The notes under the pieces are model-generated. The model was not told where the DNA came from. It saw nothing but the letters and a program-made list of their open reading frames with translations, and made no database searches. A stretch of 64,000 nucleotides of DNA, from contig NZ_JAUSXI010000001.1 of assembly GCF_030815865.1 (NCBI RefSeq), positions 1,488,001-1,552,000 of the forward strand. The letters run 5' to 3'. The DNA is from Arthrobacter globiformis (lineage in GTDB: Bacteria > Actinomycetota > Actinomycetes > Actinomycetales > Micrococcaceae). Of the stretch, positions 1 to 64,000 are shown one piece after another; the stretch's first letter is position 1, and every line of letters starts with the position of its first letter. The position numbers and the translations under genes are program-made.

Positions 1-51
1 CGCGTACTTCGCCGGGTCCGAAAACCTCAGGCCGTAGTCCACCGTCTCCTC

Positions 52-81
52 CGCACTGCCGGCGTCCTTGCCGGCAGTGCG
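52..81. terminator. Perfect 12-bp stem-loop, probable terminator
   Basis: CGCACTGCCGGC at 52-63 pairs exactly with GCCGGCAGTGCG at 70-81 across a 6-base loop. There is no clear T tract. It sits upstream of the first gene and probably ends a transcript entering from the left, beyond the window. Confidence 0.55.
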
Positions 82-267
82 GCGACTTCGTCTCAGCTTT
101 GACGCAGCATTGGATCAAGACCGCCTTCGCGCGTGAAATCGCGTGAAAGGATTCATGCAACTTACGCTTCACGACAATATGGGGGTCTCAACAATGAACA
201 TGCTTGTCGGCTTGAACTGGCAAATGTCACAACAGCTAGAAACACGCATCGAACTCGAGGGACACTG

Positions 268-963
268 ATGACCTTCGACTTCCACTCGGATACTCCGGCC
301 GGCAAGGACCCTGACTCCTTCAGCCCTGCCCTGCGGAAGTTCCACCAGTTGCTGTGGAGCAAGGAGTTGCCCACCGGCGCACACTTCGACCTGACAATGG
401 AACCCGGCGCGTACCTCTTGCACCGGTCCTCGTCCGGTGTCTTCTTCCTCGCCAGCGACGCGATCACGACCAGGCTGCGGAAAAAGGCGTGGAACGTCAT
501 ACGCGGGATCCCGGAAGACGACCTGCCCCAGTACCTCGGCTACACGGCCGGAAGCACGCTCGTGTTCCCCGGCAACAAAATCGGCGGAAAACCGACGATC
601 AATGGTGCACGCGGGCTCCATCCCAGGATCGCCGATCGCTTCGATCTGACTCTTGAGTGCATCCGCCGCCACTATCTTGGCGAGCCGAGCCCCCTCGCAA
701 ATGTCCTGCTCAGATATGCGGAATTCTTCGCCCTGTTCGGGGATTTCGCCGGGTACGTCAAATTCTTCCTACTGGAAGACCTCGTGGAGGATGACGGCCA
801 GACCATCCGGTTCTTCCACCCGTTCGTCGACTTCAGCACGCCGGCCGTCCCGAAGGACCGTGACGAATACCTCGAGTATTTACGGCTCAGCAACGCTTTC
901 ATCTCCGCACGCAATCGAAGGATCGACGAAGAACTTCAAGGGCGGATCGCACGGGAAGCCTGA
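268..963 (+). CDS. Unassigned protein resembling DUF6994 family
   Basis: A 231-residue soluble protein of unknown function. The open frame extends back to 133, but the ATG at 268 is preceded by CGAGGGA at proper spacing and the codons before it do not look like protein. The N-terminus (FDFHSDTPAGKDPDSFSP) and the aromatic C-terminal half (HPFVDF, a conserved-looking HPF core) recall the family I know as DUF6994; this match is from memory. No signal peptide or membrane segment. The gene stands alone, with a 284-base gap before the next start in which I see no structure. Length is plausible for a complete protein. No catalytic motif can be assigned. Confidence 0.75.
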   Translation: MTFDFHSDTPAGKDPDSFSPALRKFHQLLWSKELPTGAHFDLTMEPGAYLLHRSSSGVFFLASDAITTRLRKKAWNVIRGIPEDDLPQYLGYTAGSTLVFPGNKIGGKPTINGARGLHPRIADRFDLTLECIRRHYLGEPSPLANVLLRYAEFFALFGDFAGYVKFFLLEDLVEDDGQTIRFFHPFVDFSTPAVPKDRDEYLEYLRLSNAFISARNRRIDEELQGRIAREA

Positions 964-1247
964 AGTCCACTTGGTCGCAGCCCACCGGCCCTACGGAACG
1001 GCGGTATCCGCGGTCAAAGCTCGCTGCCTCGGCCGGACGGCTCTTTCTCCGTGTCCGTAGCCTCGGGAGGGCCGAAAGGGCCTCAAACGACGGGTTCAAT
1101 TGGTCCGGGCCGTAACTTACCGGTTTTCCGGACCGCTGAGCGGCGCCAGAACCAGCAGACACGCAGGATTGTCAGCGCCGGATGCCATGATTGGTTGCAT
1201 TGATTGAATGAAGGTACTGATGCCGGTGCCGTAGATGGGGGAATTTG

Positions 1248-4200
1248 ATGAGTCTGTCCAACCGCGAGTATGTGGGCCGGGCCCTTGAGGCCTTGGCGGT
1301 TGGCCTTGAGCCCTACATCGCATCAGTGCTCTCTGAGGTAGCCCCCGGGGTGGCCTGGACCAAGATCATCCAGCACAAGGACGAGAACGCCGGCCGCGCT
1401 GCGCAATCCTACGCACCCACGGATCTCAGCGTGCAGCTGCGCATCATGACTGAATCCATGGGCTCACTCGGCTACCCCTTCAACCTCCCGCATGACGCAC
1501 GCAGCCACACCTCCGAGCTGCGCCAGGCACGGAACCGCTGGGCCCACAATGAGACCTTCGACGACGCCGATACCTTCCGTGCCCTGGACACCGCAGGTCG
1601 GCTGGCCAAAGCGATCGGGCTGGACCAAACTCAGAGCGAGTTGGTTGCGCTTCTCACCGAGTACCAGAACCGGTCCTCTCCGAACCGGGAACAACCGGAA
1701 GAAGACCAGCAGGCCCTGCCGGCCGCCGTCGTGCAGCCGGACCTGCAAGCGGCAAACTCTGCAGGTGAACCTGTGGCCCATGAACCGGCGGCATCCGCTG
1801 CTCATGTTGTGGTCGAGGTGACCACGGCAGATGCACTGAGCTACGCGATGGCGCACAACGGCTTCCGCTTCGTCAGACAGGTCAGGATCACCAACGTTGG
1901 CGCGGAAATCCGCGGCGCCGTTGTTCATGTCGAGGCGTCCGCGCTGTCGGGCCGGATCTCGGGCGACTTCCAGCAGTACGTGGACCTGGCCGCAGGCCAG
2001 ACCATCACGCTGGATGACCTCAACGTCCCGGTGGAGGCTGCCACCATGTATGACCTGGTTGACCGGCAGCTGGGAAAGGTACTGGTGACCGTGCAATCGG
2101 CGGGCGTCGATGCCGCCGTAAGGGAGCTGGGCCGCGCAGAGGCGGACCTGACGCTCCTGCCCGCCCAGCTGTGGATCGCCGGCCGGGGACTCGTCTCCTA
2201 CGAGTTCCTGGCCGCCTACGTGCAACCGCACCATCCCAGCATTGCCAAGCTCATGTCCGAAGCCGCCGACATCCTCATGCAAACAACCGGCAGCGGCAGC
2301 TTCGACGGGTACCTGGAAGACGGGGACCGGGTTGACCAGATCGTATTCGCCATCGCCCAGGCCATGAGCGCCCGCGACATCCGCTACAGCATGCCACCTG
2401 CCAGCGGGGGACTGGAGGGCCAGCAGGTCCGCACGCCCGCGCAGGTCCTCGACGACCGTCTGGGCACGTGCCTCGACACCACGCTGGTCCTCGCCGCCGC
2501 CCTGGAATCCTGCGGCATCCGGCCTCTGATCTGGCTGGTGGAGGGCCACGCCTTCCTCGGCTACTGGCGGGAAGAAGGCAGCCTCAGCACTGCGGCCTCC
2601 GACGACGTGCCCGAGCTGGTCAGCCTTGTACAGCGCGGCTTCATCGGCCTCGTGGAAACCACGCTCCTCACCGGCAGTCAGCCGATCTCGGCGGCCGCAC
2701 TCCGCAGCAGCCCCCTGAACCGCTATGTGGAAAGCGGCAATGACGAGATCAACGCAGTCACCGACGTCCGGCGCGCCCGCCTCGATGGCATCTACCCGCT
2801 GCCCGCCCGCACCATGTCCGACGCCGGAACCTACACGGTGGTCAACTACGTCCCGGAAACCAAGACTGCGCCGGCGCTGCCGAAGAAAGCAGCCTCAAAC
2901 GGGGGACCGGCCAGGACCACATCCGATGTTCCACCCCGGGTGGTCCAATGGAAGAACGCCCTGCTGGACCTGAGCTTGCGAAACAGGCTCATCAACTTCA
3001 CTGACACCGCCCGGTTCCCACTCGCAGTGCCCACCGCATGGATGGGCGCCTTCGAAGACCTCATCAGCAAGGGCACGTCCGTCAGCCTGCTTCCGTCCAA
3101 CCAGATCAGTGCCATCCACCAGGAGCGCGGCGTCCGCTTCGGCAAAGACCTTCCCCAGGACGAACTCGCGGAGCTGCTCGATTCTAAAAAGTCCGTGTTC
3201 GCCGAGGTCACCGAAGACGGCTACAACGCCAAGATGCGCGGGCTCGCCTACAAGGCGAAGACCCAGCTCGAGGAAACGGGAGCCAACAACCTCTACCTGG
3301 CCATCGGCAGTCTGATGTGGGAGCTGGACGGCCGGGCGCTCAGGTCCCCGCTGGTTCTGGTCCCGGTCAAACTGACCTCTGCAGGGAAAAATGGCCTGTA
3401 CCGGGTCACACTTGATGAGACGGGCCAGTCCACGCCGAACTATTGCCTCCTCGAGAAGCTGGCGCAGTCTCATGACCTGCGCATCCCGGGCCTGGCCGAG
3501 CCGGAGGAAGACGGATCCGGTATCGATCTGGACGCCGCCTTCGCGGCAGTCCGGGCCGCCGTTTCGGCCAAGGGCCTGGCCTTCCGGGTGGAAAACACCG
3601 TGGACCTGTCCATGTTGCAGTTCGCCAAGTTCCGGCTGTGGAAGGACCTTGACGAGAACTGGAAGGAATTCACGGCCAACAGCCTGGTCAACCACCTGGT
3701 CAGCACCCCCACGGAACTCTATTCAGACGGCGTTCCCGTCACGTCCGACGTCGACCTGGACGCCCTTGCGGCGCAGTGTCCCATACCAGCGGACTCGTCG
3801 CAGCTGGAGGCAGTCGCGTCTGCCGTCGCCGGCCAGACGTTTGTCCTGGAAGGCCCTCCGGGCACCGGAAAGTCTCAGACCATCACCAACCTCCTGACCC
3901 GTGCCATCGTTGACGGCAAACGGGTTTTGTTCGTTGCGGAGAAGCGGGCAGCACTCGACGTTGTCCAGAGGCGGCTCGACGACGTCGGGATGGGGCCGTT
4001 CTCCCTTGACCTGCATGACAAGGGCAGCAAGCCGGCGGTAGTCAGGGCACAGATCAAACACGCCTTGGAGCTGAGCCAGTCTGCAAATAAGCAGCAGCTT
4101 GAGACTGCCTCCACCGATCTTGCCGCAGCCCGGCGTGGGCTGGTCCGCTATACCAACAACGTCCATGAAGAGAACGGCGCGCAGCTTTCCCTCTACAGCG

Positions 4201-7200
4201 CGCGGACCAAGGCTCTGACCTATGAACCTGACCACGCGACGGTTCCGCTCAGCCCGGAACTGACAGCGTCCTTGAATGACTCCACCCTGACCTCCATCCG
4301 GCAGGTGTTCCGGGAACTTCCGGAGTTCACCGACCCTGTCCGTCCTGGGCCGGATCATCCGTGGCGGTTTGCCTCCGTTGCCGGCCGTGAGCAGCAGGAG
4401 AAGCAGCTGCTGGCTCTGGGACGGCGCCTCAATGAGGCGCTGAACGCCTTGCGGCCAACCCCCGGGCTTCCGGCGGTTCTGGACGCAGCGCAGACGCCGG
4501 CCGACCTCGAAACTCTCGCTACTCTGCTGCAGGACCGGAACGTCCCGTTGAAGACCCTGGATGTGGTCCGCTCCGGCGACTGGTCGGTGAACGCTGAACA
4601 GCTGGAGAAGCTGGTTACGGCCTTTGCATCCGTCCAGCATCCAGGCCTTGAGCAGGTCGCTCCGGGGGCCATGGACCTTCCCCTGCCGGAAATCCTCGGC
4701 CGTGCGCAGCAGGCCGCGGCCTCCGGATTCTGGGGACGCAAGAAGCGGCTGCTGGCAGTGGCCGCCGAACTGTACCCCGTGCTGGTTTCCGGAGCTGAAG
4801 TCCGCCACAAGGAGCTGGTGCCGCTGCTGGAGAAACTGGTGGCCGTCCAGCAGGAGGTCTCCGGCCTGCGGGCAACGCGGGGCGCTTTGCCTGGGCTTCC
4901 TGCGGATCAGCAATGGAACCCGCTGACGCCGGACGCCCAAGCCGACCTGCGCCACCGCATTTCCTGGCTGCGCTGGGCCGCGCAGGCGGTGCACCCATCT
5001 CCGGAGCCCGCCGTCGTGAGCTTCCAGAGCGAGCTCCGTACGTTCCTGAGGGACGCTCCGGACGTCCACCAGAACGTTGTCGGCTGGCTGCGGGAACTTT
5101 CCCAGGCCTGGGAAGAATTCCTGCAGATCCAGGGTGTGGTTACTGCTGACCTGCGAACGTGGACCGGTGGGCGGGGCTTCCTGGCCCGCTGGTGGGAAAC
5201 GTCCGTGGCGCGGCGGCTGGATACGGCGGGGTCAGTGCCGCTGACGCGGTGGCTCGAGCTGGTCCGTCATGTCGAGCCGCTGCGTGCTGCGGGGCTGGTG
5301 GACGCCCGTAGTGCCATCCTCGACGGCGAGCTGGAGGCCGATAACGCAGCGGCAGCCTTTGAACGCGGTTTGGCTGAAGGGTCGCTGGCCGAACGGCAAA
5401 TTGCTACCGGGTTGAGCGACTTTGATGCGATGGTGCACGAGCGCACCATCGAGCGGTTCACCAGCCGAGCGGAAACGGTGCGCGAGCTGCTCAAAAGCAA
5501 CCTTGCCGCCGGGGTCCTGCGCTCCCGGACGGTCTCGTCGTCGTCGACCTCCGGTCGCATGGGCGAGCTGCAACGGCAACTGAACAGGCAGCGGGGTGGG
5601 ATGTCCGTCCGCAAGCTGATGGAACACTACTCGGACCTCATCACGGGGATCATGCCCTGCACACTGGTCAGCCCGGATTCGGTGGCCCGGTTCTTCCCTG
5701 CCAAGGCCGGTCTGTTCGACATCGTGGTGTTCGATGAAGCCTCACAGATCCGGGTCGCCGACGCGGTGGGTGCTATGGGCCGCGGCGCGTCAGTGGTGGT
5801 CGTGGGTGACAGCAAGCAGATGCCGCCGACGTCGTTCGCGGAGATTTCCTCCGACGCCGGCAGCGACGGGGACGCCGAGATCTCCGTGGTGGAGGATATG
5901 GAGTCGATCCTTTCCGAATGCGTGGAAGCGCGGGTGCCGCGGCAGTGGCTGTCCTGGCACTACCGTAGCCAGGACGAATCGCTGATCGCGTTCAGCAACC
6001 AGCAGTACTACGACAGCAAGCTTTCCTCGTTCCCGGGCCCGTCCCACGGCGCTGCGAATGCCGGTGTCCGCGGACACGGCGTGAACTTTGTCCGGGTCGA
6101 CGGCCAGTTCCACCGTTCGGGACCATCCAAGGTCCTTCGTACCAATCCTGAGGAGGCTGCGGCGGTGGTGGCCGAGATCCGCCGCAGGTTTGATGCTGAT
6201 CCCGCGGGGACTCCCTCCATCGGTGTGGTCACGTTCAACCTGCAGCAGCGCGCACTGATCGAAGGTCTGCTGCGCGACACGGATGAGCCGCGCATTGTCG
6301 CCGCTCTTGACGAGGATTCAGAAGGCCTGTTCGTCAAAAACCTTGAGAATGTGCAGGGCGATGAGCGGGACGTCATCCTGTTCTCCACCGGGTTCAGCAA
6401 GAATGACAAGGGATATCTGCCGCTGAACTTTGGTCCCCTGAACCGGTCCGGTGGTGAACGGCGCCTGAACGTTGCCGTCACCCGTGCACGCCGGCAGGTT
6501 GTTGTCTTCTCCAGCTTCAACCCCGCCGACCTGCGTTCCGAGGAAACCAGCTCCGTCGGCATCAAGCACCTGCGGTCTTACCTTGATCTGGCAGAGCAGG
6601 GCACCGCTGCGCTGCCTTATGACGGGCGCCGCGCTCCTAACATTGACCTGCACCGGGAAGAGATAGCCGACGCGCTGCGGGATCGCGGCTTTGTTGTTTC
6701 GTCGAATGTGGGATTGTCCGATTTCAAGGTAGACCTGAGCGTTGCGTCGGCCGAAGACTCTTCCCGCCAGCTGATGGCCATTTTGCTGGACGGTCCGGCT
6801 TGGGCCGCACGCCGGACCGCGGGCGACCGGGACGGGCTGCCCCGGGATGTCCTCACGCGGATGATGCGGTGGCCTTCAGTAGAGCGGGTATGGTTGCCGG
6901 CGTGGCTTGCGGACAGTGAAGCCGTACTCGATCGGCTGGAACTGTCCTTGCGGGAAGCTGCCGATGACGTTTCGGGAGAAGCTGTCGCTAAGCCAGCTCC
7001 ACGCGACACTAGCGTTCCCGGATCCGCTGGCGATGGGGGTCACGCAGAACCGCATAGGAGTGTCACTGACCCGCTCGGGACCCTGCCGCTGTTTGAGGAG
7101 ATTCGGAAGCCTGCGGGACCGCCGTCGCCTGTGCCTGTTGTCTCCGAAGTTGCTACCTACCAGCCGTGGACAGTGAAAGCGTTCGGAACCACAGACGTTT

Positions 7201-7712
7201 TGGACAACCTGCACTCACGACGTTCGATCGCTGCCGTCCGAGATGCTATTGGTGTTGTTGTCGCGGCAGAGGGGCCAATACATCAGGACCGATTGGCAAG
7301 GCTGGTCTGTGCTGCATTTGGACTCAACAAGGTCAACGGTTCCCGTGCAAACTCCGTGCTTCGTCTGGTCGATCCGTCGGCTCACGTTATCGACGACGAT
7401 GGGTTCGTTTGGGATGCCAGGGTGGATAGGCGCACTTGGAGCGTCTTCCGGTCTAATGACGCTGACATCGTTCGCAAACCGGAGCACATCAGCGTAGTGG
7501 AGCTACGGAATGCCATGATGGATATCGTGAGTGCGACAGGCGGCATCGGAGTGAGCGAGCTGCATCGGGAAACGATTCAGACGTTCGGCGGGAAGCGCCG
7601 GACTGCTGGCATCACGGCCCGCCTGAATGAGGGGCTGCAGCACGGAGTGGACACCGGACATCTTGAACTGCGCGGCGACACTGTGCGGCTGGCCACATCG
7701 TTTCAACCCTAG
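1248..7712 (+). CDS. HEPN-transglutaminase-DUF4011 SF1 helicase-nuclease-DUF3320 protein (predicted defence)
   Basis: A 2154-residue multidomain protein. The ATG at 1248 follows GGGGGA at 1237-1242; the TTG just before it is less likely. Visible parts in order: a Swt1-type HEPN domain (about 1-125) with the RNase-like motif RNRWAH (R95, H100); a beta-rich segment (about 185-300); a transglutaminase-like segment with GTCLD (C408) and EGHAFLGYW (H434); DUF4011 beginning near 565 (WKNALLDLSLRNRLINF); an SF1 helicase with Walker A GPPGTGKS (869-876), Walker B-like DEAS (1496-1499), GDSKQMPP, and a C-terminal motor half with VTRARRQVVVFS; a PD-(D/E)XK/Vsr-like region near 1797-1900 (DFKVDLSV, LLDG); and a DUF3320-like tail near 1990-2075. 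All key residues look intact. Family knowledge links DUF4011-helicase-endonuclease-DUF3320 proteins to antiphage defence; the name Hhe used for such single-gene systems is from memory. It is monocistronic. Activity here is inferred. Confidence 0.88.
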   Translation: MSLSNREYVGRALEALAVGLEPYIASVLSEVAPGVAWTKIIQHKDENAGRAAQSYAPTDLSVQLRIMTESMGSLGYPFNLPHDARSHTSELRQARNRWAHNETFDDADTFRALDTAGRLAKAIGLDQTQSELVALLTEYQNRSSPNREQPEEDQQALPAAVVQPDLQAANSAGEPVAHEPAASAAHVVVEVTTADALSYAMAHNGFRFVRQVRITNVGAEIRGAVVHVEASALSGRISGDFQQYVDLAAGQTITLDDLNVPVEAATMYDLVDRQLGKVLVTVQSAGVDAAVRELGRAEADLTLLPAQLWIAGRGLVSYEFLAAYVQPHHPSIAKLMSEAADILMQTTGSGSFDGYLEDGDRVDQIVFAIAQAMSARDIRYSMPPASGGLEGQQVRTPAQVLDDRLGTCLDTTLVLAAALESCGIRPLIWLVEGHAFLGYWREEGSLSTAASDDVPELVSLVQRGFIGLVETTLLTGSQPISAAALRSSPLNRYVESGNDEINAVTDVRRARLDGIYPLPARTMSDAGTYTVVNYVPETKTAPALPKKAASNGGPARTTSDVPPRVVQWKNALLDLSLRNRLINFTDTARFPLAVPTAWMGAFEDLISKGTSVSLLPSNQISAIHQERGVRFGKDLPQDELAELLDSKKSVFAEVTEDGYNAKMRGLAYKAKTQLEETGANNLYLAIGSLMWELDGRALRSPLVLVPVKLTSAGKNGLYRVTLDETGQSTPNYCLLEKLAQSHDLRIPGLAEPEEDGSGIDLDAAFAAVRAAVSAKGLAFRVENTVDLSMLQFAKFRLWKDLDENWKEFTANSLVNHLVSTPTELYSDGVPVTSDVDLDALAAQCPIPADSSQLEAVASAVAGQTFVLEGPPGTGKSQTITNLLTRAIVDGKRVLFVAEKRAALDVVQRRLDDVGMGPFSLDLHDKGSKPAVVRAQIKHALELSQSANKQQLETASTDLAAARRGLVRYTNNVHEENGAQLSLYSARTKALTYEPDHATVPLSPELTASLNDSTLTSIRQVFRELPEFTDPVRPGPDHPWRFASVAGREQQEKQLLALGRRLNEALNALRPTPGLPAVLDAAQTPADLETLATLLQDRNVPLKTLDVVRSGDWSVNAEQLEKLVTAFASVQHPGLEQVAPGAMDLPLPEILGRAQQAAASGFWGRKKRLLAVAAELYPVLVSGAEVRHKELVPLLEKLVAVQQEVSGLRATRGALPGLPADQQWNPLTPDAQADLRHRISWLRWAAQAVHPSPEPAVVSFQSELRTFLRDAPDVHQNVVGWLRELSQAWEEFLQIQGVVTADLRTWTGGRGFLARWWETSVARRLDTAGSVPLTRWLELVRHVEPLRAAGLVDARSAILDGELEADNAAAAFERGLAEGSLAERQIATGLSDFDAMVHERTIERFTSRAETVRELLKSNLAAGVLRSRTVSSSSTSGRMGELQRQLNRQRGGMSVRKLMEHYSDLITGIMPCTLVSPDSVARFFPAKAGLFDIVVFDEASQIRVADAVGAMGRGASVVVVGDSKQMPPTSFAEISSDAGSDGDAEISVVEDMESILSECVEARVPRQWLSWHYRSQDESLIAFSNQQYYDSKLSSFPGPSHGAANAGVRGHGVNFVRVDGQFHRSGPSKVLRTNPEEAAAVVAEIRRRFDADPAGTPSIGVVTFNLQQRALIEGLLRDTDEPRIVAALDEDSEGLFVKNLENVQGDERDVILFSTGFSKNDKGYLPLNFGPLNRSGGERRLNVAVTRARRQVVVFSSFNPADLRSEETSSVGIKHLRSYLDLAEQGTAALPYDGRRAPNIDLHREEIADALRDRGFVVSSNVGLSDFKVDLSVASAEDSSRQLMAILLDGPAWAARRTAGDRDGLPRDVLTRMMRWPSVERVWLPAWLADSEAVLDRLELSLREAADDVSGEAVAKPAPRDTSVPGSAGDGGHAEPHRSVTDPLGTLPLFEEIRKPAGPPSPVPVVSEVATYQPWTVKAFGTTDVLDNLHSRRSIAAVRDAIGVVVAAEGPIHQDRLARLVCAAFGLNKVNGSRANSVLRLVDPSAHVIDDDGFVWDARVDRRTWSVFRSNDADIVRKPEHISVVELRNAMMDIVSATGGIGVSELHRETIQTFGGKRRTAGITARLNEGLQHGVDTGHLELRGDTVRLATSFQP

Positions 7713-7748
7713 ATGAGGCTCTGACTTCTTTCCTTCCGCACTACGCCT

Positions 7749-7913
7749 CGCAGTAACGGCGGCGACTGGCCCGACCGCAAAGCATACAAGCTCGTCATTG
7801 GCCAGCCCGGCGAATTACTGGACGAGGCACGGGCGGAGGAAGTCGTGGAGTGGCTCGTGATTTCGGAGCACACGATCGCGCGGGTCTTGTCGAAGCCTAT
7901 AAAACACGGGTAA
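7749..7913 (+). pseudogene. Possible 54-codon coding remnant, unidentified
   Basis: One frame reads RSNGGDWPDRKAYKLVI through EEVVEWLVISEHTIARV to a TAA at 7911-7913, with protein-like composition but no start codon or ribosome site. It begins shortly after the large helicase gene. It looks like the tail of a gene whose front has been lost. I recognise no family; it could be chance. Confidence 0.3.
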
Positions 7914-7972
7914 TTCGCGGGATCGGCGGGATCAACGCCGTCTTGGTGACCTGGCGGGAATCCAGCCCTCGG

Positions 7973-8200
7973 CTATTTCTTCCGCATCTTGTTTTTTACT
8001 TCCGCTGCCTTGCGGTAGGCCTCTTTGGCTTCGGGGCTTGTTGCTGCACGATACATCTTCTTGCCGTCCTCAAGCAGTTTCCCTGCCTTGGCCTGCGTCT
8101 CCGGGTCTTTCGCGAGAGCGTAAAGCTTTGCGGCGGCATCTTTGGCCTTCTGCCCGCCGTCCTTCATAACAGCAACGGCTTTGTCTGCTTTTCCGGCCAT
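7973..8200 (-). CDS. Lys/Ala-rich small protein, unknown function
   Basis: A 75-residue protein, about one quarter lysine, with many short KDxxAKLYAL/KAGKLLEDGKK-like helical stretches and no cysteine, signal peptide or membrane segment. ATG at 8200 is preceded by GGGAG at good spacing. The composition suggests an amphipathic helical, basic protein, perhaps binding nucleic acid or membrane, but no family is recognised. It lies 81 bases downstream of the next minus-strand gene and could be co-transcribed with it. It converges on the helicase gene, so it is not part of that transcript. A long frame on the other strand (7850-8260) is its shadow. Confidence 0.65.
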   Translation of the reverse strand: MAGKADKAVAVMKDGGQKAKDAAAKLYALAKDPETQAKAGKLLEDGKKMYRAATSPEAKEAYRKAAEVKNKMRKK

Positions 8201-8281
8201 GGTCTGCTCCCTATCGTGGGTGGTTTGTCTAGCGGGGCGAGCAAGCGCCAGGTCCAGTGATCGCTTTGCCCCAGCAGGTAA

Positions 8282-9604
8282 TCAGGCAGCGACTGCAGGG
8301 AAAACTACAAGCGATCCGTCGCTGTTTCGTTCGATCTCGATTGCAACGTCATCCTGGTGGCCCCTGAGATGCAGACCGTCGCCCAGAGCACGCAATCGGT
8401 AGGCGGCTTGTAGCAGTTGGTCCACTTCGCCGGCCGTGAACGCAGGAAGGCGGAAACCGCCGTCGCGCTTCACCTCGAGCGCAGAAAGTCGAAGGAGAAC
8501 CTGATTGATACCTGACTCCAACTCGTCGGTGCTGCGCCCGTCGTCGTGAAGCGCCCCGATGAAATTCTTGAAGGAATTGCCGGTGTCCTGCTGGGCGTGC
8601 TCGACTGCCTGAAGCACGAGCACCCGGCGTTTAAGAGCAATGGCCAGCCGTGCAATCTCTAGGTGCGCCCTGAACGTGCCGCCGTCCTCTGTGATGCCGG
8701 GGAACGCCTTTTTCAGATCGCTTACTTCGACTGCGCCGCCGGACAGCGCATCCAGCGCCGCTTCCCACTTCTTCAGCCGCCGCCGGGCGGCAGCGATAGC
8801 GGTATTGATGCCGTGCACGGATGAATCCAGACCGAGTGAAAAGCCGATCCGGCCCTGGTCCAGAAGGATCGAGGTAGCCTTGTCGATCGCTTCACGGCAA
8901 CCGTCAAGCTCGTTGCGTTCCTTATCGAGACTGCCCTCGTGCAACTGCTCCAAAAGGTCAGTGATCCGCTCAATTGCTTCCTGACGCTGGTGCTCGGCAT
9001 ACGCGCTGACGCTGACGGCTACGGCCATCAGCACCAGTGGCGCCGCCACCGTCAAAGCTCCAGCGCTGGCAACCGCAACGCCTGCCGTAGCTGCCGAACC
9101 GGTTGCAGCACCCGCAGTGCCTGCAGCCGCGGCTTTACCAGCAACAGGCACAAAAGTGGCAGCACCGACGATGCCGGAGGAATCAACTAAGGCACCATGG
9201 ATACCTCCCGCAACTCCTTTGGCCGCCATGGGCCGAACAAGTCCTTTGCCGACCTGCGCGGCAACCTTGGCGGGGACCACCATCCGGTAAAGAACCTCCC
9301 CCGCATCAGCAACATTCAGCTGCGGGGGAGCGGATGTCGCTGTCTTGCCTACGAGCTCCGCTAACTGCTTTGCGAGCGGGCTCGCTGCGTCAAGCGGAAT
9401 CCCGCCCTTGCGCTCTCGAGTCGGGGGCATGGAATGCATTTCGAGTGTTGCTATGGGGGAATCCGCAAGTGCTGCCAGTACCGTTCTCAGTTCTGCGAGA
9501 CGAGCCGGCGTGAGGCCGTCGGTGCCCAGCACGTCAGACACGCTTACAGCCTCTGTAGCTAGTGTCCATACCGGCACGAGTGCCTTGTTGTCAGTAGTAG
9601 TCAC
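8282..9604 (-). CDS. Unknown protein with Gly/Ala-rich membrane region
   Basis: A 440-residue protein if read from GTG at 9604, which has GAGGGG six bases upstream; an upstream TTG at 9688 has only a weak site. The first 110 residues are soluble. Then comes a long Gly/Ala/Val stretch (about 115-200: GVAGGIHGAL, AAAAGTAGAATGSAATAG, then LTVAAPLVLMAVAVSVSAY), like a glycine-zipper membrane hairpin. A charged helical region follows (EAIERITDLLEQLHEG, RRRLKKWEAALDAL) and a beta-like end (VAIEIERNSDGSLVVF). The layout of soluble head, Gly/Ala membrane insert and helical tail recalls pore-forming or membrane-acting effectors, but that is inference. The small Lys-rich gene follows it. I cannot name a family. 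Confidence 0.7.
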   Translation of the reverse strand: MTTTDNKALVPVWTLATEAVSVSDVLGTDGLTPARLAELRTVLAALADSPIATLEMHSMPPTRERKGGIPLDAASPLAKQLAELVGKTATSAPPQLNVADAGEVLYRMVVPAKVAAQVGKGLVRPMAAKGVAGGIHGALVDSSGIVGAATFVPVAGKAAAAGTAGAATGSAATAGVAVASAGALTVAAPLVLMAVAVSVSAYAEHQRQEAIERITDLLEQLHEGSLDKERNELDGCREAIDKATSILLDQGRIGFSLGLDSSVHGINTAIAAARRRLKKWEAALDALSGGAVEVSDLKKAFPGITEDGGTFRAHLEIARLAIALKRRVLVLQAVEHAQQDTGNSFKNFIGALHDDGRSTDELESGINQVLLRLSALEVKRDGGFRLPAFTAGEVDQLLQAAYRLRALGDGLHLRGHQDDVAIEIERNSDGSLVVFPAVAA

Positions 9605-9857
9605 TCTTGGCCCCTCATGAAAGTGAATTCCGCCTTGGGCGGTGGTAGCGACGCTGCTTGGGGACCCGAGAACGTGGTCCTTGCTCAATTGTCACCGGTC
9701 GTTATCGTCCCACATTGAAATCAGTTTTTATGAAAGTGTCGCCACCGTAACCGTCGGGCGAGTCCCGCTACACTGATCCTGAATCAGCCAGACAGCAATT
9801 TCTGGAAGGCAACCAACAGGAACGGAACCCAAGCCGTTTCGAGGCAAAAGGGGACCA

Positions 9858-10484
9858 GTGTCCGAAGCGAAGTCATTCAAGCCCGTCGCGTTCATTGCAT
9901 CTGCGGTGGCGGTGCTACTGGCTGCACTGCTTGTAGCAACCATGCTTGGGGTCGGCCCGTTTTCGAGCAAGAGCGAGCGGAGCCAAACCGTTCTGCTGAA
10001 GTCCGTCAAGGACGTGAGCCAGTATCACGCCGCCGTCGGCAATTTTGAACAGGTAGTGGACACTGGAGATGACGACGCGGCTATGCCCGATTTTATCGCG
10101 GGACGACGGACGCTGTTTGTCGCGGTTGGCACCGTCAATGCGCACGTCGACCTCGCAGGCTTGGCCGAGAACGATCTGAGGTTGTCTCCGGACGGCAAGA
10201 CCGTGGAGCTGCGGCTTCCCGAGCCGCAGCTCGACAAGCCCAACATCGACCATGACCGGTCCCGTGTGTACAGCCAGGATCGTGGCTTGGCAGACCGGAT
10301 CGTAGATGCATTCGAGGCACCGCAGCAGGCAGAGCTCTATAAGCTCGCCGAAAGCAACATGGCTGCCGCCGCGGAGGAATCCGAACTACGTGAGCGTGCT
10401 GCCGAGAATACCAAGGCCATGCTAACTGGCCTGTTCGGCTCGCTCGGGTACAAGGTGACCTTCCGCGACGCCGAGTCCCGTTAG
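9858..10484 (+). CDS. DUF4230-like membrane-anchored protein
   Basis: A 208-residue protein starting at GTG 9858 behind AAAAGGGGA. Residues about 9-32 form one N-terminal transmembrane anchor (VAFIASAVAVLLAALLVATML); the rest is predicted outside the membrane. The core VKDVSQYHAAVGNFEQVVDTGDD and later ELRLPEPQLDKPNID match my memory of DUF4230, a family of unknown function. It is divergent from the 8282-9604 gene across 253 bases that hold both promoters; TACACT near 9768 is a candidate -10 box. No partner gene follows in the same direction. Confidence 0.75.
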   Translation: MSEAKSFKPVAFIASAVAVLLAALLVATMLGVGPFSSKSERSQTVLLKSVKDVSQYHAAVGNFEQVVDTGDDDAAMPDFIAGRRTLFVAVGTVNAHVDLAGLAENDLRLSPDGKTVELRLPEPQLDKPNIDHDRSRVYSQDRGLADRIVDAFEAPQQAELYKLAESNMAAAAEESELRERAAENTKAMLTGLFGSLGYKVTFRDAESR

Positions 10485-10541
10485 ACCATGTCAATCAAGT
10501 GGTTGTGACCCAGGCCCTCACAGCGACGAATTCGACAGACT

Positions 10542-10559
10542 GGTTTCGACAGGCTTAAC
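10542..10559 (+). repeat. Single copy of the dispersed TTTCGACAGGCTNAAC repeat
   Basis: GGTTTCGACAGGCTTAAC matches the core of the repeat that forms an array at 58.3-58.7 kb and single copies at 54.1 and 61.5 kb. It lies between convergent gene ends. Confidence 0.75.
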
Positions 10560-10568
10560 GACAGAGGA

Positions 10569-10722
10569 CTACAGCTCCAGCCGGAACACCCACAGCAGCA
10601 CGTCCTCGCCCGGCACATACCAGTCACGCTCGGGCGCGCGACGGAAGCCCAGAGGCGTCGAGCGTGATGCGCCGGACCTCCGGAAAGTCAGGCGAGGCCG
10701 CCCGCCGGAACGCGAAGCTCAC
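10569..10722 (-). pseudogene. Frameshifted small gene overlapping end of rbsK
   Basis: A GTG at 10722 overlaps the rbsK stop as GTGA and opens VSFAFRRAASPDFPEVRRI; the frame ends early. Moving one base continues with STPLGFRRAPERDWYVP and ends VLLWVFRLEL at a TAG (10571-10569). Both halves look like protein and together give about 50 residues, so this looks like a broken last gene or the tail of one in the rbsK transcript. I do not recognise the family. Confidence 0.4.
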
Positions 10723-11588
10723 CGTGCGTCCGCGGCAGAAGCCGTCCGCTCGACGTAACGGCCCAGCTGTTCCAGGGCTGGCTGGGAGGACGGATCACCC
10801 ACAGCGTCCGCGCCCACCGCATTAGCCACCGCAAGCGCCCGCTCGTAAGAAAGCCCGTCCCGTAGTGCCAGAACCAACGCAGCGCAGAAAGCATCACCAG
10901 CCCCGATCGTGTTCGCTACAACGGTTGCCACGGCTGGCGCCTCAGCCACCTTCCGGCCGTGCTCGAACATCGCCGAGCCGTCCTTCCCGTACGTCACCGC
11001 AACCAGCTTGGCCGTAGCCAGCGCCGGGATCAGCTCGTACTCCGTCTCGTTGACGATCACCAGGTCGCACCGCTCCAGCAGCTCGGCCGGCAGGTCCATC
11101 GCGGGGGCCGCGTTCAGGACGAAGAACCCGGAGGACTTTCGAGCTGCCTCCAGCACCACAGGCAGGCCCACCTCGAGCTGGCACAGCACCGCCTCGTCCG
11201 GAGCGAACGAAACGCGCTCCAACGAGAACTGCGAGTTAGCCCCCGGGCACACCACGATCTGGTTTTCGCCGTCGCGGTCCACCACGATCAGCGCGGTACC
11301 GGTCGCGTCACCGTCGAGCACCGCCACGTCGTCAGTGTCCACGCCGGCGGCGGAAAGCGACTCCAGCATCAGGCGTCCCTGGGCGTCGTCGCCCACCGCG
11401 CCAATCATCCGGGCGCTCCTGCCAAGGCGCGCGGCGGCCACGGCCTGGTTGGCCCCCTTGCCGCCGGGCTGCTGTTGCAGGACACCGCCGCCGATGGTCT
11501 CGCCGGCGGTGGGGAGCCGGTCCGTGGTGGCGATGATGTCCAGGTTGATGCTGCCGACGACGGTGACGGCAGGAAGTCGAGTGCTCAT
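10719..11588 (-). CDS. rbsK: Ribokinase (PfkB family)
   Basis: A 289-residue PfkB-family sugar kinase, the usual ribokinase length. It phosphorylates D-ribose to ribose-5-phosphate in the cytoplasm. The N-terminal VVGSINLDII, the glycine motif PGGKGANQA (41-49), the substrate/metal motif NETEYE (180-185) and the C-terminal ANTIGAGDAF with catalytic D232 are all present. In most ribokinases the motif is DTxGAGD; here Asn replaces the first Asp, which is tolerated in some members. ATG 11588 follows AGGACTT. It is divergent from an MFS carrier and a nucleoside hydrolase, which fits salvage of ribose from ribonucleosides. The shared 139-base promoter region carries an operator-like palindrome. 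Confidence 0.92.
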   Translation of the reverse strand: MSTRLPAVTVVGSINLDIIATTDRLPTAGETIGGGVLQQQPGGKGANQAVAAARLGRSARMIGAVGDDAQGRLMLESLSAAGVDTDDVAVLDGDATGTALIVVDRDGENQIVVCPGANSQFSLERVSFAPDEAVLCQLEVGLPVVLEAARKSSGFFVLNAAPAMDLPAELLERCDLVIVNETEYELIPALATAKLVAVTYGKDGSAMFEHGRKVAEAPAVATVVANTIGAGDAFCAALVLALRDGLSYERALAVANAVGADAVGDPSSQPALEQLGRYVERTASAADAR

Positions 11589-11659
11589 GGAGAAGTCCTA
11601 TCAGGTCGAGCCAGGGCGGCTGAATTAGGAAACAGTGTACGCCACGGTTGTACTTGTTC

Positions 11660-11681
11660 GTTATACATGGTTGTATAACAA
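11660..11681. promoter_or_regulatory. GntR-type operator in rbsK/MFS divergent promoter
   Basis: GTTATAC (11660-11666) and GTATAAC (11673-11679) are a 7-bp inverted repeat with a 6-base gap. Within it TTGTATAACAA (11671-11681) fits the GntR-like pattern TNGTNNNACNA. TTGTNNAACAA recurs at 17391-17401 in front of the GntR gene. Position between divergent genes suggests control of both. Confidence 0.55.
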
Positions 11682-11727
11682 CTCACATCCCACGGCAGAA
11701 CCAGCCTGCAGAACAAAGGAGTTTGAT

Positions 11728-13161
11728 GTGAACACACCAGCCAGCGGCACCGCCTCGCCGCCAGCCGCCGTCGACAATGAAGACGTGCACCAGACCAAAC
11801 TCAGCGGCCGCCCCGCTGCCCTGCTCATTTCCACCCTGCTGCTCGGCGTGCTGTCCTTCCAGCTCAATGCCAGCATGGTCACCCCGGCGCTGCCGCAGAT
11901 CGCCGCCAGCTTCGGCCTGGCCCCCGACGCGGCCGCCCCCGTGCAGTCCATGTTCTTCCTCGCCGGCGCCATCGCCGGTCCGGTGATCGGCAGGTGGAGC
12001 GACTTCGTCGGCCGCCGCGCCGCGCTCCTGCTGGTGCTGGCCATCATGGGCGCCGGCACCGTCCTCTGCATCGCCGCGCCCACCCTGCCGCTGCTCATCG
12101 CCGGGCGCTTCCTGCAGGGCGTGTCCAGTGCCGTCTTCGCTCTCTCCTACATCGTGCTCAGCGAGAACCTGCAGCCGCGCGTCTTCGGCACCTCCGTGGG
12201 CATCATCGCCGCGATCAACGGCGGCATCGGGGGAGTGGACGGCTACGTCGGCGGCCTGATGTCCGAGACGCTCGGCTTCCGGTCCATCTTCGCCGTCGTG
12301 CTGGTGCTCACCGCCGTCGCCGCCGGCTGCATCCTCAAGACCGTCCCGAAGGGGCGGCCGCACGGCGTGCGCGGGGCCATGGACTGGTGGGGCGCCGGCT
12401 CGCTCTCAGTGTTCCTGGTGTTCATCACCTACTTCGTCTCCGGCGGTTCGGCCGCCGGCTGGACCGCCCCCGGCACCCTGGCCCTGCTGGCCGGAACCGT
12501 CGTGTCCTTCGCCGCCTTCTGGATGATCGAGAAACGGCGCAGCCACCCGCTCATCGCCGTCCACCACCTGCGCTCCCGCCAGGTGTGGCCCGTCATCGCC
12601 ACCACCGTCCTCACCCTCGCCGGCATCTTCGCCGTCATGAACTTCACCGTGGTGCTGCTCAGCCAGGATCACGACGCCGGGTTCGGGCTCAGTGCCTCCC
12701 TCTCCGCACTTCTGTTCCTCACCCCGGCCGCGCTCATCGGCGTCTTCGCCGCCCCCTTGGCCGGGTGGCTCGCGGGCCGCCGCGGCTGGATCAAGACCCT
12801 CCGCACCGGCACCGCGCTGAGCCTCGTCTGTGCCATCGCTGCCGCGGCGTTGTCCGGCAACCAGGTGGCGGTGATGATCGCCGTCGCGGCCCTCGGCATC
12901 TTCTACAACGGCCTCTTCCTCACTGCCATCAACGGACTCTCCGTCCTGCTCTCGCCCAAGGAAGCCCCGGCGTCCCTGCCCGGCATCAACGGTGCCTCCT
13001 TCGGGATCGGGGCGAGCCTCGGCGTCGTGATTGTTGCGCCGTTCGCCGCGCAGGCGACGCCGGCCGGCTACGCCACCGCCCTCTGGATCTCGGTGGCCAT
13101 CACCGCGGCCGCGTTCATCGTCAGCCTCTTCGTCGCCGCCCCCAAGGGCGAGACCCTCTAA
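11728..13161 (+). CDS. MFS transporter, probable nucleoside carrier
   Basis: A 477-residue major facilitator protein with 12-14 hydrophobic segments. GTG 11728 is chosen because AAAGGAG (11715-11721) lies just before it; the longer frame from 11635 runs through the operator. The MFS loop motif is visible as GRWSDFVGRRAALL and the sequence resembles the DHA drug:proton antiporter branch. Its neighbours, ribokinase (divergent) and nucleoside hydrolase (31 bases downstream, same strand), suggest uptake of ribonucleosides rather than drug export; that substrate is inference. Probably repressed by the GntR regulator acting at 11660-11681. Confidence 0.87.
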   Translation: MNTPASGTASPPAAVDNEDVHQTKLSGRPAALLISTLLLGVLSFQLNASMVTPALPQIAASFGLAPDAAAPVQSMFFLAGAIAGPVIGRWSDFVGRRAALLLVLAIMGAGTVLCIAAPTLPLLIAGRFLQGVSSAVFALSYIVLSENLQPRVFGTSVGIIAAINGGIGGVDGYVGGLMSETLGFRSIFAVVLVLTAVAAGCILKTVPKGRPHGVRGAMDWWGAGSLSVFLVFITYFVSGGSAAGWTAPGTLALLAGTVVSFAAFWMIEKRRSHPLIAVHHLRSRQVWPVIATTVLTLAGIFAVMNFTVVLLSQDHDAGFGLSASLSALLFLTPAALIGVFAAPLAGWLAGRRGWIKTLRTGTALSLVCAIAAAALSGNQVAVMIAVAALGIFYNGLFLTAINGLSVLLSPKEAPASLPGINGASFGIGASLGVVIVAPFAAQATPAGYATALWISVAITAAAFIVSLFVAAPKGETL

Positions 13162-13192
13162 CCCTTCCTCAACTGAAAGAAGAACCACCTCC

Positions 13193-14194
13193 ATGACCAG
13201 CCACCCGTTCTACCTCGACTGCGACACCGGCATCGACGACGCCCTCGCCCTGGCCTACCTGCTCGCCTCCCCGCAGGCGGACGTGCGGGGGATCGGCGCC
13301 GTCAGCGGCAACGTGAGTGCCGCCGTCGGCGCACGCAACACCCTGGACCTGCTCGAGCTCGCCGGGCACGCGCACATCCCCGTTGCTCTGGGTTCGCATG
13401 ACCCGCTTGTTGGTTCTTTTGGCGGGGGAGCGCCCTGGGTGCACGGCTCCAACGGCATCGGCGAGGTGTCGCTTTCTGAGTCCTCTGTTTCCCTTGCGCC
13501 GGAGACCGCGGCGGAGATGCTGGTGCGGCTAGCCCACGAGCACCCCGGCACACTGCGGGTCCTGGCCATCGGCCCGCTCACCAACATCGCCGAGGCGCTG
13601 CGGCTGGAGCCCGAGCTGCCGCGGCTGGTGGAGGAGATCACGATCATGGGCGGCGCGGCCCTGGCCCCGGGGAACCTCACGCCCGTGGCGGAGGCGAACA
13701 TCGCCAACGACCCCGAGGCCGCCGCCCTGGTGCTGTCGGCTGGCTGGGACGTGACCCTGGTGCCGCTGGACGTGACCATGACCAACGTGCTGGAGGAGAA
13801 CCACCGGCAGGAGTTGCTGGCCTCGTCCGGTCCCGTGCCGCGGGCGCTGGGGGAGATGCTGGGATACTACTTCCGGTTCTACGAGGGCATCTTCGGCCGG
13901 GCCTGCTCCGCCATGCACGATCCTCTCGCCGCGGCGCTCGCGGTGGGGGCCGTTACCGCTGCGGTAGCGCCGGTGGTGCACGTGGACGTCGACACCACGT
14001 CCGGGCCCAGCCGCGGGCAGACGGTCTGCGACCTGCGCGGACTGTACATGGACTACCCGGAGCAGCCCGGCGCCCGCTGCAGGGTGGTGCTGTCGCTGGA
14101 GGGTGAGTTTGCGCCGCACCTGGTGGAGACGCTGCTGGCGTTCAATCCGGAAGGTTCGACGGCGGGAGTCACCTTGGGTGCGGCGGTCGCCTGA
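13193..14194 (+). CDS. Inosine/uridine-preferring nucleoside hydrolase
   Basis: A 333-residue IU nucleoside hydrolase. It cleaves the N-glycosidic bond of ribonucleosides to ribose and a free base, in the cytoplasm. The signature DxDxGxDD is present as D9, D11, D15, D16 (DCDTGIDDA) and supplies the calcium site. ITIMGGA and a C-terminal MHDPLAAAL with the conserved His-Asp pair are also seen. Length is typical. It is the second gene of the MFS operon, 31 bases after the stop; the start is ATG 13193 with a weak GAAAGAAGAA site. With ribokinase it forms a short salvage route from ribonucleosides to ribose-5-phosphate. Confidence 0.93.
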   Translation: MTSHPFYLDCDTGIDDALALAYLLASPQADVRGIGAVSGNVSAAVGARNTLDLLELAGHAHIPVALGSHDPLVGSFGGGAPWVHGSNGIGEVSLSESSVSLAPETAAEMLVRLAHEHPGTLRVLAIGPLTNIAEALRLEPELPRLVEEITIMGGAALAPGNLTPVAEANIANDPEAAALVLSAGWDVTLVPLDVTMTNVLEENHRQELLASSGPVPRALGEMLGYYFRFYEGIFGRACSAMHDPLAAALAVGAVTAAVAPVVHVDVDTTSGPSRGQTVCDLRGLYMDYPEQPGARCRVVLSLEGEFAPHLVETLLAFNPEGSTAGVTLGAAVA

Positions 14195-14215
14195 GCGTTT
14201 CATCCGGCGGGCCGG

Positions 14216-14480
14216 TCAGGACCGCAGCCACTCCATCATCGGGAGGTGCCCGGCGCGGTCCACGATGAGGCACTGACTACGTAGACAGGCCGGTCCGCGC
14301 GCCTGACGACCGTGGCGGAACAGGGCCGATTCCCGGAGTCACCAGCCAGCCACGAGTTCGACGCCGAGGCCGGGGCGACGAACGGGAGGCGGGCTGCGCC
14401 GCCCTCAGGAGGCGCAGCGCCGTGGTGCCCCGGACGTCGGAGACCAACCGGCCGGCTGAGCGGCGGCGAGAACGTGACAA
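14216..14480 (-). pseudogene. Degraded GntR/UTRA regulator gene
   Basis: Read on the minus strand, this stretch follows the intact GntR gene at 16553-17335. The last codons give DRAGHLPMMEWLRS against DRAGHLSVMQSLQS, and further DNA blocks match (GATTCCCGGAGTCACCAGCC at 14329 on the plus strand against the intact copy near 16907). Large internal deletions and frameshifts leave no open frame. Its place directly after the nucleoside hydrolase suggests it was once the local regulator of this operon. Confidence 0.65.
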
Positions 14481-14492
14481 GACGACCCCAGG

Positions 14493-14867
14493 TCAGTGCT
14501 GCGTGCCAAGGACCGAATGGGCGATCAGCATATCCAGCCGCCGCACGTCCGCCTTTTTGCCCACCTTGATCTTGATGTGGCCCGCCCGCGTCCATAGCTC
14601 AAGCTCAGCGTCCACGTCGAATGTTCCGGCATTCTCCGAGGACCACATGTTGATTGCAGAATAGGGCAGAGAATACACCTCCACCTTCCTGCCAGTGAGT
14701 CCCTGGGCGTCGCGAACGATCAATCGCTTGGTCGTAAAAATGGCGCTATCGCGAAATGTCTTATACGCGGCCACCGGCTGCTCACCAGGGACCATTAGTT
14801 CCACAACGTCCTTCGGGATCGGACATTCGGCGACGAACATCCATGTGGTTACTGCTGCTGCCTCCAA
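14493..14867 (-). CDS. Bacterial PH-domain protein
   Basis: A 124-residue protein matching the bacterial pleckstrin-homology domain (bPH_1, PF08000 type): FTTKRLIVRDAQGLTGRKVEVYSLPYSAI, then DAELELWTRAGHIKIKV. The family's exact role is unknown; the fold is a ring-forming beta barrel. The start is chosen as TTG 14867 because AAAAGGAG lies 7 bases before it; the first ATG, nine codons later, has no site. No signal or membrane segment. It is monocistronic, between a regulator pseudogene and a region of repeats. Confidence 0.82.
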   Translation of the reverse strand: MEAAAVTTWMFVAECPIPKDVVELMVPGEQPVAAYKTFRDSAIFTTKRLIVRDAQGLTGRKVEVYSLPYSAINMWSSENAGTFDVDAELELWTRAGHIKIKVGKKADVRRLDMLIAHSVLGTQH

Positions 14868-15065
14868 GGCTGCTCCTTTTGATTGGTACGGGTCCAGCCA
14901 TCAGTGTCTCAGGACGTCTGAGTCTCTCCGCGCTTTCGCCGTTGGCGTGTGTCGTGGCGGAGGCGACCGGATGGAGATCAGCATCGAGGAGCTGGGCCGC
15001 CAGGAGCAGAAGCTGAGCAGTTACCCAAAAAATGACGGCAGCCTGAGTGCCGCCCGCTACTTCCG

Positions 15066-15140
15066 GGCCTCCGCTTTGGTGAGGGCCGCGGGCAAGGTGG
15101 CACCGCCGTCGTCCGTTTTTCACGCGCGGCGGCGCCGTAG
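15066..15140 (-). pseudogene. Short GntR/UTRA fragment
   Basis: On the minus strand this reads DDGGATLPAALTKAEAR, against DDGGTTLLTALNKAAGR in the intact GntR protein at 16553-17335, and the DNA matches over about 60 bases. No start or stop belongs to it. Confidence 0.5.
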
Positions 15141-15152
15141 CACTGGCCCAAC

Positions 15153-15223
15153 CCCCGAGTTTTTGTACAGATAATCCGCCTTTGGCCCCATTCAAGCCGC
15201 GAGAGCTGGACAAAAACTCGGGG
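15153..15223. repeat. Inverted repeat, copy A
   Basis: Arms 15153-15170 and 15206-15223 pair over 18 bases with one mismatch (CCCCGAGTTTTTGTACAG and CTGGACAAAAACTCGGGG). The same core, AGTTTTTGTCCAGATAAT, forms a perfect inverted repeat at 47550-47610. Probably a mobile palindrome or a repeated terminator. Confidence 0.6.
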
Positions 15224-15277
15224 TAATCTTCCGGCAGACGCTAGGTGGCCGGGCCTGATTGAAGCAAGATTCTCGGT

Positions 15278-16549
15278 ATGAAAAAAGTCGTTACAGCCAG
15301 CCTCGCCGCAGTAGCCGTAGGTTTTGGCGCACTCACCATAGCTGTCCCGAGCAATGCGGCAACGGAGCCGCAACAGATCTCAGGCCAGATCATCGTCAAG
15401 TTCCGCGACAACGGCGCCGCACTTGGCCTGCTACGTCAGAACGGTCTCAGCGCCGGCGCTGGCATCGGCAGCACCGGCGCGCACCTCATCAAAGTACCGG
15501 CCGGCAAAGAGTCCCAGCTCATCGAATCCCTGAGCCGGAACCCTGCCGTTGAGTACGCCGAGCCGGACCAGGTCGTTACAGCCGCCACCGACGACCCGTA
15601 TTTCGGCCGCCAATACGCACTGCAGAACCTGGGCCAGTCATTTACCAACACCGGCGACACGCAAACCATAGCCAAGGGCACAGACGACGCTGACGTGGAC
15701 GCCGTCGAAGCGTGGAGCACCACGACCGGCAAGGGCATCACGGTTGCCATCGTCGATACAGGTGTCGCAATCGACCACGAGGACATATCGCAAAAGGTGG
15801 TGGCACGCGAGAACTTCAGTGATTCGAAAATCGTCAATCCCGAGGACTATGACAAGTACGGCCACGGCACGCACGTTGCGGGCATCGTTGCCGCCGCCCA
15901 TAACTCCACAGGTGTTGCAGGGGTGTGTCCGGACTGCTCCATCCTGGATGCCAAGGTGCTTAACGACAGCGGGTCCGGCTCCAGCTCAGCCATCGCCAAC
16001 GGCATCAACTGGGCAGTCGAAAACGGTGCCAAGGTCATCAACATGAGTCTCGGGCAGCGCGTCTCTTCACGCGTGCTCGAAACTGCGGTTAATAACGCGT
16101 GGAACAAGGGCGTGGTGCTGGTGGCTGCAGCCGGCAATGCCGGTACCCAGGCCAAGATCTACCCCGGTGCCTACCCCAATGTCATTTCCGTGGCTGCAAC
16201 TGACAACAATGACAAGAAGGCATCCTTCTCGACCTACGGCAAGTGGGTGGATGTCGCGGCTCCGGGTGTCGACGTTTACTCGACCTTCCCGAACCATCCC
16301 TTCGCTCTGGGCACGCAGGGCGGACGGTCCATGGGTTATGACATTGCCAGCGGCACCTCAATGGCCTCACCTGTTGTCGCTGGCGTCGCGGCGCTTGTCT
16401 GGAGCACTCCTGCCGGTACCGCCAACAACCTGGTCCGTGAGAAAGTGCAATTAACCGCTGACGCCAAGGTTTTCGGGACCGGCACCTACTGGAAATACGG
16501 CCGGGTGAACGCGTGCAGGGCTGTCGGTGGGGATTGCGACCAGCCCTGA
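15278..16549 (+). CDS. Secreted subtilisin-like serine protease (S8)
   Basis: A 423-residue preproenzyme. Residues 1-28 are a Sec signal peptide ending near SNAA. Residues about 34-100 look like an inhibitor I9-type propeptide (GQIIVKFRDNG, VEYAEPDQVV). The S8 domain follows with the complete triad: D160 in VAIVDTG, H196 in GHGTHVAG, S361 in GTSMASP; the oxyanion Asn is N287 in AAAGNAG. There is no C-terminal PPC or anchor domain, so it should be released to the medium as a general protease. Two cysteines near 217-220 (VCPDC) could form a disulfide. Stop is 3 bases from the stop of the convergent GntR gene. Confidence 0.93.
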   Translation: MKKVVTASLAAVAVGFGALTIAVPSNAATEPQQISGQIIVKFRDNGAALGLLRQNGLSAGAGIGSTGAHLIKVPAGKESQLIESLSRNPAVEYAEPDQVVTAATDDPYFGRQYALQNLGQSFTNTGDTQTIAKGTDDADVDAVEAWSTTTGKGITVAIVDTGVAIDHEDISQKVVARENFSDSKIVNPEDYDKYGHGTHVAGIVAAAHNSTGVAGVCPDCSILDAKVLNDSGSGSSSAIANGINWAVENGAKVINMSLGQRVSSRVLETAVNNAWNKGVVLVAAAGNAGTQAKIYPGAYPNVISVAATDNNDKKASFSTYGKWVDVAAPGVDVYSTFPNHPFALGTQGGRSMGYDIASGTSMASPVVAGVAALVWSTPAGTANNLVREKVQLTADAKVFGTGTYWKYGRVNACRAVGGDCDQP

Positions 16550-16552
16550 GGT

Positions 16553-17335
16553 TCAGGACTGGAGCGACTGCATCACGGAGAGGTGTCCGGCGCGGTCGGC
16601 GATGAGGCACTTAGCCAGATAGAAGGGCCGGTTCGCATGCCGGACGTACTGGGTTAGGACCAGGACCGGGTCCGAGGCGCGCAGGTCCAGCAGCTTGGCA
16701 CGGCTCGGGCCCACCTGGCTCAGGCCAATCTGGCACTCGCCAGGTCCAAGTCCCCGGCCAGCCGCTTTGTTGAGGGCCGTGAGCAAGGTGGTGCCGCCGT
16801 CGTCCTTGATTTCCAGCGGCGCGGCGGTACCGCCGGCGAAGCTGACCGGCTGGGCGGAGATGTTTTCCTGCAGGTGCGCGATGGGTTCGCCGTCGCGTAG
16901 CAGGACGGATTCCCAGAGCCAGACGTCGCTGCCGGGTTCGACGCCCACGCCGGGGGCGACGAATTCGGAGGCCGGCTGCCGTTCCACCTGGATGCGTTTG
17001 ATCTGGATCTGGTGTCCGGGGCCGCCGAGGACCTCCTCGAAGGGGCGGATGCGTTCGATGCCGATGCGGGGGAGGGTGTCTGAGACGAAGCGGCCGACGC
17101 CTCGCCGGGCACGGATGAGGCCGTCCTCCTCGAGCAGCATGAGGGCCTCACGCACTACGGTGCGGCTGACCTTCATGTCGGTCCCGAGTTCGGTCTCGGT
17201 GGGGAGCATGGAGCCGGGCTGCAGCAGGTTGTTGCGGATGGCTTCGGCGATCCGTGAGTAGACGGCAACCCGGAGCGGTGAGCCGGGCTGGGCCTCCACC
17301 GGCTGGGACAGGAACCGGACGGCGTCCTCGTGCAC
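16553..17335 (-). CDS. GntR-family regulator with UTRA domain (HutC type)
   Basis: A 260-residue repressor from GTG 17335, which has GAGG six bases before it; a TTG at 17401 would place the start inside a promoter-type operator and is disfavoured. The winged helix covers about 20-90 (VYSRIAEAIRNNLLQPG, then VVREALMLLEEDGLIRARRGVG), and the UTRA ligand-binding domain follows to the end (GPGECQIGLSQVGPSRAKLL). TTGTCCAACAA just upstream matches TTGTATAACAA between rbsK and the MFS gene, so autoregulation and control of the nucleoside operon are likely (inference). Pieces of related genes occur at 14.2, 15.1 and 20.3 kb. Confidence 0.88.
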   Translation of the reverse strand: MHEDAVRFLSQPVEAQPGSPLRVAVYSRIAEAIRNNLLQPGSMLPTETELGTDMKVSRTVVREALMLLEEDGLIRARRGVGRFVSDTLPRIGIERIRPFEEVLGGPGHQIQIKRIQVERQPASEFVAPGVGVEPGSDVWLWESVLLRDGEPIAHLQENISAQPVSFAGGTAAPLEIKDDGGTTLLTALNKAAGRGLGPGECQIGLSQVGPSRAKLLDLRASDPVLVLTQYVRHANRPFYLAKCLIADRAGHLSVMQSLQS

Positions 17336-17390
17336 GTTATGCCTCGCTTGCGTTTGTTCTGGGGAATCCAGCCTAGCAAGTGGTACGCGC

Positions 17391-17401
17391 TTGTTGGACA
17401 A
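17391..17401. promoter_or_regulatory. Operator-like site upstream of GntR gene
   Basis: TTGTTGGACAA on the plus strand, TTGTCCAACAA on the minus strand, fits TNGTNNNACNA and matches the site at 11671-11681 in 9 of 11 positions. It lies 56 bases before the chosen GTG start. Confidence 0.45.
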
Positions 17402-17666
17402 CGGCTATTTCGATACGACGGCAGGCGGTGACGGCGCCCCTGGCTGACGTCGGAGCACGCACAGGGCTGCTGTTCACGCCCCGATCCCGCGGCCAGTTCC
17501 GTGATGCTTGACGCCGAAAGGTCAAGCGTTGATTGCGTAGTAGTTTATCCGGGTCCTGTGTCGGGTGGCTCAGGTCGTTGGATTCAGCCTATGCGACCGC
17601 CCCGACATCTATCCGCTCCCGTCAGGACGGGCTTCTGACCTGCCGAACCTCGAGGAGTAACGCTTT

Positions 17667-18467
17667 TCACTTTTTCGTTGCGGTAATGATGTGCCCCTGC
17701 AGCGGCGCGGCTACGGAGCCGTCAGCAGAAGTGAACGGGCGGAGGACTTCCTCGGCGTCTTCCCGGATGCTGGCATACTGCCGGGGAGTAATCCGATCAA
17801 TGAGCGGTGAACCCTCCACCTCGGTTCGAACGAATGCCTCAACCGAGGCATGCCGGGCTGTTCCCATGTGGCTGCTGGCAGACACCACGTCCAGGCCGGC
17901 GGCGTGGAAGAGCCACTGCAGCTCGCCGATGTCCCCGCATGACCAATACGTGTTCAGTAAGGCCAGTGCCTGGTCACCGGCATGCCGGGCCGCGACGTCC
18001 ATGAAAGGCCCGTACGCCGGTTGGTCCGCGAGGCGGCCGGGGACGACGGCGGCGACTGTTCCTCCATCGCGCGCCACCCTGGCCATTTCCCGCAGTGCAC
18101 CGACCCTGTCAGGGAAAAACATTAGGGCCATTTGGCACAGGACGGCATCGAACTCCCGTGCCGGGAAGGGCAGTGCACCGGCGTCGCCCTTCCTCCAGTC
18201 AATGTCCGGACGTATCCTCCGGGCTACTGCCAGCATGGCGTCGTTAAGATCCACTCCCACAACTACCCCGGTTCCGGCGAGACGGTTAGCGGCATGCCTG
18301 GCCACGATCCCGGTGCCGCAGCCCACGTCAAGAACCGACTGACCAGGCGAGATGCCTGCGGCCTGGATCAGGAGTGGGGCCCACTCCGCAAAAATTGCTG
18401 GCACGAATTTCTGCTCATAGAACTCCGCTGCGGTTATCTGGAGCTGAAACGTCTCCGTAGCCGTCAT
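17667..18467 (-). CDS. SAM-dependent class I methyltransferase
   Basis: A 266-residue methyltransferase of the UbiE/ArsM-like class. Motif I VLDVGCGTGIVA, motif II VVGVDLNDAML and the acidic DAGALPFPAREFDAVLCQ are clear; the C-terminal half has no cysteine pair typical of arsenite enzymes. The ATG at 18467 is preferred because AGGAGG sits nine bases ahead; an ATG three codons earlier touches the site. The substrate cannot be told; small-molecule methylation is likely. It is divergent from the TPR-LuxR gene across 136 bases. Confidence 0.85.
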   Translation of the reverse strand: MTATETFQLQITAAEFYEQKFVPAIFAEWAPLLIQAAGISPGQSVLDVGCGTGIVARHAANRLAGTGVVVGVDLNDAMLAVARRIRPDIDWRKGDAGALPFPAREFDAVLCQMALMFFPDRVGALREMARVARDGGTVAAVVPGRLADQPAYGPFMDVAARHAGDQALALLNTYWSCGDIGELQWLFHAAGLDVVSASSHMGTARHASVEAFVRTEVEGSPLIDRITPRQYASIREDAEEVLRPFTSADGSVAAPLQGHIITATKK

Positions 18468-18559
18468 CGTGATCATCCTCCTGTTCGACTCGTTCTGCTA
18501 CTCCGAGTATGAAAGTGAAGCGCGTGCCATACATGGGTGCCGGCACCTAACTGCGGGGT

Positions 18560-18581
18560 GAGGGGCCATGTGCGGCCCCTC
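18560..18581 (+). promoter_or_regulatory. Stem-loop in leader of LuxR-type gene
   Basis: GAGGGGCC (18560-18567) and GGCCCCTC (18574-18581) form a perfect 8-bp stem with a 6-base loop, 22 bases before the LuxR-type start. It could be an attenuator or simply a stable leader fold. Confidence 0.35.
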
Positions 18582-18603
18582 AGGTCAGGCCATAAAATAA
18601 GGA

Positions 18604-20238
18604 ATGGCTTCCAATGCCGAGATGCTGCTCCGCGAGGGCCACTCAGCGCTTGACCAAGGAGACTGGCGTGCCGCCCGGTCGCGCTTTGCTGAGGCCCTGG
18701 AAGAAGAACCCGGCCCTGATGCGCTGTACGGCCTGGCCCGGGCATCTGAGTGGTCCGGCGACTACGAGGCCGCAATCAGCTTTTACGAGGGCGCTTTTGC
18801 CGGGTTCCGCTCGCGCGGTGAATCGAGGCTTCCGGCGCTCATCGCCGGCCGTGAATTGAGCTTTCTTTACACGGCCGTCTACGGAAATTCTGCCGCGGCT
18901 AATGGCTGGATGGCACGGGCAGTACGGCTCTCCAGGGAGGCCGGTGATTGCGTCGAGCGAGGCTGGGTGGAGCTGGCGGAGTGCCTCATGGCGGAAGACC
19001 CAAATGCCGGGGACAACCACGCACGCGCTGCCATGAAGATCGCCAGACGCTTTGGCGACGTCGACCTGCTATTCTGCGCCATGAGCTACGAAGGGCTCGT
19101 CCTAGTCCTGAAGGGCAGGATCGCAGAGGGTATGCGCCGCATCGATGAGGCCGCTGCAGCAGCGTCAGGAGGGGAGGTCCACGACTATCTGGCCGTGGGC
19201 GAGATCTACTGCAAAATGCTCGCCTGCTGCGAGCTGACGCTGGACGTCCGTAGGGCCGAGCAATGGATGGCTGCAGCGGAATTCTTTGGCCACCGTGCGA
19301 ACTCGCCGTGGATCCCGGCCATTTGCGCCATGCACTATGGCGGAATCCTCACCGCAGCCGGGCGTTGGCCCGAAGCGGAGACCCAGCTCTGCGAGTCGAT
19401 GCGGAAATACGACGGCGGCTACCGGGCAATGCGTGGAGGCGCCGTGGCGCGCTTGGCTGACCTGCGCATACTGCAGGGCCGGCTCGGTGAGGCTGCAGAA
19501 CTCCTTCAGGCGGCTTCAACCGATGGATACTCGGTCCGCCCCCGGGCGCGGTTGCATCTTGTCAGAGGTGAAGCGGAAATCGCCGTCTCCATTCTGCGTA
19601 GGCATCTTGCTGCTGCAGGCACCTCTCGCCTGATAGGACCGGAACTGGCGCTGCTGGCCGAAGCCCAGGGGGCAGCGGGACGGGCAGGGGAGGCGTTGGC
19701 CATTAGCAGCCGGCTTGAGTCCCTGGCAGCGGACACTGGACTGGTACGGGACGTGGCCTTCGCCGAAGTAACTGCCGGACGGGCCGGCTGGGCGGAGGGT
19801 TCTCCCGATGCACTGGCACACCTGGAAGCGGCCCTTGGCGCGTTCACAGCCGCGGGCCTGCCGTGGGACGAGGCCCGGACACGGCTGCTGATTGCCAGGG
19901 CAGTGAAGGATTCCAATGTTGAGGTGGCGACGGCGGAAGCACGGGCGGCCCTGATGGCCTTCCGCAAGCTGGGGGCGGCACCTGATGCAGACGCCGCTGG
20001 CGCCCTGCTCCGCAGCCTGGGCAGCCCAGGGCGGCCTGCCCCCCGGATAGGAGGGCCCCTCACCGCCCGGGAAGCCGAAGTCTTGCGACTCCTCGCAGAG
20101 GGGGACTCCAACGATCAGATCGCGGGGCGGCTCGTTATCAGCAAACGCACTGTGGAGCACCACGTTGGAAGCATACTGGCCAAACTCGGCCTGTCCACCA
20201 GGGCCCAAGCCCAGGCCTATGCCGTGCGCCGCGGCTAG
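18604..20238 (+). CDS. LuxR-family regulator with TPR sensor region
   Basis: A 544-residue regulator. Residues about 5-440 are repeated helical hairpins of TPR type (LREGHSALDQGDWRAARSRFAEAL, AEAETQLCESMRKYDGGYR), which usually bind peptides or partner proteins. The last 65 residues are a LuxR helix-turn-helix: LTAREAEVLRLLAEGDSNDQIA then SKRTVEHHVGSILAKLG. There is no receiver or STAND ATPase domain, so it differs from MalT-type proteins. AAGGA is very close to ATG 18604; the ATG at 18622 is an alternative start. It is divergent from the methyltransferase, a possible target. A leader stem-loop lies at 18560. Confidence 0.88.
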   Translation: MASNAEMLLREGHSALDQGDWRAARSRFAEALEEEPGPDALYGLARASEWSGDYEAAISFYEGAFAGFRSRGESRLPALIAGRELSFLYTAVYGNSAAANGWMARAVRLSREAGDCVERGWVELAECLMAEDPNAGDNHARAAMKIARRFGDVDLLFCAMSYEGLVLVLKGRIAEGMRRIDEAAAAASGGEVHDYLAVGEIYCKMLACCELTLDVRRAEQWMAAAEFFGHRANSPWIPAICAMHYGGILTAAGRWPEAETQLCESMRKYDGGYRAMRGGAVARLADLRILQGRLGEAAELLQAASTDGYSVRPRARLHLVRGEAEIAVSILRRHLAAAGTSRLIGPELALLAEAQGAAGRAGEALAISSRLESLAADTGLVRDVAFAEVTAGRAGWAEGSPDALAHLEAALGAFTAAGLPWDEARTRLLIARAVKDSNVEVATAEARAALMAFRKLGAAPDADAAGALLRSLGSPGRPAPRIGGPLTAREAEVLRLLAEGDSNDQIAGRLVISKRTVEHHVGSILAKLGLSTRAQAQAYAVRRG

Positions 20239-20292
20239 GACAGGCAACAGATAGAGCTGAGTCCAGGGCTTCAATTTGTTCCTGCCACAATT

Positions 20293-20445
20293 GGGTGAGA
20301 CCAGAACGGGATCCGAAGCATGAAGGTCAAGCAACCTGGCGCGGCTGGGACCAACCTGGCTGAGGCTCATCTGGCACTCGCCCGGCCCGGGAACCCGGCC
20401 CAGCTGTTTGGTGAGGGCGGCAAGCAGGGTGGCAGGCTGCTGGAG
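20293..20445 (-). pseudogene. GntR/UTRA fragment
   Basis: Minus-strand translation includes GPGECQMSLSQVGPSRARLL then DLHASDPVLV, nearly identical to GPGECQIGLSQVGPSRAKLL and DLRASDPVLV of the intact GntR at 16553-17335. Only this central UTRA part is present; both ends are missing. Confidence 0.65.
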
Positions 20446-20559
20446 CCGCCCTTGGACCACGGATAGAAGTGATCGCCGTGTTCGGCGGATCGGTTGCAAC
20501 CAGCGCCCGAACCCCACCTCGAGCTCGCACTGGCCGCTCGCCCTTGCGATCCCGACCAA

Positions 20560-20683
20560 CAAAGCCCCCGTGCGCGGAGTCTGAACTGCTTGCACGCAAA
20601 ACTGCTCCCCGGGAGTCGGAACTGAATTTCTCAGTCCTACTTCCGGGGAGCAGTTCAGTCTCTCTCCGTTGCCGGGGGCTTTG
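20560..20683. repeat. 124-bp imperfect palindrome between convergent genes
   Basis: Nested arms: CAAAGCCCCCG (20560-20570) with CGGGGGCTTTG (20673-20683); TCTGAACTGC near 20580 with GCAGTTCAG near 20650; and CTGCTCCCCGG (20602-20612) with CCGGGGAGCAG (20643-20653). The whole can fold into one long hairpin. It lies between the 3' ends of the LuxR-type and DUF4383 genes, so it may be a bidirectional terminator or a small mobile palindrome. Confidence 0.55.
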
Positions 20684-20718
20684 CTGTTTCCGGGCGCTGG
20701 GTCGGGCGCCGGGGAGTC

Positions 20719-21168
20719 CTAGGCCCGTGCCTTGTGGCGCTTGGTGAGAACCAGTGCGAGGGCTACCATCCCTACCCCCAGGAGAAGGTGCAGGATGTTG
20801 TCGAAGCCGTTCAGCGGCACGAAGTTGCCGGCGGAATCCTGGGGGATCACCAGCCCGTAGACGAAGAGCACCAGGTAGATGATGCCTCCGTAGAGGAGGA
20901 AGGAACGGGATCCGGCGGCGGTCTTCGACAGGGCGAGTCCAGCTGCTCCGAACAACAGGTGGACGATGTTGTGCAGGGCGGAAACCTGGAAGAGGCCCAG
21001 CAACATGGCCTCGGAATGGTGGCCAGCGAAGGCCAGCTCGCCGTAGTTACCGGTGATGCCCGGGACGAAGCCCAAGACGCCGACCAGCAGGAATACGGCA
21101 CCAACAACCATCGATGCCTTCTGGATGTTCGTGCGGGCCGCTGTCCCGGTGTGGGTGTGTGTTGCCAT
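20719..21168 (-). CDS. DUF4383 membrane protein
   Basis: A 149-residue membrane protein with four hydrophobic segments, matching DUF4383: VVGAVFLLVGVLGFVPGIT, ALHNIVHLLFGAAGLALS, LYGGIIYLVLFVYGLV and NILHLLLGVGMVALALVL. The paired HNxVHLLFG and DNILHLLLG motifs are typical. The start is ATG 21168 with AGGAG seven bases before; an upstream in-frame start lacks a site. Function unknown; DUF4383 genes in actinobacteria are often stress related, from memory. It stands alone. Confidence 0.87.
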   Translation of the reverse strand: MATHTHTGTAARTNIQKASMVVGAVFLLVGVLGFVPGITGNYGELAFAGHHSEAMLLGLFQVSALHNIVHLLFGAAGLALSKTAAGSRSFLLYGGIIYLVLFVYGLVIPQDSAGNFVPLNGFDNILHLLLGVGMVALALVLTKRHKARA

Positions 21169-21506
21169 GGAGGTCTCCTGATGCGATATGTGTTCATGGA
21201 CCGGCGGGCTCCCACCTGCCAATCCAACGGGCTATGCAAGCTATTCGCGCTGTACCGCATTGAGGATGGGTTTTTCCGAAACTTCAGGAGAAAAAGTGGC
21301 GGCCACCACCGGCGGTGCCACTACAGGCTTGCTGACAACAGTTCTCGGTGGATCAGTTCACACGCCGTACTGGTCCTCGTCGCCGATGTCCCCCTCGAGC
21401 AGCGCCGCGGCGGTGAGCTGTTCGGCGGCGGTCAGCATCCCGCCGTCGTCCGCCAGCGGAGTCTCGGTGGCAGGCAGAAAGTCTTGCCGAACACGAATCA
21501 AACGGC
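21169..21506. other. 338-base gap with a coding remnant
   Basis: The left part is the leader of the DUF4383 gene. The right part holds the minus-strand remnant listed at 21358-21506. I see no other structure. Confidence 0.45.
21358..21506 (-). pseudogene. Possible C-terminal gene remnant, unidentified
   Basis: Minus-strand frame reads VRQDFLPATETPLADDGG, then MLTAAEQLTAAALLEGDI and GDEDQYGV before a TGA at 21360-21358. The composition is protein-like, yet it has no start and follows directly on the stop of the kdgK gene. It may be the tail of a gene cut when the uronate cluster was rearranged. Family not recognised. Confidence 0.35.
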
Positions 21507-22463
21507 TTACCGGGCTACGGGGTCTTTGGACTCCAGTAGCCCGAGTTCGCCCCGGCGTGGCATGCCTTCCCAGTCACCCGGTACTTGGCAGGCGAAGGCT
21601 CCGGTGCGCACGGCCGTCTTCAGGCGTTGTTCCAGGTTCTCACCGGCCAGGAACTCGGCGATGTAGCCGGCAACGAAAGCATCCCCGGCTCCGACCGTGT
21701 CCACTGCGTTGACCGGCACGGCTACCTGGACGAGCTCAGCATTGTCGGCGACTGCCACGGCCCCCAGTGGTCCGAGTTTCACGACGGCATGCCGCGGGCC
21801 CAAGGCTGTCAGCTGGTGCGCCAGTTCCAGCGGCGGGGGCGGTTGCGATTGGTCCAGTCCCAAAGCGATCATCGCTTCGTCATCGCCGGCGAAGACCAGA
21901 TCCACCTGCGGGAGCAGTTTCCGGTACAGCTCGCCGGCCTCTTCCGGGGACCAGAGGGCGGCACGGTAGTTGAGGTCCAGTGACACCAGGGTTCCTGCAT
22001 CGCGCGCTACGGCTATGGCATGGTCAACGGCCGCCGCCGCTGAGGCCGACAGGGCAGGGGTGATGCCGGTCAGGTGCAGGAGCCGGGCTTCGCGGATCTG
22101 CCTCGCGGGGACGTCCTGCGGTTCAAGGCGGGAGCCAGCGCTTCCGGACCGGTAGTACCACACCTTGAGCTGTTCGGAGGTGCGGCGTTCTTTGATCATC
22201 AGCCCGGTGGGGGCCTCGGGGTCCACGATGCCGTGGACGTCGATGCCCTCGGCACGCAGTTCGCGGAGCACCAGCTCGCCCATGCTGTCGCCGCCGACCC
22301 GGCCGGCCCAGGTCACTGCCATGCCCAGCCGGGACAGGGCGATGGCAAAGTTGCTCTCTGCGCCGCCCATTCCGATGCTTAGGGAGCGTGTGTGTGCCAA
22401 TGGCCCGGGCGTGTCGGCCTTCATCAGCCCCATCGTTTCTCCCATGGTGACCACCTCGCTCAT
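21507..22463 (-). CDS. kdgK: 2-keto-3-deoxygluconate kinase (PfkB family)
   Basis: A 318-residue PfkB-family kinase that phosphorylates KDG to KDPG using ATP. Features: VVTMGETMGLMKADTPGPL at the N-terminus, the GGAESNFAIALSRLG motif, and VDTVGAGDAFVAGY with the catalytic Asp near the C-terminus. ATG 22463 overlaps the stop of the aldolase gene (ATGA), which fixes the start; a longer frame upstream runs through eda. It is the third gene of a tightly coupled symporter-eda-kdgK block and serves the uronate route with uxaA, uxaB and uxaC nearby. Confidence 0.92.
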   Translation of the reverse strand: MSEVVTMGETMGLMKADTPGPLAHTRSLSIGMGGAESNFAIALSRLGMAVTWAGRVGGDSMGELVLRELRAEGIDVHGIVDPEAPTGLMIKERRTSEQLKVWYYRSGSAGSRLEPQDVPARQIREARLLHLTGITPALSASAAAAVDHAIAVARDAGTLVSLDLNYRAALWSPEEAGELYRKLLPQVDLVFAGDDEAMIALGLDQSQPPPPLELAHQLTALGPRHAVVKLGPLGAVAVADNAELVQVAVPVNAVDTVGAGDAFVAGYIAEFLAGENLEQRLKTAVRTGAFACQVPGDWEGMPRRGELGLLESKDPVAR

Positions 22464-23125
22464 GCGTTGACCATCCTGTTCTGGGCGAGGGCGACGAGGC
22501 GGGTGACCTCGGTGGCGCGCTCGGTGAGCGCGGTGAGATCGCCGCCCTTGAAGGCGTCTCCCAGGAGGGGCCCGCCCAGGCTCACGGCCAGGGCCCCGGC
22601 CTCGATCCATTTCGGCGCGTCCTGGATGGACACTCCTCCGGAGGGGATGATCGGCAGATCGGGGAAAGGCCCGCGCAGCTGCCCGATGTACCCCGGCCCC
22701 ACCCCAGAGGCGGGGAACAGCTTGACGGCTGTGGCTCCCAGGGACCATGCCGTGTGCATCTCCGTGGGCGAGTACGCGCCGGGGAAGACGGGGACGCCGC
22801 GGTCGACGGCGGCACTGATCACCTCCGGCACTGTCACCGGGGTAACGAGGTAGTCAGCGCCGGCGTCGAGCGCCTGCCGGGCCTCGTGAAGGTCGACGAC
22901 GGTGCCCACTCCGATTTCTGCGGAACCGGCGAACCGGGCCCTGAGTCCGGCGATCTCCTCGAAAACGCCCTCGGTGGTGAGGGTCAGTTCGATGGACCGG
23001 ACGCCTCCGGCGATCAGCGCCTCGATAACCGGGGCGTACTCACGGGCGTGGGAGGTCCTCAGGACAGCGACCACAGGGTGTGCCAGCAGCATTGCGGAGG
23101 GCTGTGAGCGGGGGACTGTCATCAT
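22460..23125 (-). CDS. eda: KDPG aldolase (2-dehydro-3-deoxy-phosphogluconate aldolase)
   Basis: A 221-residue class I aldolase that splits KDPG into pyruvate and glyceraldehyde-3-phosphate. The Schiff-base lysine is K135 in AVKLFPAS; SIELTLTTEG, GVGTV and IIPSGGV are the other family motifs. Length matches the family (about 210). ATG 23125 overlaps the symporter stop (ATGA) and has AGGAG six bases upstream; its own stop overlaps the kdgK start in the same way, so the three genes are translationally coupled. Confidence 0.93.
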   Translation of the reverse strand: MMTVPRSQPSAMLLAHPVVAVLRTSHAREYAPVIEALIAGGVRSIELTLTTEGVFEEIAGLRARFAGSAEIGVGTVVDLHEARQALDAGADYLVTPVTVPEVISAAVDRGVPVFPGAYSPTEMHTAWSLGATAVKLFPASGVGPGYIGQLRGPFPDLPIIPSGGVSIQDAPKWIEAGALAVSLGGPLLGDAFKGGDLTALTERATEVTRLVALAQNRMVNA

Positions 23126-24534
23126 GGTTTCTCCTGGGTGGTGGGGTTCGATTCGGTGCCGTCCTGGGGGCTCCGTTCCAAGGGGGCCGGAGTCCCTTCC
23201 CGTGCATGCGTCTCGAGGACAAGCTCTTCCACCTTCTTGTCCGTCAGGGGATAAAGCATGGCGAGCACAATAGCGGCCGCGGCCAACGCCAGGCAGGGAT
23301 AGAGGGTCTGCAGGCCCTTCATTCCGGCCAGTACCTCCGGGCCCTGCGGCACGTTGGGCATGTAGCCGATCGCGCTCAGTCCGAACCCGGCCAGGCCGCC
23401 GGCAACAGACTGGGCGATCTTGCGGGAGAAGTTGAACATGGAGTAGGTGATGCCTTCGCGGCGTACTCCGGTGCGCCAGTGGCCGAAGTCAATGACGTCG
23501 CAGACCAGCGCCCAGGTGATGCCGTTGGGCAGGGCCACCCCGATGAAGGAGAGGCTGAACAGGACGGTGAAGAGCACGGGGTTGGTCGGCAGCACGAAGT
23601 TCAGTCCGTCCGCGACGATGGCGAGCAGGAAGCCGCACAGGGCCGTACGCTTCTTGCCGATCAGGCGTGTCAGAACAGGGATGAGCAGGATACCGATGAT
23701 CGAGGAGCCGATGCTGATCACGTTCACGTACGGCAGCAGCCGCACATCGCCCAGGTAGTACTGCGTGAAGTAGACGATCATCGACGTCTTCACGTTGTAA
23801 GCCGAGATCGAAAAGATCGTCATGACGACCAGGACCAGCAGGGGCCGGTTGGTGACGATGGTGGTAACGAAGTTCCGGACAGTCAGCTTCTCGCGGGTAC
23901 GGACCACGGGGACGGCCTCCCGGGTGTACCTGAACGTGGCGAAGAAGCAGAGGACGCCCACCACCGCCATGGTGCCGGCGGGTGGCATGAACGCGACGCC
24001 GGTGACCAGCAGCGCAGTGACAGAACCGGCCTGGCGGAAGGAGGCGAGCTTGGCCCGCTCGATGGGTTCCTGGGTCATCACCGAGGCCAGCGAGCCGTAG
24101 GGGATGTTGGTGAACGAGTACAACACGCCCCACGCCATGTAGGAGACGTACGCGTAGACCAGGTTCACACCCTCGGACTGGCCGGGGGTGAGGAAGGTAA
24201 AGACCGTCAGCACGGCCAGCGCAATGGACGAGTAGAACATGACGCCCCGGAAGCGGCCGAAGCGGCCCACATTGCGCCGCCCGTCGATCACGGTGCCGGC
24301 GAGCGGGTCCATGAACGCGTCGAAGAGCTTCGTGATGACGAAGACGGAGGCGGCGGCTGCGGGTGGCAATCCCGCCACATCTGTGTAGAACTTCAGCAGG
24401 TAGGCCTGCCCGAGGTCGAACATGAAGCCGTTGCCCAGATCGCCCATGCCGTAGGCGATCTTCTCTTTCAGTGACACCATGCCACTTGTTTTCTTCGCCC
24501 GGGAACTGGTGGGCGTGGTGATTTTGTTGGCCAT
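23122..24534 (-). CDS. GPH-family sugar:cation symporter, probable uronate carrier
   Basis: A 470-residue transporter with about 12 membrane segments, of the glycoside-pentoside-hexuronide (MelB/UidB) family: KIAYGMGDLGNGFMFDLGQ, the loop MDPLAGTVIDGRRN (the cation-site region in MelB), and a C-terminal GVRREGITYSMFNFSRKIAQ. The start is ATG 24534, since AAAGGAG lies eight bases before it, inside an upstream ATG frame. It overlaps eda by four bases. Context makes galacturonate or glucuronate the likely substrate (inference). Confidence 0.9.
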   Translation of the reverse strand: MANKITTPTSSRAKKTSGMVSLKEKIAYGMGDLGNGFMFDLGQAYLLKFYTDVAGLPPAAAASVFVITKLFDAFMDPLAGTVIDGRRNVGRFGRFRGVMFYSSIALAVLTVFTFLTPGQSEGVNLVYAYVSYMAWGVLYSFTNIPYGSLASVMTQEPIERAKLASFRQAGSVTALLVTGVAFMPPAGTMAVVGVLCFFATFRYTREAVPVVRTREKLTVRNFVTTIVTNRPLLVLVVMTIFSISAYNVKTSMIVYFTQYYLGDVRLLPYVNVISIGSSIIGILLIPVLTRLIGKKRTALCGFLLAIVADGLNFVLPTNPVLFTVLFSLSFIGVALPNGITWALVCDVIDFGHWRTGVRREGITYSMFNFSRKIAQSVAGGLAGFGLSAIGYMPNVPQGPEVLAGMKGLQTLYPCLALAAAAIVLAMLYPLTDKKVEELVLETHAREGTPAPLERSPQDGTESNPTTQEKP

Positions 24535-24584
24535 CGGGGTGCTCCTTTGCATCCAGGCAGATTAGGGGTCAGCCAAATTGAGGG

Positions 24585-26054
24585 TCAGGCGGAACGCCGG
24601 GAGTAGGCGGTTTTCGGGAGGTTGTAGGCGAGGTCGACGGCGGTTTCGACGGCCTCGTCCTGGCTGAGCCGGTGCTCAAGGACCAGCCGGGCCAGGAAGC
24701 CGGCGTCGATGCGGCGGGAGAGGTCGTGGCGGGCGGGGATCGAGGCGAAGGCGCGAGTGTCGTCGACGAAACCGGAGGTGTTGTAGAAACCAGCCGTCTC
24801 GGTCGCGGACTCGCGGAAACGCCGCATGCCCTCCGGGGAGTCGAGGAACCACCAGGGAGCACCCAGCCGGAGCGACGGATAGGCGCCGGCGAGGGGGGCG
24901 AGTTCGCGGCTGTAAAGAGTCTCGTCGACAGTGAAGAGGATGGCGCGGAACCTGGGGTCGTGGCCGTAGCGCTCCAGCAGCGGCTGCAGTGAACGGGTGA
25001 ACTCGGTGGCCACCGGGATATCGAAGCCCTTGTCCTGGCCGTGGCGCTCGAAGACTCCCTTGTGGTGATCGCGCAGAACACCGGGATGAATTTGCATTAC
25101 CAGCCCGTCGTCGCAGGCCATGCCCGCGGTGACGAAAAGCATGTGTGCGGCGAAGGCCTGCGCCTCCGCGGGGCTGACCGGTCCGCCCAGGGCGCGGGAG
25201 TACAGCTCTGCGGCGGCGGACTCCGCCATGGGTGTGGTGTCGGCGCTCAGGTGGCCATGGTCGGTAGCCAGCCCACCAGCGGCAACGAAGGCGCGGCGGC
25301 GCTCTCGCAGCCCGTCGAGGAACCCGGAATAGGTGGAGGTGTCCACAGCCGAGACCTCTGCCAGTTTGGCGACCTCAGCCCGCCACCCCTGACGGTCAAG
25401 ATGGAACACGGCATCCGGGCGGAATGTCGGTATGATCCGCTCTCCCAGGCCCTGCTTGGCCAGCTGTGTGTGGTGGCGCAGGTCGCTGGTTGCAGGGTCG
25501 GTCGTGGAAATCAGCTCGATCGAAAACCGGTCCAGCAGTTGCCGGGGCCGGAAGTCCGGCTCCGCAATGCGAGCGGCTATCTGATCGTAGATCGCATCGG
25601 CAGTCTCGGCGCTGGGCATGAGGTCGACCCCGAAGACCTCGGCAAGCTCATGCTCCATCCAGTAGCGCGACGGGGTGCCGCGGAACAGCTTCCAGTTCTG
25701 GCAGAACGTCCGCCAGATGGCCCGCGAGTCAGTCTCGACCGGACCGCCGTCAATCCGCGGCACGCCCAGGGACTCGGGGGCTATCCCTTGGGAGACCATC
25801 ATGCGGGTCACGTAGTGGTCGGGGACCACCAGGAGCTGGGCCGGATCGGCGAACGGCTCGTTGGCGGCGAAAACGTCCGCCTCAACGTGACCGTGCATGC
25901 AGATGAGCGGCAACTGCGCCGTCTGCTCGTAGATCTCGCGTGCCACGGCGCGCTGACGCTCATCCGCTGGAAGCGCACGGTCGGGATGCAGTTCCAGACG
26001 TCGTTCGACGGCTGGCAGTGCGGGGTCAAGATTCAGGAGGGTGGGTGCAGACAT
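24585..26054 (-). CDS. uxaC: Uronate isomerase
   Basis: A 489-residue amidohydrolase-superfamily enzyme that turns D-galacturonate into D-tagaturonate (and D-glucuronate into D-fructuronate). The metal motif is MHGHVEADVF near 58, the form usual in actinobacteria rather than the enterobacterial HCHL. Further motifs: FCQNWKLFRGTPSRYWMEHE, and GAPWWFLDSPEGMRRF near the end. ATG 26054 has GAGAGA upstream; the TTG five codons earlier is less likely. It leads the minus-strand block, 50 bases before the symporter, and is divergent from the LacI regulator. An operator-like site lies at 26118. Confidence 0.93.
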   Translation of the reverse strand: MSAPTLLNLDPALPAVERRLELHPDRALPADERQRAVAREIYEQTAQLPLICMHGHVEADVFAANEPFADPAQLLVVPDHYVTRMMVSQGIAPESLGVPRIDGGPVETDSRAIWRTFCQNWKLFRGTPSRYWMEHELAEVFGVDLMPSAETADAIYDQIAARIAEPDFRPRQLLDRFSIELISTTDPATSDLRHHTQLAKQGLGERIIPTFRPDAVFHLDRQGWRAEVAKLAEVSAVDTSTYSGFLDGLRERRRAFVAAGGLATDHGHLSADTTPMAESAAAELYSRALGGPVSPAEAQAFAAHMLFVTAGMACDDGLVMQIHPGVLRDHHKGVFERHGQDKGFDIPVATEFTRSLQPLLERYGHDPRFRAILFTVDETLYSRELAPLAGAYPSLRLGAPWWFLDSPEGMRRFRESATETAGFYNTSGFVDDTRAFASIPARHDLSRRIDAGFLARLVLEHRLSQDEAVETAVDLAYNLPKTAYSRRSA

Positions 26055-26117
26055 CAATGTCTCTCTCAATTTGAAGGGGGTTTGGGGGCCAGTTCCGAGG
26101 GGGTGGGGAGCTGGCTA

Positions 26118-26134
26118 TGAAAACGTTATTATCA
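26118..26134. promoter_or_regulatory. LacI-type operator in uxaC/lacI divergent region
   Basis: TGAAAACGTTATTATCA contains the AAAACGTT core seen again, as perfect palindromes, upstream of uxaA at 27401-27439. It is 64 bases before uxaC and 115 before the LacI-family start. Confidence 0.5.
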
Positions 26135-26248
26135 ATGTAGCGCGGAGACAAGCTGAGACCAAGCTCATATCTTCAGAAACTTTGACGGGACGGGAACTTC
26201 ATGGGTCCGGGGATAAAATCCGTAACAAAGCCACCGGGAGGTGAACCC

Positions 26249-27259
26249 ATGTCCGTACCCGTGACGATCCGGGACGTTGCCAAAGCTGCCGACGTCTCTC
26301 CTGCCACGGTCTCGCGGACTTTCGTGCGCCCGGAGAAGGTTGATGCGGTGACCCGGGAGCGGGTGCTAAGCGCCGCCGCCCGGCTGGACTACCGCCCTAA
26401 CCGCGCGGCGCAGTCCCTCATCACGGGCCTGACCGGCAACATCGGGATCGTGGTTCCGGACCTCACCAACCCTTTCTTCCCCAGCGTCGTGAGGGGCATT
26501 CAGAACCGGGCCGAGGAACTGGGCTACCCCGTGCTGCTGGTCGACAGCGGCGAGGATCCGGTTCGCGAATCAGAGCTTGTCACAAGGCTGGGCCGCCAGG
26601 TGGACGGGCTTGTCCTGTGCGCGGCGCGCATGACGGACGAGGACCTGCTTTCCCACCGGCAGCGGCGGCCGATGGTCCTAATCAACCGCGAGGTCCCGGG
26701 CGTCCCGGCCGTCACCTTCGACAACGCTGCTGGTATCGCGCAGGAGGTGATGCACCTGAAAGCCTTGGGGCACATGCGGATCGGGTACGTCGCCGGCCCC
26801 GGAACGAGCTACTCCAGCCGGGTGCGGCAAGGCGCAGTCACGACGCATTTGGCCGCTGCGGGTCTGACGGAGGTTGCCGTGGGCAGTTTCGCCCCCTCCT
26901 TTGAAGGCGGCCGCAGCGCGGCGGAAAAGGTTCTGCTCGCCAATGTCACAGCGGTCATGGTTTACAACGACGTCATGGCCCTGGGCCTGATCAACCAGCT
27001 CGCCCAGTACGGCGTCTCGGTTCCAAACGACCTGACCGTCGTCGGATTCGACGACATCGAATTCGCCGCCATGGCCAACCCGGCGCTGACCACCGTCCGG
27101 GTCCCGCGGGAGGAGGCCGGCGCCCTGGCCATGTCCTACCTCAACGCACTGATGACGGCGACAGGCCCCGCTCCGGAGCCGCCGGCTCAACTGAAGACGG
27201 AATTCATCTTCCGCGGCACGTCGGTCCGCGCTCCGCTGACGCAAGCACTGGCTGAGTAA
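26249..27259 (+). CDS. LacI-family regulator of uronate genes
   Basis: A 336-residue LacI/GalR repressor. The helix-turn-helix is TIRDVAKAADVSPATVSRTF and the hinge YRPNRAAQSL; the ligand domain has IGIVVPDLTNPFFPSVVRGI and VVGFDDIEFAAMANPALTTV. The start ATG 26249 follows GGGAGGTGA; upstream in-frame codons are not supported. It sits between uxaC (divergent) and uxaA (same strand), both with AAAACGTT-type operators, so it is the likely repressor of the whole cluster, responding to a uronate intermediate. A strong stem-loop ends its transcript. Confidence 0.92.
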   Translation: MSVPVTIRDVAKAADVSPATVSRTFVRPEKVDAVTRERVLSAAARLDYRPNRAAQSLITGLTGNIGIVVPDLTNPFFPSVVRGIQNRAEELGYPVLLVDSGEDPVRESELVTRLGRQVDGLVLCAARMTDEDLLSHRQRRPMVLINREVPGVPAVTFDNAAGIAQEVMHLKALGHMRIGYVAGPGTSYSSRVRQGAVTTHLAAAGLTEVAVGSFAPSFEGGRSAAEKVLLANVTAVMVYNDVMALGLINQLAQYGVSVPNDLTVVGFDDIEFAAMANPALTTVRVPREEAGALAMSYLNALMTATGPAPEPPAQLKTEFIFRGTSVRAPLTQALAE

Positions 27260-27267
27260 GCGCAGCT

Positions 27268-27305
27268 GCCGGCTGCCCTCTTCCCCGTGGAAAGAGGGCG
27301 CCGGC
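27268..27305 (+). terminator. Stem-loop after LacI-family gene
   Basis: GCCGGC plus GCCCTCTT (27268-27282) pair with AAGAGGGC and GCCGGC (27292-27305), giving a long GC-rich stem with a short loop, 9 bases past the stop. No T tract follows, common in high-GC actinobacteria. Confidence 0.6.
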
Positions 27306-27400
27306 TCGCCCTGATGGATCATCATCGGTGCTTTGCCTCAGCCGCCGATGGTGGGGCTTCGGGCGCACCCCAGCCATCACCCGTCCACTCATCCCTTGAT

Positions 27401-27439
27401 GAAAACGTTTTCGTCGCTCTACAATGAAAACGATTTCAT
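27401..27439. promoter_or_regulatory. Two LacI-type operators before uxaA
   Basis: GAAAACGTTTTC (27401-27412) is a perfect palindrome. ATGAAAACGATTTCAT (27424-27439) is a second near-palindrome 12 bases on. Both resemble the site at 26118-26134. They lie 35-73 bases before uxaA, suited to repression. Confidence 0.65.
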
Positions 27440-27473
27440 TCCCGTCGTTCCCTCACTGAAGAAGGATTTGGCC

Positions 27474-29027
27474 ATGACGAGCATTCCCACCACCCTCCGT
27501 GACCTGAATGAGGTTGCGTTGGTACTGCGGCCCGAGGACGATGTCGCAGTCGCCACCCAAGACCTGCCCCCCGGTGCTGAGCTGACCGATCGGGGGCACC
27601 GGCTTCGCGTGCGGCAAAGCGTCCCCCGCGGTCACAAGCTCGCCCTACGGCCGCTCGCTGCGGGCCAACGGGTCCACAAGTACGGCCAGTCGATCGGCCG
27701 GGCCACGCGGGACATTGCGGCCGGAGACCACGTCCATACCCACAACCTCGGCATGGACAACGCCGATCGTGTGCATGAGTTCGGTACCGCCCGCGTGCAG
27801 CCAGCGGCACCAGGCGGGCCGGCGCGGACGTTCCAGGGGTATCACCGCGGCGACGGGCGCGTGGGGACCCGCAACTACATCGGCATACTGACCGCAGTGA
27901 ACTGCTCGGCGTCGACGGGCCGAATGATCGCCGCGCAATTCACGGCTGCAGCCCTGCAGGGCTACGATAACGTCGACGGGGTCATAGCCCTAACGCATGA
28001 TTCCGGTTGCGGTCTCGTCGCTGGCAGTGAAGGCGCCCGGCTGACGCGGCGCACGCTGCGGAGCTATGCCAACCATCCCAACATCGCCGGATTGTTGGTG
28101 CTGGGTCTGGGATGCGAGATGCTGCCAGCGACATCATTGCTGGACGGGCTGGACCTTCCGAGCGAGAAGCTGGTGCGGACTTTGGTCATCCAGGACAGCG
28201 GCGGGATCCGTGCAACGGTCCGTGCCGGGGTGGAGGCCATCAACGAGATGGTTCCGCACGTGAATGCACTGCGCCGCGAACCCGCTCCCATCTCGGAACT
28301 TGTGCTGGGGATGAACTGCGGCGGCTCCGACGGGTACTCGGGGATCACCGCGAACCCGGCCCTGGGCGTGGCCTCCGACCTGCTGGTTGCCCACGGGGCC
28401 ACGACGATCCTTGCCGAGACGCCGGAAATTTTCGGAGCCGAACATTTGCTGACGCGGCGTGCGGTGTCCGAGGAAGTGGGCCTTAAGCTCCTGCAGCGCA
28501 TCGAGTGGTGGAAGGACTACGCGACCTCCGGTGGCGGCTCCCTGGACAACAATCCCTCTCCCGGCAACAAGGCGGGCGGGCTGACGACCATATTGGAGAA
28601 GTCGCTCGGCGCAATCGCCAAGGGCGGCACCGCGGAATTGTCTGCCGTGTACGAGTACGCCGAGCCGGTCACCACGCGCGGGTTCGCCTTCATGGACACC
28701 CCTGGCTATGACCCCGTGTCCGTGACCGGCATCATCGCGGGTGGCTCCACGGTGGTGGTGTTCACCACCGGCCGCGGCTCTGTCCTGGGGGGCAAGCCCA
28801 CGCCGTCGATCAAGGTTGCCACCAACACCCCGACGTTCGAACGCATGCGTGAGGACATGGATATCAACGCCGGACGCATAGTGGACGGAACCGCGTCGAT
28901 CAACAGTGTGGGCGAGGAGATCTTCGAAAAGATCATTGCCGTCGCCTCGGGGGAGCAGTCCGTTTCTGAGCAGCTGGACCTCGGCCAGGACGAGTTCATT
29001 CCGTGGCAGTTGGGCGCAGTGACGTGA
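27474..29027 (+). CDS. uxaA: Altronate dehydratase
   Basis: A 517-residue dehydratase converting D-altronate to 2-keto-3-deoxygluconate. The first 100 residues form the SAF-type domain (LRPEDDVAVATQDLPPGAEL) and the rest is the catalytic part: GYHRGDGRVGTRNYIGILTAVNCSAS, THDSGCG, LGLGCE, LGMNCGGSDGYSGITANPALG; the conserved cysteines are present. ATG 27474 is used because AAGGA lies eight bases before; an open frame further upstream runs across the operators and is not coding. uxaB follows after 50 bases. Confidence 0.93.
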   Translation: MTSIPTTLRDLNEVALVLRPEDDVAVATQDLPPGAELTDRGHRLRVRQSVPRGHKLALRPLAAGQRVHKYGQSIGRATRDIAAGDHVHTHNLGMDNADRVHEFGTARVQPAAPGGPARTFQGYHRGDGRVGTRNYIGILTAVNCSASTGRMIAAQFTAAALQGYDNVDGVIALTHDSGCGLVAGSEGARLTRRTLRSYANHPNIAGLLVLGLGCEMLPATSLLDGLDLPSEKLVRTLVIQDSGGIRATVRAGVEAINEMVPHVNALRREPAPISELVLGMNCGGSDGYSGITANPALGVASDLLVAHGATTILAETPEIFGAEHLLTRRAVSEEVGLKLLQRIEWWKDYATSGGGSLDNNPSPGNKAGGLTTILEKSLGAIAKGGTAELSAVYEYAEPVTTRGFAFMDTPGYDPVSVTGIIAGGSTVVVFTTGRGSVLGGKPTPSIKVATNTPTFERMREDMDINAGRIVDGTASINSVGEEIFEKIIAVASGEQSVSEQLDLGQDEFIPWQLGAVT

Positions 29028-29077
29028 CCGGCGCTGCCAGGACCTACGACGAAACTGCAGAGCAACGAGGACTTACC

Positions 29078-30520
29078 ATGAAGAAACTGGACGCGACGAC
29101 GACCGCACGGCCCGAGCTTCCGATCACTATCATGCAGTTTGGGGCCGGGAATTTCCTGCGTGCCTTTGTCGACTGGATGATCACGAGGGCGAACCAATCC
29201 GGCGTGACCCGCGACGGCGTGGCCGTCATACAGGCCACGGACCGCCCCTCGCAGGCCCTGCGCCAGCTTGCGGAACAGGACGGCCTCTTCCACGTCTACC
29301 TTGAGGGCATTAAGGACCGCCGCCCCGTCAAGGAGGTTGACCTCGTCACCTGTGTGCGCTCCGTGCTCAGCGCCCACAATCAGTTCGAGGAATACGATCG
29401 GCTGGTCATCAGCCCCGACCTCCGGGTCATCGTCTCGAACACGACCGAGGCCGGCATCGAGTTCGTGTCCGGCGACGACCTCAGCGCACGGCCCCCGCGG
29501 TCCTTCCCCGCCAAGGTCACGGCACTCCTGTACCGGCGGTTCGAGCATTTCCGGGGTGATCCGGAAGCAGGACTATCCTTCCTGTGCTGTGAGCTCATCG
29601 AGGACAACGGGTCGACTTTGCGAGAGCATGTGCTGCACCACGCAGCCGATAACGACCTCGGGGCGGAATTCGACGCATGGGTGCGGACCGCCTGTCACTT
29701 CTACGACACCCTCGTGGACCGCATCGTTCCCGGATTTCCCCAGGGGGAGATCGAGGCTGTGCAGGCGGAGATTGGATTCGCCGACGAACTCGTTGTCAAG
29801 GCCGAGCACTTCTACGTCTGGGCGATCGGGGGCAGCCCGGCGATTCGCGAGGTGTTGCCGTTAGACAGGGCAGGGCTGAATGTGCTGTTCATGGACGACA
29901 TCCGTCCCTTCCGGGCGAAGAAAGTGCGGATACTCAACGGCGCCCACACAGCGATGTCAGCCATCGCGCTCCAGCTCGGATGCGAGACAGTGCGGGACGC
30001 TTTCGCCGTTCCGCTGGTGGAGGCTCTGATCAACCGCCTGGTTGCCGACGAGGTTTTGCCCACCATCGAAGGGGATCGCCAGGCGCTGGAGGCCTTTGCC
30101 CAGCAGATTCTTGAACGTTTCTACAACCCCTCCCTGCGGCATCAACTCGAGGATATCGCCCTGAACGCCCTCTCGAAGTGGGCGACGCGCAACCTTCCCG
30201 TCGTCCTGGATCGGTGGGCGGTCGATGCTCAGGCGCCGCTGACGGTCCTGTCGCTGGCCGCCCTCCTCGTTCTTTACAGCGGCCGGTCGGAAAATTCCCA
30301 GTTGGAGCCCCGCGACGACGCGAGGATCGTGCAGTTGCTGCGAAGCACCTTTGACCGCGAGGATCTTCCGGGGTGGATCGCAGGTGTGATCAATTGCCTT
30401 CCGTTGCCCGCCACGATGGACGCGGCAGCGATCTCACGGCTTTCAACAGAAACTTCCCGTGCCGCCGAACTCATTCTCGAGCGGGGGATGGCTGGGGCAC
30501 TGCAAGAACTGCTTGCCTGA
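29078..30520 (+). CDS. uxaB: Tagaturonate reductase (altronate oxidoreductase)
   Basis: A 480-residue member of the polyol-specific long-chain dehydrogenase family that reduces tagaturonate to altronate with NAD(P)H. The N-terminal nucleotide site is IMQFGAGNFLRAFVDWMI, and the catalytic Lys/Asn region is RAKKVRILNGAHTAMSAIA, with the K-x-x-x-N-x-x-H pattern intact. ATG 29078 follows CGAGGA. Family alternatives are fructuronate reductase or mannitol dehydrogenase, but its place behind uxaA and the INGAHT-type active site favour UxaB. Confidence 0.9.
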   Translation: MKKLDATTTARPELPITIMQFGAGNFLRAFVDWMITRANQSGVTRDGVAVIQATDRPSQALRQLAEQDGLFHVYLEGIKDRRPVKEVDLVTCVRSVLSAHNQFEEYDRLVISPDLRVIVSNTTEAGIEFVSGDDLSARPPRSFPAKVTALLYRRFEHFRGDPEAGLSFLCCELIEDNGSTLREHVLHHAADNDLGAEFDAWVRTACHFYDTLVDRIVPGFPQGEIEAVQAEIGFADELVVKAEHFYVWAIGGSPAIREVLPLDRAGLNVLFMDDIRPFRAKKVRILNGAHTAMSAIALQLGCETVRDAFAVPLVEALINRLVADEVLPTIEGDRQALEAFAQQILERFYNPSLRHQLEDIALNALSKWATRNLPVVLDRWAVDAQAPLTVLSLAALLVLYSGRSENSQLEPRDDARIVQLLRSTFDREDLPGWIAGVINCLPLPATMDAAAISRLSTETSRAAELILERGMAGALQELLA

Positions 30521-30557
30521 CCGGCTGGCCGCTGGTGGGGCATCCAGGGGCTGCAAC

Positions 30558-31958
30558 TCACACCCCGTAGAGGCTCTTACGCACCTCGGCATAGCGTTCC
30601 CGGACGCCGAAGCCCCAGTCTCCTTCGGGTTCGTAGGCGGCTTCGATGCTGCGTTTCCAGTCGGGAAGTTCTCCAGTGGCCGCCCATGCGGCCTGTTTGG
30701 CTGCGCCGAGGGCGACGTACTCCCTGGTTGTCGGAATCTCGACCGGCAGATTGAAAATAGTTGCTGCTGCCTGTCGCAGCGCCTGCGATTTGGAGCCTCC
30801 GCCAATCAGGAGAACTTTGTCCGGGGCGCCACCGGACTGCCTCAGGACGTCGATGCCGTCGGCCAGTGAGTTCAGCACGCCCAGCACGGAGGCGCGGGCG
30901 AGGTTCTCGGGGCTCATGTTGCTCCTGGTGAGACCGGCCAGGCTGCCTGTTGCGTGGGAAAGATTGGGGCTGCGCTCGCCGTCCAGGTAAGGAAGGAATG
31001 TCAGTCCGCCGGCGTCGCTGCCGGCGGCCTGTGCCAGGGAATCCAGTGTCGCAAGGTCGACGCCGAGCATGGTAGCGGTCGCTGCCATGACGCGGGCAGA
31101 GTTGAGCATGGCCAGCAGCGGCAAATGTCCGCCGGCGGCGTCCGCGAATCCGGCGATAGCACCGGTATGGTCCGGCATCGCGGAAGGTGTGGTGGTGAAG
31201 ACGGTTCCGGAGGTGCCGATGGAGACGACCACCTCGCCCGGGCGCAGACCGAGCCCCAATGCGGCTGCGGCATTGTCCCCGGCGCCGGCGGCGAGGACGG
31301 CGCCGTCGATGCCCCAGCCGTTCTGCACGGTGCCGGCCTGCTCGTTCGACGCCACCACGCGCGGTAGGCGCGGGACCCGTCCGAAGAAGCGTTCCAGCAG
31401 GTCTGTCCGGTAGCTGTTGGTGACGGGGGAGAAGTAGCCGGTGCCGGAGGCGTCGCTCCGGTCCGTGATGAACTCCCCGCCCATGGCACCGTTGAGCCAG
31501 TCGTGGGGGAGGACCACCTGCTCGACTCGGCTAGCGGCATCCGGTTCGTTCTGCGCCAGCCACGCCAGCTTGGAGATGGTGAACGAAGCGACCGGGACAA
31601 GGTTGACGGCGTCCACCCACTGTTCGGGCCCAAGTTCGTCCCGCAGCCTCGCCGCGTCCGGCGCGCTGCGGGTGTCGTTCCACAGCAGGGCATCGTGCAC
31701 GGGCGTCCCGGAACTGTCGAGGGCCACCATCCCGTGCTGTTGGGCGGCGATGCCGGCAGCGGAGACGGAACTGCCCAGCCGGTCAGCGCCGGCAGAATGC
31801 CATGCTTCCCGCAGCGCGGAGGTCCACACGGACGGGTCCACGGCGGTGAGATCAGGATGGGCCGCCGCACCAGACGTGATCACGTCACCGGTTTCGGCGT
31901 CCACGGCAAGGACCTTGCAGGACTGGGTGGAGGAATCCACCCCGACAACAATGCTCAT
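30558..31958 (-). CDS. xylB: Xylulokinase (FGGY family)
   Basis: A 466-residue FGGY carbohydrate kinase that phosphorylates D-xylulose. GVDSSTQSCKVLAVDAETG is the first phosphate site, AAQQHGMVALDSSGTPV and LLWNDTRS the substrate region, and VVSIGTSGTVF plus KVLLIGGGSKSQALRQ the adenosine motifs. Its ATG overlaps the stop of the SorC-type regulator (TAATG), with GAGGAGAAG as ribosome site, so the two are coupled. With the dehydrogenase at 36686 it suggests that the polyol is oxidised to xylulose. Confidence 0.93.
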   Translation of the reverse strand: MSIVVGVDSSTQSCKVLAVDAETGDVITSGAAAHPDLTAVDPSVWTSALREAWHSAGADRLGSSVSAAGIAAQQHGMVALDSSGTPVHDALLWNDTRSAPDAARLRDELGPEQWVDAVNLVPVASFTISKLAWLAQNEPDAASRVEQVVLPHDWLNGAMGGEFITDRSDASGTGYFSPVTNSYRTDLLERFFGRVPRLPRVVASNEQAGTVQNGWGIDGAVLAAGAGDNAAAALGLGLRPGEVVVSIGTSGTVFTTTPSAMPDHTGAIAGFADAAGGHLPLLAMLNSARVMAATATMLGVDLATLDSLAQAAGSDAGGLTFLPYLDGERSPNLSHATGSLAGLTRSNMSPENLARASVLGVLNSLADGIDVLRQSGGAPDKVLLIGGGSKSQALRQAAATIFNLPVEIPTTREYVALGAAKQAAWAATGELPDWKRSIEAAYEPEGDWGFGVRERYAEVRKSLYGV

Positions 31959-32905
31959 TAACTCTTCTCCTCGTCGATCAGGTCAGTCAGGGCTTGGGCC
32001 AGCGGCGTATCAATGATCAGCGTGGTGACAAAGTCCGCCTTGGCCACGGCCAGCAGGGCTTCAGCCCGTGCTTCCCCCTGGGCCACGGCAATCACCTTCG
32101 GGGTCCGCTGCAGCTGCTTGATGGTGACGGCGATAATCTGTTCGTCCAGCCCCGATTCCACCGCAACGCCTGTGGCGTTTAGGAGCCGGCCGGAGCATTC
32201 CCCGACGGCGCCGGCCTCCACTGCCGCCTGCCTCACCTCGGCGTCGGCCCTGTCCCAGACGGTGGACGTGCCCGGCTTCCAGGCGCCGATTGCGACGACG
32301 GCCAGGTCGAGTGAATCCGCCTTTGCCAGGGCCTCGGCGATCTCTGGCTGGCGGCGCAAGCCGGCCGCCGTCGTCGGATCCTCCACCACCAGAGGTGCCC
32401 ACAGCGGCCAAGTGAGCCCCCCACTCACATGTCCCAGCCGCTGGATCAGCTCCAGGGGATTGCTCTCGCCTTCTGTGGGAAGGGCTCCGGCAAGCTGGAC
32501 AATGTCGCACCGGGGAAGCTCCCGGACCAGCCGCGAGGCCACGTCCAGGGTGCGGGACCAGGAGATGCCGATGGTCCCGCCGGCGGGTGCCTGCCGGGAG
32601 ATTTCGACGGCGGCCGCTTTGGCCAGGATGGCGCGCGCCTGGATCACGTCCCCGGTGGTCTCCGCGACGATTACCTCCCTAATCCCCAGTGCGGACTCGA
32701 TGCGCCGGATATCAGCAGCGGAGACGCGGGAGGGGAAATGCACCTTGATTTCCAGGATGCCCTTCTCGCGGGCCTCTGCGAGCAGGCGGGCAACCTGGAA
32801 CCGCGAAATTTCATAGCTAGCGCCGATCTCCACCTTGGAGCGGTTTTCCAGGTAGTACTCGCTGCTGACGCGCGCCAGAAGCTCTTCATGGGAATGCTCC
32901 GCCAT
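31958..32905 (-). CDS. SorC/DeoR-family sugar-binding regulator
   Basis: A 315-residue regulator: N-terminal helix-turn-helix (VEIGASYEISRFQVARLLAEAR) and a SorC-type sugar-phosphate-binding domain (IGISWSRTLDVASRLV, VVAIGAWKPGTSTVWDRA). ATG 32905 follows AGAGGTGA at seven bases; the GTG three codons earlier is possible but overlaps that site. It is first in the minus-strand xylB transcript and divergent from the polyol ABC operon. TGAGCAA-type palindromes fill the shared promoter region and are its likely binding sites. Confidence 0.9.
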   Translation of the reverse strand: MAEHSHEELLARVSSEYYLENRSKVEIGASYEISRFQVARLLAEAREKGILEIKVHFPSRVSAADIRRIESALGIREVIVAETTGDVIQARAILAKAAAVEISRQAPAGGTIGISWSRTLDVASRLVRELPRCDIVQLAGALPTEGESNPLELIQRLGHVSGGLTWPLWAPLVVEDPTTAAGLRRQPEIAEALAKADSLDLAVVAIGAWKPGTSTVWDRADAEVRQAAVEAGAVGECSGRLLNATGVAVESGLDEQIIAVTIKQLQRTPKVIAVAQGEARAEALLAVAKADFVTTLIIDTPLAQALTDLIDEEKS

Positions 32906-32930
32906 TCTGGTCACCTCTCGCAGATCTGAT

Positions 32931-33016
32931 CATTTGAGTATCGCCTCTTGCTCAAATGACTATATATGACTAGAGTCACATGGCAGATGAGCAGTTGATC
33001 TTGCTCATATGAGCAA
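32931..33016. promoter_or_regulatory. SorC-type operators between regulator and ABC operon
   Basis: CATTTGAG (32931-32938) and CTCAAATG (32951-32958) are a perfect inverted repeat. TTGCTCATATGAGCAA (33001-33016) is a perfect 16-bp palindrome, and a half-site TGAGCA lies near 32988. The TTGAG/TTGCTC cores are related, which suggests cooperative binding of one tetrameric regulator. Confidence 0.65.
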
Positions 33017-33115
33017 CTCAACCGAGAACCGGCCGGGACCGGAGTGGCCCTTTCATCCGGGTCCCCGACTTCAGCCCGGGCTCGTGTCCCGACTTTTGAG
33101 CACAAAGGAGTTCTT

Positions 33116-34462
33116 ATGCGTCCCAGCATGCGCGCAGCCTCGATGGCTGCCGGTGCCCTGTGCATCGCACTTTCCGCCTCAGGCTGCGCCGGCGCCGGCG
33201 GAGGCAATTCCGCCGGCGACCCGAACAGCATCAGCGTCCTGATGGTGAACAACCCGCAGATGGAGGATCTGCAGCGGCTCACCGCGGAAAATTTCACCAA
33301 GGAAACCGGCGTGAAGGTCAACTACACGATCCTGCCGGAGAACGATGTCCGGGCGAAGATCAGCCAGGAGTTCTCCAGCCAGGCCGGCCAGTACGACGTC
33401 GCCTCGCTGTCCAACTACGAGATCCCCTTCTTCGCCGCCAACGGTTGGCTCGCGCCGCTGGACAGCGTGGCCAAGGATCCCAACTTCAACCAGGCGGACA
33501 TCCTGCCGGCCTACACGGCGTCGCTGACCGGCACGGACGGCAGGCTCTACGGTGAGCCGTTCTACGGTGAGTCCTCGTTCCTGATGTACCGGAAGGACAT
33601 CCTGGAGGCCAAGGGCCTGGCGATGCCGGAGAAGCCGACCTGGGATCAGGTGGCTGAGATCGCGGCGAAGGTGGACGGCGCAGCTCCCGGCACGAAGGGC
33701 ATCTGCCTGCGCGGCCAGCCCGGCTGGGGCCAGGTCTTCGCGCCGCTGACCACGGTGGTGAACACCTTCGGCGGGACCTGGTTCGACAAGGACTGGAACG
33801 CACAGGTCAACGCCCCCGAATTCACCGCAGCCACCGAGTTCTACACCAAACTGGTCCGCGAGCACGGCGAGGCGGGCGCCGCCCAGGCCGGGTTCACCGA
33901 GTGCCTGAACAACCTGAGCCAGAGCAAGGTCGCCATGTGGTACGACGCCACCTCCGCCGCCGGCGCGCTGGAAGCGGATGCGTCACCGGTGAAGGGCAAG
34001 ATCGGCTACGCCCAGGCACCAGTGAAGAACACGAAGTCCTCCGGCTGGCTGTGGACCTGGTCCTGGGCCATGCAGGCCGCCTCGAAGAAGCAGGATGCCG
34101 CCGGGAAGTTCATCGCCTGGGCCAGCTCAAAAAAGTACGAGGAACTGGTGGCCTCCAAGCTCGGCTGGGCGAAGGTCCCCTCCGGCAAGCGCATCTCCAC
34201 CTACGAGAACTCCGAGTTCCAGCAGGCTGCACCGTTCTTCAAGGCCGAACGCTTCGCGATCGAGAATGCGGACCCGAAGAACCCCGGCGCCCAGGAACGT
34301 CCCGCCGTCGGAATCCAATTTGTGGGCATTCCCGAGTTCGCCGCCCTGGGCACCAACGTCTCCCAAGGCGTCAGCTCCGCCATCGCAGGCCAGGGTTCCG
34401 TGGCCGAGGCGCTTGCCAAGGGACAGGCAGCCGCCCAAAAAGTCGCCGACAAGTACAAGTGA
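33116..34462 (+). CDS. ABC polyol-binding lipoprotein
   Basis: A 448-residue extracellular solute-binding protein, family 1. Residues 1-24 are a lipoprotein signal with lipobox LSASGC and the lipidated Cys at 24. The mature part has ISVLMVNNPQMEDLQRLT, GEPFYGESSFLMYRKDIL and the Trp-rich GWLWTWSWAM typical of mannitol/sorbitol binders (SmoE/MtlE type). ATG 33116 follows AAAGGAG. It heads the operon with two permeases and a polyol dehydrogenase. Confidence 0.92.
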   Translation: MRPSMRAASMAAGALCIALSASGCAGAGGGNSAGDPNSISVLMVNNPQMEDLQRLTAENFTKETGVKVNYTILPENDVRAKISQEFSSQAGQYDVASLSNYEIPFFAANGWLAPLDSVAKDPNFNQADILPAYTASLTGTDGRLYGEPFYGESSFLMYRKDILEAKGLAMPEKPTWDQVAEIAAKVDGAAPGTKGICLRGQPGWGQVFAPLTTVVNTFGGTWFDKDWNAQVNAPEFTAATEFYTKLVREHGEAGAAQAGFTECLNNLSQSKVAMWYDATSAAGALEADASPVKGKIGYAQAPVKNTKSSGWLWTWSWAMQAASKKQDAAGKFIAWASSKKYEELVASKLGWAKVPSGKRISTYENSEFQQAAPFFKAERFAIENADPKNPGAQERPAVGIQFVGIPEFAALGTNVSQGVSSAIAGQGSVAEALAKGQAAAQKVADKYK

Positions 34463-34488
34463 CCTTAACCGAACTGCAGGAGAACATC

Positions 34489-35457
34489 ATGACTACCGCA
34501 ACGGCGCGCATCTCCCGTCCGGGACACAGCGCAGCCAAACCAACCAGGAACGCCAAGTCACGGGAACGCGCCCTGGCCTGGGCACGGCGCGCACCGCTGC
34601 TTCCGGCCCTGATCTTCCTCATCATCGTCACCCAGCTCCCGTTTGTGGTGACCCTGATCATCTCGTTCCTGAACTGGAACAGCCTGAGCCCGGACAAGAC
34701 TGCATTTGCCGGCCTGGAGAATTACGTTACGGTCCTCACCGACCCTGACCTCCGCCAGGCGATCTTCACCACCATCCTCCTCACCGTCTCCGTGGTCCTG
34801 TTCAGCCTGCTCATTGGCCTGGGCCTGGCACTGCTGCTGGACAAGAAGTTCATCGGCCGAGGACTGGCACGCACCCTCCTGATCGCGCCATTCCTGGTGG
34901 TGCCCGTGGCCGCCGCCCTCATCTGGAAGCACGCCCTGCTCAACCCCACGTACGGGCTGATCAACGGCATCCTGACGTGGATCTGGTCCCTCTTCGGCAG
35001 TGTCACCCCGCCCCAGCTGGACCTGCTATCCCAGGCACCCCTGATGGCCGTCATCGTGTCGCTGGTGTGGCAGTGGACGCCGTTCATGATGCTCATCCTG
35101 CTGGCGGGTCTGCAGTCCCGCCCCATGGACACCGTGGAAGCCGCCCAGATGGACGGCGCCAGCCCGTGGGCGATCTTCCGGCACCTCACGCTGCCGCACC
35201 TGCGCCAGTACCTCGAACTCGGCGGCCTGCTTGGCGCGATCTACATCGTGCAGAACTTTGACTCCGTCTTCACCCTCACCGCAGGCGGACTGGGCACGGC
35301 CAACCTGCCCTACGCCATTTACCAGACGTTCTACTTCGCCAACGAATACGGCCTGGCGTCCGCGGCCGGCGTCGTGGTGGTCATCGGCACCATCATCGTG
35401 GCCACGTTCGCACTCCGCACCGTCTTTTCACTCTTCAAGAAGGAGGCAGCACGATGA
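34489..35457 (+). CDS. ABC polyol permease 1
   Basis: A 322-residue inner-membrane permease of the MalF-like group with six predicted segments and the EAA loop EAAQMDGASPWAIFRHLTLP, which contacts the ATPase. ATG 34489 follows CAGGAG; the frame is open further upstream through the binding-protein gene but that part is a shadow. It overlaps the next permease by four bases (ATGA). Confidence 0.92.
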   Translation: MTTATARISRPGHSAAKPTRNAKSRERALAWARRAPLLPALIFLIIVTQLPFVVTLIISFLNWNSLSPDKTAFAGLENYVTVLTDPDLRQAIFTTILLTVSVVLFSLLIGLGLALLLDKKFIGRGLARTLLIAPFLVVPVAAALIWKHALLNPTYGLINGILTWIWSLFGSVTPPQLDLLSQAPLMAVIVSLVWQWTPFMMLILLAGLQSRPMDTVEAAQMDGASPWAIFRHLTLPHLRQYLELGGLLGAIYIVQNFDSVFTLTAGGLGTANLPYAIYQTFYFANEYGLASAAGVVVVIGTIIVATFALRTVFSLFKKEAAR

Positions 35458-36389
35458 GCACCCTCACCCCCGCCGCACCGCAGAGCACACCCTCCGGCCC
35501 GACGGCGGCCCTGAACACCGGCGCCCCCCGCGGTTTCGGGAAGTTCGGGGCCAAGTCCCGGATGGACCCCACCCGGAACAACACCGCCGCCGGCATCGCC
35601 GCCTGGCTCCTGGCACTGCTCTTCGCCACACCGGTGCTGTGGATGATCCTGACCTCCTTCCACTCCGAAACCGACGCCGCCACCAACCCGCCCTCCATCG
35701 CCGCGAACCTGACCCTGGACGCCTACAAGGAGTTCTTCGGCGCCAGCTCCGGGGTCAGCCCGTGGCCGCCAATGATCAACTCCGCCACCGCCTCGATCCT
35801 CTCCACCGTCCTCGTCCTCGCCCTGGCCATCCCCGCCGCCTACGCCCTCTCCATCCGGCCGGTGAAGAAGTGGACCGACGTGATGTTTTTCTTCCTCTCC
35901 ACCAAGATGATGCCCGTGGTCGCTGCGATCCTGCCGCTCTACCTCTTCGCCCGGACCGTCGGGGCACTGGACAACATCTGGTTCCTGATCCTGATGTACA
36001 CGTCCATGAACCTGCCCATCGCCGTCTGGATGATGCGCTCCTTCCTCGCCGAAGTCCCCGAAGAAATGCTCGAAGCAGCACAAATCGACGGCGCCAACCT
36101 CCTCCTCACCCTCCGCAAGATCATCGCCCCCGTGGCAATGCCCGGCATCGCCGCCACCGCCCTGATCTGCTTCATCTTCAGCTGGAACGAACTCCTCCTC
36201 GCCCGGGTCCTCACCGGCGTCGTCGCCGGCACAGCCCCCGTGTTCCTCACCGGCTTCGTCTCAGGCCAGGGACTCTTCCTCGCCAAAGTCTGCGCGGCCG
36301 CCGTCGTGATCTCACTGCCCGTGCTGTTCGCCGGCTTCGCCGCCCAGGACAAACTCGTCCAAGGCCTCTCGCTCGGCGCCGTGAAATAG
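35454..36389 (+). CDS. ABC polyol permease 2
   Basis: A 311-residue MalG-like permease with six predicted segments and the EAA loop EAAQIDGANLLLTLRKIIAP. The first 45 residues are a Pro/Thr-rich cytoplasmic tail. It starts at ATG 35454, overlapping the preceding stop. No ATP-binding gene follows; in actinobacteria such importers commonly share an ATPase of the MsiK/UgpC type encoded elsewhere. Confidence 0.92.
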   Translation: MSTLTPAAPQSTPSGPTAALNTGAPRGFGKFGAKSRMDPTRNNTAAGIAAWLLALLFATPVLWMILTSFHSETDAATNPPSIAANLTLDAYKEFFGASSGVSPWPPMINSATASILSTVLVLALAIPAAYALSIRPVKKWTDVMFFFLSTKMMPVVAAILPLYLFARTVGALDNIWFLILMYTSMNLPIAVWMMRSFLAEVPEEMLEAAQIDGANLLLTLRKIIAPVAMPGIAATALICFIFSWNELLLARVLTGVVAGTAPVFLTGFVSGQGLFLAKVCAAAVVISLPVLFAGFAAQDKLVQGLSLGAVK

Positions 36390-36425
36390 CGCTTTTCCAC
36401 TCCCGATTTTTCAAGGAACAGTTCG

Positions 36426-36659
36426 ATGGCCACATCAACCGCAACGTCCCGCACCAATAGGCAGCCAGCAAGGCCGGCCACCATCCGCGCCGCCGTCCTG
36501 CCGCGCCATTGGCCGCTGGCCATCCAGCTCATCGCCGCCGGCAGGGTAAACCTGGACATCCTCGTCACCCGCAAGTTCACCCTCGCACAATCCGAAGAAG
36601 CGCCCAAAGCCGGCAAACAGCCCGGCCAGCTCAAAGCCGTCGTCTACCCGGGCCGCTGA
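36426..36659 (+). pseudogene. Internally deleted Zn-dependent polyol dehydrogenase
   Basis: An open frame of 77 residues with its own AAGGAA site. TIRAAVL near residue 19 looks like the start of a medium-chain dehydrogenase, and from about 28 on (PLAIQLIAAGRVNLDILVTR, KFTLAQSEEA, GQLKAVVYP) it matches the C-terminal end of sorbitol/xylitol dehydrogenases. The normal protein has about 340 residues, so some 260 residues, with the zinc and NAD sites, are gone while the frame is kept. No enzyme activity is expected. It sits where a polyol dehydrogenase belongs, between permease 2 and the intact dehydrogenase. Confidence 0.75.
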
Positions 36660-36685
36660 CAGCTCGCTTTGAAAGGAACAATCAC

Positions 36686-38152
36686 ATGCTCACAAATTCA
36701 GCGCTGACAGAACTCCCGGTCAACCTGGGCAGGCCGTCCTATGACCGCTCCGCCCTGACGGCGGGAATCGTTCACTTCGGCGTCGGCGGCTTCCACCGGG
36801 CTCACCAGGCTACGTATCTGGACCAGCTGATGAATGACGGCCTCGCCCACGACTGGGCCATCTGCGGAGTGGGCGTCCTGCCCGGCGATGCCCGCATGAA
36901 GCAGGTCATGGACAAGCAGGAGTGCCTGTACACGCTGGTGGTGAAGAACCCCGACGGCACCCGCGAAGGACGGGTCATCGGCTCGGTCATCGAGTACCTT
37001 TTCGCCCCCGACGACCCGGAGGCCGTCATCGAAAAAATGGCGTCCGACGCCGTCCGGATCGTTTCGCTGACCGTCACGGAGGGCGGGTACAACTTCCACC
37101 ACGTCACCGGCGACTTCGACGCCGAAAACCCCGACGTGATCCACGATCTCCAGCCGGGAGCCGCGCCGCGGACGACCTTCGGACTGGTCACCGAAGCCCT
37201 GCGCCGCCGTCGGGAACGCGGCCTGGAACCTTTCACCGTGATGTCCTGCGACAACATCCAGGGCAACGGTGAGGTGGCCCGGAAGATGTTCACGGCCTTT
37301 GCTTCGCTTGTGGACCCCACCCTTGGCGCCTGGGTCGGCGAGAATGTGCCCTTTCCCAATAGCATGGTGGACCGGATCACCCCCGTCACCACCGACGACG
37401 ACCGCAAGGCCATCGCGGAGGAATTCGGCGTGGATGACGGATGGCCGGTGGTCTGCGAGCCCTTTGAACAATGGGTACTGGAAGACCACTTCAGCCTGGG
37501 CCGCCCGCCCTTCGAAAAGGCCGGCGTGCAGCTCGTGGATGACGTGGAACCCTACGAGCTGATGAAGCTGAGGCTGCTCAATGCCAGCCATCAGGGCATG
37601 TGCTACTTAGGCCACCTCGCCGGCTACCGTTACGCCCATGAGGTGGCGCAGGATCCGCTGTTCGCCCGGTTCCTGCTGGACTACATGGACAAGGAAGCGA
37701 CCCCCACCCTGCAGCCCGTACCCGGCATTGACCTCGACACCTACAAGCGCACGCTCATCGAACGCTTTTCGAACGAATACGTGCGCGACACCCTGGCCCG
37801 CCTCTGCGCGGAGAGCTCGGACCGGATCCCGAAATGGCTCCTGCCCGTGGTCCGCATCAACCTCGAGAACGGCGGAGAGGTCAGGCGGTCCGCGGCCATC
37901 GTGGCGAGCTGGGCCCGGTATGCCGAGGGCACGGACGAGCAGGGCACGCCCATTGAAGTCGTGGACCGGCTCAAAGACACCCTCATGGCCGCCGCCGCCC
38001 GCCAGCGGCAAGACCCGCTGTCCTTCATCTCAAACCGGGAGGTCTTCGGGGACCTGAGCGACAATGAAAGCTTTGTCGCTGCGTACTCCGAAGCCCTGGC
38101 CAGCCTGCACCAGCGCGGGGCCAGGGAAACGCTGAGGAACCTGGAGGCCTGA
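36686..38152 (+). CDS. Mannitol-dehydrogenase-family polyol dehydrogenase
   Basis: A 488-residue long-chain polyol dehydrogenase. IVHFGVGGFHRAHQATYLDQL is the NAD site, DNIQGNG and FPNSMVDRITP are family motifs, and the catalytic region is ELMKLRLLNASHQGMCYLG with Lys, Asn and His in place. It oxidises mannitol to fructose or D-arabinitol to xylulose; the xylulokinase upstream makes the second reaction attractive. ATG 36686 follows AAAGGAA. Last gene of the ABC operon, closed by a terminator at 38193. Confidence 0.9.
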   Translation: MLTNSALTELPVNLGRPSYDRSALTAGIVHFGVGGFHRAHQATYLDQLMNDGLAHDWAICGVGVLPGDARMKQVMDKQECLYTLVVKNPDGTREGRVIGSVIEYLFAPDDPEAVIEKMASDAVRIVSLTVTEGGYNFHHVTGDFDAENPDVIHDLQPGAAPRTTFGLVTEALRRRRERGLEPFTVMSCDNIQGNGEVARKMFTAFASLVDPTLGAWVGENVPFPNSMVDRITPVTTDDDRKAIAEEFGVDDGWPVVCEPFEQWVLEDHFSLGRPPFEKAGVQLVDDVEPYELMKLRLLNASHQGMCYLGHLAGYRYAHEVAQDPLFARFLLDYMDKEATPTLQPVPGIDLDTYKRTLIERFSNEYVRDTLARLCAESSDRIPKWLLPVVRINLENGGEVRRSAAIVASWARYAEGTDEQGTPIEVVDRLKDTLMAAAARQRQDPLSFISNREVFGDLSDNESFVAAYSEALASLHQRGARETLRNLEA

Positions 38153-38192
38153 GCCGCCCAAGTCCCTCTGTTAGACCCTGCAGCAGGCGGAC

Positions 38193-38230
38193 GACCCCGT
38201 CCGGAAAGTTCCGGGCGGGGTCTTTCGCTT
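38193..38230 (+). terminator. Terminator of polyol operon
   Basis: GACCCCGTCCGG (38193-38204) pairs with CCGGGCGGGGTC (38211-38222) across a 6-base loop and is followed by TTTCGCTT. It is 40 bases past the dehydrogenase stop. Confidence 0.75.
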
Positions 38231-38282
38231 CCTCCACAGCAAGCGAAGATCCGCAGCCGCCTTACTGTCCCTAGCTTGGGCG

Positions 38283-38681
38283 TTACGGCGCTTTGTCTGG
38301 CGACAGGGCATGCAGCCCTGCTTCTGTCGTCGCGGTGACCAGTTCCAGGTCATACGCAACCAGTACGTCCGACTGCAACCGGATAGCGGTGGCCAAATGA
38401 ACGGCGTCGGCGCTGCGCAGCTTTCCCGGCATCGCGGCGGCGTACATCAGGTCCGAACGCGCAAGATCCACCAGGTTGATTCCGCCCAACACTGTGGTTA
38501 TGAGTTCGGCCGGCAGCCCGCGGCGTTTTCCGGCGCAATGGAGCTCCGTGTACAGGAGCATCGAGGCCACCAGATGGTGCCCTCGGTGCACAGCAGCTGA
38601 CAGATACTCGGCCACAGCGGTTGACTCAGCTTCCTCGACGACGAGTTTGAGGGCAGCTGAGGTGTCTACGTAAATGATCAA
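38283..38681 (-). CDS. VapC-type PIN-domain toxin
   Basis: A 132-residue PIN ribonuclease. The acidic set is complete: D6 (IYVDTSA), E46 (LLYTELH), D92 (LRSADAVHLATA) and D111 (AYDLEL). Such toxins cut tRNA or rRNA when released from the antitoxin. The start is TTG 38681, which overlaps the antitoxin stop (TTGA), so translation is coupled. Length is typical. Confidence 0.9.
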   Translation of the reverse strand: MIIYVDTSAALKLVVEEAESTAVAEYLSAAVHRGHHLVASMLLYTELHCAGKRRGLPAELITTVLGGINLVDLARSDLMYAAAMPGKLRSADAVHLATAIRLQSDVLVAYDLELVTATTEAGLHALSPDKAP

Positions 38682-38941
38682 CGGTCGCCGCGTAGGTCGG
38701 ACAGCATTTCGGCGGTGCCTGCGCCGGATGTAACGCGGCGTAGGACCTGGAAATCGACGGGACCTGACGCTGGACGGACACTGCCGGATAGCAACAACCG
38801 TTCGAAGGGAGAAGCTGAGGGGGGAATGAGGGTAGCTGCGACCTCGCCGTTGTTGGTGACGTCGATCGTTTCGCCATTCTTCACGCGCTCCAGAATCTTA
38901 CTGCTCTGATTCCGGAGCTCGCGGTGCGGGATAGTTGTCAT
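38678..38941 (-). CDS. Phd/YefM-type antitoxin
   Basis: An 87-residue antitoxin. The N-terminal IPHRELRNQSSKILERVKNG and VTNNGEVAATLIPP match Phd/YefM dimerisation and DNA-binding; the C-terminal half should wrap the toxin. ATG 38941 has GGAGG eight bases before. It precedes the VapC gene and overlaps it. The pair probably represses its own promoter. It marks the left edge of the accessory region. Confidence 0.9.
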   Translation of the reverse strand: MTTIPHRELRNQSSKILERVKNGETIDVTNNGEVAATLIPPSASPFERLLLSGSVRPASGPVDFQVLRRVTSGAGTAEMLSDLRGDR

Positions 38942-39510
38942 GACTGCCTCCGTAGCAATCGTAGCAAGCCTGATGGCGGTTTGGCGGTTGCCGGCTCGAA
39001 GCGTGCAGGCGATGACCAGGATTTCGTTGAACAGATCTAGGAAGACTGGCCGGAGTGAATCGCGGTGAGCTGTGGATGGTCTCGGGCGGAACGTACGCGC
39101 AGGGCCACCCACTCCGTTGGCCTTCTCATCCTGCAGCAGGCAATGATCAGCATGGGACAGCCAGCTGATGCACTCACCAACGAGGAATCCCTTCCCCTGT
39201 TCGGCTCGATACCGCACCATTCTCGGCCTCGCTCAACAAGCGAGCGCCGCGGAGTTCGACGTCGATGAAGCCCTCGCATCTCTTCTATCGGCGGTGAGAA
39301 GCGCGTAGCTGCACCGCACAGGAGCTGATGGCCTGGATGGTGTATCGGAAGCATGATCCAGGCCGTCTGGCGCACGATCACCCTGCAGCCGAAGGTCCGG
39401 CTGGCTCGCGCTGTCCTCGTGCCCGGAAGCGGGCTGGGGTCGCGACGACGGTGCCCGGATACCTGGCCCGATGAAAGTGCCCGTGGGGCGCCTCATCTGC
39501 GACGCGGTGG
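38942..39510. other. 569-base gap, degraded sequence
   Basis: Promoter of the antitoxin, then no gene I can support. On the plus strand 39225-39309 reads LGLAQQASAAEFDVDEALAS and ends in a TAG, like the tail of a lost protein. The rest shows no consistent frame. Confidence 0.35.
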
Positions 39511-39556
39511 GTGTCTCATATCCCTAGGGATACGAGGCACTTCGGTTACGAGACAC
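39511..39556. other. Resolvase-site-like palindrome and half-site
   Basis: 39511-39540 is a 30-bp near-perfect palindrome centred on CCCTAGGG with ends GTGTCTCATAT and ATACGAGGCAC. Four bases later comes GTTACGAGACAC (39545-39556), repeated exactly at 44957-44968 just before a resolvase remnant. The spacing and symmetry resemble the res site of a serine resolvase. Confidence 0.5.
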
Positions 39557-39639
39557 GAGCGCTCGGCGTTGATTGGCCGTGACGCACTCGGAGTGCTTGA
39601 TCCTTCACGGCCTGAAGAGGAACGGCGGATCGGGGGTCA

Positions 39640-39735
39640 TCACAACAGGATGTCCGCGATCACTTTAATCGGTGCTTGGAACTCTAGTCGTTTGCGCGGT
39701 CTGTTATTCAGTTCCGCGGCGACGGTGCCGAGCAG
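39640..39735 (-). pseudogene. IS30-family transposase C-terminal remnant
   Basis: Minus-strand reading LGTVAAELNNRPRKRLEF then QAPIKVIADILL, with a TGA at 39642-39640, matches the end of IS30 transposases (typical ELNxRPRKxLxFxTP). Only about 30 codons remain; the DDE part is gone. Confidence 0.7.
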
Positions 39736-39823
39736 GCCGTTTGTCAGCGGCCATGAAAAACTGCCCGTAGACGGCCACGGAAATGCCCAGCGGGCACACT
39801 AACTGGCCGCTAGTGGGCAGAAA

Positions 39824-39997
39824 CTAATGGCCATTGACAGCCGTTCGTGTTTTCGTTGATGCCGCATTCCCAGGGTGACCTCGGGTCGCAAAGAAGATCT
39901 CAACGTCTGGGCAATGCGCATCGAGGATCTTGTCGATCTCAATTGCGTCAGACACCCGACCATTTTGAAACCTCGCGCCACCGGTTCCCAACCACAC
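39824..39997 (-). pseudogene. Truncated frame after deaminase toxin, possible immunity remnant
   Basis: Minus-strand frame starting at GTG 39997 reads VWLGTGGARFQNGRVSDAIE, then IDKILDAHCPDVEIFFATRG, and ends at a TAG (39826-39824) inside sequence that resembles an IS end (GGCCGCTAGTGGGCAG). The acidic, protein-like start begins 23 bases after the toxin stop, where an immunity gene is expected. It is cut short after about 57 codons. Identity is unproven. Confidence 0.4.
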
Positions 39998-40019
39998 ACG
40001 CGCCGGGGGGTGAAGTGAC

Positions 40020-42170
40020 TCACAGGCTCGGATTCACCCCCTCTTCCGGGCCGTTATCCGGTCTCCGGCTGTGAGCGACAACCCTCCCGTCGACCGCTCG
40101 GAAGGTTCCCCACTGCCACCAGTAGTCGACGGTTCGTCCACCTTCAGAGGCTCGAATCATGGCCTTCTGGCAGGGATCACACGGGTCATACTGTCCCGAG
40201 ATCCATAGTGTGTCGCCGGCGTTGAGCGGCGCCTCCGCTATCGCCTTGATCTCGGTGTGCGTCGACTCTTGTGCCTTGGGATATCCAAGCTTTTTCTGTT
40301 CAGAGGTCATCTCGCCGCTTCGGAACGGCTTGGGGTGCCAGGTCACCTTTCCCTGGCTGTCCGTCACCTTTACCGTCGCCTCGTGGGGGATGGGCCGCTC
40401 GTCACCCTTCTTGCCGACGTAGGCGGCCAACTTCGTGTTTTCGGGAAGACGGTTCTCCCAGACCTGCTTTGCGATCTGATCACCATTCGCCATCGCCCTT
40501 CGGAGCCTGCTCAGCCCTTTACGCGTGGTGCTCCATCCCTCGTAACGGATGGCGAGCGCCTCGGCCGCCATCTTGTCCTTCTTTTTGACCAGGGATTTCA
40601 ACTTCCTGACTGACGTCACCGCGTACGAATCTGGCTGCTTCGGTCCCGGCACCGCGACGACCGGCAGGCTCCCCAGTGCTGGCGGCCCATGACTCGGAGG
40701 GGCAAGGTGAGACGTTGTTTGCGGCGCTGTTTCCGCAGGTTTGCCCGGAACAGGCTCCCGCGCCATCGGCGTGACGAGATCTGACGACCCCGGGACAGGC
40801 GGGGGCGCGCTCCGGGGTCCGTCGACGTGCACAGCCGAATGGTTGGCTTCCCATAACTTCCTGAAGGGTTCGCCGTAGCGGCCATCGATCGTCAGCGCAG
40901 CGGTGGAAACGATCTCGGCGAGCAGTTCCGCCTTCCGCTGGCTACGCTCAGCGGGCGAGGTGCTGGCCGGGTCTTGGTCGACGGCCTGGTAGGCGGCGAC
41001 CAGGATGACTCCTTGGCCAGCACCAAGGACGATGCCCAGCTTTTCGCAGACATCCTTCACGGCGCTGTTGGTCGCATTCATGCTGCCAGCCATCTCTGCT
41101 GCGTTGGCGACCACACCCACCACCTTTGCCCAGACGTCGGGCCGCCCGGCGATCTCGCTCCAAGCAAGCGGAGGTGGCCCCCGGCGCAGCGTCCTCAACG
41201 CGACAGCGAGGTCATCGACACCCTTCGCTGTCTGCACAGTCGCCATGCCGACCTGGACCGAGACGCTCGCTCCCGTTAAGGCACCGGCTGTCGTCAGCGC
41301 GCCGATCACCTTTCCGCCGATGTCGCCTACTGCGAACGAACTCTGGCCGAGGACTGCCTCCTCGCCGACATCCACCCCCATTGCATCTGCCGCAGCGCCA
41401 CCCATTTCGTCCCAGCCCTTGGCAACCTCCCCGGCCAGACCGCCGCCGGAGACGTCAACCCCCAATGCCCAGGCACCGAGGTCGACAAGTCCTGCAGCGG
41501 ACGTGCTAAGCCCCTTCACCATCCCCATCGCACCCAGAGCCTCCCGCTTGCTGACGAAGGACAGAGCACTCTCCGGACGTTCGGATGTGCGGCCGCTAGT
41601 GGCTTGCCTCCGGCTAAGGGCCACGAGCCGCTTGAACTCGGACAGTCGTGCACCGCCCAACTCGTCGTGGTAAAGGTCGAAGACATTCATCATCTGCTCG
41701 ACCCCCGCAGTCCGGACTCCGCTGACGGAGACGATCCGCGTCTTTAGGAGCAAGAGGAACTTGTCCAAGTAGTCAGTGCCGTCATAACCGGTACGTGAGC
41801 GATGGCTCTCGTCCCGCGCAGCCCACTTCTCCACCCGACGGAGTGCCTTGGTCTCGTCCTCGTCGCTGACCCACTTGCCGGTGAGTGCATCGCGAGCCTC
41901 GTCGACGTCCTCCTGCATCATGGCGAGAACATGCCTGTTCAGATCAGGCCGAGTCGGAGCCGCGGGCGGGGAGGCAACGGGCCCCCGCTGGATGGCTCTC
42001 ACGACCGCTCGGTTGCCTGCCCTCTGCTGCGCCGCCCGAAACCACTCAGCGGCCGCTACCCCCGAGATACCCGGAATCGGCAGCACCAACGGTGGGGGCT
42101 GACGTTTAGACACAGTTGGTACGCCCTGCACACGTGCAGCGCCTGGCGCGCTGGCAACGCGCCGATTCAT
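40020..42170 (-). CDS. Predicted polymorphic toxin with C-terminal nucleic-acid deaminase domain
   Basis: A 716-residue protein counted from ATG 42170 (ATG 42206 is an equal alternative; both sites are weak). Residues 40-62 hold WFRAAQQRAGNRAVVRAIQR: the QRxAGNRAV motif occurs at the N-terminus of DUF4157/contractile-injection-linked effectors, from memory. The middle has helical segments and a Gly/Ala-rich hydrophobic stretch (about 235-330), then a Pro-rich linker (about 440-505). The end has THTEIKAIAEA with H638 and E640 and PCDPC with C664 and C667, the zinc and catalytic residues of the cytidine-deaminase fold seen in toxin deaminases. Expected action is base deamination in a target cell. 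No secretion genes are in the window and no intact immunity gene follows. Confidence 0.75.
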   Translation of the reverse strand: MNRRVASAPGAARVQGVPTVSKRQPPPLVLPIPGISGVAAAEWFRAAQQRAGNRAVVRAIQRGPVASPPAAPTRPDLNRHVLAMMQEDVDEARDALTGKWVSDEDETKALRRVEKWAARDESHRSRTGYDGTDYLDKFLLLLKTRIVSVSGVRTAGVEQMMNVFDLYHDELGGARLSEFKRLVALSRRQATSGRTSERPESALSFVSKREALGAMGMVKGLSTSAAGLVDLGAWALGVDVSGGGLAGEVAKGWDEMGGAAADAMGVDVGEEAVLGQSSFAVGDIGGKVIGALTTAGALTGASVSVQVGMATVQTAKGVDDLAVALRTLRRGPPPLAWSEIAGRPDVWAKVVGVVANAAEMAGSMNATNSAVKDVCEKLGIVLGAGQGVILVAAYQAVDQDPASTSPAERSQRKAELLAEIVSTAALTIDGRYGEPFRKLWEANHSAVHVDGPRSAPPPVPGSSDLVTPMAREPVPGKPAETAPQTTSHLAPPSHGPPALGSLPVVAVPGPKQPDSYAVTSVRKLKSLVKKKDKMAAEALAIRYEGWSTTRKGLSRLRRAMANGDQIAKQVWENRLPENTKLAAYVGKKGDERPIPHEATVKVTDSQGKVTWHPKPFRSGEMTSEQKKLGYPKAQESTHTEIKAIAEAPLNAGDTLWISGQYDPCDPCQKAMIRASEGGRTVDYWWQWGTFRAVDGRVVAHSRRPDNGPEEGVNPSL

Positions 42171-43013
42171 GTCCCGCTCAAAGGCCGAACCCACGACTAA
42201 CAGCATAGGACTCGCCCAAGCCGTCGCAGGCATCAAGAGAGGCAGACAAAGGGGCAGACACCATGGTCGGGCAGGAGTGCCGACGGCGGACGGTGCGTGC
42301 TTAGGGTTCCTTGGAATTTCGCGGCTCGAGGGCCGCGCTTCCGACGTCGACGATTAGCCATATATCTCTGTGGGGCCACCCGTGGGTTTCTTCCGTGTGG
42401 CAAACGATCGCCTATGCCCGGTCCGGGCTAAGGGCGTGGTGGATTTCTTCGAGTTTGCTTACCCTCAGGCTTTTCGAGCTGGTATGGGGCTCCTCCCCGG
42501 CGGTTTTTTTCATTGCGGGTTTCTCGATTCCGGCACGACGAAGAACTTCCCGGTCATGGATGACATGGTGGGCCGTCTCATAACTCTTGGGTTTCAACAC
42601 AAAGAGGATTCGGGACACGCTCGGCGGGTGAGACGTCGCTTTTCCTACATGCTTTTACAGCACAGAGCTTCTCTCCACCAAGCCGGGCTATCCGGTACTT
42701 CAACGGGGCATCGTCAGGCGTCACGGGACCCGTGCGTCGTTGGCAAATCGGACACCATCGCATCCACCAGAAACTGCGCCACGAAAGGCGAGCAGCGGGC
42801 CTGATTTGGCCCTTCAGCGTTGCTCGGTTGAAGGGCCGCAGAACTGCCGGCCTGGGCCCAAGGAGGATTTCGGTGGGCTGCTCCTGGCCGAGGTAGCTCC
42901 TGCCTATAGCGATGGCACAGCACTTGATCCTACGCAAGAGACTGTTTGGCTTTCGCATCTAGTCCGAACTGCAACCTTCAGATCCTTGACCACTTGAAGG
43001 TGTTTTCCCTGTG
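42171..43013. other. 843-base gap, no supported gene
   Basis: Contains the toxin promoter region. Beyond that all frames are short or of unnatural composition. A minus-strand frame at 42412-42618 and another at 42578-42958 were inspected and match nothing I know. Mean GC falls in 42340-42640 relative to the flanks, so decayed foreign DNA is likely. Confidence 0.4.
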
Positions 43014-43081
43014 TGTCAGGCTGTTGTGTGACAGGGTCACTGTCGCTTCGGCCTGGCACTTAGGCCGGGGAAAGGTCCGTC

Positions 43082-43528
43082 ATGGATTTTCTTGTCCCTT
43101 CCCGACGCTCGAAGCGGAGCCACTTCACTCTCGCGCAGAAGCACGAGATTCTTGATGAGTACGACAAGTGCCTCGAGCGTGGGTCCCGGATCGCCTTCTG
43201 TAGAGCGGTGGGCATCGCCGAAGGCACCTTGCGGCTTTGGGTTCAGCAGCGCGAAGCCGGGGAGTTGAGATCCAGTATCAAGCAAGGGAACGAGGACCAG
43301 CGATTGCGGGAAAGCGATAAGAGGCTGCTCGAGCAGGTCCTGAAGGAGAACGAGGTCCTCAAGGCCAAGCTGGCCCGGTCCGAGGCCGCGGTGGACATTC
43401 TGGGAAAAGCTTCCGCGCTCTTGGACGCCATGGCCAAGAGCGCGGCGGCAACGGATCCCGAACTGAAGGAACCGGAGCCGCAGCGCCCGGACTGGTTGGT
43501 GCCAAAGTCTGGAAAGACATCGCCCTGA
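43082..43528 (+). CDS. IS3-family OrfA
   Basis: A 148-residue protein: N-terminal helix-turn-helix (FTLAQKHEILDEYDKCLERG, ALCRAVGIAEGTLRLW-like pattern) followed by a leucine-zipper-like helix (LLEQVLKENEVLKAKLARSE). It binds the element ends and supplies the front of the fused transposase. ATG 43082 follows GGGGAAAGG. OrfB lies in the -1 frame. Confidence 0.85.
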   Translation: MDFLVPSRRSKRSHFTLAQKHEILDEYDKCLERGSRIAFCRAVGIAEGTLRLWVQQREAGELRSSIKQGNEDQRLRESDKRLLEQVLKENEVLKAKLARSEAAVDILGKASALLDAMAKSAAATDPELKEPEPQRPDWLVPKSGKTSP

Positions 43529-43545
43529 CCTTCGCGGGGAAACTG

Positions 43546-44535
43546 GTGACTGCCGGCTGGTCAGCGGTCACAGCCTGTGCCCTGGTGGGCCTGCACCGCA
43601 CCACCTGGTACCGGCACCTGAAACCTGCCGCGCCGGCCGGAATCGCTGTGCCGCAGGCCGACCGGGCCTACCCGAACCGCATCACCACGGCCGAAGCCGA
43701 GGAGTTCATGGAGTTGCTCAACTCCGAGGACTACGGGAACCTCTCGGTCACCCAGGCCTACTACCGGATGCTCGACGCGGGTCGTTGCTCGTTTTCGATC
43801 GCGGCAGCCCACAGGATCGTGACCGCGCACGGCCAGAACGGGGACCGCCGGGCACAACGCGGTGGCACCGGTTCCAAACGGGCCAAACCCGTCCTGGAAG
43901 CCACGGCCCCGAACCAGCTCTGGAGCTGGGACATCACGATGCTGCATGGCCCGGGCAAACACATCTATCGGCTGTACACAATCATGGACGTGTTCTCGCG
44001 CAAGGTCGTCGGGCACCGCGTCGAATACACCGAAACCGCCGCCCTTGCCTCAGCTCTGATCCAGGACGCCGTGGCCGGAAACAGCCAGAGTCCCGCCGTG
44101 CTCCACGCCGATAACGGTGCGCCCATGCGGGCAGGCACCACCTTGGACCTCGCACGTGCCTTGGGCATCAGCCTGTCCTACTCCCGGCCCCGGGTCTCTG
44201 ATGACAACCCATATTCGGAATCCCTGTTCAAGACCGTCAAGTACGATCTGGACTTCCCCGGACGCTTCCAGGACCTGCACCACGCCCGCGGCTACATGGC
44301 GGCATTCTTCACGAACTACAACGCCAATCACCGGCACAGCGGACTGAACTACTACACGCCCGACACCGTCCATCACGGACTGATCGAGCAGGCGCGCAGG
44401 CAGCGACAACAAACCCTCGATGCCTGCTACGCCCGCAACCCGCACAGATACCGCCGCAAGCCCACTGCACCGGGAATCCCTCCCGTCGCAGGAATCAACC
44501 ACAAAGAAACCACCCGGCTGTCACAAACAGCTTGA
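43546..44535 (+). CDS. IS3-family OrfB transposase
   Basis: A 329-residue integrase-core protein: an N-terminal HTH_21-like part, then the DDE residues in WSWDITML, LHADNGAPM and DNPYSESLFKTVKY. Length is normal for IS3. The frame is open upstream of 43546 into OrfA (AKVWKDIALTFAGKLVTAGW) and is -1 relative to it, so the active protein is expected to be an OrfAB frameshift fusion; the slip site is not evident. Confidence 0.88.
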   Translation: MTAGWSAVTACALVGLHRTTWYRHLKPAAPAGIAVPQADRAYPNRITTAEAEEFMELLNSEDYGNLSVTQAYYRMLDAGRCSFSIAAAHRIVTAHGQNGDRRAQRGGTGSKRAKPVLEATAPNQLWSWDITMLHGPGKHIYRLYTIMDVFSRKVVGHRVEYTETAALASALIQDAVAGNSQSPAVLHADNGAPMRAGTTLDLARALGISLSYSRPRVSDDNPYSESLFKTVKYDLDFPGRFQDLHHARGYMAAFFTNYNANHRHSGLNYYTPDTVHHGLIEQARRQRQQTLDACYARNPHRYRRKPTAPGIPPVAGINHKETTRLSQTA

Positions 44536-44705
44536 TATATACCGTTTTGGCCACCATTTAGGTACAGCCCGCTTATGACGATAAGAGTAGTTCCATCGCG
44601 CTGGCTCAGGACCGCATTGGGCATCTTTGCCACTACCTCGCATATTGGTTGATCTGCAGCACCAGGATCGAGTCATGACCCAACAGCCCGGAGGCTTGGT
44701 AGGAG

Positions 44706-44957
44706 TTGGGCGTAATCGCTCTCAGTCAAAGAAAGCTGGATGAAGCCGAAGCTGCATTTGCAGCCGCACGCACACTGAACCCAAATCACGTCAATTCGGT
44801 GTATCGGTTAGGAGAAGTGGCTCAAGCCCGCGGTCGGATGGGCCAAGTTCGTAGTCTGTTTTTGTGTGCCATTGCCTCGACCGAATTTCGATTGCAACCA
44901 GCGATTCTCGTAACTATGTTCATAACCCTCTGGCTTAATCGGCGTGGTCATCGTTAG
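44706..44957 (+). CDS. TPR-like fragment
   Basis: An open frame of 83 residues from TTG 44706 behind TAGGAG. The first 45 residues read as a TPR hairpin (GVIALSQRKLDEAEAAFAAA, RTLNPNHVNSVYRLGEVAQA), the rest loses that character. It stops where a resolvase-site half begins. Probably the cut end of a larger TPR protein. Confidence 0.4.
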   Translation: MGVIALSQRKLDEAEAAFAAARTLNPNHVNSVYRLGEVAQARGRMGQVRSLFLCAIASTEFRLQPAILVTMFITLWLNRRGHR

Positions 44958-44968
44958 TTACGAGACAC
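44957..44968. other. GTTACGAGACAC, resolvase-site half
   Basis: Exact repeat of 39545-39556, placed 14 bases before the start of the resolvase remnant, where res half-sites normally lie. Confidence 0.45.
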
Positions 44969-44981
44969 ATGAGGGATGACC

Positions 44982-45203
44982 ATGACTGAGCTAATGAGCT
45001 ATGTACGCGTTTTGACGCGGCAGCGGTCAACTGGCCGGCAGCACGCGGACCTTCTGGCCGCGGGCGTTCGACGCGGTGGCCTCTATGTGGCTGCAAGCGA
45101 TGCCTGAGCCGGCAAACTCGGCGAGCAACTAGCGATCCGCTGGGGTTTTCAGCCCGTCGGAGTCCGCCGGACAACCGTCCGAAGAATTTTTGATTCACCC
45201 TGA
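44982..45203 (+). pseudogene. Dead serine resolvase
   Basis: ATG 44982 with GAGGGA opens MTELMSYVRVLTRQRSTGRQ, the start of a Tn3-type resolvase, but the catalytic Ser of YxRVST is Leu. A TGA at 45105 interrupts the frame after 41 codons. The same frame then continues to 45203 with GVRRTTVRRIF, like a resolvase helix-turn-helix, with most of the catalytic core deleted. Not functional. Confidence 0.7.
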
Positions 45204-45372
45204 GTAGCTACCCGCTTGCTGGTCCCAGAGAAACGCTTAGGCCCTTTCGGGCGCAAGCGGCAGAATGTGATCCAGCGGTCTTACCTTTGGTCTGCTTCGG
45301 CGAAGTCGAACAGAGGGTCAAGAAGGCCCGTTGCGACGCCTTTCGTGACGTCCCAGATTAAGGAACACAAAT

Positions 45373-45882
45373 TTGCAGATCAACGAACAGATGCTGAAAG
45401 ATGACGGGTTCGCTGGATTCAGACCATTTGAGGAGCTGGATATCAACCGGGTTCCACGGGCCCCCGGAATCTACGTAGTGCTCAAACCCGAGGGCTTCGA
45501 GCGGGTGTTCCTTGCGAAGAGCTTGGGAGCCCGCTTCAAGAAGCGGGATCCATCAATGCTCCAACCCGCTTTGGAGGCGGAATGGATCGAGAACGCGGAT
45601 GTCCTGTACATCGGAAAGGCCAGCCCAGGAAGCACGGGCAACCGCGGACTGCGAAAGCATATTCAAGAGTTCACTGACTTCGGCCGCGGGAAGCCTGTCG
45701 GCCATTGGGACGGGCGGCTCATTTGGCAACTCGCCAACTCCCAATCGCTGGTTATCGCGTGGAAGGAGTTGGCAGCAGATGAGGTGAATCATGCCGAAGC
45801 CGCCTTCCACGCGGAGTTCGTCAGGATTTACGGAAAGCTGCCCTTCGCCAACTTGGTCCAAGCCAGGACGAAGGGAGTTTAG
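45373..45882 (+). CDS. GIY-YIG-like stand-alone protein
   Basis: A 169-residue protein from TTG 45373, which has AAGGA seven bases before; an ATG six codons later lacks a site. PGIYVVL near 31 and DVLYIGKAS near 76 are the two strands of a GIY-YIG nuclease fold, followed by RGLRKHIQEF and, near the end, AEAAFHAEFVRIYGKLPFAN where the family has its Glu and Asn. The spacing between GIY and YIG is about 45 residues, longer than in classical homing enzymes. It may cut DNA or bind it. It is isolated in the accessory region; a link to restriction or repair is possible but not shown. Confidence 0.7.
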   Translation: MQINEQMLKDDGFAGFRPFEELDINRVPRAPGIYVVLKPEGFERVFLAKSLGARFKKRDPSMLQPALEAEWIENADVLYIGKASPGSTGNRGLRKHIQEFTDFGRGKPVGHWDGRLIWQLANSQSLVIAWKELAADEVNHAEAAFHAEFVRIYGKLPFANLVQARTKGV

Positions 45883-45890
45883 GCGTTGAA

Positions 45891-46027
45891 GGCGCCGGCG
45901 ACTTCTCCTTTCCCCACGCCTCACGGTGCGCGAGCAGCGTTTCCTCGTCCATGAGCACGCTCTCCACATGCGGGTGCACCGCGCTGAACCGATCCGTTTG
46001 AAGTTTTCTGTCGCGGGTTAAGACCAC
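45891..46027 (-). pseudogene. Possible coding remnant, unidentified
   Basis: From GTG 46027 the minus strand reads VVLTRDRKLQTDRFSAVHPH then VESVLMDEETLLAHREAWGK, with protein-like composition, before running into the end of the GIY-YIG gene on the other strand. No family recognised and the true end is unclear. Confidence 0.3.
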
Positions 46028-46118
46028 GGCCCACCAATGCGGAGGTGCTATCCGGGGGCGGTGGGTGCATACTGGCGGCAGCGCCAGAAGGCGTGGTCCC
46101 GCGGGAGTGGTGAGGCTG

Positions 46119-46547
46119 ATGGTTGATTCAGACTTTGATGGCGTGGTCGAGCGTCTGCGTGCCGCGCTGGCCGAAATCCTGAAGGGGGATCCTGCGCCCT
46201 GTCAGGCGCTGTTCGCCAAGAACGACGAGGTGACGCTGGCCAATCCTTTCGGCGGCGTTTCCCGAGGGCGGGACAACGTCGCGGCCAGCATCGCCAAGGC
46301 GGCGGCGATCTACCGTGACGGTGAGGTCGTGTCCATGGAAAACCAGGCCACCGCCGTCGTCGGGGACCTTGCCTACGTGGTGCTGATCGAGCGGTTCAGG
46401 GTTCGGGTTGCGGGACGGGCCGATCTAGACGACGTGGCCCTGCGCACGACGAACATCTATCGTCGGGAGGGCAACGAATGGCTACTTGTCCACCGCCAGG
46501 CCGATCCCCGGGTCGATGCACAGGCGCCCGAGTCGGTAGTCCAGTAA
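46119..46547 (+). CDS. SnoaL/NTF2-like protein
   Basis: A 142-residue protein of the SnoaL-like/DUF4440 fold: FDGVVERLRAALAEILKGDP, LANPFGGVSRGRDNVAAS, TTNIYRREGNEWLLVHRQAD. Members are cone-shaped binding proteins or small enzymes; the specific role is unknown. ATG 46119 with GTGAGG is chosen over a GTG 18 codons upstream. Codon use is typical for the genome. No operon partner. Confidence 0.82.
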   Translation: MVDSDFDGVVERLRAALAEILKGDPAPCQALFAKNDEVTLANPFGGVSRGRDNVAASIAKAAAIYRDGEVVSMENQATAVVGDLAYVVLIERFRVRVAGRADLDDVALRTTNIYRREGNEWLLVHRQADPRVDAQAPESVVQ

Positions 46548-46680
46548 TTTGGTCTCCACAGTTTGTTTTATTTGTGGGTTCTGCTTCGGGGCGGACTGCA
46601 CTACCTTTCTTCTATGGCCATGGGCAACGTTGCCCTGACCCCTTATAGGAATTTCTACTCAGTGAGGAGTGGGAAAGGTC

Positions 46681-47418
46681 ATGCCCTTACGGACCAAAAT
46701 TTTTCTTGGTGTCCTCGTCTTGTTGCTGGTTGTCGGCGGGGGAGTGTTTTTGTACAACGACAACATAAAAAGGAGCCGAGCCGGGGAGTACAACCCCGAG
46801 ATAAGTCCTGCAGATTTCACCACCAACATAACCAATAAGTACTTCGCACTCCCTGTCGGCAAGAAAATGACTTATGAGACGACCGACCAAGGAGGAGTCA
46901 CCGAACGGATCGAGATTGAGATCCTGCCGGAGAAGATGCAGATAGAGGGCTTTGAGACAGTCGTCTATCTGGACAAGGAATACAAGAATGGGCAGCTGGT
47001 GGAGGAGACCAGGGACTACCTCGCGCAACACAAGAACGGCGACGTGTGGTACTTCGGGGAAGATGTGAATAACTACTGGAATGGGCTGCTACTGCACCAC
47101 TCGGGCAGCTTCCTCCACGGAAAAGATGGAGCAAAAGCCGGGATTTGGATGAAGGCCGACCAGCGCGTTGGTGATTCCTATCGGCAGGAATTCTACATTG
47201 GCAGCGCGGAGGACATGAGGGATACCGTCGCCACCGGCCAGACCGTTTCCACGAAAACCGGCAAATACACCGACTGCGTCAAGGTCTACGACTGGACGCC
47301 GCTTGAGAAGAACTCACGGGAGCACAAATATTACTGCCCCCAGGTCAAGTCGTTGGTCCTGACCGAGGACCTGCAGACGGGCAGCCGGTCAGAACTCGTA
47401 AATGTTGTCCAGCCCTAG
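46681..47418 (+). CDS. Membrane-anchored unknown protein, atypical composition
   Basis: A 245-residue protein with one N-terminal membrane segment (residues 5-25, KIFLGVLVLLLVVGGGVFLY) and an exported domain: NITNKYFALPVGKKMTYETT, VYLDKEYKNGQLVEETRDYL, DVWYFGEDVNNY. Lys, Asn and Tyr are frequent and third-position GC is low compared with neighbours, so recent transfer is likely. Similar NKYF-L-PG proteins occur in distant bacteria (from memory). ATG 46681 is chosen, with AGGAG 13 bases and AAAGG 2 bases upstream; GTG 46669 is an alternative. Confidence 0.72.
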   Translation: MPLRTKIFLGVLVLLLVVGGGVFLYNDNIKRSRAGEYNPEISPADFTTNITNKYFALPVGKKMTYETTDQGGVTERIEIEILPEKMQIEGFETVVYLDKEYKNGQLVEETRDYLAQHKNGDVWYFGEDVNNYWNGLLLHHSGSFLHGKDGAKAGIWMKADQRVGDSYRQEFYIGSAEDMRDTVATGQTVSTKTGKYTDCVKVYDWTPLEKNSREHKYYCPQVKSLVLTEDLQTGSRSELVNVVQP

Positions 47419-47549
47419 GCGCAACGGGAAGGCAACGCGGGCTTGGTACCTTCGCTACGTCGGGGGAGTGCCGCCGTCGTCCGCTTCAAATCGCGCTGCC
47501 CGGGGTCCCTGCCTGAGCCCTCCGGGAAGTACCACTCCCACCGTCCGTC

Positions 47550-47610
47550 AGTTTTTGTCCAGATAATGGCCGCTAAGAGGCCTTCTGGAGCCATTATCTG
47601 GACAAAAACT
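47550..47610. repeat. Inverted repeat, copy B
   Basis: Arms 47550-47570 and 47590-47610 pair perfectly over 21 bases, core GTTTTTGTCCAGATAATGG, with a 19-base loop. It shares its core with the repeat at 15153-15223. It lies between convergent gene ends and could end both transcripts. Confidence 0.65.
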
Positions 47611-47640
47611 CCCCCCAATATTGCCGCTGGGAGACGGGCC

Positions 47641-49317
47641 TCAGCTGGCGACCGTCTCCTTTGCAGCCGTCTCCTTCGCCTTCATCCATTCGCTCAGCCA
47701 CGGGGCGCGGACGCTCGAGGTGATGCGGCAGTCGGCCACGAAGGTGCCCTTGGCACCGGCGTCGATCCAATCCGTGAGCGCGGAAAGGTCCGCGAGGGTG
47801 CGGATGATCGCGGATTCCGCCCCGATCGCGCGGGCAATCCCGCTGAAGTCCACCTCGGGGATCAGCATAGGCTTTTCGGTCAGGCCCTGCGAGCCGTACT
47901 GATGGATCTCGGCCCCGTAAGCGGCGTCGTTGTAGATCACGACGACGGCGCTGCTCGCCGCGCCCACCAGCGACTCCAGGTCGGACAGGCCCATCAGGAA
48001 TCCGCCGTCACCCGCGGCCAGCACCAGGGTGTTGCCGTCGTCCACGGCCCGGGAGGCCCCCACGGCGCTGGCCAAGCCGAGCCCGATCGACTGGTAGGCA
48101 GTTCCCACCATGACCAGGTCCTGAGGACGCGGGATGCGCCAGTACATGGGTGCCCAGCCGAGGAAGTGCCCGCCGTCCTGGACCACGGTGCGGCGTTCCG
48201 GCAGGACCGCATCCAGCGCCGTGGCAAGCGCGCGGGGGTCAAGGCGGCCGTCCGGGGTCGCCGCGGTGCCGGGGTGGTGGCAGGGCCCTTCGGCCAGCCG
48301 CTTGAGGGCTTCCGCACGCCAGGCCTTCGATGCATTGGCCTCGGACGGGGCGGCGTTATCCAGCAGCTCGAGGATCCGGCCTGCGGCGGCCTTGGCGTCC
48401 GCACTGACGAACATGTCCACCCGCGGGTTCGTCGGCTCCAAGGCGGCATCGATCTGGATCACGGTGGCGTCCGGGCCGATCAGGTGGCCGAAGCGCATGG
48501 TGAAGGGGCTCAGGCTTGCCCCCGCCACGAGTACCACGTCCGCCTCCTCCATGAGCCCGGCGGCAGTATCCGTGCCGAAGCCGCCCGCAACGCCGAGGTA
48601 TCCCTCGCCCTGCAGCAGGTTCAGCGCCAGAGCCGTCCCGGCCGTGAGCGCGCCGAGACGGTCGGCGAGTTCCCGGAGTTCGGGGCCGGCTCCGGCGAGG
48701 TGCGCACCGCGGCCGGCAAGGATGAGCGGCCGCTTCGCGCCGGCCAGCAATTCGGCCGCCCGTCCCAGCCCGCCGTCGACGGCGTCCGCAACCGTAGCTG
48801 CCGGCGGCACGGGAAGCTCTTCCTCCGCCGCCTCAAGGGCCGCCAGGTCGTACGGAATGGCGATGACGACGGCGGTCCGCCGGGCAAGTGCATACTCCAC
48901 CGCTTCCTGGGTGATGGAGCCCGTGGCTTCACGGGTGACCGTGAAGGTCGCCGCACCCAGCCCGGCGGCGATTGCCGCCTGGTCCACGTCCCAGGGGCGG
49001 GCGCCGCTGCTCGGGGCGTCCCCGGTGACGAGCACGACGGGGATCTGCGCCTGGACCGCTTCCGCGAGGGCCGTCAGGGCGTTGGTGTAACCGGGGCCGT
49101 AGGTGGTGGTCCCCGCAGCGAGGCGCCCGGATGCCCGGTAGTAGGCGTCCGCCGCCGCGATGGCGGCGCCTTCATGGCGCACGGCGGTGAAGCGGAGCCC
49201 CTCCTTCTCCGCGGCGTCCAGGAAGTAGACGTTTCCGTTGCCCATCACACCGAACACGTCGCTGAGATAGCTGCTGAGAACCTGCGCCACGCGGCCGGAC
49301 ACTGTAAGTGAAGTCAT
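47641..49317 (-). CDS. Thiamine-diphosphate-dependent enzyme, acetolactate-synthase-like
   Basis: A 558-residue enzyme with the three-domain ThDP layout. VFGVMGNGNVYFLDAAEKEG and the catalytic-type Glu in AVRHEGAAIAAADAY open the PYR domain; a central nucleotide-type domain follows (LILAGRGAHLAG); the PP domain has the GDG motif LAAGDGGFLMGLSDLE ending IYND. Such enzymes decarboxylate or join 2-oxo acids; options are phenylpyruvate/indolepyruvate decarboxylase or a synthase. ATG 49317 is preferred over an upstream frame start. Neighbours are an Lrp regulator, an aminotransferase and an amino-acid permease. Confidence 0.87.
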   Translation of the reverse strand: MTSLTVSGRVAQVLSSYLSDVFGVMGNGNVYFLDAAEKEGLRFTAVRHEGAAIAAADAYYRASGRLAAGTTTYGPGYTNALTALAEAVQAQIPVVLVTGDAPSSGARPWDVDQAAIAAGLGAATFTVTREATGSITQEAVEYALARRTAVVIAIPYDLAALEAAEEELPVPPAATVADAVDGGLGRAAELLAGAKRPLILAGRGAHLAGAGPELRELADRLGALTAGTALALNLLQGEGYLGVAGGFGTDTAAGLMEEADVVLVAGASLSPFTMRFGHLIGPDATVIQIDAALEPTNPRVDMFVSADAKAAAGRILELLDNAAPSEANASKAWRAEALKRLAEGPCHHPGTAATPDGRLDPRALATALDAVLPERRTVVQDGGHFLGWAPMYWRIPRPQDLVMVGTAYQSIGLGLASAVGASRAVDDGNTLVLAAGDGGFLMGLSDLESLVGAASSAVVVIYNDAAYGAEIHQYGSQGLTEKPMLIPEVDFSGIARAIGAESAIIRTLADLSALTDWIDAGAKGTFVADCRITSSVRAPWLSEWMKAKETAAKETVAS

Positions 49318-49437
49318 GCAGGAATCGTCAGCTCTGGATGCTCGATAGGCAAGAGAGCGTATATCTACTGGGATATTTGGCAGCCCAAGCATGGGACTAG
49401 TGAAAATATGCCCAAAGTGATCTGGGCCACGGCTTTT

Positions 49438-49941
49438 CTAGCCCGGCGTGCGGCTCTCCTGCTGCGACAGCCGGTTCAGCAGGCCGTCGAAGCGGGGCGG
49501 CATGAGTTCCAGGACTGAAATGGCCGTGCTGGTCCGCTGGATCCCGTCGATTTCCAGGATCTGGTTGGTGATGCGGTAGAGATCGGCCGTGTCCCGGGCC
49601 ACTACCTTGGCCATGAGATCCGCGTCCCCCGTGGTGGCGTGCACCTCGATGACCTCCGGAATCGCTTCGAGCCCGTTTTCCACCGCGCCCGCGCGGGTCT
49701 GGCTGATGGCCAGGGAAAGGAAAGCCATCAGGCCGTAGCCGAAGGCCGCCGGGTCCAGCCTCCGGCTGAAAGACCTGAGGGCGCCGCCGCGCTCGAGCTT
49801 CGCCAGGCGCGCATGCACGGTGTTCCGTGCGACGCCGAGTGTCCGGGAAAGTGCCAGGGCGCTGGCCTCCGGGTCCTCGTCGAGGGCGAGGATGATCCTG
49901 GCGTCCAGGGAATCGAAGGTGCGGGAATTCGGGATAGTCAT
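49438..49941 (-). CDS. Lrp/AsnC-family regulator
   Basis: A 167-residue regulator: helix-turn-helix (DARIILALDEDPEASALALS, GVARNTVHARLAKLERGG) and an AsnC/RAM ligand domain (VIEVHATTGDADLMAKVVAR). It is divergent from the aminotransferase gene and reads toward the ThDP gene on the same strand, 120 bases away. It likely senses an amino acid and controls both sides. The ATG 49941 has only a weak GGTGA site. Confidence 0.9.
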   Translation of the reverse strand: MTIPNSRTFDSLDARIILALDEDPEASALALSRTLGVARNTVHARLAKLERGGALRSFSRRLDPAAFGYGLMAFLSLAISQTRAGAVENGLEAIPEVIEVHATTGDADLMAKVVARDTADLYRITNQILEIDGIQRTSTAISVLELMPPRFDGLLNRLSQQESRTPG

Positions 49942-50034
49942 ATTTTCACCACAGACACTAGAAGTTGAGCAGAAATCCCAAGGGATCCAGAGTATCTTGC
50001 AATGTGGTCCGGGTCACTTCCATGATCAAGTCTC

Positions 50035-51144
50035 ATGACCACAGATCAGATCCGGACGGTTGCCGAAACCGCGCTCCCCATCCTGCGTGCGGCGGTTACC
50101 GGCCTCCCGTCCTATGTCCCCGGCCGGCGCAGCGCCGGCGAGGACATCGCAGCACTCGCCAGTAACGAAAGCCACCACGAACCCCTGCCCGCGGCCGCCG
50201 CCGCGGTGGCCGAAGCGGCCGGCAGGATGAACCGCTACCCGGACATGGCCGCCGTCGAGCTCCGCGAACGGATCGCCGGGCACCTCGGCGTCAGCGCCGG
50301 GGAAGTCGCAGTGGGACCCGGCAGCGTCGGCGTCCTACAGCAGATCACCACCGGGCTTTGCGACGCCGGGGATGAAGTGATCTTCGCGTGGCGGAGCTTT
50401 GAGGCCTACCCAATCCTGGTGGAGCTGGCAGGTGCCCGGCCCGTCCGCATCCCGCTGGACGACGCCGAGGGCCACGACCTCGACGCCATGGCCGCAGCCG
50501 TCACCGAACGGACCAAGGTGATCCTGGTGTGCACCCCCAACAACCCGACGGGCGTCCCGATCAGCCATGAACACATGGAGGCGTTCCTCCGTTCCGTCCG
50601 CTCTGACGTCCTCGTGGTGATCGACGAGGCCTACGTGGAATACGCCGAGGCGGGCAGTGGGCCCGACTCCCTGGCGCTCTACCGTGAGTACCCGAACGTC
50701 TGCATCCTTCGCACCTTCTCGAAGGCCTACGGACTGGCCGGCCTGCGCGTGGGATACGCCGTGGCGGCTCCGGACATCGCGGAGGGGCTGCGCCGGACCG
50801 CCATTCCCTTTGCGGTGACCGCCCTGGCCCAGAAGGCTGCCGTCGCTTCGCTGGACGCGGCCGACGAGATGGAGGCGAGGGTCGCCGTCGTCAGGGAAGA
50901 GCGCTCGCGGTTGGCTGCGCGGCTGGAAGCACAGGGCTGGAAACTGCAGCCAAGCCAAGGCAACTTCCTTTGGATCCGGGCAGACAGCGACCTCACGGCG
51001 AGGCTCGTGGCCGCCTTTGACGGAGCGGACATCCTGGTCCGCGCCTACCAGGGCGACGGCATCCGGATCACCGTTGCCGACCCCGCTTCCAACGATCGTG
51101 TGCTCCAGGTTTTGGAAGCCGTCCTGGCAGCCCACGCGGCCTGA
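50035..51144 (+). CDS. Histidinol-phosphate/aromatic aminotransferase family
   Basis: A 369-residue fold-type I PLP enzyme of the HisC family. ALASNESHHEPLP, VGPGSVGVLQQITTGL, CTPNNPTG, VIDEAYVEY and TFSKAYGLAGLRVGY (PLP lysine) are present. A dedicated hisC would sit in a his operon; here it neighbours an amino-acid permease and a ThDP enzyme, so transamination of an aromatic or other amino acid to its 2-oxo acid is more likely. ATG 50035 has no strong site; 50 bases of promoter are shared with the Lrp gene. Confidence 0.9.
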   Translation: MTTDQIRTVAETALPILRAAVTGLPSYVPGRRSAGEDIAALASNESHHEPLPAAAAAVAEAAGRMNRYPDMAAVELRERIAGHLGVSAGEVAVGPGSVGVLQQITTGLCDAGDEVIFAWRSFEAYPILVELAGARPVRIPLDDAEGHDLDAMAAAVTERTKVILVCTPNNPTGVPISHEHMEAFLRSVRSDVLVVIDEAYVEYAEAGSGPDSLALYREYPNVCILRTFSKAYGLAGLRVGYAVAAPDIAEGLRRTAIPFAVTALAQKAAVASLDAADEMEARVAVVREERSRLAARLEAQGWKLQPSQGNFLWIRADSDLTARLVAAFDGADILVRAYQGDGIRITVADPASNDRVLQVLEAVLAAHAA

Positions 51145-51213
51145 AACCCCCATCCGCTCCACCCTTACCCGTTCCACCTTTACCCGTTCGACAGACAACC
51201 CAGAGGACTCCCC

Positions 51214-52638
51214 ATGGAACAACAGACAATGACGTCTGCCCCGGCGCTTGGCGCCGCCCTGAAACCCCGGCAGCTCACAATGATGGGACTCGGAAGCGCC
51301 ATCGGCGCGGGTCTCTTCATCGGTTCGGGCGCCGGCATTCAGGCCGCCGGCCCGGCGGTGCTGATTTCTTACCTGGTCGCCGGCACCCTCATCATCCTCG
51401 TGATGTGGGCCCTTGGTGAGATGGCTGCCGCCAACCCGGACAGCGGTGCCTTCTCCGTCTATACCGCCCGGGCCTTCGGACCAGTGGCCGGCGCCACCGT
51501 GGGCTGGCTCTGGTGGCTGCAGCTGGTGGTGGTCATCGCGGCTGAAGCGCTGGGTGCGGCAGGTCTGCTTTCCACGATCTTCCCCGCCCTGCCGGTATGG
51601 CTGATGGCCTTCGTGTTCATCGCGGTGCTTACCGCCGTGAACCTCACCCGGGTGAAGAACTTCGGTGAATTCGAGTTCTGGTTCGCGCTGCTCAAGGTGG
51701 CAGCAATCGTCGGGTTCCTCCTCATCGGCGTTGCCCTCCTTTTCGGCTGGCTGCCGGGCGTCCAGTCACCGGGCGTGGCCAACTTCACTGGGGGCGATTT
51801 CGCCCCGCACGGTTTCGCGGGGATCGCCACGGCGCTCTTCGTGGTGGCTTTCGCATTCGGCGGCACCGAGATTGTCTCCGTGGCCGCAGCCGAGACCCAG
51901 GATCCTGCCCGCAGCGTCGGAATGGCCGTCCGCACCGTCCTCTGGCGCATCCTCATCTTCTACATCGGTGCGATCTTCATCATCGCGGCTGTGGTGCCCG
52001 TGGGGTCGGCGGGCCTGAAGAGCCCGTTCGCTGCCGTACTGGAGGCTGCGGGCATGCCCGGCGCAGCCACCGCCATCACCCTGGTTGCCGTCGCGGCGCT
52101 TCTCTCTGCCCTCAACGCCAACCTCTACGGCGCTTCCCGGATGGCGTTCTCGCTCGCCGAGCGGGGTGAAGCGCCGCGGTCGCTCGCTTTCTTGTCCAAG
52201 GCCCGGGTACCGGTTGTCGCAGTCCTGGCCAGCGTCTCCTTCGGCGTCGTCACGGCCGTGCTCGAGGTGGCCTTCCCGGAGAAGGTTCTTCCCCTCCTGC
52301 TGAACATCGTCGGCTCGACATCCCTGCTGGTGTGGACTTCCGCCCTGGTCGCCCAACTTGCATTGCGTCTCCGCGCGGACCGTGAGGGAACCTTCCTTCC
52401 GTTGCGGATGGCGGGCTTCCCCTGGCTGACGGGTCTTGGCCTGCTCATTCTGGCGGCCATCTTCACGGTCGGCTTCATCGGCGAGGATTCCCGTCCCCAG
52501 CTCCTGAGCACGTTCGCCCTCGTGGCGGTCCTGGCGGCGGCGAACTGGCTGCACCACCGTTCCATGAAGCGCTCCGCCAAGATTCCGGCGCGCGTGGAGT
52601 CTTCGGAGCGCGCCGAGCCTCCGGTGCTCATCGACTGA
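51214..52638 (+). CDS. APC-family amino-acid permease
   Basis: A 474-residue permease with 12 predicted segments and the amino-acid-transporter opening RQLTMMGLGSAIGAGLFIGSG, then GEMAAANPDSGAFSVY and FAFGGTEIVSVAAAE, as in AroP/GabP-type carriers. ATG 51214 follows GAGGA. It lies 69 bases after the aminotransferase, so both are probably one transcript ending at the hairpin at 52667. Confidence 0.92.
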   Translation: MEQQTMTSAPALGAALKPRQLTMMGLGSAIGAGLFIGSGAGIQAAGPAVLISYLVAGTLIILVMWALGEMAAANPDSGAFSVYTARAFGPVAGATVGWLWWLQLVVVIAAEALGAAGLLSTIFPALPVWLMAFVFIAVLTAVNLTRVKNFGEFEFWFALLKVAAIVGFLLIGVALLFGWLPGVQSPGVANFTGGDFAPHGFAGIATALFVVAFAFGGTEIVSVAAAETQDPARSVGMAVRTVLWRILIFYIGAIFIIAAVVPVGSAGLKSPFAAVLEAAGMPGAATAITLVAVAALLSALNANLYGASRMAFSLAERGEAPRSLAFLSKARVPVVAVLASVSFGVVTAVLEVAFPEKVLPLLLNIVGSTSLLVWTSALVAQLALRLRADREGTFLPLRMAGFPWLTGLGLLILAAIFTVGFIGEDSRPQLLSTFALVAVLAAANWLHHRSMKRSAKIPARVESSERAEPPVLID

Positions 52639-52666
52639 ACCCCGGCTTGGGGATTCCGCGCAAAGT

Positions 52667-52701
52667 GGAGGGCGCGTCCGGCCTGGCCGGGCGCGCCCTC
52701 C
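52667..52701. terminator. Bidirectional terminator-type hairpin
   Basis: GGAGGGCGCGTCCGG (52667-52681) pairs with CCGGGCGCGCCCTCC (52687-52701) with one mismatch. It lies between the permease and the convergent 52723-53301 gene. Confidence 0.75.
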
Positions 52702-52722
52702 TGCACTGTTCTGGCTCTTGAG

Positions 52723-53301
52723 CTATGAGGCGGCCGCATTGAAGCCGGGGTCGGTGGTCGCAGTCTCCAGGAGCCGGTCGAAGCTGCTGATTCCGTAATC
52801 CGGTGGCGCAGCCGCGATGACGATCCGCGTCGTGGTGACCACCTCGGTCTTCGGCTTGTCATTCTGCTTCGGCTTCGGTGAGCGCTGCGGGATGACCTTC
52901 AGGTGCAGGCCTGACACCCCGTTCACAGACAGGGGCAGGCTCCCGCCGTCGACGAGAAGCGAGCGGAGCTCATCCGGCGAGAGTTGCTTGGTCCGGTCCG
53001 CCGTCAATTCGAGAATCACTTCGTTCACTGTGGCAGTTAGACGCTGCAGGAACGCCCGCTCACTCGCACTCTTGGCCCGGATGCCCAGCGCCGTGAAGGC
53101 GGTGGCGAAGAGCGCGACAAACAGCATTGTGGCGCCGACGTCCCGAAGGCCGGGCACGAAGAGCATCAGGATCAGGCACACGACGAATCCGACGACGGAA
53201 AACCCGCCGAACATGGCGCCCGCTTCTTCGCCCGGCCTGCCGGTCCATTGCTTGGAGGTGAAGCTGCAGACTTCCCGGGACTCGGTCCGTGGAGTTGGCA
53301 T
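52723..53301 (-). CDS. Unknown membrane protein
   Basis: A 192-residue protein with two membrane segments near 30-75 (GGFSVVGFVVCLILMLFVPG, ATMLFVALFATAFTALGI) and a soluble C-terminal part with LTATVNEVILELTADRTKQL. No family recognised. ATG 53301 follows the stop of the upstream gene by two bases and has GGGAAC as site, so the two genes are co-translated partners. Confidence 0.75.
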   Translation of the reverse strand: MPTPRTESREVCSFTSKQWTGRPGEEAGAMFGGFSVVGFVVCLILMLFVPGLRDVGATMLFVALFATAFTALGIRAKSASERAFLQRLTATVNEVILELTADRTKQLSPDELRSLLVDGGSLPLSVNGVSGLHLKVIPQRSPKPKQNDKPKTEVVTTTRIVIAAAPPDYGISSFDRLLETATTDPGFNAAAS

Positions 53302-53303
53302 GA

Positions 53304-54011
53304 TCAGTTCCCTTTCACTTCCAGTAAGGCCTCGGCCAGGATGATTGCCTCCCGTGCTTCCCGGAGACTTTCCCGAAGGCCCGGATCCGGGAAACCGAGG
53401 CTGGTGCCCTCCGGGGAGACAGCAAGATCATCGGCGACCTTCCGCAGATTGTCCCGCTCCAGCGCGAGCATCCGCGACGATGTCAGCTTGACTCTGCTCT
53501 TCTCCAGCTCAAACAGCGATGTGTCGATCTGGTCCCGGCGCGCACGGATCGCGCGGCACACCCCCTGCACGCGCTGCGTGCGGCTGGTGAACATCCGCTC
53601 CATCTTGGCTGCAACGTCATGAAGTTCCCTCAGGGTGCTGTATCTGCGCGCTTCATGCGTTCCGCTGTGCCGGGCCAGGAGCTGACTGATGAGCGAGAGA
53701 CGCTGACGCCATAGCTCGAGCCCTGTCTGGTTCTGGGTGACGAGCAGTTCCGCAGCGCTCAGGGCCGTGGCAAGGGCGTCCCGCCGCGGAGTCAGCTTGC
53801 CGGCCGCTGCGTCCAGCCGCGCGATGAACTCTCCGTAGTTGTCGAGCGCGGGTGCTTCCTCCCAGCTCGCCACCGCCATGGTGGGGCGGGCAGGCGGCCC
53901 GTTGGACGCCGTCGAACTTTCCTTTGGTGTTCCGATACGCGGGGGTGTTGGCGGCTTTCGCGGCGGAACAGCGCGGGGTTCTGATCCGGAGTCAGGTGCG
54001 CCGTCACTCAT
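53304..54011 (-). CDS. Unknown coiled-coil protein
   Basis: A 235-residue protein: a Pro/Ser-rich first 45 residues (RAVPPRKPPTPPRIGTPK), then long helices likely to form coiled coil (YGEFIARLDAAAGKLTPRRD, RRDQIDTSLFELEKSRVKLT, LRESLREAREAIILAEALLE). No enzyme motif. First gene of a two-gene unit with the membrane protein that follows; together they may form a membrane-tethered complex (inference). Confidence 0.75.
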   Translation of the reverse strand: MSDGAPDSGSEPRAVPPRKPPTPPRIGTPKESSTASNGPPARPTMAVASWEEAPALDNYGEFIARLDAAAGKLTPRRDALATALSAAELLVTQNQTGLELWRQRLSLISQLLARHSGTHEARRYSTLRELHDVAAKMERMFTSRTQRVQGVCRAIRARRDQIDTSLFELEKSRVKLTSSRMLALERDNLRKVADDLAVSPEGTSLGFPDPGLRESLREAREAIILAEALLEVKGN

Positions 54012-54138
54012 GATCGATCGTCCCCATTCATGATCCGTTCAAGGCAGCCTCACACCGCCACGAACGAAGCAGGAGCGCCTGCGCACCTGCCTGTGAAAGC
54101 TCATTGTAGAGCGAGGGACCGACGTTGTCTGCGGGCTT

Positions 54139-54189
54139 GGTTTCGGCAGGCTCAACCAGGGGGGCGGTTTCGACAGGCTCAACCAGCGG
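54139..54189 (+). repeat. Two copies of the dispersed TTTCGACAGGCTCAACC repeat
   Basis: GGTTTCGGCAGGCTCAACC at 54139 and GGTTTCGACAGGCTCAACC at 54167, 28 bases apart, same orientation as the array at 58.3 kb. They lie just after the multicopper oxidase gene end. Confidence 0.8.
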
Positions 54190-54213
54190 CAGTTGCTCGA
54201 CCATACCTCCTCG

Positions 54214-55905
54214 TCACGTTCCTGCCGGAAACAGCGGCCGGTACACCGGCGGGAAAGCGTTCGCGGGCAGGGTGTCACGCTTGGGCGGGTCAGCGGTGAT
54301 GGGGTCATTGATCCGCGAATTACCCACTGCGTACTGAACCATCATGTCGTGGTCCTCGTGCACCAGGTTGTGGCAGTGGATCATGTACCGCCCTCCCTCC
54401 TGCGGGCTGGCGTCGAACTGCATCAGCGTGGTGATGGACTCGTTCTCGCCGGCGTAGAAGACGTCCTTGGGACCGAGCTCCCAGGCGAATGGTTTGCCGC
54501 CGTTGGTATTGCGGGCGATGATTTTCGCGTCTACCAGGTGGATGTGTACCGGGTGGAACCATCCTCCGGATTGGTTGATGATGGTCCACTGCTCGACGGC
54601 GAACGGCTGCGGGTTGCCGAACAACTTGGTGAACCCCGACCTTTCCACGTCGTCCCACAGGACCCCGTTGATGCTCCATTGGCCGTGTTGGCGCTCGAAC
54701 CTGAGCTGCCTCCTCACCGTGGCCATCTGCGGGGTCAGGCTCATCGTGTCGATGCCGCCCAGGGACGCCCTGGGCGACCCTCCAGCGTCCAGCCTCGACG
54801 GGATAGCGGAGATGGACCCTGCCCTGGACCCCGAATCGGCGACCACCTGGAATCGCATGATCTTGTCCGTGTTGGCAAAGTCAATGTTGTTCTTGTTGCT
54901 GAGGTTGCGCAGGTCAACGGTCTGCCCGGTCCTGTACCTGCGGAAGTCGATCAGGATTTCGGTGCGCTCCGCAGCGCCCATTCGCCATGACGAAACGGCC
55001 TGGACCACCGGTGTCATGCCGGCATCGGTGGCAACGATGTGAACGGGTTCACCATTGGAGAGGGTAGGCCGGTAGGAGCGTGCGATCGATGCGTCGAGCA
55101 CGCGGAAACGATAAATGCGTGGCTTGACCTTCATGGTGGGCCACGGCACCCCGTTGACCATGATCACGTCACCCCATAGCCCCTTTTCGCCGTTGTCGTT
55201 AAACGCGAGCGAGCCGTCCGCCTTGAACAGTGCGTCAGTAATCATCAACGGCACGTCGAACTCCCCCTGAGGCAGCTGCGCCCGCTCAAAACGGTCCGTC
55301 AGCGGGTAGAACCCGGCCAGTCCCGAATACACATTCTGGGCAGTGATGTGGTGCTTGTGGTCGTGGTACCAAAGCGTCCGCGCTGCCTGCCTGTTGGGGT
55401 AGTGGTAATTCTTGAAGAAGCCGGAACCGGTGATGTCATTGGCGTAGCCGTCGTACTGGGGCAGGGATGCCGAGCCGTGCAGGTGTGTGGCAGTGCTGAA
55501 CGCCCCCGGTTGGACCAGCCCGCGAGCCGGGAACGCGTTGCGGATCCGTACCTCGATCCGGGTGCCCTGCTTGGCCCGGATAGTGGGACCCGGGAAGATT
55601 CCGTTGAACCCGGCGACGGTGGTGGTGAGGCCCGGCAGCATGCGGGCCTGTCCGAGTTTCTGGGTGAGGGCGTAGCGCTCGAAAGGTCTTCGCGGGTCCC
55701 CGTCATCGAAGCCCCGCTGAAACGGCACGAGCTCCGGGGGCCTCCGAAAGACACCCCTGTAAGGGACTGGCGTGTTCTGCGGTGCGAGCTGACTCCGACT
55801 TATTGCCTCAGCGGGCGCCGCCGCCTCAGCGCTGCTGCCGACCAACACCCCGGTCAAGGCAGCGCCGACCGCACCCAGTTTCAGTACTTCCCTGCGAGAC
55901 GTCAT
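54214..55905 (-). CDS. Tat-exported multicopper oxidase (bilirubin oxidase/CotA-like)
   Basis: A 563-residue laccase-type oxidase. The Tat signal is MTSRREVLKLGAVGAALTG at the N-terminus. Copper ligands are in four clusters: THLHGSAS and WYHDHKHH early, HPVHIHLVDA and HCHNLVHEDHDMM late; the last holds the type-1 Cys and Met. It oxidises phenols, bilirubin-like compounds or metal ions with oxygen, outside the membrane. Length and order suit CotA/BOD members with three cupredoxin domains. ATG 55905 has GGAGGAG three to nine bases before. It is divergent from a histidine kinase pair that might control it. Confidence 0.93.
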   Translation of the reverse strand: MTSRREVLKLGAVGAALTGVLVGSSAEAAAPAEAISRSQLAPQNTPVPYRGVFRRPPELVPFQRGFDDGDPRRPFERYALTQKLGQARMLPGLTTTVAGFNGIFPGPTIRAKQGTRIEVRIRNAFPARGLVQPGAFSTATHLHGSASLPQYDGYANDITGSGFFKNYHYPNRQAARTLWYHDHKHHITAQNVYSGLAGFYPLTDRFERAQLPQGEFDVPLMITDALFKADGSLAFNDNGEKGLWGDVIMVNGVPWPTMKVKPRIYRFRVLDASIARSYRPTLSNGEPVHIVATDAGMTPVVQAVSSWRMGAAERTEILIDFRRYRTGQTVDLRNLSNKNNIDFANTDKIMRFQVVADSGSRAGSISAIPSRLDAGGSPRASLGGIDTMSLTPQMATVRRQLRFERQHGQWSINGVLWDDVERSGFTKLFGNPQPFAVEQWTIINQSGGWFHPVHIHLVDAKIIARNTNGGKPFAWELGPKDVFYAGENESITTLMQFDASPQEGGRYMIHCHNLVHEDHDMMVQYAVGNSRINDPITADPPKRDTLPANAFPPVYRPLFPAGT

Positions 55906-56271
55906 TGTCTCCTCCAGCCATTGGGATCCTATGGGTTGACATACAGCGGACCCGCGACCGACAGCCGCGAGTCCGTTCTCCCCCTTGGAGATGCAAAGAC
56001 CTGAGGTATAACGGCCCTTAGTGTCCGCCGGACGCACTGGGAAAATCTTGCAGGCTCTGCCAGCCTGGACTGCGCTTCCACCCAAATGGGGCGTTGGCCG
56101 GCCCAGGGCGGTGCACCAAGGTCAGTTTCCTGGCCGGTTTTCCTATGGCGCGGTTCTGGTGCACGGTCGTGTCACTTATGACTGGCCTTCCGAATGAATG
56201 TTCTGGCTTCTAGGTGGAGATTGGCCCGATACGGCGTTCTGCGACTGAGTGCCGTGGATAGGGTGGCAGGC
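55906..56271. other. 366-base divergent promoter region
   Basis: Lies between the multicopper oxidase and the histidine kinase. GTGCACCA (56111-56118) and TGGTGCAC (56157-56164) form a spaced inverted repeat that could be a binding site for the response regulator. No gene seen. Confidence 0.4.
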
Positions 56272-57624
56272 ATGGAACCAGTTATGAAGTTTGCGCGGCG
56301 TTGGGGCGCCCCGGCGGCGGCCGTCATTTTCTTCTCCCTGTGGTGCGTCGCCGAAGCCGGCCGGATGGCACCGATCGGAGATTTCGGAGGGGGCGGATTG
56401 CTTACGTGGCCCGGCACCTGGCCGCTCGTGCTGACCACGTTGGCGATTGCGGTCGCTGCCTGGCGGCCGGTGGCGTCCCTGGCGCTCGTTGCCCTGCTGC
56501 TCGCCGGACAGTTGGCGCACCTGATCCCGCCTATGTACGACAACAATTGGGCGATTTACATCGGCTCCTTTGTGGCACTGATCTTCATGGCATGGATGCA
56601 CCAGGGACGCATGCGGCTGATCGCGGCCGGGGCCAATGTGCTCTTCGCAGCTGCCATGGTGTTCCTCCTCCTTTCGTGGAGGTACGGCGCCGGCGTCGGT
56701 TGGTTCTTCCACTACGGCGGCGATTTGGCGATGCTTCGTCGCAATGGCTGGCAGCTCTTTGCCCTTCTCGTCTTGATCGCCGCGGCATGCTTCGCCCTTG
56801 GACTCCTGCTGGCGCTCTACCAGGAGCGCGGAACTCTGTTCCGTGCGCGGGAACTTGCGCAAAGCACGCTCGAAGCGGCCGAGGTCGACTTGATCGTGGA
56901 ACAGGAACGGACGCGCATCGCCCGGGACCTCCACGACGTCCTCGCCCATTCCCTCGCGGTCATAGCAGCGCAGGCCGACGGAACCCGGTACCTGAGCAGC
57001 GACCAGCCGAAAGCTGTCCTCAGCGCGTTGGAAAACATTGCGGGATCCGCCCGGACAGCGCTAATGGACGCCCAGCGTGTGATCGAAGGGGTGCGCGACG
57101 ACGGCATGGCCGTCCCGCAGCCGCGGCTTAGTGACATTGAGACGTTGATTGAGGGTATGCAACGGGGCAGCCTCGAGATCGAATCCAGCGAATCCGGAAC
57201 CCGCGTGGATCTTTCAGGCGGACAGCAGGTGGCGGTCTTCCGCATCGTGCAGGAATGCCTGACCAACGCCCTGAAACACGGCGGGAGGGGGACAGCTGTC
57301 CGTCTTCACTTCGATTGGAGCGGTCCGGGCCTGACCTTGCACGTGGCATCGGCAACTGTGGCTGCCAAACATGGACAAAGTGCGGAGCCCGTGCCGCAGC
57401 GGTCAGGCCGTGGTCTTCCCGGCATGCGGGAACGTGCGCACATGGCTGGCGGCTGGTTGACGGCCGGACCGGACGGCGAACAGTTCCGGGTGACGGTGTT
57501 CATTCCTTATACGGCAGGAAACCTCACCACCACGGAAGAAGGCGGCGCCGGTACCCGGCCCAGCCAGCAGCCCGCTCTCGTTGCGGTATCTGCCACGGCG
57601 GTGGAAGCCGACAATCGTGGCTGA
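56272..57624 (+). CDS. Sensor histidine kinase (HisKA_3, NarL-partner type)
   Basis: A 450-residue kinase with about six membrane segments in the first 190 residues and then the dimer-phosphoacceptor region ERTRIARDLHDVLAHSLAVI with H221. The ATPase part has FRIVQECLTNALKHGGRG and GRGLPGMRERAHMAGG. There is no PAS or extracellular sensor, so the membrane part probably senses. ATG 56272 is preferred to an upstream frame start. Its end overlaps the response regulator start by eight bases. Confidence 0.9.
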   Translation: MEPVMKFARRWGAPAAAVIFFSLWCVAEAGRMAPIGDFGGGGLLTWPGTWPLVLTTLAIAVAAWRPVASLALVALLLAGQLAHLIPPMYDNNWAIYIGSFVALIFMAWMHQGRMRLIAAGANVLFAAAMVFLLLSWRYGAGVGWFFHYGGDLAMLRRNGWQLFALLVLIAAACFALGLLLALYQERGTLFRARELAQSTLEAAEVDLIVEQERTRIARDLHDVLAHSLAVIAAQADGTRYLSSDQPKAVLSALENIAGSARTALMDAQRVIEGVRDDGMAVPQPRLSDIETLIEGMQRGSLEIESSESGTRVDLSGGQQVAVFRIVQECLTNALKHGGRGTAVRLHFDWSGPGLTLHVASATVAAKHGQSAEPVPQRSGRGLPGMRERAHMAGGWLTAGPDGEQFRVTVFIPYTAGNLTTTEEGGAGTRPSQQPALVAVSATAVEADNRG

Positions 57625-58300
57625 GGCGGGATCGCGCATCAAGGTGGCCTTGGTGGATGACCAGCCGCTGTTCCGGGCGGGTATCCGCATGCTCATCGAA
57701 AGTCAGAGGGACATGGAGTTCTCGGGAGAAGCGGCCGACGGGGAACAGGCAGTATGGTTGGCGGCCGAGCGCCGTCCGGATGTGATGCTGATGGACTTGC
57801 GCATGCCCGTCCTGGACGGAGTCACCGCAACCAGCCGGATCATCAAACAGGCCGACGCCGGCAATACGGACAAGCCAAAGATCATCGCGCTGACCACCTT
57901 CAACCGGGACCAGGCCGTTGTGGAAGCCGTTCAAGCAGGGGCCAGCGGCTACCTGCTCAAGAGCGCCGAGCCGGAGTTTTTGCTGGCCGCCATCCGGACC
58001 GTCCACTCTGGATATTCCGTCATCGCGCCGGGATCAGTGCACTCCCTGTTCGAACACGCAGCGAGACGGACGCCCGTTGCAGGGCCGGATCTCTCCGTCC
58101 TGGATGTTCTCTCGGTCCGCGAGCGGGATGTGTTTCTCCTCGCCGCCAAGGGACTGACCAACGGGGAAATGGCCGAGGGTTTGTTCGTCTCCGAGGCCAC
58201 CATCAAGACGCACCTGCGCAGCGTGCTGGACAAGCTGGAGCTGCGAACGCGCTTGCAGCTGATTGCCTTTGCCCACGAACGCCGGCTTCTCGGCAACTGA
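57617..58300 (+). CDS. NarL/LuxR-type response regulator
   Basis: A 227-residue response regulator. The receiver has D14, D15 and the phosphorylated D60 (LMDLRMP), with YLLKSA supplying the conserved Lys; the LuxR-type helix-turn-helix is LSVRERDVFLLAAKGLTNGE then SEATIKTHLRSVLDKL. It starts at GTG 57617 inside the kinase stop (GTGGCTGA) behind GGTGGAAG, so the pair is coupled. Targets may include the nearby multicopper oxidase (inference). Confidence 0.92.
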   Translation: MAEAGSRIKVALVDDQPLFRAGIRMLIESQRDMEFSGEAADGEQAVWLAAERRPDVMLMDLRMPVLDGVTATSRIIKQADAGNTDKPKIIALTTFNRDQAVVEAVQAGASGYLLKSAEPEFLLAAIRTVHSGYSVIAPGSVHSLFEHAARRTPVAGPDLSVLDVLSVRERDVFLLAAKGLTNGEMAEGLFVSEATIKTHLRSVLDKLELRTRLQLIAFAHERRLLGN

Positions 58301-58315
58301 AACTGCGCGACCTGT

Positions 58316-58722
58316 TCAGTTTCGACGGGCTCAACCAGCGGGGTGGTTTCGACAGGCTCAACCAGCGGGGTCCGCCTCGGTTTCGATGGGCTCAACCGGC
58401 GGGGTCGGTCTCCGTTTCGACAGGCTCAACCAGCGTGGTGGTTTCGACAGGCTCAACCAGCGGGGTCGGCCTCTGTTTCGACAGGCTCAACCAGCGGGGT
58501 GGTTTCGACGGGCTCAACCAGCGGGGTGGTTTCGACGGGCTCAACCAGCGGGGTGGTTTCGACAGGCTCAACCAGCGCGGTCGGCCTCGGTTTCGACGGG
58601 CTCAACCAGCGGGGTGGTTTCGACAGGCTCAACCAGCGCGGTCGGCCTCGGTTTCGACGGGCTCAACCAGCGGGGTGGTTTCGACAGGCTCAACCAGCGG
58701 GGTGGTTTCGACCGGCTCAACC
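58316..58722. repeat. Array of 14 TTTCGACAGGCTCAACCAGC units
   Basis: Fourteen copies of GTTTCGACRGGCTCAACCAG in one orientation, mostly 27 bases apart, with some longer steps of about 34 bases that insert TCGGCCTC-like spacers. Single-base changes are A/G at position 10 of the unit. On the minus strand the unit encodes LVEPVETTP, and the last units form the C-terminal tail of the GH15 gene. Plus-strand frames through it are not genes. Not a CRISPR: no unique spacers. Confidence 0.9.
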
Positions 58723-60509
58723 AGCAGAGCGTCGCGGAGGGCCAGCGCTGCCTGGACCAGCGCCGCGTGTGTCAGTGCCTGCGGATAGTTGCCGAGCAGG
58801 GCCCCTGTGCCGGGATCGATCTCCTCGCTGAACAGGCCCAGCGGACTTGCGTGCCCAAGAACCGCCCCGAACAATGCAGCGGCCTCCGCTGACCTTCCCG
58901 TGAGGGCGAGGGCCTGGGCGAGCCAGAAGGAGCAGGGGAGGAAAGCCCCCTCATCGCCCGGCAGCCCGTCCTGGCCCGGCGGGTAGCGGTAAAGGAAGGG
59001 GTAGCCGGCCGAAAGCTCCGACCACACCGCATCCACCGTGCCCCGAAGCCGCGGGGAGTCCGGTGACTCGAAGCCGGTTACCGGCAGGATCAGCAGGGCA
59101 GAATCAAGATCCATCGAGCCGTAGGAGCGGGTGTACGTGTTCCTCTCGGCGTCGAATCCATGGGTCCGGATGTCGGCGGCGATAGCGTCCCGGGCGCCTT
59201 CCCACCGGCGCCGCCGCCGGGCACTGAGGCGATGGCTCCGGGCAATGCCCAGCGCCCGGTCCAGGGCCAGCCAGCCCATGATCTTGGAATGCACATGCTG
59301 CGCCGCGTCAGCCCTGATTTCCCATATACCGGCATCGGGCTCCGGCCAGCGCCGCGCCACGAGGTCGGTAAAGCCGCGCATCGCCCGCCACGTCTCCGAG
59401 TTGAGCCGGTGCCCCTGCCGGACAAGGTTCCACGCGGCGTCGAGGACCCAGCCATAGCCGTCGAGCTGGTGCTGGTGGGCGGCGCCATTGCCCACCCGCA
59501 CCGGAGCGCTGCCCGCGTAGCCCGGCCAGCTCGCCAGGGTGCGTTCGCGGGGGACATGCCCTCCGGTCATGGTCAGCAGAGCCGGCAGCCGGGGCCGCTG
59601 CAGCCTGCTCGCGTGCAGGAGCCAGTTCAGGAAGTTCAGGGCCTCGCCGTCTTTGCCCAGGCCGAGGAAGGCGGCGATGCCGATGCTGGCGTCCCGCGGC
59701 CAGGCGTACCTGTAATCCCAGTTCCGGATGCCGCCCGGGTCCTCGGGCAGTGACGTGGTGGGGGCCGCGACCGGCGCGCCCGAGGGGGAGTAGGTCAGCA
59801 GCTTCAGCGTCAGCAGGCTCCGCAGGACTGCTTCGCGGAACGGGATGTCCTCGCTGATGCCTGACGCCCACTCCCGCCAGCGGGCTTCGTCGGCCTCCAC
59901 CAGATCCCATGCCGTTTCGGGATCGATCCAGACCAGGGGTTCCGTGTACGCCAGGGCGAGCACCATCACAACGGGACGCCCGGGCTCAACGGTGATTGCC
60001 GTCGTCGTACCCGGCTCCACCCGCATCCCGCCGCTGACGCCGAGCGACATGGCCAGGGCGCCCCATTCGCAGACCAGGTGCTGGTCCTGCCGGACGCGGG
60101 GCCGCGCGTGGCGCTCGCCGAAGCGGGGGTTAAATTCGACGGCGGCCTCCGCCGGAGCGCCGTCGGCCTCCAGCCGCCGGATGAGGAGGGTGGTGGGCAG
60201 CAGGCGGCCGGATACTTCCGCCACCATCGCCTCGGCGAGTGTCAGCGTGCCGCCGTCGGTGGCCCAGACCGTCTCAAGCGTGGCGGTGTGCGGCCGGTAA
60301 CGGCGCACGATGCGCTCGCCGGGCAGGGCGGGACCGGCGCGGAAGGTGCCCGCGTCCGGGCCGCCGAGCAGTGCACCGAAGACGGGATCGCCGTCGAAGG
60401 TGGGCGCGCAGAGCCAGTCGATGCCGCCGTCGGCCGAGACCAGGGCGGCCGTGCGTGTATCCCCCAGCAGGCCGTAATCCGCAAGGGCGGGGGAATGCCT
60501 GGCTTCCAT
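58629..60509 (-). CDS. GH15 glucoamylase/trehalase-type glycosidase with repeat-derived tail
   Basis: A 626-residue protein; the family's usual length is near 600. N-terminal ALADYGLLGDTRTAALVSAD is the GH15-associated beta domain, and the (alpha/alpha)6 barrel has GGIRNWDYRYAWPRDASI and the end GLFSEEIDPGTGALLGNYPQ with the general acid/base Glu positions. It hydrolyses alpha-glucosidic bonds, perhaps trehalose. ATG 60509 follows GAAGGTGG. After LRDALL the natural end is lost and three LVEPVETTP units, then ADRAG, are translated from the dispersed repeat. This tail is unlikely to matter for catalysis. Confidence 0.9.
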   Translation of the reverse strand: MEARHSPALADYGLLGDTRTAALVSADGGIDWLCAPTFDGDPVFGALLGGPDAGTFRAGPALPGERIVRRYRPHTATLETVWATDGGTLTLAEAMVAEVSGRLLPTTLLIRRLEADGAPAEAAVEFNPRFGERHARPRVRQDQHLVCEWGALAMSLGVSGGMRVEPGTTTAITVEPGRPVVMVLALAYTEPLVWIDPETAWDLVEADEARWREWASGISEDIPFREAVLRSLLTLKLLTYSPSGAPVAAPTTSLPEDPGGIRNWDYRYAWPRDASIGIAAFLGLGKDGEALNFLNWLLHASRLQRPRLPALLTMTGGHVPRERTLASWPGYAGSAPVRVGNGAAHQHQLDGYGWVLDAAWNLVRQGHRLNSETWRAMRGFTDLVARRWPEPDAGIWEIRADAAQHVHSKIMGWLALDRALGIARSHRLSARRRRRWEGARDAIAADIRTHGFDAERNTYTRSYGSMDLDSALLILPVTGFESPDSPRLRGTVDAVWSELSAGYPFLYRYPPGQDGLPGDEGAFLPCSFWLAQALALTGRSAEAAALFGAVLGHASPLGLFSEEIDPGTGALLGNYPQALTHAALVQAALALRDALLVEPVETTPLVEPVETTPLVEPVETEADRAG

Positions 60510-60536
60510 GGTGCGTCCACCTTCTCTCGCTGGGGG

Positions 60537-61013
60537 TCAGCTGGCCGTGAGCAGCAGCCCGAGCAGTGAGCCGTAAACCAGATGGGCCGCCACGGCCACC
60601 GCCGGAGTCTGAATTCCGTAGTTCAGGCCCAGCAGGCCCGGAGGTTCGAGTGCAGCCCGGCTGGCCGGACCCGCCCTGGTGCTGGCCATTCTGGGATGGA
60701 TGCCGGGCAACAGCGGCAGGATGACGGTCAGCGCCACCGCGACGTGCAGGAGTCCCAGCAGCGCGCCGATCCACCACGTTGCCTGGCCCAGCAGCGCAAA
60801 CACCGCCGCGTAACCGAGGGCGAAGACCTGCCCTGCCGCGAGGTGGATGAAGAAGCCGGCGATACGCGCCTTGTCTGGATCCGGGGTAACCAGGCTGCCC
60901 AGGACCAGGGGCAGGTCGAGCCGGGTCCAGCCGGCCATCTGGAAGGCAATCATCACCGCGGTCAAGGCCGTGGTGGCGAGCAGCCCGAACAGCGCCCAGC
61001 CTTGCCAGTCCAC
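60537..61013 (-). CDS. Small integral membrane protein
   Basis: A 158-residue protein with about four membrane segments (LFGLLATTALTAVMIAFQMA, AAGQVFALGYAAVFALLG, GLLHVAVALTVILPLLPG, VAVAAHLVYGSLLGLLL). It resembles DUF6789-type proteins from memory. The start is GTG 61013, one base after the stop of a 16-codon leader frame; an in-frame TTG at 61094 has no site. It lies 28 bases upstream of the GH15 gene on the same strand, so they may share a transcript. Confidence 0.7.
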   Translation of the reverse strand: MDWQGWALFGLLATTALTAVMIAFQMAGWTRLDLPLVLGSLVTPDPDKARIAGFFIHLAAGQVFALGYAAVFALLGQATWWIGALLGLLHVAVALTVILPLLPGIHPRMASTRAGPASRAALEPPGLLGLNYGIQTPAVAVAAHLVYGSLLGLLLTAS

Positions 61014-61014
61014 C

Positions 61015-61065
61015 TCAACCGCCGTCCCGCTGCTCGCGGGCGAGCCGCGCTTGTGCCAATTCCAT
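61015..61065 (-). CDS. 16-codon leader frame before membrane protein
   Basis: ATG 61065, with AGAAGGTG upstream at good spacing, encodes MELAQARLAREQRDGG and stops at 61015, one base before the GTG of the membrane protein. It has the best ribosome site of the region and would couple translation. It could instead mark a frameshift in the first codons. Confidence 0.4.
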   Translation of the reverse strand: MELAQARLAREQRDGG

Positions 61066-61153
61066 GACGCACCTTCTAAAACTAGGTAATTCAATTTTAG
61101 AACCTCGGATGAGCGGCAATCAAGGTGCCAGCGTTGGGTCCTCCGATACCCAT

Positions 61154-61417
61154 CTATCCGTCGCGGTCAGGAAGGCTTCCGTTTGGTGGAACTGCTGGAT
61201 CAAGCGCCCGATGGCCACTGTCGTCGCGCCTCTGTGCAAGGTCTGCCCCCAGCGAGAGAGGAAAAAATCCGAGCCCCAGCCCAACCCCCACGAGGACCGG
61301 GAAGTACACGGCGTAGTACCGCCGAACGGCACCGCTGATCCCCAGGTCAGTCAAACCATCCGCCCGCGCCGCTGCCTTGGCCCATCGGGCACGGGCTCCC
61401 GCATCGGGGTCAGTCAT
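61154..61417 (-). CDS. Small single-span membrane protein
   Basis: An 87-residue protein: charged head (DAGARARWAKAAARADGLTD), one membrane segment (AVYFPVLVGVGLGLGFFPLS) and a short polar tail. ATG 61417 has AGGAGG eight bases before, the best support for it. No family recognised. Longer frame upstream runs into the monooxygenase and is a shadow. Confidence 0.6.
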   Translation of the reverse strand: MTDPDAGARARWAKAAARADGLTDLGISGAVRRYYAVYFPVLVGVGLGLGFFPLSLGADLAQRRDDSGHRALDPAVPPNGSLPDRDG

Positions 61418-61457
61418 CCTCACGACCTCCTTCCATCCGCCCGGCGGGCCACGGCTT

Positions 61458-61481
61458 GGTTTCGACAGGCTTAACCAGCGC
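61458..61481 (+). repeat. Single copy of dispersed repeat
   Basis: GGTTTCGACAGGCTTAACCA at 61458, same unit and strand as the array at 58.3 kb, just past the monooxygenase stop. Confidence 0.75.
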
Positions 61482-61484
61482 GGT

Positions 61485-62792
61485 TCACCGCCACGCGATC
61501 TGGCCCGCCACGTATTCCGCGTCCAGCCCCACCGCCCCCACCGTGGAGGACGCGTGCCTCGTGAGCCAGGGGAGCCCGACAGCATAAAGCCCCGGAACCT
61601 CCGTGACCCCCCGCAAATGCCGCGGGTAGTTCCACTCGTCGAGCACTGGGATGTCCAGGAAGCCGAAGTCCAGCCCGTAGCCGGTGCTCCAGATGACGGA
61701 GGTGATGCCTTCGGCGCCGAGGTCCAGGCGCGAGCCGGAGGAAGAAGGCTGCCAGTCGACCGCCGGCACAGGTTCCGCAAGGGGCGCCTCGATCCCCGCC
61801 GCCGCTATGTACGTGTCAAGCATCACCTGCATCCGCTGCCCGAACGACGCCTCCACCAGCGCCATGCGGGCGGCGAGGTCGTCGCTGAAGACGAGTACGT
61901 CGTCGTCCGTCCCTTCAAAGTGGCCGTGCAGGCGGACGCCCCGGCGGCCGAGATCCCGCAGGCGGATGCTGTGCCCGCCGTCATTGCCGGAGATCAGCGG
62001 ATTGCACGTGAAACGCGCGGCGGGCGAGGGGAGCTGCTCCGCCTGCAGGCCGTTGATGCCGTAGTCCGGTCCGTGCAGGTTTACCTGCAGGAGCCAGTAG
62101 AACGTGTCCTGGCCGCGGTAGCGCCGTGGCGCCTCGGGGCAGGCCGAGACAGACAGGTGCACGTCCCGGCCGGCGGCGAGCAGGTCCTCCGTGATCTGGC
62201 CGCCCGACTGCCCGGTCCCCACCACCAGCACCGCGCCGTCGGGCAGCTGCTGCGGGTTGCGGTAGTCATGGCTGTGCAGCTGGGTAATGTGCTCGGGGAG
62301 TTTGGCGGCCGACGCCGGAACCCGTGGCCGCTGATAGGCCCCGTTCGCCAGGACGATGTTCCGGGCCAGCCAGCTTGCCTGGTTCGTGTCGACGGCGAAG
62401 CCGCCGCCCGGTGTCGCCCCACCACGCCCTGTGCCGCCCGCGGCGCAGCCGTCCGCGCGTGCAACCCGGGTGACTTCCGTCCCCAGCTGCACGGGAGCTG
62501 CTATCCGCCGCGCGTAGTGCCGGAACAGCTCGATGACCTCGTCGCGGGGCAGGAACGCGTCCGGCTCCGGACCGTCGTACGTCATCCCCGGCAGCAGGAA
62601 CGCGAAGTTCGGCGTGTTGAGGTAGAACGAGTCCCAGCGGTCCTGCCACGCGCCGCCCAGTTCCGGGCGCTGCTCCAGCAGCTGGTGTTCGACGCCGGCC
62701 CGGCTGAGCCAGCAGCTCGTGGCCAGGCCGGCCTGCCCCGCCCCGATCACCAGGGTGTCGACTTCACGCGCGGTGGCCGGAGAGAAAGACAT
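61485..62792 (-). CDS. Flavin-containing monooxygenase (CzcO-like)
   Basis: A 435-residue FAD/NADPH oxygenase. FAD site LVIGAGQAGLATSCWLSRAG (residues 14-33), NADPH site VLVVGTGQSGGQITEDLL, and FCNPLISGNDG-like middle. Family members oxidise amines, sulfides or ketones. ATG 62792 follows the TfoX-like stop by two bases, so both genes form an operon. Closely similar enzymes are often labelled as putative Baeyer-Villiger or indole oxygenases; the substrate is unknown. Confidence 0.88.
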   Translation of the reverse strand: MSFSPATAREVDTLVIGAGQAGLATSCWLSRAGVEHQLLEQRPELGGAWQDRWDSFYLNTPNFAFLLPGMTYDGPEPDAFLPRDEVIELFRHYARRIAAPVQLGTEVTRVARADGCAAGGTGRGGATPGGGFAVDTNQASWLARNIVLANGAYQRPRVPASAAKLPEHITQLHSHDYRNPQQLPDGAVLVVGTGQSGGQITEDLLAAGRDVHLSVSACPEAPRRYRGQDTFYWLLQVNLHGPDYGINGLQAEQLPSPAARFTCNPLISGNDGGHSIRLRDLGRRGVRLHGHFEGTDDDVLVFSDDLAARMALVEASFGQRMQVMLDTYIAAAGIEAPLAEPVPAVDWQPSSSGSRLDLGAEGITSVIWSTGYGLDFGFLDIPVLDEWNYPRHLRGVTEVPGLYAVGLPWLTRHASSTVGAVGLDAEYVAGQIAWR

Positions 62793-62794
62793 GG

Positions 62795-63181
62795 CTACTT
62801 CTTGGCGGCCTTCGGCTTGGGTTCCTTCGCGGCCTTGGGCGGCAGGCTGGCGACGTACGCGAACGCCTTCTCCGTCCAGGCCCGGGCCCGCGCTTCGTCG
62901 CCGTCGCCCTCTTCGTTCCAGATCTCGGGCAGACCGGTGTACCCGCCCATTGGACGCTCCGGCGGCCCGAAGGGAACGGTGCGCTCCCCGGACTCGAGCG
63001 CCTCCCGGTCCTCCGCGGAGAGCTTGATGCCGATGGTCGGCCCGAACAGCCCGGCGAACATATTGCCGTTGACGAACGCCCCCAGGTTCCCGAACATCGG
63101 CTTGATGACCACCTCGGGATGGTCAGGCACCACGGCCCGGAAGTGTTCCTTGTCAGCCTCGGTCGCTTTGGGCATTTCCAT
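62795..63181 (-). CDS. TfoX/Sxy N-terminal-domain protein
   Basis: A 128-residue protein with the TfoX_N fold: VVIKPMFGNLGAFVNGNMFAG then GIKLSAEDREALES, and a Lys/Pro-rich tail (PPKAAKEPKPKAAKK). In Gram-negative bacteria TfoX controls competence; actinobacterial members are short and their role is unknown. ATG 63181 follows GGAGGT at six bases. It shares a transcript with the monooxygenase. Confidence 0.88.
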   Translation of the reverse strand: MEMPKATEADKEHFRAVVPDHPEVVIKPMFGNLGAFVNGNMFAGLFGPTIGIKLSAEDREALESGERTVPFGPPERPMGGYTGLPEIWNEEGDGDEARARAWTEKAFAYVASLPPKAAKEPKPKAAKK

Positions 63182-63447
63182 TGGTGCACCTCCAGGTAGC
63201 AGGGCTCGGGCAGAAGGAGTGGGAATGGCCGTGCGCCATCCCATGCCCCGGATCATACGCCCGGCCGTCGGGCCCGGCCACCGTCACGGCCCGGCCCAAC
63301 TGCCAGACAGCCCCGCCAACTTCACCATCCGGCGCTCTGCTGTTTGCCTGCCCGCAGTGCTATACCTAGCTCAAGGCAACTAAATGTGCGGCTGTTTGCA
63401 GTGCGGAGATTCGGACGATCCGGGCCTGCCCGGAGGCTGGAGGAAAG

Positions 63448-63915
63448 GTGCTGAGCAGGCCAGCCGGAGCGCGGACGGGCCGACGGGCACTCCTCGCCGT
63501 TGCCTGCCTCGGGGCGCTCGCCGTCCTCACCTCCTGCTCAGGCGCCGTCACGGACACCGTGTCCACCGCCGCCGAGGACAGCGCCTCCGCCATCGCCACC
63601 GCCCGGCTCGCCATCCGGCAGGACGCAGACGGCAAGCTCACCCGCGCCGCCACTTCCACCGCGCTCGATGACGCCCTCAAGGAAGTGCAGACCAGCCGCG
63701 ACACCGTCCTACGGCTCTCACCCGCCTCCCCGGAGGACCGGCAGATGCGGGAGGACGCTCTGAAGGTGCTGGACAGTTCGGCCGCCGGCCTCACCACCGC
63801 GCGGAACGCTGTGTCGTCCGACGACGGCGGGCCGCCCCTTTCCGAGGGGGCGCGGGCGCTCGCAGCGGCAGAGGAAGCCCTGAACGGGCTGAAGTCGAAG
63901 GTGGGCGGGAAATGA
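63448..63915 (+). CDS. Secreted lipoprotein, unknown function
   Basis: A 155-residue lipoprotein: signal RRALLAVACLGALAVLTSC with the lipobox LTSC, then a helical domain (VSTAAEDSASAIATARLAIR, ALDDALKEVQTSRDTVLRLS). GTG 63448 follows GGAGGAA. Its stop overlaps the Nramp start (ATGA), so it belongs with that transporter. Confidence 0.8.
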   Translation: MLSRPAGARTGRRALLAVACLGALAVLTSCSGAVTDTVSTAAEDSASAIATARLAIRQDADGKLTRAATSTALDDALKEVQTSRDTVLRLSPASPEDRQMREDALKVLDSSAAGLTTARNAVSSDDGGPPLSEGARALAAAEEALNGLKSKVGGK

Positions 63916-64000
63916 AGCGCCTGCTGGGCGTGGCGCTCGGCATCCTGACCGCCATCGGCGGCTTTGTGGACATCGGCGACCTGGTGACGAACGCCGTCGT
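63912..64000 (+). CDS. Nramp-family divalent metal transporter, N-terminus
   Basis: Only 29 codons are in the window: MKRLLGVALGILTAIGGFVD then IGDLVTNAVV, which match the start of actinobacterial Nramp proteins (GGFVDIGDLV with the metal-site Asp). It is coupled to the lipoprotein by an ATGA overlap. The rest lies beyond the right edge. Confidence 0.75.
   Translation, partial: MKRLLGVALGILTAIGGFVDIGDLVTNAV

Follow-up and report, generated by a model that had tools for sequence, protein, structure and literature searches.

Giant multi-domain proteins of the MTES_1575 type were described by Anantharaman et al. in 2013 (PMC3710099). As characterized in the relevant passages of that paper, they combine a Swt1-type HEPN domain, a transglutaminase-like domain, an SF1 helicase, a Vsr-type REase and two C-terminal wHTH domains, have no associated DNA methylase gene, and were proposed to provide layered defence; DUF3320 is treated there as a winged-helix domain. 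An earlier note on the DNA analyzed here regarded the transglutaminase core of such a protein as rarely discussed as an effector, a view at odds with the proteolytic line of defence proposed for the same fusion in those passages. A literature search found no paper testing the 2013 proposal, and none on ProA, the anti-phage protein represented by NCBIfam model NF058533. Hhe, PDC, HEPN and Microbacterium were absent from the main text of a study of the antiviral arsenal of Actinobacteria (PMC10482375).

We scrutinized a window, meaning the whole stretch of DNA analyzed, of 64,000 nt from Arthrobacter globiformis (assembly GCF_030815865.1, contig NZ_JAUSXI010000001.1, positions 1,488,001 to 1,552,000, forward strand). 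The observation of a giant multi-domain protein was confirmed, its ORF being real and intact, unbroken from the ATG at 1248 to the stop codon at 7710-7712 and encoding 2154 aa (Table 1). A TTG at 1245, in frame with the ORF, would add one residue. Compared with two same-genus copies, dN/dS was ~0.17 for the gene as a whole and ~0.08 for its transglutaminase part, the lowest among the parts before DUF4011; hence the ORF is not a chance one, and the gene is under purifying selection. The protein matched the whole ProA model (1-1903) above the curated cut-off of 1500 bits. It thus belongs to an already described anti-phage family, and its fusion architecture, described in 2013, is not new.

Table 1. 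Features of the predicted HEPN-fused ProA protein and its upstream neighbour (window positions)
Feature	Position	Strand	Evidence
DUF6994 protein, upstream neighbour of the ProA gene	262..960	+	Pfam E 4e-85; neighbour survey, blastn
Predicted HEPN-fused ProA / MTES_1575-type giant defence protein	1248..7712	+	ORF; NCBIfam NF058533 1726.8 bits
HEPN_Swt1 domain, res 11-124	1278..1619	+	Pfam PF18731 E 4.6e-24
HEPN RNase motif R95-N-R-W-A-H100	1530..1547	+	Residue check, motif intact
Variable linker, HEPN to conserved ProA body, res 141-185	1668..1802	+	Fast-evolving; NF058533 model begins res 198
Transglutaminase-like (papain-fold thiol) domain, approx. res 340-480	2265..2687	+	hhalign E 1.5e-4; relatives' Pfam matches E <=1
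C408, candidate nucleophile	2469..2471	+	Aligned with Transglut_core Cys
H434 of GHAF	2547..2549	+	Invariant, 10-sequence alignment
E470, likely third triad residue	2655..2657	+	Invariant, 10-sequence alignment
DUF4011, res 572-738	2961..3461	+	Pfam PF13195 E 4e-31
SF1 helicase first half, Walker A EGPPGTGKS (K875)	3792..4136	+	Pfam AAA_11, res 849-963
SF1 helicase motif II (FDEASQ) and second half	5727..6512	+	Pfam AAA_12 E 7.7e-20, res 1553-1755
Vsr-like MTES_1575 REase, res 1804-1898	6657..6941	+	Pfam PF18741 48.9 bits (cut-off 38.2); hhalign Vsr
C-terminal module, ~res 1820-2154, differing from sister genomes	6705..7709	+	Abrupt drop, four-fold-site identity
DUF3320, res 1986-2030	7203..7337	+	Pfam PF11784 E 1.4e-8

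Given its family membership, the defence island upstream and the lack of any conserved partner gene among the loci surveyed, we read the protein as a single-gene anti-phage defence protein, the HEPN-fused (MTES_1575-type) form of ProA, acting by the mechanism proposed below, and put the probability of this reading at about one half. PADLOC placed ZacA, a DrmD-like helicase, the mod and res genes of a type III R-M system and PDC-S48 in the island; by NCBIfam, the helicase and the two R-M genes fall short of the curated cut-offs of the models they matched. The end of the mod gene, which has its own res gene beside it, lies about 8 kb upstream of ProA, and no DNA methylase gene was found among the examined ProA neighbours within 4 kb in the window. 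A DUF6994 gene adjoins ProA in three same-genus genomes, its own among them (the others being G009 and G039). A conserved operon partner was rejected, as the largest clusters of neighbours within 4 kb span only 6 of 176 loci; part of these loci carried only 1.5 kb of flank, where distant partners would be missed. The link to anti-phage defence drawn in the earlier note is supported by these neighbours and by the ProA and PDC-S37 scores. A housekeeping role in nucleic-acid repair or RNA processing would fit the divergent relative of about 1400 aa in the same genome and the occurrence of some match to the ProA model (E <=0.001) in 196/197 family genomes, but the full-length form over the cut-off is patchy (15/197 family, 18/396 order and 7/396 phylum genomes), the gene has defence genes next to it, and sister genomes differ in what flanks it; we consider such a role highly improbable.

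For family comparisons, 202 loci were assembled, of which 21 were left out (window repeats, partial, or score <390), L003 had no matching ORF and five were duplicates. The tree comprises 173 of the 176 proteins compared (window included), L098, L175 and L184 being too short, and splits into 51 and 122 rows, the latter being the ProA clade. An earlier 'clade2' list had been chosen partly by residue 1846; a recount on the split of the tree agrees for the REase columns.

The intact RNase-type HEPN motif reported earlier is strongly supported, with R95 and H100 confirmed in a Swt1-type domain whose RNRWAH fits R-x4-6-H. Since the ProA model starts only downstream of it, HEPN is an add-on. It is absent from the ORF taken in 75 of the 122 ProA-clade rows and so does not provide the family's core output; the experiments behind the ProA name may have concerned a HEPN-less protein. 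L020, one of these 75 rows, has HEPN in a separate ORF. Separate encoding of HEPN beside HEPN-less members was discarded, as the ORFs of >=60 codons in those loci yielded nothing beyond copies that were split or in tandem (L020, L105 and L011). The helicase is likewise complete, AAA_11 and AAA_12 both exceeding their cut-offs and the helicase motifs being intact. K875, correctly located before, is kept in 172/176 proteins (a gap in three, Q in one), and jointly with E1497 in 169/176, the remaining seven having a gap or Q. A PDB search with the whole protein returned helicases only (SMUBP-2, 1.7e-13). Of the domain models proposed earlier as a check, those for Swt1_HEPN, DUF4011 and DUF3320 were all found.

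The fourth, Transglut_core, gave a divided result. Pfam detected no transglutaminase domain in the protein, nor in residues 1-560 when matches with E <=1 were admitted, so the assignment draws on relatives and profiles. DUF553 (Transglutaminase-like) matched 24/49 N-terminal parts and Transglut_core 16/49 (E <=1; window included), with best E values of only 8.5e-4 and 8.8e-4. Aligned by hhalign to Transglut_core sequences, the family profile scored 35.9 (probability 52%) and placed C408 opposite the conserved Cys of G-x-C, compared with scores <=20.5 when 18 other stretches from the family, some of them overlapping, were run against the same five templates; two of four smaller template sets alone fall in the control range (17.9 and 18.7). 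A PDB search with the N-terminal profile returned a putative protease (E 0.16) and a transglutaminase-like protein (E 0.33), an unrelated enzyme ranking between the two, and these were rejected as relatives by sequence. The transglutaminase assignment thus has profile support with modest scores. C408 and H434, the Cys/His pair first proposed, are both at their stated positions and with E470 would form the triad expected of an MTES_1575-type transglutaminase-like domain. This domain might instead be the family's principal effector, cleaving host or phage proteins as a protease with HEPN as an accessory: the triad outlasts HEPN, occurring without an intact HEPN in 65/114 ProA-clade rows with letters, and the domain has the low dN/dS given above. 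Against this, the triad is broken in 20/114 of the same rows and, beyond the clade, the alignment is empty at this place in several relatives; we regard the idea as unlikely.

The endonuclease-like region of the earlier note is present as a domain, exceeding the PF18741 cut-off and matching Vsr by hhalign (E 1.3e-5 to 1.4e-6), with its active-site motif altered. Where many relatives have IECDG..YH, this protein has LLDG..WA, with L replacing E at 1846 and A replacing H at 1853; D1829 and D1848 are retained. The motif His is catalytic in Vsr. Of the catalytic Asp and the His of G-x-x-[WY]-H expected of an active Vsr-type nuclease, D1829 is kept and the residue aligned with the His is A1853. At position 1853, 79 of 118 ProA-clade rows have A and only 3 have H; none of the 118 with a letter at 1846 has E, compared with 32/50 in the other clade. 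We infer that the REase active site was lost in the ProA clade, a warning not to label its members DNases. Some nuclease activity may persist, as D1829 (114/118) and D1848 (118/118) stay conserved. Of the three possible catalytic outputs suggested earlier, the HEPN and transglutaminase domains are supported; the third is doubtful, since the REase lacks both the Vsr-aligned His and the E of the relatives' motif. These residues also bear on the 2013 account, in which the REase is the primary DNase and the HEPN RNase and transglutaminase protease are back-up suicide outputs. The same architecture and proposal appear in the passages of PMC3710099 concerned, the REase is conserved with both Asp residues (dN/dS ~0.12 at a dS of ~1.2, near saturation), and where the relatives' motif has its E, the Vsr sequences themselves carry F. 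The near absence of His at 1853 and the MTES_1575 score of 48.9 bits, compared with 115.5 bits for a relative from the same genus whose motif is intact, count against this account, which we consider rather doubtful.

C-terminal swapping as a general habit was rejected: among 47 close pairs, three of which gave no value, it was strong in window-L004 and window-L005, and perhaps occurred in L044-L088. PDB searches with the C-terminal profile returned two vacuolar sorting protein chains over a low-complexity linker (E 3.4e-4 and 0.0012), taken as chance matches, and an endonuclease-like protein at E 1.2.

All 30 proteins whose HEPN motif is intact also had an intact transglutaminase triad, as did 8 of the 19 whose HEPN motif is broken (Fisher p 2.6e-6, 49 proteins, ignoring kinship). 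Among HEPN-bearing rows, three independent pairs were found with HEPN as lead trait and four or five with transglutaminase (sign test p 0.25-0.5); counting HEPN-less rows as not intact gave 8 and 10 pairs (p 0.06-0.25). No independent pair ran in the opposite direction. Coupling was rejected as a proven correlation, the independent losses being too few for significance. The triad is kept in 58/67 HEPN-less ProA-clade rows with letters, so it has some use without HEPN, and this argues against obligate coupling.

From what the sequence offers, namely family, domains, an intact HEPN motif, an intact candidate C-H-E triad, helicase motifs and an altered REase site, the single-gene defence reading would work as follows. 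The SF1 helicase and C-terminal REase-like/winged-helix module would engage foreign or damaged nucleic acid, and an ATP-driven change would release the HEPN RNase, here the main output, to cleave RNA and halt the infected cell. The transglutaminase-like domain may be a thiol peptidase working in cis or in trans; it might activate HEPN, set it free or hold it back, or provide a second output. The REase domain may now mostly bind DNA instead of cutting it. A bolder version, which we hold only tentatively and think rather unlikely, would have the ProA-clade DNase turned into a non-cutting sensor, the transglutaminase protease of HEPN-fused forms licensing or releasing the RNase as one switch whose active sites decay together, even in tandem 'active + doubly dead' pairs, and the C-terminal module serving as a recombined specificity cassette. 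The protein offers a concrete test of the 2013 proposal, namely whether the transglutaminase-like domain takes an active part in a HEPN toxin switch, and tandem pairs and the swapped C-terminus provide natural material for telling the sensing part from the acting part.

Among known systems, Hhe (NF042953, PADLOC PDLC02194) has an alignable body of DUF4011, SF1 helicase and REase (612 and 414 bits). At 612.4 bits the protein falls well short of the 2000 bits required for Hhe, so the earlier label of Hhe-like holds as a relationship and not as membership. The PADLOC candidate PDC-S37, a computational one as its PDC label indicates, matched residues 561-2147 at 934.5 bits, covering neither HEPN nor transglutaminase. 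HEPN-less relatives with an intact REase, such as the same-genus L240 (1852 aa), have DUF4011, helicase, MTES_1575 and DUF3320 in common with it; L240 has no HEPN by Pfam and no aligned transglutaminase part, and its REase motif is IECDGAAYH. No architectural difference from the MTES_1575-type proteins was found in the relevant passages of PMC3710099, where neither the altered REase motif nor HEPN/transglutaminase co-decay is mentioned; a single DUF3320 stretch was found where those proteins have two C-terminal wHTH domains. Compared with ProA, whose whole model it matches, the protein carries the HEPN domain and linker as extra parts ahead of the shared body.

The giant protein is a well-formed, ordinary member of an already described family. 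It scored over the curated cut-off of NF058533 (anti-phage protein ProA, NCBIfam), with the match confined to residues 198-2117, and was matched in PADLOC by candidate PDC-S37 (934.5 bits) and Hhe (413.7 bits). Pfam recovered HEPN_Swt1, DUF4011, AAA_11, AAA_12, the MTES_1575 REase, and DUF3320 in that order, bearing out the Swt1_HEPN, DUF4011, and DUF3320 domains proposed in an earlier note made from the sequence alone. A literature search, with most subscription journals outside its scope, found no ProA paper, and a search for Hhe found none that could be tied to it. PMC10250203 names a core DUF4011 gene as a flank of a Pseudomonas defence hotspot.

Features of the window, of its genome (G000), and of loci carrying ProA relatives
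Feature	Location	Strand	Remarks
ProA-family giant protein, 2154 aa	window, 1248-7712	+	intact ORF
Putatively exchanged C-terminal module of ProA	window, 6705-7709	+	compared with two sister genomes
468-aa protein	window, 8282-9688	-	
738-aa deaminase-domain protein	window, 40020-42236	-	
IS-type transposase	window, 43546-44535	+	integrase core
L203 defence island	G000:C1:1474001-1490000		PADLOC; directly upstream of window
Distant relative, 1399 aa	L244 (G000:C1:3999000-4007000), 1657-5856	-	own genome
Tandem giant ProA genes	L077, 8931-22405 (approx.)		Paeniglutamicibacter antarcticus
Tandem giant ProA genes	L243 (G074), 1512-14933		
Tandem pair	L105, 4578-15638 (approx.)		Actinomyces dentalis

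The ProA cut-off was exceeded in 15/197 genomes of the family, 18/396 of the order, and 7/396 of the phylum, as well as in 13/251 and 17/299 genomes of two other families, these draws overlapping. With the best 80 of at least 293 relatives from species genomes and 6 loci from viral contigs added, 176 distinct proteins were retained, and 173 were placed in a helicase-based tree, built by a fast method and containing several long branches. This tree split into 51 rows, none with HEPN, and 122 rows that include the window protein and 47 HEPN-bearing rows (the window clade). On plasmids, 315 records matched at E up to 1e-50, and among the 40 matches listed the match began no earlier than residue 165, leaving out HEPN; 1 of 50,697 phage records matched at E up to 1e-20. 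The ProA model matched in 196 of 197 family genomes, open frames of ~1250-1550 aa recurring among the matches listed. In the distant relative from the same genome (L244), helicase matches were weak and the GPPGTGK motif was not found.

The transglutaminase-like C408/H434 pair, also proposed earlier, is supported by profile comparison and the weak Pfam matches of relatives, not by a direct match: Pfam found no transglutaminase in the window protein, so the call was tested through its relatives. At E up to 1, 24 of 49 N-terminal parts matched DUF553 (Transglutaminase-like; best 8.5e-4) and 16 of 49 matched Transglut_core (best 8.8e-4). A profile of residues 300-540, compared with Transglut_core sequences from this genome and its relatives (one of the 20 loci was left out), gave E 1.5e-4, 52% probability, and a score of 35.9, with the conserved Transglut_core Cys pairing with C408, while 18 other, partly overlapping family stretches scored at most 20.5 against the same 5 templates. 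Four smaller template sets taken singly were weaker (E 0.0021, 0.0077, 0.047, and 0.074), the last two lying in the control range. H434 and E470 were invariant in a 10-sequence alignment. Transglutaminase-like peptidases of other conflict systems are mentioned in PMC8195603 and PMC7159879.

A HEPN domain (family-built profile, E <1e-5) was present in 49 of 176 proteins, 30 of which kept both R95 and H100. All 30 kept the C-H-E/D triad, compared with 8 of the 19 with broken HEPN, an association that is statistically not proven once kinship is counted. The HEPN-less rows of the window clade speak against strict coupling, the triad being kept in 58/67 and lost in 9/67, so the triad does not serve HEPN alone. 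At both L077 and L243, the first tandem copy carried HEPN and transglutaminase sites and the second neither, Walker A and DEASQ being retained in both copies. The L243 copies are 38% identical to one another. These two loci are closely related, and since their second copies are 93% identical, they probably reflect one event. In the A. dentalis pair, both sets of sites were broken in both copies.

The proposed endonuclease-like region was found by Pfam as an MTES_1575 REase domain, but its motif is altered. Many rows of the 51-row clade carried I-E-C-D-G-x-x-Y-H: E occurred in 32 of the 50 rows with a letter there, 24 of these also having the H, although E was missing in 18/50 here too. In the window clade, E was found in 0/118 and H in 3/118 rows, while D1829 was kept in 114/118 and D1848 in 118/118. 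Vsr of related genomes matched the REase profile (E 1.4e-6 to 1.3e-5, scores 39-44; 11 control stretches, at most 19.2), placing A1853 opposite the His of Vsr F-W-H, which we take to be catalytic. Because Vsr itself carries F where relatives carry E, loss of E alone proves nothing; the missing His is a stronger indication. The REase motif was intact in a relative of the same genus that has neither HEPN nor transglutaminase and that scored 115.5 bits for MTES_1575, compared with 48.9 in the window protein.

Compared with two same-genus copies (sisters), the window gene as a whole had a dN/dS of about 0.17; by part, the values were 0.18-0.21 for HEPN, 0.08 for the transglutaminase part, and 0.02-0.03 for the second half of the helicase. 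At four-fold sites, identity to both sisters was ~60-86% per 90-residue step up to residue 1800, then dropped to 51-57% at residues 1801-1890 and 17-33% beyond, where sister versus sister it stayed at 78-91%. This drop, with the sisters alike there, argues for exchange of the C-terminal module in a single lineage.

A DUF6994 gene lies directly upstream of ProA and also beside it in both sisters (G009 and G039). In the L203 island, PADLOC reported a ZacA-like protein (349 bits), a DrmD-like SNF2 helicase (672 bits), a type III R-M mod/res pair, and a PDC-S48 exonuclease-BRCT protein, and Pfam a DUF4379 protein; the DrmD-like and R-M proteins fell under the cut-offs of the NCBIfam models matched. 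The PfkB kinase and MFS transporter encoded downstream are common to the window and one sister; the ProA locus is thus variable and adjoins a metabolic pair. The 468-aa protein between ProA and this pair matched DUF4407 weakly and no family above cut-off, and the gap holding it differs in the sister genome. Elsewhere in the window, besides the transposase, the 738-aa protein carries a C-terminal Pput_2613-like deaminase domain (PF14427, E 8.2e-24) and looks like a polymorphic toxin. Adjacent same-strand genes, upstream at L007 and L008 and downstream at L166 and L167, formed one cluster, whose example looks like an Mrr-type REase. Added here to what was already described for the family are an altered REase throughout the sampled ProA clade, a one-way association of transglutaminase integrity with that of HEPN, and a C-terminus that was swapped.
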